DNA from: Lachnospiraceae bacterium | GTDB taxonomy: Bacteria > Bacillota > Clostridia > Lachnospirales > Lachnospiraceae | Assembly (NCBI GenBank): GCA_024403435.1 | Contig: JAKSRV010000008.1 | Location: 1 to 38,832 of the forward strand | Direction: 5' to 3' | DNA length: 38,832 nt | Shown here: one piece after another, positions 1 to 38,832 of the stretch | Position numbering within the stretch: position 1 is the stretch's first letter | How the letters are laid out: every line of letters starts with the position of its first letter | Program-made: the position numbers and the translations under genes | Notes under the pieces: generated by a model | Told to the model about the DNA's origin: nothing | Seen by the model: the letters and a program-made list of their open reading frames with translations, nothing else | Databases searched by the model: none

Positions 1-350
1 TGGCTCCAGCGTTGAAAGACTATTATAAAAGACATATGGCTGATGGAACATTTGTATCGTGGTTAGCAATGGATGGAGATAAGGTAATTGGTACAAGTGG
101 AATGTCTTTTGTTGAAAAGCCACCATATTTTGGATGTCCTTCTGGAAGAATAGGTTTGCTTTCCAGTATGTTTACTAATCCGAATTACAGAAGAAAAGGT
201 ATAGCAAAGGAATTGCTTTCAAGAGTTGTAAATGAAGCTAAGGAATATGGTTGTGGTACTGTTCAGATTACGGCATCAGATATGGGTGTTAAGCTATATA
301 CCGATTTTGGGTTTAAGCATAACGGCAACTTTATGCATTATAAGTTATAG
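1..350 (+). CDS. GNAT-family N-acetyltransferase, 5'-truncated
   Basis: This is the C-terminal part of a GCN5-related acetyltransferase, which moves an acetyl group from acetyl-CoA to an amine; the substrate is unknown. The frame is open from position 3 to a TAG at 348-350 and continues off the left edge, so the true start is missing; a TTG at 12 is not a convincing start. Visible are the central beta-strand (IGTSGMSF), the strand before motif A (IGLLSSMFTNPNYR), the acetyl-CoA pyrophosphate loop RRKGIA followed by its helix, and a late strand (KLYTDFGFK) typical of GNAT proteins. About 115 residues are present where the family usually has 150-170. The next gene begins about 300 nt downstream, so they are probably separate units. 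Confidence 0.85.
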   Translation, partial: APALKDYYKRHMADGTFVSWLAMDGDKVIGTSGMSFVEKPPYFGCPSGRIGLLSSMFTNPNYRRKGIAKELLSRVVNEAKEYGCGTVQITASDMGVKLYTDFGFKHNGNFMHYKL

Positions 351-510
351 GATTTTATTTGACATACACTCGCTTTCGTTAGATTTAACCCCCAGGGTGC
401 AAAAATGCCCCTCTTTTAGGGTTCATAGGCTTCAAATGAAACCTTCAAAATGAGAGTAGTAACATACTTTATTTTGACTACGTTTCTACTACGAATGAGT
501 GTATCGATTT

Positions 511-540
511 GCCCTATTTTGCCACGATATGCCAAGATAT
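511..540 (+). repeat. 10-bp phased direct repeats, left array
   Basis: Three successive 10-mers each begin with GCC: GCCCTATTTT, GCCACGATAT and GCCAAGATAT. The spacing equals one turn of the DNA helix. The array is mirrored by an inverted array at 598-630, so the two may form a binding site or a long-looped stem. The repeat is seen directly; any protein binding is inference. Confidence 0.6.
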
Positions 541-597
541 GTACTAAAAATCAACGTCATGTGGCATTGTAACAATACTTTGTACATTTTTGAAAGT

Positions 598-630
598 GGC
601 AAAACACGGCATATTACGGCAAAATAAGGC
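598..630 (-). repeat. 10-bp phased direct repeats, right (inverted) array
   Basis: GGC recurs every 10 nt (GGCAAAACAC, GGCATATTAC, GGCAAAATAA, then GGC). The stretch 608-630, read on the opposite strand, matches 511-533 at 19 of 23 positions by my hand alignment. It ends 18 nt before the phosphatase start and only a few bases before its ribosome binding site, so it lies where it could control transcription or translation of that gene. Confidence 0.6.
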
Positions 631-648
631 TTTACAGGAGGAATAATT

Positions 649-1104
649 ATGAAAACGCGCGTGCTCTTTATTTGTCATGGAAATATTTGTAGAAGCACGA
701 TGTGTGAGAGCGTCTTTACTCACATGGTCAAGCAACGCCACATAGAAAATGAATTTTATATACAGTCGGCGGCGACCAGTCGTGAGGAAATTGGAAACGG
801 ACCTCATTACGGTACGGTCAACAAATTGAGAGAGGTGGGAATACCGGTGGTTCCGCACAGAGCCGTTCAGATGACTAAGGCTGATTATGATAATTATGAT
901 TATTTGATTGGAATGGACGGATGGAATATCAATAATATGAATCGTATCGCAGGTGGAGATCCTGAGCAGAAGATATTTAAGCTGCTTTCTTTTGCGGGAA
1001 GTTCGCGCGATGTAGCCGATCCGTGGTATACTGATGACTTCGATGCTACCTATAGAGATACTGTTGAGGGCTTGAACGGGTTCCTCAAGTATCTGGGATA
1101 TTGA
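649..1104 (+). CDS. Low-molecular-weight protein-tyrosine phosphatase
   Basis: This cytoplasmic phosphatase would remove phosphate from tyrosine (or, in YwlE-type relatives, arginine) residues through a cysteinyl-phosphate intermediate. The P-loop CX5R lies at residues 9-15 (CHGNICR, then S), with nucleophile Cys9 and Arg15. The general acid Asp124 lies in the family motif DPWY. The length of 151 residues is normal. The ATG at 649 follows AGGAGG with good spacing, so the start is secure. The TrmH-family gene begins 28 nt downstream and is probably co-transcribed. The sequence does not separate a tyrosine from an arginine phosphatase. The repeat arrays just upstream suggest specific control. 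Confidence 0.93.
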   Translation: MKTRVLFICHGNICRSTMCESVFTHMVKQRHIENEFYIQSAATSREEIGNGPHYGTVNKLREVGIPVVPHRAVQMTKADYDNYDYLIGMDGWNINNMNRIAGGDPEQKIFKLLSFAGSSRDVADPWYTDDFDATYRDTVEGLNGFLKYLGY

Positions 1105-1132
1105 GACATTGGTGCATAGTTGGAGATGACGT

Positions 1133-1984
1133 ATGATTTCTATTACAGATGTTAATGATTCAAGGTTGGAGCTTTTTACGAGTACTCCCGAAAATATATT
1201 GGCGCACTATTATGAGCCCGAACCCGGATTGTTTCTGGCTGAAAGTATGAAGGTGCTTGAGAGGGCGCTAGCAGCAGGCTATGAACCTGTATCGGCACTC
1301 ATAGAGGACAGGTGTCTGAAGGCTGTAGAGGAGCTTCTGGGAGACAGACCGGACATGACGGTCTATGTGGCGGAGTACGACGTGTTAAAGCAGCTTACCG
1401 GCTATAATATGACCGGTGGAGTACTGTGTGTAATGAAGCGCAAGATGTTGCCCTCAGTAGAGAGCATATGCAAGGGGGCACGTAGAATAGCTGTACTTGA
1501 CGATGTGACCAATCCGACCAATGTCGGATCGATTTTCAGAAATGCTGCGGCGCTGGGAATTGATGCGGTGTTGCTCACTACAGACAGCTGCGATCCGTTG
1601 TATAAAAGAGCGGTCCGTGTGAGTATGGGTACTGTGTTCCAGGTTCCGTGGACGGTTATAGGGGACCGGAAGGCACTGCCTGACGGCAAGAGGGTGATCT
1701 GGCCTGAGCAAGGATTTGAGATGTTGAAGGAGATGGGATTTGCTACTGTTGCGATGGCTCTCGATGACAGAGCAATCGGTATTAATGACAAAAAGCTCAG
1801 AGCCGAAAACAAATTAGCGATTTTGTTGGGTTCCGAGGGCTATGGTCTCAAGAAGGAAACCATAGAGGCGTGTGATTATACGGTGATGATTCCTATGAGC
1901 AATGATGTTGACTCGCTGAACGTAGCGGCAGCCAGTGCGCTTGCCTTTTGGGAATTGACTAAAAATAGTGAAAATGCTGATTAA
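1133..1984 (+). CDS. TrmH/SpoU-family RNA 2'-O-methyltransferase
   Basis: This SPOUT-fold enzyme would methylate a ribose 2'-hydroxyl in rRNA or tRNA using S-adenosylmethionine. All three family motifs are visible: motif 1 (NPTNVGSIFRNAAALG), motif 2 (LLGSEGYGL) and motif 3 (IPMSNDVDSLNVAAASALAFWE), which together form the knotted cofactor site. A roughly 100-residue N-terminal region resembles the substrate-binding part of RlmB/TrmH-type proteins. The length of 283 residues is typical. The site before the ATG (GGAGATGAC) is only a moderate ribosome binding site. It follows the phosphatase after 28 nt. The exact target nucleotide cannot be told from the sequence. Confidence 0.92.
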   Translation: MISITDVNDSRLELFTSTPENILAHYYEPEPGLFLAESMKVLERALAAGYEPVSALIEDRCLKAVEELLGDRPDMTVYVAEYDVLKQLTGYNMTGGVLCVMKRKMLPSVESICKGARRIAVLDDVTNPTNVGSIFRNAAALGIDAVLLTTDSCDPLYKRAVRVSMGTVFQVPWTVIGDRKALPDGKRVIWPEQGFEMLKEMGFATVAMALDDRAIGINDKKLRAENKLAILLGSEGYGLKKETIEACDYTVMIPMSNDVDSLNVAAASALAFWELTKNSENAD

Positions 1985-2033
1985 ATTTGCAAAATAAAGC
2001 GATTTTTTCAGTCAGGTTATTAGGTAATAAATA

Positions 2034-2062
2034 GTGAATACAAAGCATATTTGTGTTAAAAT
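2034..2062 (+). promoter_or_regulatory. Candidate promoter for the argC cluster
   Basis: An extended -10 (TG-T-TAAAAT; hexamer 2057-2062) has only a weak -35 (GTGAAT, 2034-2039) 17 nt upstream. It lies inside the loop of the inverted repeat 2042-2079 and gives a leader of about 45 nt before argC. Assigned by eye. Confidence 0.35.
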
Positions 2063-2079
2063 AATACAGAATATGCTTT
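2042..2079. promoter_or_regulatory. Perfect 10-bp inverted repeat upstream of argC
   Basis: The arms AAAGCATATT (2042-2051) and AATATGCTTT (2070-2079) are perfectly complementary and enclose 18 nt that contain the candidate -10 element. It may be an operator or the terminator of the preceding methyltransferase gene, although no clean T-run follows. It does not closely match the usual arginine-repressor box. Confidence 0.45.
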
Positions 2080-2115
2080 TATTTATTTTAAAGTTAACTT
2101 TAACGAGGAATTATT

Positions 2116-3063
2116 ATGAAGACTAAGATTTTTATTGATGGAAGCGAAGGAACCACAGGACTTAGAATTTTTGAGCGCTTTGAGGGAAGAGACGATATCG
2201 AGCTTTTGAAGATTCCCACCGAGCTACGCAAGGATCCTGCAGAAATCAGCAAATATATCAATGCATCAGACATTACATTTTTATGTCTTCCCGATGCTGC
2301 AGCAATTGAGGCAGTATCGCTGGTAACCAATGAGAATGTCATCATCATCGATACTTCAACCGCTCACAGAACCAATGAGGATTGGGCTTACGGATATCCC
2401 GAGCTGGGCGAGAAGTTTAGAAATAAGATTAAGAACAGCAAGAGAATCGCCGTACCCGGCTGCTATGCTACCGGATTTATCACATTGGCATATCCTCTTG
2501 TTGAGCAGAATATTATCGCTAACGATTATCCTGTATCTGTATTTGCGGTATCAGGCTATAGTGGAGGCGGCAAGAAGCTGATCGGAGAGTATGAGAACCC
2601 CGACAGAGACAAAAAGTATGGTTCTGCAAGAATGTATGCTTGGGGACAGACTCACAAGCATTTGAAGGAGATGCAGAAGATTACAGGACTGACTCGTCAG
2701 CCACTTTTCTCACCCCTTACAACAGATTATTACAGTGGAATGGTAGTACAGCTTCCCCTGTACACAGATTTGCTTAAGACCAAGAAGACTCCCGAAGAAA
2801 TCAGAGATATGTTCGCTGAATTCTACAAGGGCGAGCAGTTCATCAAGGTAATGCCCTTCGGCGCAGATGTTGAGGCCGGCGGAGTGATTTATTCTGATGG
2901 ATGTTCAGGCTGGGACGGAATCGAGATTTATGTAACCGGCAACGAGGATCGAGTAGTGGTTGCTGCCAGATTCGATAACCTCGGAAAAGGTGCATCAGGT
3001 GCGGCAGTACAGTGCATGAATATCGTAATGGGATGCGATGAGGCCAAGGGACTTAACCTGTAA
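2116..3063 (+). CDS. argC: N-acetyl-gamma-glutamyl-phosphate reductase, type 2
   Basis: This is the third step of arginine synthesis: NADPH-dependent reduction of N-acetyl-glutamyl phosphate to the semialdehyde, in the cytoplasm. The N-terminal nucleotide-binding segment carries EGTTGLRIFERF, a STAHR motif follows, and the catalytic cysteine is Cys116 in PGCYATGF. The length of 315 residues and overall pattern fit the shorter type 2 ArgC rather than the roughly 345-residue type 1. The start follows GAGGAA with good spacing. No other arginine genes are present; the next genes, 18 nt downstream and then overlapping, are an esterase and a MraY-like protein, an unusual grouping. Confidence 0.94.
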   Translation: MKTKIFIDGSEGTTGLRIFERFEGRDDIELLKIPTELRKDPAEISKYINASDITFLCLPDAAAIEAVSLVTNENVIIIDTSTAHRTNEDWAYGYPELGEKFRNKIKNSKRIAVPGCYATGFITLAYPLVEQNIIANDYPVSVFAVSGYSGGGKKLIGEYENPDRDKKYGSARMYAWGQTHKHLKEMQKITGLTRQPLFSPLTTDYYSGMVVQLPLYTDLLKTKKTPEEIRDMFAEFYKGEQFIKVMPFGADVEAGGVIYSDGCSGWDGIEIYVTGNEDRVVVAARFDNLGKGASGAAVQCMNIVMGCDEAKGLNL

Positions 3064-3081
3064 TGACGAAAGGAATCTATT

Positions 3082-4242
3082 ATGGCTGCTAAGAAGAAAA
3101 AGTTGAAGGTGTTCTCTTTTTTACCTACAGAGGAATTTGTAAGACCGCTCGGAAGAAGCGTTATGCTTGACGATTGCAGATTGTTGAGTCTTTCTGCCAG
3201 TGGTGTTGAATTCACATATACCGGAAAAATGCTTATCGTGAATTTCTTCGGTGACAGTACCACTACAGTTCCCGAGTTTGAGCCTCAGCCTTGGAGAGAC
3301 CAGGCCAGAGTAATGGTAATAGTGGATGGAATTGTTCATCTCGATACCGTTATAAAAAAAGAGCACGAGACATTTGTTGTATTCGGTGACGATCCTCTGC
3401 TCCCTGTTGAAAAGCATGTAGTTAGAATCGTAAAGCTTTCCGAGCCTAGAATGTCTTCTGTCGGTTTGGGAGCCATTACAGTACAGGCTGAACAAAAGGA
3501 AGGAGTCGATTTTAAGGTAAATCCTCCGGTAAAGCCTACCAAGAAGTCTAAGAAATATATTGAGTTCATAGGTGATTCAATTACCTGTGGATATGGTGCG
3601 GATACTCCAAACGAGTTGTATCCTTTTTCAACTCCTACAGAGAACTGTGCAAAAGCTTATGCGTATCTCACCGCTCAGCTGTTGGATGCTGATTACAGCC
3701 TGGTATCATACAGCGGACACGGTATCATTTCAGGATATACATCTAATCCCAGGGTGCCTAAGCTCACAGAGCTAGTGCCTCCGTATTATGAGATTTTTTC
3801 ATACAGTTACAATAATTTCCGCGGAATGGAGATGGCCAAGATTCCGTGGGAGTGCAAGAAGGAGCGCAAGCCCGATATAGTAGTTATTAATCTCGGAACC
3901 AACGATGACAGTTATGTTCAGGACAATCTTGAGAAGCGTGCACACTTTGAGGAAAAGTATGTTGAGTTTCTCGAGCAGGTTCACAGAGTTCGCCCCAAGG
4001 CAACCATTATCAGTGCCTTCGGTATTATGGGTGACAATTTGTACAGCTCAGAAGTTAAGGCTGTGGAAGAGTTCAAGAAAAAGAGTGGATTCAACGAGGT
4101 TTACAATGTATACCTTGCACCTCAGGATGTTGAGAGAAACGGTATTGCATCCTGCTGCCATCCTTCACCTGCTTCACATCTTGAGGCAGCCAAGGTGCTC
4201 GCAGACTTTATCAGAACTTTAGGAGGCAAGTATGCTTTATAA
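3082..4242 (+). CDS. SGNH/GDSL esterase, carbohydrate esterase family 2-like
   Basis: This is likely a deacetylase acting on acetylated sugars or xylan-type polysaccharide. Residues 1-150 look like the beta-rich jelly-roll domain of CE2 enzymes; an SGNH hydrolase domain follows. Block I is FIGDSITCGYG with nucleophile Ser166; the Asn block is NLGTND; the last block contains CCHPSPASH with His360. The Asp that normally stands three residues before this His is absent, as in CE2 enzymes that work with a Ser-His dyad. No signal peptide is visible (start MAAKKKKLKVF), so a cytoplasmic role is likely. The end overlaps the next gene by 11 nt, implying translational coupling. Confidence 0.85.
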   Translation: MAAKKKKLKVFSFLPTEEFVRPLGRSVMLDDCRLLSLSASGVEFTYTGKMLIVNFFGDSTTTVPEFEPQPWRDQARVMVIVDGIVHLDTVIKKEHETFVVFGDDPLLPVEKHVVRIVKLSEPRMSSVGLGAITVQAEQKEGVDFKVNPPVKPTKKSKKYIEFIGDSITCGYGADTPNELYPFSTPTENCAKAYAYLTAQLLDADYSLVSYSGHGIISGYTSNPRVPKLTELVPPYYEIFSYSYNNFRGMEMAKIPWECKKERKPDIVVINLGTNDDSYVQDNLEKRAHFEEKYVEFLEQVHRVRPKATIISAFGIMGDNLYSSEVKAVEEFKKKSGFNEVYNVYLAPQDVERNGIASCCHPSPASHLEAAKVLADFIRTLGGKYAL

Positions 4243-5191
4243 TATTCTTCCTGAAGCAGTGCAGCAGTATATGTTGCCGGTAGCATTATTGGTAGCATTC
4301 GCGCTTACCGCAATGTTCACCGGAGGCCTTCATAAATATCTTCCCAAGGACGGTGGAAGAGATTTTGCGGTAGACGGTAAAAAATCAGCAGGTAAGCCCA
4401 GAGGAGCCGGTATTATATTTATTCTGGTATTTGTGGTTGTAAGTGCTGTATTGGCACCTATGAAGCTGGAATACATCTATTATCTGCTTCTTGTAGCGGG
4501 AGCAATGCTCACAGGTTTCCTCGATGATGCGGCTAAATCACCCTGGGGAGAGTATCTCAAGGGTGCCTTGGATTTGTTGATTGCCTTGCTTACCACTGCG
4601 GTATATTTGTTCAATAACGAGACTTATGTACAGCTTGGATTCGGCGGAGTGGCATTCCATATGCCGTTATGGGTGTTTGCTATCTGCTCGGTTATTTTGA
4701 TATGGGTGAGCATAAATGTCACCAACTGTGCCGATGGTGTCGACGGATTGTCGGGAACATTGTCAATCATTACATTGATGACGATATACGGATTAATTAA
4801 GAAGATGGGTGTGGTTGATTTTGCACCTCAGATTCTTATTATGATTTTTGCGATTGTTGCATATCTGTGGTTCAATGCTACTCCCAGTATACTAATGATG
4901 GGTGATGCGGGTTCGAGAGCAATCGGTTTGTTTATCGCAATTGCGGTGCTCAAGACAGGTGCACCTCTTTTGTATATTCCTGTCGCAATTGTATTGATAC
5001 TGGACGGAGGACTCGGACTGGTTAAGGTATTCTTGCTCAGATTCCTGAAGATCAAGATTCTCAAGAATGTGAGAACTCCTCTTCATGATCAGGTGAGAAA
5101 GGTTAACAATTGGTCCAACACACAGTGTGTGTTTAGATTTGCGATTATTCAGGCAGTGATCGGTGTGACCGTTTATCTGCTGGCAAAGTAA
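4232..5191 (+). CDS. MraY-family glycosyltransferase (polyprenyl-phosphate sugar-1-phosphate transferase-like)
   Basis: This is an integral membrane enzyme of the family that moves a phospho-sugar from a UDP-sugar to a lipid phosphate carrier. It has about ten hydrophobic segments. Signature residues are present: Asp98-Asp99 in FLDDAAKS, the NCADGVDGLSG motif with Asp168 and Asp171, a DAGSRAIG segment, and the late-loop His285 in RTPLHDQVRK. The length of 319 residues matches MraY, but with no cell-division or murein genes nearby and coupling to an esterase gene, it could be a second MraY or a WecA/TagO-like paralogue. It starts inside the esterase gene and is followed at once by a strong terminator. 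Confidence 0.88.
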   Translation: MLYNILPEAVQQYMLPVALLVAFALTAMFTGGLHKYLPKDGGRDFAVDGKKSAGKPRGAGIIFILVFVVVSAVLAPMKLEYIYYLLLVAGAMLTGFLDDAAKSPWGEYLKGALDLLIALLTTAVYLFNNETYVQLGFGGVAFHMPLWVFAICSVILIWVSINVTNCADGVDGLSGTLSIITLMTIYGLIKKMGVVDFAPQILIMIFAIVAYLWFNATPSILMMGDAGSRAIGLFIAIAVLKTGAPLLYIPVAIVLILDGGLGLVKVFLLRFLKIKILKNVRTPLHDQVRKVNNWSNTQCVFRFAIIQAVIGVTVYLLAK

Positions 5192-5202
5192 GATAAATAT
5201 GA

Positions 5203-5238
5203 GCAAAGTATGTAAAGCAGTACATACTTTGCTTCTTT
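5203..5238 (+). terminator. Rho-independent terminator of the argC cluster
   Basis: A perfect 12-bp stem (GCAAAGTATGTA at 5203-5214 with its complement at 5221-5232) encloses a 6-nt loop and is followed by TTCTTT. It begins 12 nt after the MraY-like stop codon. Confidence 0.9.
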
Positions 5239-5328
5239 AATGTAAGGGTAATAAATCGGTGGAATGGTGTTGATTTGATGCAATACATGGCATTGGATTG
5301 ATGCGAGACTAATGAGAGGTGGATTGTT

Positions 5329-5829
5329 ATGTACGATAAGCTGACAGAATCGGATATCAAAAAGATGGAAGCGGAGATAGAGCACAGAAAGCTTGTTATC
5401 CGCCCGCAGGCTGCTCAGGATGTAAAAGAGGCAGCAGCACAGGGTGACAGATCTGAAAATTTTGAGTATTACGCAGCTAAAAAATTCCTGCGTCAGAATG
5501 ACAGCAGAATCAGATATCTCGAGAGAATGATTAGAACAGCAGAGGTTATTCCTGATGATTCGGCAGAGGACGAAGTTGGTCTAAATAATACTGTTACGAT
5601 TGAATTTGTCGAGGACGGAGAGATAGAGACGTACAAGATTGTAACCTCTGTAAGAGCAGATTCCATCAGTGGAATGATTACCAATGTATCACCTCTGGGC
5701 AAGGCGCTCCTCGGTAAAAAGGTAGGAGATATTGCACACGTTGAGGTCAATTCATCCGTGAGCTATGACGTCAAGGTGGTAAAGATAGAGAACACTGATG
5801 ATTCCGATGATGAAATCAGAAGCTTTTAA
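5329..5829 (+). CDS. Transcription elongation factor, GreA/GreB family
   Basis: The protein would bind the secondary channel of RNA polymerase and trigger cleavage of backtracked RNA. The N-terminal antiparallel coiled coil (residues about 5-75) has the acidic tip motif GDRSENFEYYAAKK with Asp40 and Glu43, matching the catalytic acidic pair of GreA. The C-terminal FKBP-like domain shows the usual pattern (VTIEF..., SPLGKALLGKKVGD). At 166 residues it is close to the usual 155-160, with an acidic tail. A GAGAGGTGG site precedes the ATG. The following gene starts only about 17 nt downstream and is likely co-transcribed. It may be a second Gre factor rather than the main GreA, so no symbol is given. 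Confidence 0.9.
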   Translation: MYDKLTESDIKKMEAEIEHRKLVIRPQAAQDVKEAAAQGDRSENFEYYAAKKFLRQNDSRIRYLERMIRTAEVIPDDSAEDEVGLNNTVTIEFVEDGEIETYKIVTSVRADSISGMITNVSPLGKALLGKKVGDIAHVEVNSSVSYDVKVVKIENTDDSDDEIRSF

Positions 5830-5846
5830 GGATATTGGGAATAAAT

Positions 5847-7385
5847 ATGGCAGAAAAGTATAAGAAGTATATATTGTTTGATCTGGATGGAACGCTTACA
5901 GATCCCAAGATTGGAATATGTACATGTTTCCAATATGCTTTGGAATCTTTTGGAATACATGAGCCGAATCTGGATAATCTTGAGAAGGTTATAGGACCGC
6001 CGCTTTTAGACAGCTTCAAGGAGTTTTATGATTTTTCCGATGAGGATGCGAAGAAGGGCTTAGAGAAGTACAGAGAGCGTTTTTCTACAGTCGGTCTGTA
6101 TGAGAATAAGGTCTATCCGGGCATCAAGCATATGCTCAAGACATTGAAGAAAAACGGCTTCAAGCTGTCGGTCGCTTCGTCCAAACCTGCGGTATTTGTC
6201 GAGAAGATAATGCAGCACTTTGGATTGGCTAAATATTTTGACGCGATGGAAGGAAGTAATCTCGACGGTACACATACCGACAAGGCAGAGATTATTAACG
6301 ATGCATTGATTAAGCTTTTCGGAAGCAAAGAAAAAATAGACCTTACGCAGGTATATATGGTAGGCGACAGAAAGTTTGACTGTATCGGTGCCAAGAAAAT
6401 GGGCGTTGAGTCAATCGGAGTGGCTTACGGTTACGGTGACTATGAGGAGCTGGTGGAAGCTCACGCAGACTATATAGTGTTTACGCCCAAGGAACTTGAA
6501 GAGCTGTTGATGAGACAGACCTATAAGGCTTCTCAGGGACGTGTGGCGAGAAAGAAGGGCGACGGACTGACACTTATGCCGGGCAAGACCATCTTGCTTC
6601 TTCTGGCGGCGACGCTGGGCTTTTTGTCACTCAGAAGAGTGTTGGAATTTGGATTTGAAGTTGTGTTGTTTTTTATAATTCCATGGATTGCCGATTCCGG
6701 ACTTATAGCTGATGACAGCATAGATTTGTTTTTAAAGAATCTGCAGACTGTTAATATAGGTTTGTCATATGTTATTGCTGCGGCAGCTTTTATATATCCT
6801 GCAATCGGATATATAAAAGCAACAAAGAGAGATTCTTATCTGCTTCATCCGATGAGTCCTACGGTATGGCAGTACATATTGGGAGCAGTGCTGGCACTGA
6901 CAGCTAATCTCGGAATGCAGGTTGCAGTGGCCAAGATAGGTATCACAGCCAATGCAGAAGCTTATCAGGAAGTTGCAGCCATTCAGTACAGCTGTTCGTT
7001 TGCGGTTGGACTGATAGTGTACGGCATTGTGGCGCCTCTGGCAGAGGAAATGATATTCAGAGGTATAGTGTACGGCGCATTCAGACGTTATTTTCCTATA
7101 TCGGTGGCCATGCTTATTACGTCTGCGCTGTTTGGTGTATATCATGGTAATATCGTGCAGGGAACGTATGCATTTGTCTTTGGCTTCATGATGGTATGGC
7201 TGTATGAATATTTCGGAACCTTCTGGGCAGCGGTGGCAGTACATGTGATTGCCAATCTTTCAACATATACGGTTTCATATATTGCTTCGAAGAATCCCAA
7301 CATTGTGAATTGGCCCGCGGCAGCGGTGATGCTGGTTCTTGCGGCAGTAAGCCTTGTAATGTTATTTAGATTAAAGAAGAAATAA
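5847..7385 (+). CDS. HAD-family phosphatase fused to CPBP (Abi/CAAX-like) membrane protease
   Basis: Two enzymes share one chain of 512 residues. Residues 1-220 form a HAD hydrolase of the phosphoglycolate-phosphatase type: motif I FDLDGTLTD with Asp12 and Asp14, motif II near SVASSKPA, and motif IV near VGDRKFDCIGAK. A basic linker (about 225-240) leads to some seven or eight hydrophobic helices holding a CPBP protease core: EEMIFR with Glu400, Glu401 and Arg405, His433 in FGVYHG, and His466 in AVHVIANL. All catalytic positions look intact, so it is probably a working intramembrane glutamic-type protease. I chose ATG 5847 over an in-frame TTG at 5835, which has no usable ribosome binding site. 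Confidence 0.9.
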   Translation: MAEKYKKYILFDLDGTLTDPKIGICTCFQYALESFGIHEPNLDNLEKVIGPPLLDSFKEFYDFSDEDAKKGLEKYRERFSTVGLYENKVYPGIKHMLKTLKKNGFKLSVASSKPAVFVEKIMQHFGLAKYFDAMEGSNLDGTHTDKAEIINDALIKLFGSKEKIDLTQVYMVGDRKFDCIGAKKMGVESIGVAYGYGDYEELVEAHADYIVFTPKELEELLMRQTYKASQGRVARKKGDGLTLMPGKTILLLLAATLGFLSLRRVLEFGFEVVLFFIIPWIADSGLIADDSIDLFLKNLQTVNIGLSYVIAAAAFIYPAIGYIKATKRDSYLLHPMSPTVWQYILGAVLALTANLGMQVAVAKIGITANAEAYQEVAAIQYSCSFAVGLIVYGIVAPLAEEMIFRGIVYGAFRRYFPISVAMLITSALFGVYHGNIVQGTYAFVFGFMMVWLYEYFGTFWAAVAVHVIANLSTYTVSYIASKNPNIVNWPAAAVMLVLAAVSLVMLFRLKKK

Positions 7386-7513
7386 ACAGCAAATAAACAG
7401 CGAATTGTGTTTGATGATTAATGAATAGAGCGAATATTTGATGAATTGTATATGCAAATAAGGATTTATGCGAGAATTGACAAATAGTCAGATAATTTAG
7501 CAAATAGTCGGAG

Positions 7514-7542
7514 TTTACATTTGATTAAAATAGTATTATGAT
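7514..7542 (+). promoter_or_regulatory. Sigma-A-type promoter match
   Basis: TTTACA (7514-7519), 17 nt, then TATGAT (7537-7542) differ from consensus at one position each. A start near 7549 would put transcription directly into the terminator stem at 7551, giving an RNA of about 40 nt unless termination is bypassed. This is either a tiny-RNA or attenuator unit, or a chance match. Confidence 0.5.
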
Positions 7543-7550
7543 ACAGAAAA

Positions 7551-7589
7551 GTCGCAAAGGAGCGCAGATAGCTCCCTTGCGGCTTTTTT
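7551..7589 (+). terminator. Rho-independent terminator
   Basis: A 13-bp stem (7551-7563 with 7571-7583, one mismatch and one G-T pair) with a 7-nt loop is followed by six T residues. It probably ends the transcript of the HAD-CPBP gene, although it lies 165 nt after that stop codon and right behind a promoter match. Confidence 0.85.
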
Positions 7590-7593
7590 CTAT

Positions 7594-7718
7594 GCTTTAA
7601 TGTAGCGGCAGCAGGAAAGACATCACAGTAAGGCACCGGGAAAGACATTAAAGTAAGACATCAGGATTGACATCATAGCATTACATCGGGAATGACAGCA
7701 AAGCATAGAAGCTTCTGA
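7594..7718. repeat. Degenerate 25-nt tandem repeat, about five units
   Basis: Units start near 7594, 7619, 7644, 7669 and 7694. The middle three begin GACAT and end in CGGGAAA, CAGGATT or CGGGAAT; the outer two are more diverged. There are no spacers between units, so this is a tandem repeat and not a CRISPR array. It lies between the terminator at 7589 and gltB and would be part of the gltB leader if transcription starts upstream. Confidence 0.6.
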
Positions 7719-7774
7719 ATTGATCATATTTTTGATTGATTTTGGATCGACATTTTAGTAATGACTACAGTGGT

Positions 7775-7781
7775 AAAGGAG
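7775..7781 (+). promoter_or_regulatory. Ribosome binding site that fixes the gltB start
   Basis: AAAGGAG lies 9 nt before ATG 7791. The in-frame ATG at 7761 has no such site, and the site would fall inside its coding sequence, so 7791 is preferred. Confidence 0.8.
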
Positions 7782-7790
7782 AATGAAAAC

Positions 7791-10700
7791 ATGTTTGACG
7801 TAAAGAGAGACCTTCCTCAGTCACCTTTATATAGGGAAGAATTCGAACATGACAATTGCGGTATCGGAGCTTGTGTAAATATTAATGGTAACAAGACCCG
7901 TGCTACAGTTGAGAACGCGCTTAAGATTGTTGAGAACCTTGAGCATAGAGCAGGTAAGGATGCAGAAGGCAAGACCGGAGACGGTGTTGGTATTCTTGCT
8001 CAGATTCCTCATGAGTTTTTTGCAAGGGTTACCGAGGCACTTGGAATTAAGATCGGAAATGAGCGTGAGTACGGTGTCGGAATGTTTTTCTTCCCTCAGG
8101 AAGAGCTTCGCCGCAACCAGGCTAAGAAGATGTTTGAAATCATCGTAGAAAAGGAAGGACTTGAATTCCTCGGATGGAGAGAAGTTCCTACCTTCCCTAA
8201 TGTACTTGGACACAAGGCAGTAGAGTGTATGCCTTGCATCATGCAGGGATTTGTTAAAAAGCCCGCTGATGTAAAGAAGGGACTTGAGTTCGACAGAAAG
8301 CTTTACATCGCCCGCAGACTTTTCGAGCAGTCTACCGATGATACATATGTAGTTTCATTCTCAAGCAGAACTATCGTATATAAAGGAATGTTCCTTGTAG
8401 GTCAGCTTAGAACCTTCTTCGCAGACCTTCAGAGTGAGGACTTCAAGTCAGCTATCGCAATGGTACATTCAAGATTCTCTACCAACACAAATCCCAGCTG
8501 GGAGCGTGCTCATCCGAACCGTCTCATGGTTCACAACGGTGAGATTAACACCATCCGCGGTAACGCAGACAAGATGAGTGCTCGTGAGGAGAACATGGAA
8601 TCTGAGTACCTCAAGGGGCAGTTCCACAAGGTTCTTCCCGCAATCAGCAAGACCGGTTCAGACTCAGCTATGCTGGACAATACTCTTGAGTTCCTCCTCA
8701 TGAGTGGTATGGAACTTCCTCTTGCGGTAATGATTGCTATCCCTGAGCCTTGGGCTAACAATAAGGCAATGTCTCAGAACAAGAGAGACTTCTATCAGTA
8801 TTATGCAACCATGATGGAGCCTTGGGACGGACCTGCATCAATCCTTTTCTCAGATGGAGATATCATGGGTGCAGTACTTGACCGTAACGGACTTCGTCCT
8901 TCGAGATACATGATCACTGACGATGACACACTTATCCTTTCATCAGAGGTAGGTGTACTTGATATCGATCCTTCTACCATCAAGGTAAAGGAAAGACTTC
9001 GTCCCGGTAAGATGCTTCTCGTTGATACTGTTAAGGGCCGAGTAATCGATGATGAGGAACTCAAGGAGAAATATGCTTCAAGCCAGCCTTATGGTGAGTG
9101 GCTCGACAGCAACCTTGTAGAGCTCAAGGATCTGAGCATCCCCAACCAGAGAGTACCCGAGTATACCTATGAAGAGCGTCAGCGCATTCAGAAGGCATTC
9201 GGTTATACATATGATGAACTCAAGACAAGCATTCTTCCTATGGCTAAGACCGGTGGAGAAGCTATCGCAGCAATGGGTGTAGATACACCTCTTCCTGTAC
9301 TTTCAAAGAGTGTTCATCCTTTGTTCCACTATTTCAAGCAGCTCTTCGCACAGGTAACCAATCCTCCCATTGATGCTATTCGTGAGGAAGTAGTTACTTC
9401 TACTACAGTATATGTAGGACCTGAAGGAAACATCCTTGAGGAGAAGGCAGAGAACTGTAACGTATTGAAGATTAACAACCCTATCCTTACCAACACCGAT
9501 ATCTTAAAGATTAAGATGATGAAGAAGGAAGGCTTCAAGGTAGAGGTTGTTCCGATTATTTATTATAAGAACACAAGCCTTGAGAAGGCTATCGACAGAC
9601 TCTTTGTAGAGGCTGACAGAGCATACAGAGACGGCGCTAACATTCTCATCCTTTCAGACAGAGGAGTAGATGAGAACCATGTAGCAATTCCTTCACTTCT
9701 CGCTGTATCAGCACTTAACCAGTATCTGGTACGCACCAAGAAGAGAACACGTCTTGCTATTATCGTAGAGACCGGTGAGCCCAGAGAAGTACATCATTTT
9801 GCAACTCTTCTCGGCTACGGTGCTTGTGCTGTTAACCCTTATCTTGCACAGGATTCAATCAAGGAACTCATCGAGAATCATATGCTCGACAAGGATTACT
9901 ATGCAGCAGTTAACGATTACAACAATGCAGTTCTTCACGGCATCGTTAAGATCGCTTCAAAAATGGGTATCAGTACCATTCAGTCATATCAGGGTTCACA
10001 GATTTTCGAAGCTATCGGTCTTGATCAGGACGTTGTCGGCAAGTACTTCTGCAACACTGTATGCAGAATCGGTGGTATGAGCCTCAAGGACATCGAGAAG
10101 CAGGTTGATATGCTTCACTCACAGGCATTCGATCCTCTCGGACTCGGAAATGACCTGACCCTCGACAGCCCCGGACATCACAAGATGAGAAGCGGTGCTG
10201 ATGAGCATCTTTACAATCCTGCAACCATTCACATGCTGCAGGAGTCAACCAAGCGCGGTGATTATGAAATGTTTAAGCAGTATACCGCACTTGTTAACGA
10301 TGAGAATTCAGTTAAGAATCTCAGAGGACTTATGGAATTCAATTTCCCTGAGAAGGGTATTGATATCAGCGAGGTTGAGTCAGTAGAATCAATCGTTACC
10401 AGATTTAAGACCGGTGCGATGAGCTACGGTTCGATTTCAAAGGAAGCTCACGAGACCATGGCTATTGCCATGAACAGACTTCACGGTAAGAGTAACTCAG
10501 GTGAAGGTGGTGAGGATTACGAGCGTATGACAGTAGGTGCCGACGGACTTGATCGTTGCTCTGCAATCAAGCAGGTAGCATCAGGTAGATTCGGTGTAAC
10601 CAGCCACTATCTCGTAAGTGCACAGGAAATTCAGATTAAGATGGCACAGGGAGCTAAGCCCGGTGAAGGTGGACATCTTCCCGGAGGAAAGGTATATCCT

Positions 10701-12338
10701 TGGATTGCAAAGACACGTCATTCAACACCCGGCGTATCATTGATTTCACCTCCGCCTCATCATGATATTTATTCAATCGAGGACCTTGCACAGCTTATCT
10801 ACGACCTCAAGAATTCAAATAAGGATGCAAGAATTTCCGTAAAGCTTGTATCTGAGGCAGGTGTAGGAACCGTTGCAGCAGGTGTTGCAAAGGCAGGTGC
10901 ACAGGTAATTCTTGTCAGCGGTTATGACGGCGGTACCGGTGCTGCACCCAGAAGCTCAATCCACAACGCAGGTCTTCCTTGGGAGCTCGGTCTTGCAGAG
11001 ACACATCAGACACTTATTCAGAACGGTCTGAGAAATAAGGTTCGTATTGAGACAGACGGTAAGCTTATGAGCGGTCGTGATGTAGCTATAGCAGCAATCC
11101 TTGGTGCAGAAGAGTTTGGTTTTGCAACCGCTCCCCTTGTAACCATGGGATGCGTAATGATGAGAGTATGTAATCTGGATACCTGCCCTGTTGGTGTAGC
11201 TACCCAGAACCCTGAGCTTCGTAAGAACTTCAAGGGTAAGCCTGAGTATGTAGAAAACTTCATGAAGTTTATCGCTCAGGAGCTCAGAGAGTACATGGCA
11301 AAATTCGGTGTAAGAACCGTAGATGAGCTTGTAGGTCACACTGAACTGCTCAAGATGAGAAAGAATCTTGATGAGAAGCAGTCAAAGGTAGATATCGGAA
11401 TTATCCTTAACAATCCTTATGAAGGAAAGGATATGAAGTTTACCTTCGATCCCAAGCAGGTATATGATTTTGAACTCGAGAAGACTATCGATGAGAAGGT
11501 ACTTCTTAAGTCATTGGATAAGGCAATCACCAACAAGCAGAAGAAGTCAATCGAGGTTGATGTTGTAAATACCGACAGAAGCTTCGGTACTATTCTCGGT
11601 AGTGAGATTACCAAGCGCCTCGGCGATGATGTGGCTGAAGATACTTATCACATCCTTTGCAACGGTGCCGGTGGACAGTCATTCGGTGCATTTATTCCTA
11701 AGGGACTTACTCTTGAACTTGTCGGAGATTCAAACGATTACTTTGGTAAGGGTCTTTCAGGCGGTAAGCTGATTGTATATCCTCCTAAGGGAAGTAAGTT
11801 CAAGGCTGAGGAAAATATCATTATCGGTAACGTAGCTCTCTATGGTGCTACCAGCGGTAAGGCATTCATCAACGGTGTTGCAGGTGAGCGTTTCTGCGTA
11901 CGTAACTCAGGCGCATATGCAGTAGTTGAAGGTGTGGGCGATCACGGTTGTGAGTACATGACCGGCGGACGTGTAGTAGTACTCGGTGCTACCGGCAAGA
12001 ACTTCGCAGCAGGTATGAGCGGCGGTATTGCTTATGTACTTGATGAGCACAACGATCTCTACAAGCACCTTAATAAGGAAATGGTTTCATCCACTGTATT
12101 ATCTAACAAGTATGACATTCTTGAGCTGAAGACAATGATTCAGGAGCATGTAGCTCAGACCAACTCAAGCAAGGGTAAGGAAATCCTTAGCAACTTTGAT
12201 GAGTTTGTACCTAAGTTCAAGAAGATTATCCCTTATGATTATGCGAGAGTTCTCAGCACAATCGTACAGATGGAAGAGAAGGGTCTTTCAGCCGAGCAGG
12301 CACAGATTGAAGCCTTCTACGCAAACACCAGAAAGTAA
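7791..12338 (+). CDS. gltB: Glutamate synthase, large subunit
   Basis: The enzyme takes the amide of glutamine and, with 2-oxoglutarate and electrons from GltD, makes two glutamates; it is central to ammonia assimilation. Its 1,515 residues hold, in order, a class II glutamine amidotransferase domain that starts at Cys23 (DNCGIG) after a 22-residue propeptide, a central linking domain, an FMN-binding synthase domain (about 790-1170) with PGEGGHLPGGKV, and the GXGXG beta-helix domain near the C-terminus. The 3Fe-4S cysteines are Cys1121, Cys1127 and Cys1132, with the expected spacing. Length and motifs are those of an intact protein. gltD follows after 110 nt containing three hairpins. Confidence 0.97.
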   Translation: MFDVKRDLPQSPLYREEFEHDNCGIGACVNINGNKTRATVENALKIVENLEHRAGKDAEGKTGDGVGILAQIPHEFFARVTEALGIKIGNEREYGVGMFFFPQEELRRNQAKKMFEIIVEKEGLEFLGWREVPTFPNVLGHKAVECMPCIMQGFVKKPADVKKGLEFDRKLYIARRLFEQSTDDTYVVSFSSRTIVYKGMFLVGQLRTFFADLQSEDFKSAIAMVHSRFSTNTNPSWERAHPNRLMVHNGEINTIRGNADKMSAREENMESEYLKGQFHKVLPAISKTGSDSAMLDNTLEFLLMSGMELPLAVMIAIPEPWANNKAMSQNKRDFYQYYATMMEPWDGPASILFSDGDIMGAVLDRNGLRPSRYMITDDDTLILSSEVGVLDIDPSTIKVKERLRPGKMLLVDTVKGRVIDDEELKEKYASSQPYGEWLDSNLVELKDLSIPNQRVPEYTYEERQRIQKAFGYTYDELKTSILPMAKTGGEAIAAMGVDTPLPVLSKSVHPLFHYFKQLFAQVTNPPIDAIREEVVTSTTVYVGPEGNILEEKAENCNVLKINNPILTNTDILKIKMMKKEGFKVEVVPIIYYKNTSLEKAIDRLFVEADRAYRDGANILILSDRGVDENHVAIPSLLAVSALNQYLVRTKKRTRLAIIVETGEPREVHHFATLLGYGACAVNPYLAQDSIKELIENHMLDKDYYAAVNDYNNAVLHGIVKIASKMGISTIQSYQGSQIFEAIGLDQDVVGKYFCNTVCRIGGMSLKDIEKQVDMLHSQAFDPLGLGNDLTLDSPGHHKMRSGADEHLYNPATIHMLQESTKRGDYEMFKQYTALVNDENSVKNLRGLMEFNFPEKGIDISEVESVESIVTRFKTGAMSYGSISKEAHETMAIAMNRLHGKSNSGEGGEDYERMTVGADGLDRCSAIKQVASGRFGVTSHYLVSAQEIQIKMAQGAKPGEGGHLPGGKVYPWIAKTRHSTPGVSLISPPPHHDIYSIEDLAQLIYDLKNSNKDARISVKLVSEAGVGTVAAGVAKAGAQVILVSGYDGGTGAAPRSSIHNAGLPWELGLAETHQTLIQNGLRNKVRIETDGKLMSGRDVAIAAILGAEEFGFATAPLVTMGCVMMRVCNLDTCPVGVATQNPELRKNFKGKPEYVENFMKFIAQELREYMAKFGVRTVDELVGHTELLKMRKNLDEKQSKVDIGIILNNPYEGKDMKFTFDPKQVYDFELEKTIDEKVLLKSLDKAITNKQKKSIEVDVVNTDRSFGTILGSEITKRLGDDVAEDTYHILCNGAGGQSFGAFIPKGLTLELVGDSNDYFGKGLSGGKLIVYPPKGSKFKAEENIIIGNVALYGATSGKAFINGVAGERFCVRNSGAYAVVEGVGDHGCEYMTGGRVVVLGATGKNFAAGMSGGIAYVLDEHNDLYKHLNKEMVSSTVLSNKYDILELKTMIQEHVAQTNSSKGKEILSNFDEFVPKFKKIIPYDYARVLSTIVQMEEKGLSAEQAQIEAFYANTRK

Positions 12339-12339
12339 C

Positions 12340-12410
12340 CCGGAATTTCGAAGAAATTCTGGATAGCACGAAGTGCTATGCCGACAGCATTTCGCCTGGG
12401 GGCGAAATGT
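12340..12410 (+). other. Three tandem hairpins between gltB and gltD
   Basis: Three stem-loops follow one another right after the gltB stop: 12340-12362 (10 bp, GAA loop), 12363-12379 (7 bp perfect, ATAGCAC/GTGCTAT, GAA loop) and 12387-12410 (10 bp, TGGG loop). None has a following T-run, so none is a normal intrinsic terminator. Likely roles are mRNA stabilisation or processing that sets the GltB:GltD ratio, or a mobile palindromic repeat. The structures are seen directly; the role is inference. Confidence 0.7.
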
Positions 12411-12448
12411 GAGAGGCTATAGGGATATTATGATAAGGAGATAATGAT

Positions 12449-13933
12449 ATGGGAAAGCCTACCGGATTTATGGAATATAAAAGGGAAGTAAGCAAAGACG
12501 AAGAACCCCTTAGCAGAATTAATCATTTTAATGAATTTCACGAGCACCTTCCTAAGGAGAAGCAGCAGCTTCAGGGTGCAAGATGTATGGATTGCGGAGT
12601 ACCGTTTTGTCAGGCAGGTATGATGATCTGCGGTATGACCAGCGGATGTCCTCTGAATAACCTCATTCCTGAGTGGAATGACCTTGTATACAACGGAAAC
12701 TGGAGACAGGCATATTACAGATTGAAGAAGACCAGCAATTTCCCTGAGTTTACTTCAAGAGTATGCCCCGGATTGTGTGAGTGTGCATGTACCTGCGGTC
12801 TCAACGGTGACCCCGTTGCCACCAAGGAGAATGAGTACGCTATCATTGAGAATGCATATGCAGAAGGCTATGCAGCTCCCAATCCTCCTCAGGTAAGAAC
12901 CGGCAAGAGTGTAGCTGTAATCGGAAGCGGCCCTTCAGGACTTGCTGTTGCGGACCAGCTCAATAAGCGCGGACACAGTGTAACTGTATATGAGAGAGCA
13001 GACAGAGTCGGCGGTCTTCTTATGTACGGTATTCCCAATATGAAGCTTGAGAAGCAGATTATTGACAGAAAGATTGATGTTATGAAGGCCGAGGGCGTTA
13101 ACTTCGTAACCAATACCGATATCGGAAAGGATGTAAAGCCTGCAAAGCTTCTTCATGATTTTGATCGTGTAGTACTTGCGTGCGGTGCTTCGAATCCCAG
13201 AGATATCAAGGCTCCCGGAAGAGATGCTGAAGGAATCTATTTTGCAGTAGATTTCCTTACCAGAAATACCAAGAGCCTGCTTGATTCTGATTTTACCGAC
13301 AAGACATATATCGATACCAAGGACAAGGATGTAGTAATTATCGGAGGTGGTGATACCGGTAACGACTGTCTGGGTACCTCTATCAGACACGGTGCAAAGA
13401 GTGTTACTCTTCTTGAGATGATGCCCAAGGCACCCGATAAGAGAGCAGAGAACAATCCTTGGCCCGAATGGCCCAAGGTATGCAAGACAGACTACGGTCA
13501 TCAGGAGGCAATCGCTCTCTACGGACATGACCCCAGAATGTATTGCACCACCGTTAAGGAGTTCATCAAGGATAAGAAGGGCAATCTTAAGGCTGTTAAG
13601 GTTGTTGAACTTAGCTGGGAGAAGGATGCAGCTACCGGCCGTATGAATATGGTTGAGGTTGCTGGCAGTGAGAAGGAACTCCCCGCTCAGATTTGTCTTA
13701 TTGCTGCAGGTTTCCTTGGAGCGCAGAAGTATGTTACCGACGCGTTTGGAGTGGAGGTTACTGAGAGAACAAATGTTAAGACCGGAAACGGCAAGTTTGC
13801 TACTTCTGTAGAAAATGTATTTGTTACCGGTGATATGCATAGAGGACAGTCTCTTGTAGTATGGGCAATCAGAGAGGGCCGTGACTGCGCAAGAGAAGTT
13901 GATGAGAGCCTGATGGGTTATTCAAATCTGTAA
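12449..13933 (+). CDS. gltD: Glutamate synthase, small subunit (NADPH-dependent)
   Basis: This is the flavin subunit that takes electrons from NAD(P)H and passes them through iron-sulfur centres to GltB. The N-terminal region has the two cysteine groups for 4Fe-4S clusters (CMDCGVPFC with following cysteines, and VCPGLCECACTCG). An FAD-binding Rossmann motif (VIGSGPSGLAVADQL, then YERADRVGGLL) and a second nucleotide motif (VVIIGGGDTGNDC) follow. At 494 residues it has the usual family length. An AAGGAG site lies just before the ATG. It is the second gene of the gltBD operon, which ends at the terminator at 13977. The same fold occurs in other NADPH oxidoreductase subunits, but adjacency to gltB settles the name. 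Confidence 0.96.
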   Translation: MGKPTGFMEYKREVSKDEEPLSRINHFNEFHEHLPKEKQQLQGARCMDCGVPFCQAGMMICGMTSGCPLNNLIPEWNDLVYNGNWRQAYYRLKKTSNFPEFTSRVCPGLCECACTCGLNGDPVATKENEYAIIENAYAEGYAAPNPPQVRTGKSVAVIGSGPSGLAVADQLNKRGHSVTVYERADRVGGLLMYGIPNMKLEKQIIDRKIDVMKAEGVNFVTNTDIGKDVKPAKLLHDFDRVVLACGASNPRDIKAPGRDAEGIYFAVDFLTRNTKSLLDSDFTDKTYIDTKDKDVVIIGGGDTGNDCLGTSIRHGAKSVTLLEMMPKAPDKRAENNPWPEWPKVCKTDYGHQEAIALYGHDPRMYCTTVKEFIKDKKGNLKAVKVVELSWEKDAATGRMNMVEVAGSEKELPAQICLIAAGFLGAQKYVTDAFGVEVTERTNVKTGNGKFATSVENVFVTGDMHRGQSLVVWAIREGRDCAREVDESLMGYSNL

Positions 13934-13976
13934 TCAGCTGTTGCTTGCAAATGATAAGAGCATAATTAAAGTATTG

Positions 13977-14006
13977 AAGGCTGTGGGATTTTTCCCACAG
14001 CCTTTT
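13977..14006 (+). terminator. Rho-independent terminator of gltBD
   Basis: A perfect 12-bp stem (AAGGCTGTGGGA at 13977-13988 with its complement at 13993-14004) has a TTTT loop. The downstream T-run is short (about TTTT including stem bases), but the stem is very strong. It lies 44 nt after the gltD stop. Confidence 0.85.
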
Positions 14007-14028
14007 GCTATACTAAAGTGGGTATTCG

Positions 14029-14037
14029 TGATAAAAT
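14029..14037 (+). promoter_or_regulatory. Possible extended -10 for the membrane protein gene
   Basis: TG-A-TAAAAT, with only a weak -35 (TATACT) 17 nt upstream. It lies right after the gltBD terminator and about 90 nt before the next gene, where a promoter is expected. Confidence 0.35.
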
Positions 14038-14126
14038 AAAACAGATAATGCGTTTGCTTATGAGATGACAGTCAGTGTTGATTGAAGACAGATATAAGGA
14101 AATAAAAAGCAGCGCAGAGTGGGGTT

Positions 14127-16226
14127 ATGATTACCAAAACAGACAATTACTTTAAAAAACATCCATTTATGAGAAGAACCCTGGAAGCACTTATGGTGCT
14201 GTTCATGGCACTCTATCCCCTCAGACATATCCACATAGGATTGGATTTGTGGGATACCGGCTATAACTATGCCAATTTTGAGTACATGGGATTGGGTTCA
14301 ATGGATTCGATGTGGTTTTTCTCTACATATTTGTCCAATGCGCTGGGACATCTTTTGACGCTTCTTCCCTTTGGAAAGACTTTGCTGGGAATGAATTTTT
14401 ACACGGCGTTGGTAGTGTCTTTGTGCTCTATAACGGCATATATGTTTTTGACAAGATCGGTTAAGCTGCCGAAGTTTTTGGTTTTTGCAGGTGAATTTAT
14501 AGCAATAAGTCTTTGTTGGTGTCCGACAGCTCTTTTGTACAATTATCTGACATATTATTTTCTGATGACTACGGTTATATGTCTGTATTACGGATTGTTG
14601 AAAAAGCGTAATTACTGCCTCTTTATTGGAGGAATCATACTGGGACTTAATATTTTCGTGAGATTTTCAAATCTTCCGGAGGCGGTCCTGATTTTTGCGG
14701 TATGGGTGTATGGAATACTTGAGACTGAGGCAAAAATCAAGGGTGAAGAAAAGAACATAAAGAGTCGCGAGCGAAAGTTAGGCTTCAGGAGATATATGCA
14801 GAAAACTCTGTTATGTATGAGCGGTTACCTGGCTTCTGTAGGAGGTATGTTGCTATTCTTCGGGATAAAGTATGGTTTTAATGCATATTTTGATGCTATA
14901 AAAAGACTTTTCGCAATGACGGATGAGGCGTCTGATTATACTGCGACCTCTATGCTGGTTGGCTTGATTAAGTGGTATAAAGAGGCCGGCTATTGGACAA
15001 GCAGACTGTGTGTATTTGCTGTGGCAGGTATTCTTTTGTGTGCGCTTGCAAAGCATTTGGATATACAGTTTGAATTAAAAGAGAATGCAGGAATAAAATT
15101 GTTTGGCAGAGGATTTAATTTCCTTGGAGTAGCATATATTATTTCCGCTGTTTTTGCGGTCCTCTCTGTTTTTTGGCTGCTTTTTAAGAAGAAGTTTTCG
15201 TACGGATATTACGGTGAGTATGGATCAATACTTATGCCATGTGCCGTATTGATTTTGATTTCGGTATGCGTGTGCCTGGTTCAGATATTTAAGCCGGTTA
15301 ATACACTTGAAATGAGGTTGGTGAGCGGACTGGTATTGATAGTCATACTGATTACCCCTATAGGAAGTAATACAGGTATCTTCCCGGTGATAAGTAATAT
15401 GTTTTTGATTGCTCCTTTTTTGCTTAACAGTTGTGGGGAACTTTTTGAAGTTAAAGACAGGGAGGGTATCAGTCGCTATAATTATACGAATCCTTTGATT
15501 GACCGTGAGACCAATAGAAGAAAAAAGGTCTATGAAGTGGTGTGGAGCTATGTATCATTATTCCCTGTAAAGGCTGTGATGACAGCTTTCGGGCTGTTGT
15601 GTCTTTTCCAAATTGTTACATTCGGTAAGGAATTTGTTTTTACTGAAGGTCATAATGCATGGGATACATATTATTCTGTCGGCGCTGATAAAGTGATGAA
15701 CGGAATAAGGATGAATTATGATAAGGCATCGAACTACGGAGAATTGTATCTGTTCATCAATGAAGCCGGACTTCAGGATAATGAGCTGATTACATATGGT
15801 TATATTCCGTCACTGAGTTTTTATCTGCAGATGACACCTGCATTTAATCCTTGGATTGATTTGGATTCATATAATAAGAGTGTACTGGTGCAGGATCTTG
15901 AAAATACCGCTGCAGAGGCAGAGGAAAAGATTGCAAAAAGTAAAGCTGAAGCTGAGGCAAGTCTTAATAATGTAATAAAGGACAATATTGCCAAGGAAGG
16001 TTCAGAGGAGGCTGTGGCTGCAGAGGCTATGATTATCAGCCGCCGTGAAGCATATCCGGTTGTTATAGTTGATGCAAAATATTGTGATTATATAAATATT
16101 GAAAAGGCTCCAATGTTGGGAGAGGTTAAATGGGCTCTCTTGGCGGAGTATATGGATAAAGCAGGATACAAGGTGGTATTTTCAAACAAAAAGTATGTTG
16201 TATTGACTGCTGTTGATGAGGAATAG
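14127..16226 (+). CDS. Multispanning membrane protein, possible GT-C-type glycosyltransferase
   Basis: I do not recognise a named family. The 699-residue protein starts after a GAGTGGGG site. It has about ten to twelve hydrophobic helices between residues 18 and 505, then a soluble C-terminal part of roughly 190 residues. The first loop after the first helix carries LDLWDTGYNYANF; an acidic residue at this place, many helices and a C-terminal soluble domain resemble GT-C enzymes that use lipid-linked sugars, but this is inference. A charged Ala/Glu/Lys stretch (about 590-635) looks like a short coiled coil. The end overlaps the helicase gene by 11 nt, so the two are probably translated together. 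Confidence 0.75.
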   Translation: MITKTDNYFKKHPFMRRTLEALMVLFMALYPLRHIHIGLDLWDTGYNYANFEYMGLGSMDSMWFFSTYLSNALGHLLTLLPFGKTLLGMNFYTALVVSLCSITAYMFLTRSVKLPKFLVFAGEFIAISLCWCPTALLYNYLTYYFLMTTVICLYYGLLKKRNYCLFIGGIILGLNIFVRFSNLPEAVLIFAVWVYGILETEAKIKGEEKNIKSRERKLGFRRYMQKTLLCMSGYLASVGGMLLFFGIKYGFNAYFDAIKRLFAMTDEASDYTATSMLVGLIKWYKEAGYWTSRLCVFAVAGILLCALAKHLDIQFELKENAGIKLFGRGFNFLGVAYIISAVFAVLSVFWLLFKKKFSYGYYGEYGSILMPCAVLILISVCVCLVQIFKPVNTLEMRLVSGLVLIVILITPIGSNTGIFPVISNMFLIAPFLLNSCGELFEVKDREGISRYNYTNPLIDRETNRRKKVYEVVWSYVSLFPVKAVMTAFGLLCLFQIVTFGKEFVFTEGHNAWDTYYSVGADKVMNGIRMNYDKASNYGELYLFINEAGLQDNELITYGYIPSLSFYLQMTPAFNPWIDLDSYNKSVLVQDLENTAAEAEEKIAKSKAEAEASLNNVIKDNIAKEGSEEAVAAEAMIISRREAYPVVIVDAKYCDYINIEKAPMLGEVKWALLAEYMDKAGYKVVFSNKKYVVLTAVDEE

Positions 16227-18783
16227 GTCTGAATTGGATATAGCAGAGAATAGATATCAGATTCATATATCGGTACGTGGACTGGTTGAATTTCTCCTGC
16301 GAGGCGGAGATATTGATAACCGTCACGGTGGTGGCGGTGAGCTTACAGCTATGCAGGAGGGAAGCCGTATTCACAAAATGATACAGGGGAAAATGGGCCC
16401 GGATTATGCGGCCGAGGTTCCTCTGTTTTTTGTATGCTCAAAACCTGAGTATGAGCTCAGTATAGAGGGCCGTGCCGACGGAGTTATATCTAATGCCGAA
16501 GGAATAACGATAGATGAAATAAAGGGCACATACAGGCGTCTGGACAAGATGAAGGAGCCTGTATTTGTTCATCTGGCGCAGGCAAAATGTTATGCATATA
16601 TGTATTGCCGTGAACTGCGCCCCGAAACGGTAAAAATCAGACTCACTTATTGCAATATCGAAACAGAAGAAATTCGTTATTTCTACGATGAGTTGGTATT
16701 TGATGAACTGGAGAGATGGTTCCTCGGACTGGTTGATGAGTATGATAAGTGGTGTATGCTGAAATGCAGACAATATAAGGAGAGGAGAGAATCCTCTGCT
16801 GAGCTGGAATTTCCATTTGATTATCGTCCGGGACAGCGTGAACTGGCTGTACAGGTGTATCAGACAATCAATGATAAGCGTAAGCTCTTCCTGGAGGCTC
16901 CTACGGGTGTAGGAAAGACTATAACAACTATTTTCCCGGCAATAAAAGCTATAGGCGTTGGCAAGGCGGAGAGATTGTTTTATCTCACAGCTAAAACAAT
17001 TACGAGGACTGTAGCGAGCGAGGCTTTTTCATTGCTCAGAGAGCGGGGGCTCAAGTTCAGAAGTGTAGTGATTACTGCAAAAGAAAAGATATGCTTTTGC
17101 GAGGTTAAGGATTGTAATCCCGAGAATTGTGAGTATGCAGCCGGACACTATGACAGAATAAATGAAGCACTGTATGCACTTTTGACAGAAAATGAGGTGC
17201 TTACGAGGGACATCATCGAAGAGTACGCACATAAATATAAGGTCTGTCCATTTGAATTGACATTGGATGCAACTCTTTTTGCAGACGGTATAGTCTGTGA
17301 TTACAATTACCTTTTTGATCCGCATGCTAGGCTTCAGAGATTCTTCGGGGAAGGTGCAGCAGATGGAGAGAATATATTCCTGATAGATGAGGCCCATAAT
17401 CTGCTGGAGCGTGGACGGGATATGTACAGTGCGGTACTGTTTAAGGAGCAGTTCATGGAGCTTAGACGCAGTATCAAGCAGACGATTCTGGCTGAGACCT
17501 CAGGACGAAAAAAGGACCAGATTGAGGGACAGTTGTCGCTTGACCTTAACACCGGCAATGAACTTGCTGGACTGGGACAGCTTGATGATGAGACGCTCGA
17601 CACATTGTATATGTCTACAGGCAAAAAGAAGCATAGCGGCAAGAGTTTATTTGTCAGAAACGGATATGCTGAGCAATTGGTGGCTCAGCTTGAACGCTGC
17701 AATAAGGTATTGCTTGAGATGAAGCGCGAATGTGAGCGGAATATGGTCCTGTATGAGATAGATAAGTTTGTTAAGCCACTGAATAGGGTGTATGCGATAA
17801 TAAGCAACTATCTGGAAGAGAGAGAGCAGCATACTCCTGATGTTATGTCGGATTTGCTTGATTTCTTTTTTGATGTATCGCATTTCCTACAGACATACGA
17901 AATAATGGATGAAAACTATACCATGTATTCGCAGGTTGATGACGACGGTGGATTTATGGTAAAGCTGTTCTGCATGAATCCGGCGCAGAATCTCAAAGAA
18001 TGTATGAAGTTTGGAAGGAGTACGATACTTTTTTCTGCGACATTTCTGCCTATACAGTATTATAAAAAACTGTTGGGCGGTGACCCCACAGACTATGAAG
18101 TTTATGCTAAATCGGTGTTTGACCCTAAAAACAGTGTTGTTTTGCTGGCGGCGGATGTGACAAGCAAATATACGAGAAGGTCCGAGGACGAATATCGAAA
18201 GATTGCATGTTATGTGGATGAAGTGGTTCACTCGAAGAAGGGTAATTATATGATTTTTTGCCCATCACATGCATTTATGAGAAATGTTTTTGATATATAT
18301 CGCGAGATGTTTGCTAAGGAAAATGAGGAGTGTATTATTCAGCAGGAAACAATGTCTGAAACGGACAGAGAGAATTTTCTGGAGTTGTTCGGAATGAGTG
18401 ATAATATCACGGCGTTCTGTGTGCTGGGAGGTATATTCAGCGAAGGAATTGATCTGAAGGAAGACCGCTTGATAGGGTCTGTGATCATAGGAACAGGACT
18501 ACCGCAGGTGTGCTTTGAAAGAGAACTTTTGAAGGCACATTTTGATGAAGAAGATGACAGTGGTTTTGACTACGCGTACAGATATCCTGGAATGAACAAG
18601 GTGCTTCAGGCAGCGGGAAGAGTCATAAGAACAGAGCAAGATAGAGGCGTGATAGCACTGTTGGATGAAAGGTTTTTGCAGAATAATTACAATAAATTGT
18701 TCCCGAGGGAGTGGATTAACGCGTCCAGAGTTACGATAAACACAGTCTATGACAGGCTAACAGACTTCTGGGGAGGCGTTTAG
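16216..18783 (+). CDS. XPD/DinG-type superfamily 2 helicase with PD-(D/E)XK nuclease-like N-terminus
   Basis: This is likely a DNA repair helicase, ATP-driven, 5'-3' by family analogy. Residues 1-180 look like a PD-(D/E)XK nuclease domain (GRADG, then IDEIKGT, then HLAQAKCYAYMY). The helicase core follows: Walker A APTGVGKT with Lys234, a cysteine cluster (Cys293, Cys295, Cys300, Cys305) where XPD-type enzymes hold a 4Fe-4S cluster, DEAH box at 391-394, and C-terminal motifs including FSEGIDL and QAAGRVIRTEQDRG. The 855-residue protein is complete. No strong ribosome binding site precedes ATG 16216; a TTG at 16234 behind GAGGAA is an alternative start. Translational coupling to the membrane protein is likely. 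Confidence 0.9.
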   Translation: MRNRSELDIAENRYQIHISVRGLVEFLLRGGDIDNRHGGGGELTAMQEGSRIHKMIQGKMGPDYAAEVPLFFVCSKPEYELSIEGRADGVISNAEGITIDEIKGTYRRLDKMKEPVFVHLAQAKCYAYMYCRELRPETVKIRLTYCNIETEEIRYFYDELVFDELERWFLGLVDEYDKWCMLKCRQYKERRESSAELEFPFDYRPGQRELAVQVYQTINDKRKLFLEAPTGVGKTITTIFPAIKAIGVGKAERLFYLTAKTITRTVASEAFSLLRERGLKFRSVVITAKEKICFCEVKDCNPENCEYAAGHYDRINEALYALLTENEVLTRDIIEEYAHKYKVCPFELTLDATLFADGIVCDYNYLFDPHARLQRFFGEGAADGENIFLIDEAHNLLERGRDMYSAVLFKEQFMELRRSIKQTILAETSGRKKDQIEGQLSLDLNTGNELAGLGQLDDETLDTLYMSTGKKKHSGKSLFVRNGYAEQLVAQLERCNKVLLEMKRECERNMVLYEIDKFVKPLNRVYAIISNYLEEREQHTPDVMSDLLDFFFDVSHFLQTYEIMDENYTMYSQVDDDGGFMVKLFCMNPAQNLKECMKFGRSTILFSATFLPIQYYKKLLGGDPTDYEVYAKSVFDPKNSVVLLAADVTSKYTRRSEDEYRKIACYVDEVVHSKKGNYMIFCPSHAFMRNVFDIYREMFAKENEECIIQQETMSETDRENFLELFGMSDNITAFCVLGGIFSEGIDLKEDRLIGSVIIGTGLPQVCFERELLKAHFDEEDDSGFDYAYRYPGMNKVLQAAGRVIRTEQDRGVIALLDERFLQNNYNKLFPREWINASRVTINTVYDRLTDFWGGV

Positions 18784-18810
18784 CGGCTCACAGAGCTTCA
18801 AAAAATGACG

Positions 18811-18838
18811 AGGAAGGAGTATATCTCCTTCCTTTTTT
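18811..18838 (+). terminator. Rho-independent terminator of the helicase gene
   Basis: A perfect 9-bp stem (AGGAAGGAG with CTCCTTCCT) encloses a 5-nt loop and is followed by a run of T residues to 18838. It starts 28 nt after the stop. Confidence 0.92.
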
Positions 18839-19004
18839 GTGCTTTTAAGGCAATAAGACGATGTGTTAAAAAACTGACAGACAGAAAAATACCTTTTGTA
18901 GTGATTGGATTATGTAAACTAATGCACATTTAAAAATGACACAATTCTTGCAAAAAAGAAATATATGACATCAAAAACTTGCAATTAATGACATGCATGA
19001 CAGA

Positions 19005-19034
19005 TGTGGATAACTTTGTGGATACTGTGGATTA
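19005..19034 (+). promoter_or_regulatory. Three DnaA-box-like 9-mers
   Basis: TGTGGATAA (19005-19013) is the exact complement of the classical DnaA box TTATCCACA. TGTGGATAC (19017-19025) and TGTGGATTA (19026-19034) each differ by one or two bases. All have the same orientation within 30 nt. No dnaA, dnaN or other origin gene is near. Confidence 0.5.
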
Positions 19035-19102
19035 TAGCTGAAAGCACCGTAAATAACAGATGTTTATGACACATGAGTCCTGTGTATACCTGTGTGTCAT
19101 CC

Positions 19103-19131
19103 TTGCAAAAAATAATGTCGTTATTTAAAAT
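19103..19131 (+). promoter_or_regulatory. Promoter of the amylase-regulator unit
   Basis: TTGCAA (19103-19108), 17 nt, then TAAAAT (19126-19131), giving a leader of about 110 nt. A small inverted repeat, AAATAA/TTATTT at 19110-19126, fills the spacer and would be a natural operator. Downstream, GTAAAC (19157) and GTTTAC (19182) form another inverted pair. Confidence 0.5.
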
Positions 19132-19249
19132 AACATGCGATATTGCTGAAAACTATGTAAACCATTTCGTGCTGACACAGCGTTTACTTTTAGTGCTCTT
19201 TATGGGAAAATTGAAAGTACATAATTACATCACACGGAGGTGAAATAAT

Positions 19250-20563
19250 ATGTGGGCATATGAGAGTGTTTTTTATCAGATTTATCCACTTGGATTTTGT
19301 GGTGCGCCGTTTGAAAATGATGGTGTGGCTGAGAGTAGGATTTTGAAGGTGATCGATTGGATTCCTCATATTAAGAGTATGGGAATCAATGCGATTTATT
19401 TTTCACCGGTATTTGAGTCGGATACTCACGGATACAATACCCGCGATTACAGCAAGATTGATACAAGACTCGGAAGCAATGAGGATTTTGCACTTGTATG
19501 CAAAAAGATGCATGAGAACGGAATCAAGGTAGTATTGGACGGTGTGTTCAATCATGTGGGAAGAGGCTTCTGGGCTTTTCAGGATGTATTGAAAAACAGA
19601 GAGAGTTCTCCGTATGTAAATTGGTTTTCGCGCATCGCTTTTGACGGTAACTCCAATTACAATGACGGCCTTTGGTATGAAGGTTGGGAGGGCAATTACG
19701 ATCTGGTAAAGCTTAACCTTTATAATGAGGATGTGGTAAGACATATTTTTGACTGTGTGTCGGGATGGGTCAAGGAATTTGATATCGACGGTCTGAGACT
19801 TGATGTTGCATATTGCCTGAATGATGATTTTTGCAGAAGACTTCGCGGACATTGTGACAGTATTAAGCAGGATTTCTTCTTGGTGGGTGAGGTGCTCCAC
19901 GGAGAATACGGAAAAATGTTGGAGGCAAAGCAGTTCCATTCACTGACTAACTATCAGTGCTACAAGGGAATCTATTCTGCGTTTAACAGCTATAATATGT
20001 TTGAGATTATTCACTCACTGGCAAGAATGTTTGGACCTGAAGATTGGACTGTTGCAAGAGGCTCGCATCTTTTCAGCTTCTGTGACAATCATGATGTGAC
20101 CAGAATTGCTTCTATTCTGTCAAATGAAAAGCATATCCCGCTGGTATATGCAATGTGCTTTGGTATGCCGGGCATTCCTATTGTATATTACGGCAGTGAA
20201 TGGGGAGCAAAGGCTCGTAAGGAGGAAGGAGATCCTGCACTCAGAGCATGCTTTGAAAAGCCTGAATGGAACGATCTTACCGATTTTATAGCTAAGATGG
20301 CAGAGGCTAAGAAGAATTCAAAGGCTTTGAACTATGGTGATTTCAGACAGATTGTACTTACCAACAGACAGTGTATTTTCCAGAGATGTTGCGACGGAGA
20401 GCGCGTTCTTGTTGCTATAAATATGGATGAAAATGCATATACAGCTCATTTTGATGCGGGCTGCGGTAAGGCTGTTGATTTAATCAGCGGTGCCGAGCAT
20501 GATTTCGGAGGAGGAAGTGAATTGCCTCCTTACAGTGCATTCTTCTGGAAGTGTGAGAGATAG
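19250..20563 (+). CDS. Alpha-amylase family glycoside hydrolase (GH13)
   Basis: This is an alpha-glucan hydrolase or transglycosylase with a (beta/alpha)8 barrel. Conserved GH13 regions are clear: DGVFNHVG, GLRLDVA with nucleophile Asp185, LVGEVLHGEYG with acid/base Glu214, and FCDNHDVTR with Asp282. A small beta domain ends the 437-residue chain. No signal peptide is present (MWAYESVFYQIYPLGF starts directly in the barrel), so it acts inside the cell, probably on imported maltodextrins or cyclodextrins. It lacks the N-terminal domain of typical neopullulanases, so it is a short variant. A GGAGG site fixes the start. A response regulator gene follows after 32 nt. Confidence 0.93.
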   Translation: MWAYESVFYQIYPLGFCGAPFENDGVAESRILKVIDWIPHIKSMGINAIYFSPVFESDTHGYNTRDYSKIDTRLGSNEDFALVCKKMHENGIKVVLDGVFNHVGRGFWAFQDVLKNRESSPYVNWFSRIAFDGNSNYNDGLWYEGWEGNYDLVKLNLYNEDVVRHIFDCVSGWVKEFDIDGLRLDVAYCLNDDFCRRLRGHCDSIKQDFFLVGEVLHGEYGKMLEAKQFHSLTNYQCYKGIYSAFNSYNMFEIIHSLARMFGPEDWTVARGSHLFSFCDNHDVTRIASILSNEKHIPLVYAMCFGMPGIPIVYYGSEWGAKARKEEGDPALRACFEKPEWNDLTDFIAKMAEAKKNSKALNYGDFRQIVLTNRQCIFQRCCDGERVLVAINMDENAYTAHFDAGCGKAVDLISGAEHDFGGGSELPPYSAFFWKCER

Positions 20564-20595
20564 TTGCTGTATACCTCGTGGAAGGGGAGATGCAA

Positions 20596-21420
20596 ATGAA
20601 AATTCTGGTCGTGGATGACGATATCTTGGCATCTGCTGCGCTTATAAAAGAATTGAAAGATATTATGTCGGACTCCGATTATGAGATATTTGAAGCAAAT
20701 TTGCCGAGTGTAGCTCTGGAGATAGCCGATAAATATATGCCGGAAATAGCGTTTTTGGATATCTCAATGCCGGAAATGAACGGAATTGAGCTCGCCGGGA
20801 AATTGAAAGATATACGTAATAACATCAATATCATTTTTGTGACTGCGCATGAAGAGTATGGGCTTGAGGCGATGAATCTTCATGCAAGCGGATATATTTT
20901 GAAGCCGTTTACTCGTGCGGATGTAAAAAATGAGCTCGATAATCTGAGATTTCCCGTGGTCCGGGAGAATGAAGGCTTAAGGGTAGTTACTTTTGGCAAT
21001 TTTGATGTGTATGCCGATGGAAAGCCGGTATATTTCTCGCGGAGCAAAGCAAAAGAGATGTTCGCATACCTTGTGGATCGTTCCGGTTGCAGTGTCAGTA
21101 AGCGTGAGTTGGCAAGTATTCTGTTTGAAGAGCAGGAATACTCGGATTCGGTTGCGGACTATACGGCAAAAATAGCGATTACATTAAGCAAAAGCCTAAA
21201 AGATTGTGGTTACGGTGATGTTTTGATTAAGAATTATAATTCTTACAGAATAGATACTTCTAAGATAATCTGTGACAGATATGCTCATGAAAAAACAAGG
21301 AGCAGTAACGCAACGAATGGCAGAGCTGGTGTGAAGTTTTGCGGAGAGTATATGACCCAGTATCCCTGGGCAGAGTATTCTTTGGGGCGGCTCCAAATGA
21401 AAGATGAAGATAAATATTGA
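20596..21420 (+). CDS. Response regulator with SARP-like DNA-binding domain
   Basis: This cytoplasmic transcription regulator has an N-terminal receiver domain (residues 1-118; acidic pocket VVDDD at 5-9, phospho-acceptor Asp55 in FLDISMPEMNG, and a conserved Lys in GYILKPF). A winged-helix region of the Trans_reg_C/SARP type (about 130-225) follows, beginning FGNFDVYADGKPVYFSRSKAKEM. The last 45 residues, with GEYMTQYPWAEYSLGRL, resemble the start of the BTAD helical region seen in this family. No histidine kinase is encoded nearby, so it is an orphan. I chose ATG 20596, which has AAGGGGAG 6 nt upstream; GTG 20578 and ATG 20590 are in frame but badly placed. Probably in one operon with the GH13 gene. 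Confidence 0.88.
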   Translation: MKILVVDDDILASAALIKELKDIMSDSDYEIFEANLPSVALEIADKYMPEIAFLDISMPEMNGIELAGKLKDIRNNINIIFVTAHEEYGLEAMNLHASGYILKPFTRADVKNELDNLRFPVVRENEGLRVVTFGNFDVYADGKPVYFSRSKAKEMFAYLVDRSGCSVSKRELASILFEEQEYSDSVADYTAKIAITLSKSLKDCGYGDVLIKNYNSYRIDTSKIICDRYAHEKTRSSNATNGRAGVKFCGEYMTQYPWAEYSLGRLQMKDEDKY

Positions 21421-21519
21421 AGAAAAATATTGATAAGTCGCGAACAATACATTTGATTTAATAACCACATACATATCGCGAAAAACACAAAAATAACATA
21501 TGAAATTTAATCAAATTAG

Positions 21520-21559
21520 GCGGATAAGACACTTTTTAAGGGCGTTTTGTCCGCTTTTT
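21520..21559 (+). terminator. Rho-independent terminator after the regulator gene
   Basis: A 10-bp stem (21520-21529 with 21545-21554, including G-T pairs) encloses a 15-nt loop and is followed by five T residues. It separates the amylase-regulator unit from the giant gene. The remaining 73 nt to the giant gene contain a TATGAT (21590-21595) that may be its -10 box, without a clear -35. Confidence 0.8.
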
Positions 21560-21619
21560 GTCCATGTGTAAAGAGCATAATAAAAAAATTATGATAGGGA
21601 ATATATAACTATTTATTTT

Positions 21620-21624
21620 GGAGG
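21620..21624 (+). promoter_or_regulatory. Ribosome binding site of the giant gene
   Basis: GGAGG lies 8 nt before GTG 21633. It is the only strong site near the beginning of the open frame and decides the start, because the first codon is not ATG. Confidence 0.85.
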
Positions 21625-21632
21625 AAAGTAGA

Positions 21633-21764
21633 GTGAATAGTTTTAAGCAGTTTATAAAGAAAAATTGGAAGAGAACTGTGAGCAGTCTGATATTGACATC
21701 TCTGTTGGTGGGAACCGATGGAACGTCACTGATTACTCTGTCTGATTTTGAGAGAGTATTTGCG
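21633..21764 (+). other. Signal-peptide-like N-terminus of the giant protein
   Basis: Residues 1-44: basic region with several Lys/Arg between 5 and 14, hydrophobic core about 16-27, then a polar stretch ending VFA before DDE. The distance from core to VFA is long, so cleavage may occur earlier; export itself is well supported. Confidence 0.7.
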
Positions 21765-24700
21765 GATGATGAAGTATACGGTATCGAATACGTCGAGAAT
21801 GATACCTCTTATAATCTGGCAATTACTACTGGTAATAAAGACACAATTACTACCTCTATAGAATACGGTACTAAATTTGTGAACGGTGAAAATATCAAAA
21901 TTACACCTGAACAAGGGATGGGTATAGTTGTTTATTTGTCTGCTGATGAGGAAATACCTCGCGATAGCAATGGTGATATTACCGGTTGGGAGGAAGTAGA
22001 TAATAATATTTTGCCTGTAGGAAACTATTTTCTTGCATACGAAGAGGCAGGAGCTGATGGCGGAGAATATTCAAACTCATATCTCGGATTCGGAATAAGT
22101 GTTCATCAGGCTACGGTAGCGGCACCGACGGAAGTAATATTGGCTCCGGACGGAAGCGTAACATGGAAACAGGTAAATACCACAACAACCGGCCTTGAAC
22201 TGCAGGGAAATGAGGTGACTTATACAGTGACTCTGTATAAGGATAACGCTGCAGTTGCGGATTCGACGTATAGCACTACCGGTCTTGGCTACAATTATTC
22301 ATCATTTATCACCGGTAATGCATATGGTGTATATCAGGTTTATGTGTCTGCTATGGTCACAGATTCTGACAAGTCAGGTTATTATATACCTTCTGCGTCA
22401 GGTAAATCCAACACATCCGATTATTCTGATGTGATTGAACCCAATGTAACAGACCTGTCAGTAGCCGGAGAAAACGGTAGCAGATATTTGACAGCGACTG
22501 CAACCGATAACGGTACGGGTATAGCTGCTTACGCATTCGGCCCTTCTTCAACAACGGCTGACGGCTATGATTCTTTAAGTTGGAACACCGTATCCGCCGA
22601 GGATAGAGTTGTTGGCAAGGCAGTGACTGTAAGCAGCATTGGTCAGGATGATTTTCAGTCTTCCGGAGAGTATTCGGTATTTTTTAAGGATAATAGTGGA
22701 AATGTTGCAAGGTACGGTGCTGTAAATGTAACCGGACTTGTAATGCACAATTACAACCGAACAGTAGAAACCACCGGAACTGAGGAAAGAATATATTTAT
22801 TGGGAGATGATGATTCAATCAATCTGAATAATATCAATCCCGACGGTAGAGGATATGTTCTTGAAGGATGGTATGCAGAAGCAGGTTTTTTAAATAAGTA
22901 TAATACATATTTATTATCAGATCATACGGATAGGATTGCACAGGATGTTGATATATACGGTAAATGGGTAAAGCAGGTACTCAGCTTTTCAACACAGCCT
23001 GCAAATGTGAATATCACCTATGGCGGAGATGCTGACGGCAATAATAAGGTTGCAGTCCTCAATGCTGAGCTGGATGCATCGATACATGGCACAAAGACAT
23101 ATCAGTGGTATTTTAAGGCTGCAGATAGCAATGAGTTCGTTACAGTTACAGGTGCACAGAGCACTACGCTTAATCTTGATCAGGTAAGTCAGAGCGGTGA
23201 GTATTATATTGTTGCCACAGTAGATATCGGTGATGGTTCTCCGGAAATTGTTGAATCAGATCATGCAAATGTTGTAATCGGGGCAAGAACTCTCAGGATA
23301 AAAATACATAATGAGACATGTGACTATGGTCAGAACTACGAAGGCGAATTTGTATTTGAGGAGGCAACCGAGGCTGAGAGTGCCGGCGAGGGTATTGTGA
23401 GTGGAGATACTCTCTCTTCTGTTGTTAACAGCGGTTCAGGAAAAATTGCCTGTGATTATGTGGCAGGCAATCCCGCAGGAGATTATACAATATACTTCCT
23501 GACCGGTGCAGAAGGTTCGGAGAGTCGGGTAGATATTCCTTACTCCGAAATCAGCGCAGACAATTATTCGGTAGTATTGGTCGGAAACGGAACTCTTAAG
23601 GTTGCGCGAGCTGATCTTTCCGAAGCAGCGACGGTTGTTTTGAATGACGGCGATTCATATACATATTCGGGATTGGAAATCACTCCGAATGTTACAGTTA
23701 CTTACAAAGGCACAGAACTTACAAAGGACGTAGATTATACGGTCACTTATGACAGAAACGTCAATGCCACTACGGTTGAAAAAGCTCAGGTGACAATAAG
23801 TTATATTGGCAATTTTAAGGGAAGCAAGACTGTCGAATTCGATATTGTTAAGTCCGGATTTGTTACAGATGTTGTGATGAACAAGACTGAATGGCTCTAC
23901 GGAGACGAGTATGCTACCATTACACCCGCGGATAATAAAGGAAACGGTGAGGTTACATGGTATTACAAGTCCAGAGTTGATGGTGTGGATTTTTCGACCG
24001 ATGGTGCCACCACAACAAGACCTGTTAATGCCGGTAAATACTGGGTGTACGGCGTCATATCGGCTACTGCCAATTATGGGGAGATTGTGACCAATCCCAA
24101 GGCGTTTACAATTAATAAAAGAACCATTATCTTGACTTCACCGACTCAAAAATGGTCATACGATGCGAATATTCACACGGCGGCGACTTATACACAGAGT
24201 GGTGACGGTTTTGTGGGATCGGACGGATTCCAGTCGGTATCCGTATCGGGTTCTATTACTGATATCGGCAATGCGGTAAATACAATTGATTATGCACTTA
24301 CAAAGACTACTCAGGGTAAGAGTAACAACTATGAAATTGTGCTAAAGCCGGGAACTCTTACCGTAACGCCTACCAAGCTTGATAATCCTGCAAGCTTTGC
24401 ATGGAACAATACATATAAAGGCAGAGTAAGCTGGATTGCTGTAAGCAGAAATAACCTTAGTGTAGAGTATGAGATTAAGCTTTACAGAAAGGATTCGCAA
24501 GGAGAAGTATCAAGGGTAAAAACGGTCACAACAACCGAAACCTATGTGGATTTTCTGGACGATATTCTGAATGACTCAAAAGAGACTCAGTATGCCTACG
24601 CGGCAACTATTACGGTTAAGCCTGTATACAGTGCAGGTGAAAAAGAGAATTACGTTGAGAGTAATGAATCACCAAAGACTTCATGGAGAGCTACGGCCAG

Positions 24701-27700
24701 AATTAATGTATATCCTGATGAATTCGGTAGACTTATCGAGATTTGTAAAAATGATGAGACTAACGGTATTAAGGTTGAAGCTCCGAGCGATGCAAGCCTT
24801 TCATATGTAATATTTGTCGGTCAGGAATTTAAATTTGATGCAAAAGCCGATACGGGATATGCTGCGATGGGCTGGGTATACTATCAGAACAGCCTGGAGA
24901 ATAGTTACTTCTCTGAGCGTTTCTATAATCATTCATACTGGGTGGGTTCTGACGTTACAAAAACATACGTATTGGAACTTAAGGATACAGCTACCGATCC
25001 GTTCACGGTAAATATCAAAATGCTGAGCCATGACAGAGTTCCGAATATTGATTCCTTCACAGCGAGCAACAAGACCGGTGAGGATATAAAGAACGGTGTC
25101 AGTGTAAGCTTTGAATTAAGTGATTCGGTTGGACTTAAGTCTTACGCGATTGTAGAGGTTGGAAGAGCGCCCTATGATTCAGAGTGGAAGCCTATAACCG
25201 GAACCCCTATAAATTATGTAGGTGAAGATACTATCGACAAGCCCGGTACATATACAATATGGGTAAAGGATACAGCCGATAACACGGAACATGTTTTCTG
25301 GAATGAGGAGGATACCAAACAGGCTAATCCTTATATAACGGTATACGAGACACAGTTCTATTATGGAACGGCAATCGTTGGTGACACGACAGAAGATGTT
25401 GCAGCCGATGAAACCGGTAATACTATGGCAAGTGTTTATCACTTAAAGGGTACATCCATAAATCTTCCGGAATTGGGATTTGTCAAGTCGGGATATGCGT
25501 TTACAAACTGGAGCGGAGTGGATGCTAAGACCGGAGTTTCAACCGGTATTTATGGTGATGGCCAGAAGCTTAATACCAATGCAAATGAGAAACTGTATGC
25601 TCAGTGGACCGACAAGAGTTTTTCATATAATGTTGAATATTATTATATGCAGACGGATGGAAAGTATTCGTCTGTTTGTGATGCCACTCAGTCTTTCAGA
25701 GCAGGATATAATGCGACAATAAGTGTACAAAACGCTGTCATTCAAAATGTACAGAATGGATTCAAGCTGGATAGCTCAAAGTATTATTCGGAAGAGGATA
25801 TTACCGAGGAGGTGTCGGAAGAAGAGCTTCTTGCACAGAACAAGATTAGGGACAGTATCACTGTTACTGAAGACGGTCAGACTATAAAGCTTTATTATGC
25901 AAGAAATCAGTATATTATAACCTACACGTATACTGACACGGATAACACTAAGAAAACAGATTACGCGACCTACAGATATGGACAGAGTGTAACTGTTAAA
26001 TCTATGGAATCCAAGAAGGGCTATGATTTTGTTGGTTGGGATTTTGGAGACCTGGGTCAGGCGCCTGTTACCATGCCTGCCAAGAATCTTGTATTTACAG
26101 GAAAATATCAGCCCAAGGCGTCTGAGTACAAGATTGTTTACTATTTACAGAATATAGATAAAGGAAACGCGGATAAATATTATCTTGCGGATATATATTC
26201 CATTGATGATACTCTCACAGAGACAATTATTGCAAATCACATGGATGCTATCACTGCTACTGTGGCAGATGCGCCTGAACTTGTTGGATTTACATGTGTT
26301 GGCGTCAATGCAAAAAATGGAAGCGCAAGCGGAATATTGAAAGAGGGAAGTGGCTCATCAATCACCGGTAATGTGTATTACCATGATGAAAACGAAGAGA
26401 ATGATGAGACGTTATATATATGCTATTACTACGATCGTAACGTATATACCGCAACACTCAATGTCTATGTAGACGGTAGAGAAGGAAGTCGGATTTATAC
26501 CAAAAATTGGAAATATCCTTATCAGTATGATTTTTCTGATGTAGAAAAGGAAGCGTTCAAGACTTACGGATACTCCGATGATGATGGACAGAATGAGTGG
26601 ATTAAGAACTGGCCTTCAGGAAAGCAGCTTGACGCGTACAAGCTCGCAAGCTATGTTGATTATTCTACAAGCGCAGATGGTTCTGCACCTTCGCTCATGC
26701 CTGCAGGTGATATGACCGTTACCCGCGAATATATTATCGCAGCTCAGGCAGCTTACAGGGTAGAAGTATACTATGAGCAAAAATTGGTTGAAATAAAAGA
26801 TGCTTATGGCAGAACCAATTATTCGTTACCGAATCATTCTGAAAACAGAACCGATCAGTTCGAAAAACTTGCGTCATTTGATTACTACGGTCCTATCGGA
26901 GAAACTGTAAAGATCGGAGAAACCGTTAACACTGATGGTGTAACTATATCATATAAGTATGATGATAATCCCGGCGACGGTGTGGATAACAGTTACAACG
27001 GAATACCTATTTATACTGCGTATAAGCTTGGCGATTATTATGAGTACTCAGGCTATTATAATAAGATGCCGGTGTTCGATGAAAACGGTGTAGTCACTAA
27101 CGGCGGCTTTATCAATGCGGCTTCGGAAGGTGTGATAAGTGATACCTCCGAAGGTGAAGAAATGCTCGTTCTCAAGGTGTACTATGAGCGCAAGACTACC
27201 ACTGCGGAAATCAGATATTACTATGCAGATGAGACTATGAGCGGCAATGATGTCTTCAACTGTGAAACCGTTACCGGTAAATGGGGAACTTCTTATGTTG
27301 TAGAACCTTTTAAGTATTATACAAACAAGGTTAAGAGCAAGAGCACTGACGATGATACATATAATAACGGATGTTATATTGTTTCATATGAAAACAGATA
27401 TAATTCTACTCCGTCAAGCGGCTATTCTTACGATTCCGGCAGATATGAACAGGAAGCAAGTGATACCAAATATAATATCAAGAATGCAACTGTAAAATTT
27501 ACCGAGGGAGAAGACGTATATAATACGCAGGTTCGCCGTTTTGGCGCTACCATTGAGTCTCCTGCCAAATACAGCGAAAAAAGCTCATACAGCTCATATA
27601 ACTTCGGAAGTTATACATATGTTTATTACACAGCAGCCGACAGAACTAAGCAGTATTATTTGAATGTATGCTATCGAGATTCTGCTAATAATGACAGTAA

Positions 27701-30700
27701 CAATATTTCCATTACAAAGACTATAGGAGATACTGAATACAAAATCAGAATTGCCAATAAGTCAATGATATTTAACTATACAATGACCAGCGGCGATAAC
27801 AGCAACCAAATGTATAAGGGTGCTGTCAATTTTGGTGCAAACATACAATACGAATATGGGGAAATAAAAGAAGGTTATGAGCCTGTTGAAGTAAAGCTTA
27901 TGAAGCTTCAGAACAAAGCTGACGGTACTTATGAGATTGTTGAAGACACACGAACAGATACATATTATCTTCGTGATGATTACCTGTATATTATCGATGA
28001 TAGCAATCAGCTGTTCAGAGGTAACTATGTAAACTACACCTATAACGGAAGTGCATCCAACAGTACCAATCATAGGACGGAATATGAGCCGGGATTCATT
28101 ATTGTGTCAAAGTATTTGGAAGATCATCCCGGATGGTATATCAATAATCGCAGCTGGAACAAAAGATTTTACAATACGAAGGATGGTGTTGGCGGCGGTG
28201 ATTTGATAGTAAATTTCTATTATAATCCCACATATTATACTGTCACATATAACTTCAGATATGACAGTGATTCTGACTATAACAAGTCAGTAAACTGGTA
28301 TAAAGAAGGTACAACTAATATAGAAGTTACTACAAGTCGTTTTGCTACGGCAAACGGATATGAAGTAGTGTGGTATACAGATGAAAGCTTTGAGACCAAG
28401 GCTCCGAATAGCATTGAAAAAATTGTAAAAAACCACGTGTTCTACGGACGAATGGAGAAAGTGCCTCTCGAGGGACATGATTATATTTCTTATGAGTACG
28501 TAAGCGAAATCAGTGGAATCGATTCGGCTTGGATGACTGCTGATAAATTATCGACATGCGATTGGACGGATATTTCTGAGTCTGAAGGAGCGGAATTACA
28601 GACTGCTCTCAGCGCTAATAAATATGCCAAGAGACAGATAGTTGTAAAGACAAAGATAACTGATGCGTATGGAAGAGAAGTAGTATTCGATACGCCCAAG
28701 ACAGAATACTATTACAACGGAACTCTGGTACTGATTGATCAGGTTCATTACAACTATTCATACTCTGATGTAAGCCTGGATGTTTTGCAGTACGCACGAA
28801 TAGGATTTAAGTACGACCAGGCCAATACCGGTAACAAGTCGCTTGCTTATTGTACTTCTGAAGGCGTGGCTATGTATGCGTTCTTTGCAAGAGAGAAGTA
28901 TACTCTTGTCATTGATCAGAATAAGAATGAATTGACAAATAATGAAGTATCATCACATCTGTTCAATGTATCGATCTCGATAGGCAAAATTACTCAGGAC
29001 GGATATATATTTGATGGTTGGGAGTACTATGCGCTCAATGATGACGGAAGCCGCGGAGATCAGTTAACTTCTGAATATATGCAGGAAGTAAATTATCGTT
29101 CTGCAACCAAGATTGCAATGCCGGATTGTGATGTTATCGCTGTGGCTAAATGGATTACCACAGAGTATTCAAACTACGTGACTTATTTCTACGAGCTCAG
29201 TGATAAAACCTACGATTCTGCAAGACTTGGCTTAGTATTGGAGGATGGGGTATATGCAAAAACTATATCGCTTGCTTCGGAACAGGCGGTATCTGAAGTA
29301 ACTGCATATTATACCAACTCAAGCGAGAGTGAGCTTATTGCAGTTTCGTACGATGTTGATGTAAATGGAGAGAAATATACATATTATTTCTCAAAACTTA
29401 CATCGGAGAGCAGTGGATATGTCCTTGATCAGAGCAATCTTTTTGCGATGGTCAGGGAGGTATCTTTTGAGTCTGAAAAGAACTACAAATATTTAGATTA
29501 CAAGACAGACAATACACAGATTTTCTCATATTCATTTGTAACGTACAGCTGCACCGATAAGGATAGAAATGAGATAAACGTAACTAAGAAAGAATTGTCT
29601 GATACAGACAGCTTTGAAGCATATTACAACATGAATCTTACTTATTACTACACGAGAAGCAGTAATAAGCAGATTCGTGCTGTTGCGATGTCATCAGACG
29701 GCGGAGATGCCGGTACCACCATTACCGGAACAGGTAACTGTTATTATGGACAGGAGATTACGCTGCATGCTTCTGTAGACACAGGATATACCTTTGTTGG
29801 ATGGTATGCGGCTGAAGATGTGCTGGTATACCATGAAGGCGATGTGACCAAGAAATATGCAGATACTGTTGGAGATGGAGACGAGATTCCTTTATTCTCG
29901 CTTGCAGGTTATGTGCTTAAGGACGATTGGGAGTCGGAAACTGCTATTTCGACAGAAACTTCGATTCAGGTGACAGTTACTAAGTCGTGTGATTATGTTG
30001 CAGTTATCAGACCTGTTTCTGTAATCATACCTGTAGTAACAACATCGGGAAAGAAAGACTATGTATACGGTTACGAGGAGAGCTCGGATAACCAGGTAAA
30101 GGTATCGGTAAATTGGCCGGAAGGAGCGGGCTCAAATTACGTCAAGGGATATAGATGGTATTACAAGTATTATGAGGTTGGAGCGGTTATTCCTGATGAT
30201 GAGGCGATAGCAGAACTTTCGCTTGATGAATTTACTGCACTCGATGAAGCCGGCAGTGCGATACACATGATTCCCGTAGGAAAGGATGCCGGTACATATA
30301 TCTACAGATGTGTAGTAGATATTGGGCGTAAGGATAACGGACGTGATATCTATGTAGACGGCAATATTCCGGTAAACGTTGCTCCCAAGAAAGATATTCT
30401 TGCTACCAGAGATACAGAGATAGACTACAACGGCAACTCTTACAGAATAGTGAAAGAGTATACCAATACTCATGATTTGGGATCGTACAATACATCGGAA
30501 ATCTATGTTACCGAGAGCATGCTGGAAGCATATGATGCTGAATACAAAACCGGTTGGCAGGAAAAAGTACTTAAGGCATACATGGCAATCCCTGCCCTCA
30601 CGGATACCAATAAAGTTGAGGTTGCGGCAAAAAAGAGCGAGTATCAGACGGTTATCGAAGAGTTCTTTGCTGAATTAAGCAACCGAGATGATAAAGAAAC

Positions 30701-33700
30701 TTATTATACAGCGGAAGCTCCTTCATTTGCTGATGTACGCATGTATGAGTTCAAAGACGATAAGGGAGAAATCATTGACAGAAGGGTAATTCCCAATATT
30801 GTTCTTTGGCAGGCAAGTACAACCAATAAGAACTATCAGCCCACACAGTGTGGCGCTGTAGGAGTTAAGTTCAATCCTGTATATGTGACGATTACTCCCA
30901 CCTCCAAGCACTTTGTCAAGGTGTATGATGGTGTCGCTCAGATTCAGGGATCTGTAGACGATCTTGATTCTGACTACGCAAGACTGACCAATCCCGCAAA
31001 CGGATATTATAGCGTGGATGGTATTGTTGAAGCCGATAAGTCACTTCAGCTTTGGTTGAGCACCGATGCAAGTTTTAACACCAGACATGTAAATGCGGTT
31101 GAGTTGGTAATGGCGGACATATGGCTTGGTAAGGTTGAAGATAATGAGTTCCGTTACAACTATAACTATATTTTCCCTTCCGGAACTACTATCAAGACAT
31201 CGGGACAGATTACTCCTTATCCGCTTGATATTACATGGGATGAATCAAAGACACACTTTACCTACGATGGTGTAACTGCATGGGGACCCGAGATTATAAA
31301 GAAATATTTAGGCGAGTCGGGACTGCCATCTGATGTCGACAGAATAGAGATTAATGTTGAGAACAAGCAGGTTAATGCAGGAACCTATAACGCTGTGGCG
31401 ACTGTTGTTCAGCCAAGCGGAAGTGAGGGCGATGCAGGATATTATTATGCTAATGACTACAGCTTCTCTATAGCTACCTGCGAATATACGGTAACCAGCA
31501 GATATCTCGAGGTTAAGCCTGTTGCAACCAGTGTTGTTTATAATGGACAGCAGCAGACAATTATAGAATTTGAGTTCCTTACCAAGGAAAATGAAGGGGA
31601 TGAATGGAGCTCTGATATATTCAGTCTTCCGGGAGAGCAGACATTCTCTGCTTCAGCAGATTCATCATATACAGAGGTGGGTGACTACCTGATTACTGCG
31701 CAGAATCTGATTGTGCTTCTCAATGGTAAGGACATCAACGATAACTATATTATTACCTACGGATCGGATTACCTTCATATTGTTCCATGCCCTGTTGTCG
31801 TAACGGGAGTTACTGTCAAGGACAAAAAGTATGATGGATCCGTATCGGCAGAAGTATATACAGATACAAACGGTAATGCGGTAAATCATAATGATGAGGA
31901 CGCGTACGTTACATTTGCGGCCTTGTCGGGAGTGAAGTATGTGGCTACTTCGGTAGACGAAGACGGTCATATCACAGCCGGTTACTACGATTACTCAGAG
32001 GCTGTGCTTGAATCCGGACTTTGCGCAGAGTCTGATATTCTTTATCTTGTCGCTAACGGAATAACTGCAGCATTTGAAAACGCAGCAGTGGGTGATAACA
32101 AGAATGTAGCTCTTACATATACCAATAGCGGTACAAATGCTAACGGAAGTGCAGGAATCATAACCGGAGGAGCTAAGGATTCCTATATTCTCATTACTGA
32201 AAAGATAACCGGCAAAAATTCTGTTGGCATAGACAGTGTAAAGACGGCTACGGCTTCTATTTTGGCATCAGGACTTACCGTTACTGTAGAGGATGTAAGT
32301 GCTGTATACGGAGAGACCCCGGATTATTCATATACTGTCAAAGGATATGAAACGGGAGACAGCTCATCAAATGTCACTATTACCGGTGAACCTGTATATA
32401 TCATCAAGAAGGTTGTTGATGATAAAGACGAAAGCGGAAACGTAACCGGCAGCCATGAAGTGGTGGTATTTGATGATGGCAAAACAATCGGAGCAGGTAA
32501 TCCTCTTGATGTCGGTACATACAAGATTTATGTAAAAACTGCGACCGGTAATATAGTTGATGGTATTACTACCGGAAACTATGACATTGAATGGGATACA
32601 CAGGTTGCAACACTTACTATTACGCCCAGACCTGTCACTATAAAGGAAACAGAGGTTGTCGTAAGAAGAGATTACGATGGAACCGTATCTGTTGATTCCA
32701 CAATTGCACCGGAAAAGAATAAACATTATGTATTTAGCGATGTAGAGAATGATGCAGAGTCCGGTGTCCTTGCGGTAGACAATGACACGCTGGATCTTGA
32801 GTCGTTTACAAGCGTTTATGACTACAAGGATGCTACTATATATGATGAATCCGGCAATTATGTATCGGGTGCAAATATAGTAACGATGTCTGACTTGGTA
32901 CTTAATAGCACCAACTATACGCTTGTTAATTCCGTACTTAATGTGAAGGGTGAGATTACGCCCAAAGCTATCAGTGTTAAGGCAAGCGATAAAGCTATCA
33001 CTTACGGAGATGCTGCGCCCACATATACTGTAGAGCTTGCAGGTGGTTCTGAGACAGTAAAGGGCGAAGAAGCTGCTGTGCTTGCACCCGGTAATTACAC
33101 CTTTACATGCGATTACGATACAGAGGAAGAAGGAAAAAGAGGTGCAGGTACCTATACTATAAAGGTATCAGCATGTAAAAACACCAACTATTCAGTGACC
33201 TATATAGACGGTGAGCTCACAGTTAATAAGAAACGAATTGCGATTACTCCGAATCCGCAGGAGACTAATTACGGTGTTAAGAATGCAGGAGAATGGAATA
33301 CATATCTTGCAACATTCGGAGGAAAATTCGGCGATGGCTGGATGTATGGAGAGTCTGCCGCTACTGCAGGAATTAAATACAATACTGATGGAAGTGGTAA
33401 TGTAGTTGCTGCAAATGCCGGTGGAACAATTAACGATTTTTCAGCGGAAGAACCGGTAGCAGGAAATCCAATTACCTACAAAGTAGTGGATGATAACGAT
33501 AATCCTGTTACCGCAACCAGTCCCGTAGCAGATTATAAGATTAAGGCTGAACATGTAGCCGAGCTTGATGAAGAAGGAAATATTGTCACAGCTTATCTTT
33601 ATTCTGCTAACTATGAATTTATTCCGACAGATGGAACATTTAAGGTGACTTATCATTATATTACCATTGATGGAGTCAAGGTACTTGGTAAGAAATATGA

Positions 33701-36700
33701 TGGTAACTGTTCTGTGGCAGAGGATCATATAATCAAGAAAAACATTACTTATACTTATTGGGAATTGGGTAAAAAGCATACAGAAAAAGTAAATGAAGAG
33801 TCCCAGTTCATAAATTCTCTGATTATAAAATGCAGATACGAGAACAAAAACGTCGGAAGTTCCAAGAAGGTATTTGTAAACATTACTCTTGATCCGGACA
33901 GTTATCTTGGACAGAGATACATATTACTCACCAAGGATAATAAAGCTGAGGCGAGTGAGAATGCTGGAATTCCCGTAGATGCTAAAGTAACACAAACTGA
34001 AGCATTGGCATATATAGTTAAGGATGGTGAAGAGACATATAATGATGCTCTTTCCAAAAGAGATATTTATCTGGCGCCTTCAAATGTCACCATCAAGTAC
34101 GGTGAAGATGTAACAGTTGTTGCAGATAATAATGTGTTGACGTCGGAGCAGGCCTATGCAGCAATGGAGTCAAATGCATGTACCTCATATGTATATACGA
34201 CAAATGATACCAGCTTTGGATGGGATTATGATGAGTCCGATAATAAGATATATGAGAATTATTCAAGTATAGGATTTATTCTCGAATCAAAGATATATCT
34301 TACAACTGATTCATCTATTGTATATGAAGTCGGATCTGATGTCGGAAGTTATACAATTAGTATTTTCTCTTCCACATATGACGACGCAGGAGAGACATAT
34401 AAGGACGGACTCAATTATCAGGTTGGACGTGATATAGGAATTTTGACAGTAGTTCAGAATAAGTTAGCAACACCGACTCCTTCATGGGATAGCAGCAGTG
34501 CTGGTACGGTAAGCTGGAATTCTGTACCTAAGATTGGAAAAGTACATGTACAGAAATATGTTGTGAAGCTGTATAAGGATGGCAATCTTGTTTGCTCAAA
34601 AGAAATTGAGATTAATACCGATGGAAGACTGAATAGTGCAGATTCTCATGCTACAGTTAGCGGTGATGAATATGGCAGCTACGTATATAAGTACGATATG
34701 CTGGATGAGATTCATGGAAGTGGTGAAGGTAACTATACCGCTACGGTAACGGCTATTGCTGCTACAGATAGAGAGATCAATGACGGTAATAAGAATGTGG
34801 CTGATTCGGATGCGGGTATTACTCAGGAAAACGGTGTGACCGCTTCGATTGCTGCTGCCAAGGTTACCCTCGTATTCTCGACTGAAACCAATACGAAAGC
34901 AGCTACAATCGGATCCGGTTCGTATTTTAACTTTACCGGAAAGAGTAGCAACACTTACACCGTTGTTGCAGGTGAGAGTGGCGTCCCGATTGATGCTTCG
35001 TGGGTGAATGCAAACGGATTCAGCACCGGTTATAGTATCGGTTCTGTCATAGTGACCGGTGACGGTTATTCGGTTGATAATGGACAGGGCGGAACTATTA
35101 CTAAAAAAGCTCTTAGTATCTCAGGGGTATCGGACGATTCCGCTAACGGTAAATACAGTGCGAAGATAGGACTTAGCAGTGATATTACATCCAATATGAA
35201 TATTACTGTTACTATGACCCTTGAGCCGAGAAAAGCTACCTTGAAGGCAACAATTGCCGGAACAACGACAGGTAATAATGCATATGCGCAATATCAGCAG
35301 AGTGATATTGCAAAGACAAAATACGGTTATAGTGACAGCTCTACTCTTGAGTACGAGATTACCTGTGTGCCTGAAGATGATAATGTTGGTTCAGGCAAAT
35401 ATACCTATACTTATACATGGTATACATATCTTCAGGGCAACTCGAAAAATAAAGCCCAGGTAGCAGAGACATCAAATGTATGTAAAATACCTGAAGGAAT
35501 TAAGGTATCAAATAACAAATATTATATTGAGTGTGAAGTTGTCGCTACCAGAAAAGACAATGGCGAGCAGACAAAAAAGACAATCAATAAGCCATTTATG
35601 ATTGAGAAGTACATTCCTTCCAATACAGATGCCCGTGTTGATGTGACCGGTTGGAATTACGGCGCAGCAAGAAGTTATTATACAGATACTCAAGATAAGG
35701 GTATTAGTTACTACAGATATAGTGATGAAATGGCATTCAGCGATTATGTACTTATCTGGAGTACAACAAATAATGTGGTGACAGGTGAAGGAGACAGCAA
35801 GGATAAGCTTATAGAAGGTAAGGAGTGGAGTGTAGAAGCACCTAAAAATGTGGGTACATACTATGTTCAGGTATATTATAAAGGAAATGCCAACATAGCT
35901 CCTTTTTACTCACAAGTTACGAGTTTTGATATAAAGAAAAATAAGCTTGCGACTCCCGGTGATTTGAAGTTTACTTCTTCTTCGACCACTCCGTACGGAA
36001 GACTTGATTGGAGCGATGTCACTGAAGGAACAGTGAACGCTTCACTGACAGAAAACAATAATCTTGATGGCAACAACGACAAGATTGGAGTGACTTATCA
36101 GGTTAAGCTTTATAAAAAAGTAAATAATGGTGATGCGTATGCGTTGGTTGATACAGGAAGCAACTATGATGCTCTTACGGACAGTAGCTGTGACATGTCT
36201 TCTTACATAAGCGGTAAGGGCTATTACAAGTTTGAAGTGATAGCAAAGAGCAGTAATACCGACAACTGTGAAGACAGTGCTGTAGCTCAATCCGGAGAGA
36301 TTATCGTTGATGCCGACGTTACTGTGACGGGACATACCGAATCAAAAGATGATCAGTATACCAAAGTATATGATGGAGGGGCTATAACTCTCTCAATCCC
36401 GGATGGAGTAGATTCATATCAGTGGTATAGAAACGGTGAGGCAGTTACCGGCGCGAATAAACATTCTATTGACATCAAGTATGTTGAGCAGAACGGAATA
36501 TATGTTTGCACATATACCAAGGGCGGAAATACTTTCAATTCTCATCATGTTGAAGTAAAGATTTTACCCAGAGAGATTACGATCGTATCTGCTTATGACA
36601 GTAAAAACTATGATGGAACCGCTCTTGTTAACAATAAGTGGTGGATACAGGGGCAGGATGCTGCAGGTACTGTATATGCAACCGGTTCCGGAACATTTAC

Positions 36701-38832
36701 CGATAATATTGTTGGTGGTGGAAGCACAAGTAATACTGTCAGTGGAGTAAATGTTATCGGCAACGCCAATGTGAATGTTACTTCAGTAGTAGGACTTGAT
36801 AATGCTTTAGATATATCCGGTGTTGTTATTAAAGAGGGTGATAAGGTCGTATATAATGCGGCAATGAAGGCTGATAATACAGCTAACTATGTATTGAGTA
36901 AATCAGAGGGTAAGCTTGTAATCAGTAAACGTGCGATTAATGACGATAAGTCCGGCGAAGCGTATATTTTCGATGTAAGCGGAATTACTGATAGAACCTA
37001 CGATGGTGCAGCGCAGATTCAGGAAGAACTGAGTGTTGTAGACACATTTCTTAAGAAGACATTGGTTGCCTACAATGGCAAGACCGGTGCCGACAGTAAT
37101 GCTTCTATCTGTGATTACGAGGTTACTTACAGTCAAAATGTATATGCAGGAACAGCAAAGATTACCATTACAGGTCTGAATAATTATAATGGTGAGATTA
37201 CAAGAGAGTTTGAGATAAATCCTCGGGCGATTGAACTTACAGCAGATTCAGACAGTAAGACATATGATGGTAATGTACTTACCAAGAATGGTTACTCAAT
37301 CTCATCCGGTGAACTGGCAACCAAGAGTAATGATGTAATCAAGAGTATAGAAATAGTTGGTACTATTACCGATCAGGGTACCACAGATAATACTATTACC
37401 GAGGGCTCTGTTAAGATTGAGAATAAAGACGGGGTAGATGTTACTTCTTCATATACTATCAGTCTTAAGAAAGGAAGTTTGAGAATTGATCCTGCAGACA
37501 TAACCATTACTGTAGGGGATAAATCATGTCCATATAATGGTGGTGCGGTAGAGTATGCAGCAGCTGATGTTACAGTAAAGAATAATGGTTCAAATACAAC
37601 CATTACAAATCCCGGTCTTTCTTATACATATTATGAGAAGAGTGGCGATGGCTGGACAGAGCTTACAGGGGCACCGGTGAATGCCGGTGAATACAAGGTA
37701 AAGGTAAATGTAACCGCGGCGACAAATTACAAGGCCGGAAGTAAGGAACAGACCTTTACGATTGCCAAGAAGCATATTGTACTTAACTGGAATAATGGTA
37801 CATATGTGTATGACAATACCGATAAGTCTGTAACGGCAGAAATCGATTCAAGCAGTATTGTTACCAAGGCAGGAAGTGATGCTCCCGATGATGTAAAGAT
37901 TTCTACCTATCAGACAAAAGGTAAAGCATATACTGCCGGAGATGATGCAGATACTGCTACCGGAACCGTATATTTGGTGACAGGAGCTGTTGCGATCGGC
38001 AATATTGCGCGTAATGCCGGAAAATATGTGACTATCGTTACCGGAATAACCGGAGCCGATGCAGATAACTACTGCATAGCTGATGATAGCAACAATTCTT
38101 GTGATTGGGGAATCGGACGTGCTGACAGAAGCATCACTGTAGAAGGAATTACAGAAGTATATAACGGTAGTAAGCACGTTGTAAGTGCAGCGACTACAAC
38201 CAATCTCGACAACTCTGCTGTAATAGTGATTACATACGCAGGAAAGAGTGGAGCATCTACTACAGAAGTGGAAGGAATGAATGTTCCTGTAAATGTTGGA
38301 GAGTATGATGCGACTGTAAGTATTGCGCAGACTACCAACTATAAAGCTGCCAATGAGACGGTAACAGTCAAGGTGACTGAGAAGGCAATCACTGAAGCCA
38401 ACAACAGCTTTGTGATAACAGGTATTGAAGATTATAAATATGATGGTACCGAAAAAACACAGAGTAATTTGAAGGTGACAGACGGTGCCCTGAATACAAC
38501 GCTTGTACTCGGAACTGATTATGAGATTGAGTATGTTAACAATGTCAATGCTTCTGAGAACGGGGCTAAAGTTATCATCAAGGGTATTGGTAATTACAAC
38601 GGAAGTGTAGAAAAAACATTCTCTATATCAAAGAGAAACGTAACACTTACGTCTGCTACAGACAGCAAGATGTATGACGGAACCGCACTCACTAATGAAA
38701 ATGTAACTGTCGGAGGAGATGGATTTGTAAGTGGTGAGGGAGTGACCTACAGCTTTACCGGAACGCAGACAGATGCAGGAAGCAGTGATAATGAATTCAC
38801 TTATACATTGATGGCCGGAACCAAGGCGGATA
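21633..38832 (+). CDS. Giant secreted repeat protein (InlB-type, Fn3/Ig-like and MBG/YDG modules), 3'-truncated by the window
   Basis: One frame stays open from GTG 21633 to the last base: 5,733 complete codons and no stop, so the protein is larger than about 600 kDa. It begins with a basic stretch and a hydrophobic core (KKNWKRTVSSLILTSLLVG), a signal-peptide-like start with possible cleavage after Ala44. The rest seems to be extracellular beta-rich modules: Fn3-like (four), Ig-like (two), InlB/Listeria-Bacteroides-type repeats (about 25.4-30 kb) and MBG/YDG repeats (30.9 kb to the end). It is rich in Tyr, Thr, Ser, Asp and Asn and poor in Cys. No catalytic domain is recognisable. Family knowledge suggests a surface adhesin or stalk attached by a C-terminal sortase or other anchor, which is not in the window. 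The strict function is unknown. Confidence 0.93.
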   Translation, partial: MNSFKQFIKKNWKRTVSSLILTSLLVGTDGTSLITLSDFERVFADDEVYGIEYVENDTSYNLAITTGNKDTITTSIEYGTKFVNGENIKITPEQGMGIVVYLSADEEIPRDSNGDITGWEEVDNNILPVGNYFLAYEEAGADGGEYSNSYLGFGISVHQATVAAPTEVILAPDGSVTWKQVNTTTTGLELQGNEVTYTVTLYKDNAAVADSTYSTTGLGYNYSSFITGNAYGVYQVYVSAMVTDSDKSGYYIPSASGKSNTSDYSDVIEPNVTDLSVAGENGSRYLTATATDNGTGIAAYAFGPSSTTADGYDSLSWNTVSAEDRVVGKAVTVSSIGQDDFQSSGEYSVFFKDNSGNVARYGAVNVTGLVMHNYNRTVETTGTEERIYLLGDDDSINLNNINPDGRGYVLEGWYAEAGFLNKYNTYLLSDHTDRIAQDVDIYGKWVKQVLSFSTQPANVNITYGGDADGNNKVAVLNAELDASIHGTKTYQWYFKAADSNEFVTVTGAQSTTLNLDQVSQSGEYYIVATVDIGDGSPEIVESDHANVVIGARTLRIKIHNETCDYGQNYEGEFVFEEATEAESAGEGIVSGDTLSSVVNSGSGKIACDYVAGNPAGDYTIYFLTGAEGSESRVDIPYSEISADNYSVVLVGNGTLKVARADLSEAATVVLNDGDSYTYSGLEITPNVTVTYKGTELTKDVDYTVTYDRNVNATTVEKAQVTISYIGNFKGSKTVEFDIVKSGFVTDVVMNKTEWLYGDEYATITPADNKGNGEVTWYYKSRVDGVDFSTDGATTTRPVNAGKYWVYGVISATANYGEIVTNPKAFTINKRTIILTSPTQKWSYDANIHTAATYTQSGDGFVGSDGFQSVSVSGSITDIGNAVNTIDYALTKTTQGKSNNYEIVLKPGTLTVTPTKLDNPASFAWNNTYKGRVSWIAVSRNNLSVEYEIKLYRKDSQGEVSRVKTVTTTETYVDFLDDILNDSKETQYAYAATITVKPVYSAGEKENYVESNESPKTSWRATARINVYPDEFGRLIEICKNDETNGIKVEAPSDASLSYVIFVGQEFKFDAKADTGYAAMGWVYYQNSLENSYFSERFYNHSYWVGSDVTKTYVLELKDTATDPFTVNIKMLSHDRVPNIDSFTASNKTGEDIKNGVSVSFELSDSVGLKSYAIVEVGRAPYDSEWKPITGTPINYVGEDTIDKPGTYTIWVKDTADNTEHVFWNEEDTKQANPYITVYETQFYYGTAIVGDTTEDVAADETGNTMASVYHLKGTSINLPELGFVKSGYAFTNWSGVDAKTGVSTGIYGDGQKLNTNANEKLYAQWTDKSFSYNVEYYYMQTDGKYSSVCDATQSFRAGYNATISVQNAVIQNVQNGFKLDSSKYYSEEDITEEVSEEELLAQNKIRDSITVTEDGQTIKLYYARNQYIITYTYTDTDNTKKTDYATYRYGQSVTVKSMESKKGYDFVGWDFGDLGQAPVTMPAKNLVFTGKYQPKASEYKIVYYLQNIDKGNADKYYLADIYSIDDTLTETIIANHMDAITATVADAPELVGFTCVGVNAKNGSASGILKEGSGSSITGNVYYHDENEENDETLYICYYYDRNVYTATLNVYVDGREGSRIYTKNWKYPYQYDFSDVEKEAFKTYGYSDDDGQNEWIKNWPSGKQLDAYKLASYVDYSTSADGSAPSLMPAGDMTVTREYIIAAQAAYRVEVYYEQKLVEIKDAYGRTNYSLPNHSENRTDQFEKLASFDYYGPIGETVKIGETVNTDGVTISYKYDDNPGDGVDNSYNGIPIYTAYKLGDYYEYSGYYNKMPVFDENGVVTNGGFINAASEGVISDTSEGEEMLVLKVYYERKTTTAEIRYYYADETMSGNDVFNCETVTGKWGTSYVVEPFKYYTNKVKSKSTDDDTYNNGCYIVSYENRYNSTPSSGYSYDSGRYEQEASDTKYNIKNATVKFTEGEDVYNTQVRRFGATIESPAKYSEKSSYSSYNFGSYTYVYYTAADRTKQYYLNVCYRDSANNDSNNISITKTIGDTEYKIRIANKSMIFNYTMTSGDNSNQMYKGAVNFGANIQYEYGEIKEGYEPVEVKLMKLQNKADGTYEIVEDTRTDTYYLRDDYLYIIDDSNQLFRGNYVNYTYNGSASNSTNHRTEYEPGFIIVSKYLEDHPGWYINNRSWNKRFYNTKDGVGGGDLIVNFYYNPTYYTVTYNFRYDSDSDYNKSVNWYKEGTTNIEVTTSRFATANGYEVVWYTDESFETKAPNSIEKIVKNHVFYGRMEKVPLEGHDYISYEYVSEISGIDSAWMTADKLSTCDWTDISESEGAELQTALSANKYAKRQIVVKTKITDAYGREVVFDTPKTEYYYNGTLVLIDQVHYNYSYSDVSLDVLQYARIGFKYDQANTGNKSLAYCTSEGVAMYAFFAREKYTLVIDQNKNELTNNEVSSHLFNVSISIGKITQDGYIFDGWEYYALNDDGSRGDQLTSEYMQEVNYRSATKIAMPDCDVIAVAKWITTEYSNYVTYFYELSDKTYDSARLGLVLEDGVYAKTISLASEQAVSEVTAYYTNSSESELIAVSYDVDVNGEKYTYYFSKLTSESSGYVLDQSNLFAMVREVSFESEKNYKYLDYKTDNTQIFSYSFVTYSCTDKDRNEINVTKKELSDTDSFEAYYNMNLTYYYTRSSNKQIRAVAMSSDGGDAGTTITGTGNCYYGQEITLHASVDTGYTFVGWYAAEDVLVYHEGDVTKKYADTVGDGDEIPLFSLAGYVLKDDWESETAISTETSIQVTVTKSCDYVAVIRPVSVIIPVVTTSGKKDYVYGYEESSDNQVKVSVNWPEGAGSNYVKGYRWYYKYYEVGAVIPDDEAIAELSLDEFTALDEAGSAIHMIPVGKDAGTYIYRCVVDIGRKDNGRDIYVDGNIPVNVAPKKDILATRDTEIDYNGNSYRIVKEYTNTHDLGSYNTSEIYVTESMLEAYDAEYKTGWQEKVLKAYMAIPALTDTNKVEVAAKKSEYQTVIEEFFAELSNRDDKETYYTAEAPSFADVRMYEFKDDKGEIIDRRVIPNIVLWQASTTNKNYQPTQCGAVGVKFNPVYVTITPTSKHFVKVYDGVAQIQGSVDDLDSDYARLTNPANGYYSVDGIVEADKSLQLWLSTDASFNTRHVNAVELVMADIWLGKVEDNEFRYNYNYIFPSGTTIKTSGQITPYPLDITWDESKTHFTYDGVTAWGPEIIKKYLGESGLPSDVDRIEINVENKQVNAGTYNAVATVVQPSGSEGDAGYYYANDYSFSIATCEYTVTSRYLEVKPVATSVVYNGQQQTIIEFEFLTKENEGDEWSSDIFSLPGEQTFSASADSSYTEVGDYLITAQNLIVLLNGKDINDNYIITYGSDYLHIVPCPVVVTGVTVKDKKYDGSVSAEVYTDTNGNAVNHNDEDAYVTFAALSGVKYVATSVDEDGHITAGYYDYSEAVLESGLCAESDILYLVANGITAAFENAAVGDNKNVALTYTNSGTNANGSAGIITGGAKDSYILITEKITGKNSVGIDSVKTATASILASGLTVTVEDVSAVYGETPDYSYTVKGYETGDSSSNVTITGEPVYIIKKVVDDKDESGNVTGSHEVVVFDDGKTIGAGNPLDVGTYKIYVKTATGNIVDGITTGNYDIEWDTQVATLTITPRPVTIKETEVVVRRDYDGTVSVDSTIAPEKNKHYVFSDVENDAESGVLAVDNDTLDLESFTSVYDYKDATIYDESGNYVSGANIVTMSDLVLNSTNYTLVNSVLNVKGEITPKAISVKASDKAITYGDAAPTYTVELAGGSETVKGEEAAVLAPGNYTFTCDYDTEEEGKRGAGTYTIKVSACKNTNYSVTYIDGELTVNKKRIAITPNPQETNYGVKNAGEWNTYLATFGGKFGDGWMYGESAATAGIKYNTDGSGNVVAANAGGTINDFSAEEPVAGNPITYKVVDDNDNPVTATSPVADYKIKAEHVAELDEEGNIVTAYLYSANYEFIPTDGTFKVTYHYITIDGVKVLGKKYDGNCSVAEDHIIKKNITYTYWELGKKHTEKVNEESQFINSLIIKCRYENKNVGSSKKVFVNITLDPDSYLGQRYILLTKDNKAEASENAGIPVDAKVTQTEALAYIVKDGEETYNDALSKRDIYLAPSNVTIKYGEDVTVVADNNVLTSEQAYAAMESNACTSYVYTTNDTSFGWDYDESDNKIYENYSSIGFILESKIYLTTDSSIVYEVGSDVGSYTISIFSSTYDDAGETYKDGLNYQVGRDIGILTVVQNKLATPTPSWDSSSAGTVSWNSVPKIGKVHVQKYVVKLYKDGNLVCSKEIEINTDGRLNSADSHATVSGDEYGSYVYKYDMLDEIHGSGEGNYTATVTAIAATDREINDGNKNVADSDAGITQENGVTASIAAAKVTLVFSTETNTKAATIGSGSYFNFTGKSSNTYTVVAGESGVPIDASWVNANGFSTGYSIGSVIVTGDGYSVDNGQGGTITKKALSISGVSDDSANGKYSAKIGLSSDITSNMNITVTMTLEPRKATLKATIAGTTTGNNAYAQYQQSDIAKTKYGYSDSSTLEYEITCVPEDDNVGSGKYTYTYTWYTYLQGNSKNKAQVAETSNVCKIPEGIKVSNNKYYIECEVVATRKDNGEQTKKTINKPFMIEKYIPSNTDARVDVTGWNYGAARSYYTDTQDKGISYYRYSDEMAFSDYVLIWSTTNNVVTGEGDSKDKLIEGKEWSVEAPKNVGTYYVQVYYKGNANIAPFYSQVTSFDIKKNKLATPGDLKFTSSSTTPYGRLDWSDVTEGTVNASLTENNNLDGNNDKIGVTYQVKLYKKVNNGDAYALVDTGSNYDALTDSSCDMSSYISGKGYYKFEVIAKSSNTDNCEDSAVAQSGEIIVDADVTVTGHTESKDDQYTKVYDGGAITLSIPDGVDSYQWYRNGEAVTGANKHSIDIKYVEQNGIYVCTYTKGGNTFNSHHVEVKILPREITIVSAYDSKNYDGTALVNNKWWIQGQDAAGTVYATGSGTFTDNIVGGGSTSNTVSGVNVIGNANVNVTSVVGLDNALDISGVVIKEGDKVVYNAAMKADNTANYVLSKSEGKLVISKRAINDDKSGEAYIFDVSGITDRTYDGAAQIQEELSVVDTFLKKTLVAYNGKTGADSNASICDYEVTYSQNVYAGTAKITITGLNNYNGEITREFEINPRAIELTADSDSKTYDGNVLTKNGYSISSGELATKSNDVIKSIEIVGTITDQGTTDNTITEGSVKIENKDGVDVTSSYTISLKKGSLRIDPADITITVGDKSCPYNGGAVEYAAADVTVKNNGSNTTITNPGLSYTYYEKSGDGWTELTGAPVNAGEYKVKVNVTAATNYKAGSKEQTFTIAKKHIVLNWNNGTYVYDNTDKSVTAEIDSSSIVTKAGSDAPDDVKISTYQTKGKAYTAGDDADTATGTVYLVTGAVAIGNIARNAGKYVTIVTGITGADADNYCIADDSNNSCDWGIGRADRSITVEGITEVYNGSKHVVSAATTTNLDNSAVIVITYAGKSGASTTEVEGMNVPVNVGEYDATVSIAQTTNYKAANETVTVKVTEKAITEANNSFVITGIEDYKYDGTEKTQSNLKVTDGALNTTLVLGTDYEIEYVNNVNASENGAKVIIKGIGNYNGSVEKTFSISKRNVTLTSATDSKMYDGTALTNENVTVGGDGFVSGEGVTYSFTGTQTDAGSSDNEFTYTLMAGTKAD
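22118..22440 (+). repeat. Fn3-like module, copy 1
   Basis: Residues about 163-269, with the core PTEVILAPDGSVTWKQV and YTVTLYKDNAAV. It shares the pattern Pro - hydrophobic - G.V.W..V - Y.V.LYK with the copies at 24372, 34458 and 35940. Confidence 0.55.
22977..23280 (+). repeat. Ig-like module, copy 1
   Basis: Residues about 449-549. The sequence TYQWYFKAAD and, later, SGEYYIVATVD are the two usual strands of bacterial Ig-like domains, without the disulfide cysteines. A second copy (YQWYRNGEAV ... GIYVCTY) lies at about 36330-36570. Confidence 0.55.
23604..23850 (+). repeat. DYTVTY/GN(Y/F)xG beta module, copy 1
   Basis: Residues about 658-739. Pattern: YSGLEITPNVTV, DVDYTVTYDRN, then a strand ISYIGNFKGSKTVEFDI. 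The same pattern returns at about 36972-37230 (CDYEVTYSQN, ITGLNNYNGEITREFEI) and 38403-38634 (TDYEIEYVNN, IKGIGNYNGSVEKTFSI). Confidence 0.6.
24372..24690 (+). repeat. Fn3-like module, copy 2
   Basis: Begins TKLDNPASFAWNN and continues GRVSWIAV and YEIKLYRKDSQGE, matching the other three copies in pattern, not in DNA sequence. Confidence 0.5.
25365..29990 (+). repeat. InlB/Listeria-Bacteroides-type repeat region of the giant protein
   Basis: About 1,540 residues carry loosely repeated units of the type Y.V.YYYQ..DG... followed by GY.F.GW. Clear instances are GYAFTNWSG, SYNVEYYYMQTDGKY, GYDFVGWDFG, MPAKNLVFTGKYQ, YKIVYYLQNIDKGN, GYIFDGWEYY, MPDCDVIAVAKW and GYTFVGWYAAED. The units are much diverged and often carry insertions. 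Aromatic, mainly Tyr-Tyr-Tyr, strands recur throughout. In Listeria InlB such repeats bind host surface molecules; here the ligand is unknown. Confidence 0.65.
34458..34860 (+). repeat. Fn3-like module, copy 3
   Basis: Begins NKLATPTPSWDSSSAG and continues TVSWNSV and KYVVKLYKDGNLV. It interrupts the MBG/YDG array. Confidence 0.55.
35940..36315 (+). repeat. Fn3-like module, copy 4
   Basis: Begins NKLATPGDLKF and continues GRLDWSDV and YQVKLYKKVNNGD. The shared NKLATP start with copy 3 suggests recent common descent of these two. It is followed by the second Ig-like unit. Confidence 0.55.
36330..36570 (+). repeat. Ig-like module, copy 2
   Basis: Contains KVYDGGAITLSI, DSYQWYRNGEAVTGA and NGIYVCTYTKGG. 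It joins a YDG start with an Ig-like core, so module borders here are uncertain. Confidence 0.5.

Follow-up and report, generated by a model that had tools for sequence, protein, structure and literature searches.

A giant gene in a Lachnospiraceae bacterium is one of a rare, collinear family and probably encodes an exported tether or adhesin

The window analysed here (the whole stretch of DNA, exactly 38,832 bases, which is one entire contig) carries a giant open reading frame that we confirmed to be one real gene (Table 1). Its family is real, rare and of a known kind and, as far as the literature searched reaches, undescribed. Its product is probably exported and anchored at the cell envelope, where a role as a very long tether, stalk or adhesin is the best reading.

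Most of what the earlier note had claimed about the frame held up. It has no in-frame stop between its GTG start and the window's last complete codon (21633–38831), a clear GGAGG site precedes the start, and YDG codons stay in one register from residue 3098 (30924) to residue 5681 (38673). The mechanically called ORF is slightly longer (5,738 aa) and begins at a TTG (21618) that overlaps the ribosome-binding site. The remaining frames are broken everywhere, as also claimed: stops are present in all five in each of twelve 1.5 kb blocks, and the six ORFs of ≥ 100 aa listed inside the region all lie on the minus strand, the longest of them being 119 aa. At the gene's own base composition, 5,733 open codons would arise by chance with a probability of about 10^-178, and a random open frame is excluded as the origin of the gene. 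Every 24-mer of the coding strand is unique, making collapse or misassembly driven by repeats unlikely inside this stretch; the description 'repeat protein' is apt for diverged domain repeats but not for repeats in the DNA. That the gene continues past the window, another claim of the note, agrees with everything visible up to the contig end at 38,832, where the assembly cuts off the 3' end. The source assembly is 2.3 Mb in 168 contigs and about 81% complete; a search for a continuation of the gene with aa 4468–5733 found no match on its other contigs.

Table 1. Features of the giant gene and its upstream region in the window.
Feature	Residues (aa)	Position	Strand	Remarks
Response regulator		20578..21420	+	Response_reg receiver domain; directly upstream of the giant gene
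Terminator-like hairpin		21540..21552	+	Between regulator and giant gene; one found against a shuffle mean of 0.1
Ribosome-binding site GGAGG		21620..21624	+	8 bases 5' of GTG 21633 (sequence)
Giant gene		21633..38832	+	GTG start, 5,733 codons; contig end cuts the 3' side
Possible signal peptide	1–44	21633..21764	+	KKNWKR...VFA/DD, by eye
InlB B-repeat/MucBP-like beta-grasp domain	~1424–1496	25902..26120	+	
Middle block	~1860–2340	27210..28652	+	No strong internal match; no Pfam match over cut-off
InlB B-repeat domain	2690–2729	29700..29819	+	Pfam Flg_new (E 3.5e-9), strongest over aa 2688–2730
YDG-like domain	3388–3506	31794..32150	+	Family-iterated profile, begun from a Pfam YDG stretch of G011
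MBG_2 domain (PF18676)	3780–3863	32970..33221	+	Pfam 43.8 bits, cut-off 25
YDG-like domain	4010–4098	33660..33926	+	Same G011-seeded iterated profile
FnIII-fold domain	~4771–4894	35943..36314	+	
Ig_2-like domain	4926–4975	36408..36557	+	Pfam Ig_2 19.6 bits, under cut-off 27

The giant ORF has ten relatives (G103, G011, G253, G679, G157, G129, G189, G895, L042 and L043) and one fragment (G173, 2,247 aa, of the G157 type, which begins inside the gene) in other assemblies, and for that reason is not an artefact; five of the relatives are complete (4,669–6,940 aa). Their collinearity supports the view that this is one gene and not a chain of genes. BLASTP joined aa 101–5217 to residues 206–5259 of L042 in a single segment (27.6% identity, 1,218 bits; the best off-diagonal match reached 58.9 bits) and aa 266–5119 to G679 in another (27.2%, 1,098 bits), the unbroken segments covering 5,117 and 4,854 residues, respectively. 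Long ordered pieces also align with G103, G011, G253, G189 and G157, while G895 was assigned to the family by multiple alignment and profile only; one order over thousands of residues was thus found in the family. In the 11-row multiple alignment, identity to the window is 27–30% in every row (aa 101–5100) and 14 to 40% per 250-residue block; beyond aa 5250 it is 15–30%, and there the number of modules differs among relatives. The order of a ~5,100-residue array is therefore largely kept across eight labelled genera at ~27–30% identity and, as judged from these alignments, it is the order of the whole array that is conserved, which is more than the possession of common domain types. G157 is an exception to this rule, being shorter and having later pieces that overlap out of step. 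Giant adhesins are usually regarded as arrays that vary in both the number and the order of their repeats, a picture with which the kept order contrasts.

The complete frames measure 6,892 aa (G103, Eubacterium oxidoreducens DSM 3217, a cultured type strain; contig NZ_FMXR01000004.1), 6,940 aa (G011), 4,669 aa (G157), 6,062 aa (G253) and 6,146 aa (G679), with starts set at the first possible codon and so perhaps too early; in G129, G189, G895, L042 and L043 the frame is cut by a contig end. At their C-termini the complete relatives fall into two types. A hydrophobicity scan found segments long enough for a membrane span in G157, G253 and G679, and none of membrane length in G103 and G011, so that three of the five end in membrane-like helices and two in FnIII/Big_2-like domains. 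The latter consist of FnIII and Big_2 stretches just under the Pfam cut-offs in G103, and of a Big_2 just under cut-off and an FnIII found by a profile seeded from G103 in G011. The LPXTG anchor, which the earlier note had proposed to look for, was absent from all five by simple motif search, the window's own end being missing. At the contig starts of G189:C7 (L059) and G895:C2 (L078), 3' parts of the gene hold nearly identical tandem modules at the contig end, which may explain why such genes are frequently cut. As the contig ends inside the gene in the window and in six of the 11 relatives and fragments, genes of this kind are easily missed in metagenome surveys. The full-length copy in a cultured anaerobe (DSM 3217) makes a surface role directly testable.

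Three Pfam families exceeded their cut-offs in the window: Flg_new (the InlB B-repeat, PF09479, 37.1 bits with a cut-off of 27), Flg_new_2 and MBG_2. The NCBIfam model TIGR02543 also passed (35.7, cut-off 20.95), while Ig_2 and DUF7852 fell under the Pfam cut-off. A Pfam check for MBG and YDG, suggested in the earlier note, thus bore out the first in the window itself and the second only in relatives: Pfam YDG (PF18657) is not listed for the window and is over cut-off in G103, G011, G157, G253 and G679, and a family-iterated YDG profile finds two such domains in the window. The relatives carry up to 13 MBG_2 stretches, plus YDG, MBG and weak FnIII and Big_2. The absence of an enzymatic domain, as the note had it, is supported both by the Pfam scans, in which no enzyme domain was over cut-off in the scanned sequence, and by the ends of complete relatives: neither the whole of G103 and G011 nor the scanned 3' parts of G157, G253 and G679 gave a toxin or enzyme domain over cut-off. 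No known ligand-binding domain was over cut-off either.

Sequence searches returned no solved relative, either for an alignment of the conserved part of the protein (A1) at E 0.1 or for aa 3068–5733 at E 0.5. Two predicted models were of low confidence overall (mean pLDDT 44.6 and 49.6), which leaves most of the chain structurally unproved, and fold searches used only model stretches with pLDDT of ~70–86. The first Foldseek match of aa 1330–2480 was the surface protein YwfG (E 8e-8, but with an rmsd of 14 Å over 310 columns). For the beta-grasp modules at aa 1330–1496, eukaryotic ubiquitin-like (USP7) chains rank beside bacterial ones, as expected since the beta-grasp fold is common. To assess internal relatedness, the window's protein was divided into 95 overlapping segments of 120 residues and their profiles were compared with each other (4,371 pairs): 75 were linked to another segment (probability ≥ 80 over ≥ 40 columns), in three groups. 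Of the 20 segments left unlinked, eight form one run, with starts from 1861 to 2281 and a best probability of 64.8; the others start at 1, 1021, 1561, 1681, 1741, 2521, 2581, 2701, 2941 and 4381–4501.

This run of eight marks the middle block, which we regard as a candidate for a specific function. Scanned on its own against Pfam, the block yielded nothing over cut-off; a match to TcpQ (15.5 bits, cut-off 27) was taken as chance. The block is covered by a low-confidence model only. It is present in all ten relatives at 21–27% identity over 381–425 aligned residues and is less conserved than the rest (27–30% over aa 101–5100), a difference that fits a diverging binding part but also a mere spacer.

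The family is rare, with counts that are lower bounds because only a few first-look candidates were scored per genome (often four in the search with aa 1–1333 and two in those with A1). With A1 and a limit of E 1e-30, matches were found in at least six of the 397 genomes from the taxonomic family (the window's own among them), in at least two of the 392 drawn from the order (the window's own and G679) and in at least two of the 391 drawn from the class (the window's own and G895), these draws being overlapping. Among 150 genomes from the same taxonomic family, 43 matched residues 1–1333 at E 0.001, mostly in short, domain-level stretches; besides the window's own genome, long matches occurred only in G103, G011 and G129. 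Within the genus, aa 1335–2934 matched seven of 31 genomes at E 0.001, own included; G157 matched at length, G173 is the fragment and the other four matches were short, so that among the other 30 genomes only G157 and G173 have relatives beyond short domain matches. A scan of a named collection, which is no census since it used only two short peptide patterns, gave nine loci, five of them with long matches; these include G011, G129 and G103, and L042 and L043 as additional members. A plasmid or phage origin was considered and rejected, as a search of 72,556 plasmid and 50,697 phage records with aa 660–1760 gave no match at E 1e-5.

Export of the giant protein is likely, as judged from the N-termini. 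The export signal described in the earlier note is plausible by eye, and an N-terminal hydrophobic segment was flagged by a hydrophobicity scan in seven of the ten proteins that have an N-terminus (the window counted among the ten), but the window's own N-terminus was not flagged. The response regulator directly upstream, whose C-terminal half resembles the winged-helix type by eye, is a candidate controller of the giant gene. A homologous regulator lies directly 5' of the giant gene in G679, of another genus (G679:C3, L064), where it carries an in-frame stop in that assembly and is preceded by a histidine-kinase-like gene (by eye). At the other seven loci with upstream sequence, the regulator is absent as an immediate neighbour, so that the suggested link comes from two of nine loci. 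The terminator-like hairpin between regulator and giant gene suggests that the latter is probably its own transcription unit; a sigma-70 consensus scan found no promoter 5' of it, with shuffles averaging 2.1.

The neighbourhoods of ten giant loci, 9 kb to either side and 152 ORFs in all, were compared. G157 and G173, which belong to one genus, have a set of neighbours in common, and the remaining cross-matches comprise one pair of ABC-type and one of ATPase-like genes (both named by eye) and response regulators; apart from that pair and such common gene types, no neighbour recurred across the ten loci. The nearest genus homologues of the regulator, at eight loci, have mixed neighbours. At L072 the next ORF after the homologue looks InlB-repeat-like by eye, and at L066 and L069 genus homologues stand beside a common gene whose product starts MNNTQIYPFERNRYYPKKRLSSADY. 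In G011 (G011:C153, L024/L025) the giant gene is flanked within ~12 kb by three further large ORFs of 1,358, 1,565 and 1,212 aa, and two of these resemble each other at the C-terminus.

Trees were built from 11 rows of the giant protein (first 3,400 residues) and eight rows of rpoB, which was found in nine of 12 genomes (missing from G000, G011 and G129); G743 was dropped, as its locus gave no ORF that passed the motif filter. End branches span 1.0–2.0 changes per site in the giant protein vs 0.10–0.29 in rpoB within the family, so the giant protein diverges fast. For the two G157-type copies, which come from one genus, dN/dS is 0.25 over 2,247 codons, which indicates purifying selection on this pair. 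G895, of another taxonomic family, lies far out in rpoB yet is nested within the rest of the family in trees of the giant protein (its group has support 93/97 with 11 rows, and 86/95 together with G103 with 6 rows, neither starred). This placement and the rarity of the family would fit horizontal transfer or many losses. Transfer is a hint only, given that in the giant tree no more than one of eight inner branches is starred, that long branches meet and that the letter make-up of G895 deviates.

What might such a protein do? If it is a tether or adhesin, as we think probable, it would be secreted as one polypeptide in which many small domains of the beta-sandwich and beta-grasp types follow each other in fixed order, with an expected complete length of ~5,900–7,000 aa. 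Its C-terminus would hold it at the cell envelope, the chain would reach outward in an extended shape, and it would bind cells, mucus or glycans, perhaps through the middle block and not through the repeat-like modules. The composition of the protein (0.6% Cys, 8.1% Tyr) was counted for this reading; against it was counted that the complete relatives end differently, two of them without a membrane helix. Among the possible targets, we found nothing that favours plant fibre over mucus or cells.

The same differing ends, together with a domain order fixed along ~5,100 residues and the want of a ligand-binding domain over cut-off, would also suit a structural protein of the envelope or biofilm matrix that coats or links sister cells and has no outside target. 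We consider this possible but unlikely, as a basic envelope part should be commoner than a protein with the rare and patchy distribution seen in the taxonomic family and among the other genomes of the genus. A contact-dependent weapon or catching device, in which a long shaft carries an active tip or hook (CdiA-type, or the Aureispira grappling hook), would account for the length and the beta-domain array, and the first Foldseek match of aa 4630–5733 is indeed GhpA of Aureispira (E 8.9e-10). However, with an rmsd of 77 Å over 816 columns that match joins only strings of Ig-like domains, the scanned parts of the relatives gave no toxin or enzyme domain over cut-off, and no neighbour recurred apart from those of the same-genus pair and common gene types; we hold it to be very improbable. 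Still further from belief is an artefact of assembly or annotation, in which several genes or copies were fused into a false frame. The cut contigs of the window and its relatives could be read that way, but collinear relatives already contradict it: independent assemblies, one of them an isolate genome, keep the same order and frame. The unrepeated 24-mers and the stops in all other frames speak against it as well. Within the preferred tether or adhesin reading, a more specific and rather doubtful proposal is that of a horizontally moving, single-gene nanoscale tether, in which the ~5,100-residue domain order would itself be under selection and act as a length ruler, the active part would sit mid-chain (~aa 1860–2340) and not at the tip, and the gene's own neighbouring regulator would switch it on in some hosts.

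The earlier note placed the protein among the largest in bacteria, which is too strong, and far larger bacterial proteins are known. More than 41,000 proteins in UniProtKB exceed 5,000 aa, the majority of them eukaryotic, and the major bacterial clusters are peptide and polyketide synthesis, followed by surface proteins of attachment or recognition (PMC11573180). For comparison, the largest protein of Clostridium phytofermentans is given as 2,457 aa (PMC4452783). Among the matches listed from open-licence papers, none describes the giant family itself. Giant surface proteins in a Gram-positive host are represented by Giant1–5 of Apilactobacillus kunkeei, extracellular or surface proteins of 3,000–8,000 aa, to which ours is alike in this respect (PMC12863079). 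Giant1–3 are described as alpha-helical rods with a beta-solenoid head, the genes being consecutive and the ends SH3b-like (PMC12863079), whereas the window has a lone gene with InlB, MBG, YDG-like and FnIII domains. Of the A. kunkeei features, no helical repeat appeared in our two poor models, outside which the N-terminal 1,300 residues lie, and no DUF5776 in the Pfam scans.

InlB/YwfG/MUB-type proteins are much shorter, and some have a known binding head. The fold match at aa 1330–1496 relates the window to such InlB B-repeat and MucBP/Mub-type modules (Listeria InlB, YwfG, Lactobacillus reuteri MUB), although they make up only a small part of the giant chain. MBG and YDG proteins (PF18676, PF18657) are alike in that MBG_2 passes in the window and YDG in relatives, but these are domain families that do not describe the architecture seen here. 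GhpA, whose host Aureispira belongs to another phylum, is likewise a giant chain with strings of Ig-like domains (structure titles number its residues up to 5009), and resembles the window only at the level of the domain string.

The window as a whole gave no tRNA and no Rfam family at gathering score. About four imperfect 25-base direct repeats lie in non-coding DNA before a glutamate synthase gene (7607–7706; no Rfam match), and 14127–16226 encodes a 699-aa protein that, at the limits applied, matched nothing in Pfam or NCBIfam and has, by eye, many membrane-spanning stretches.
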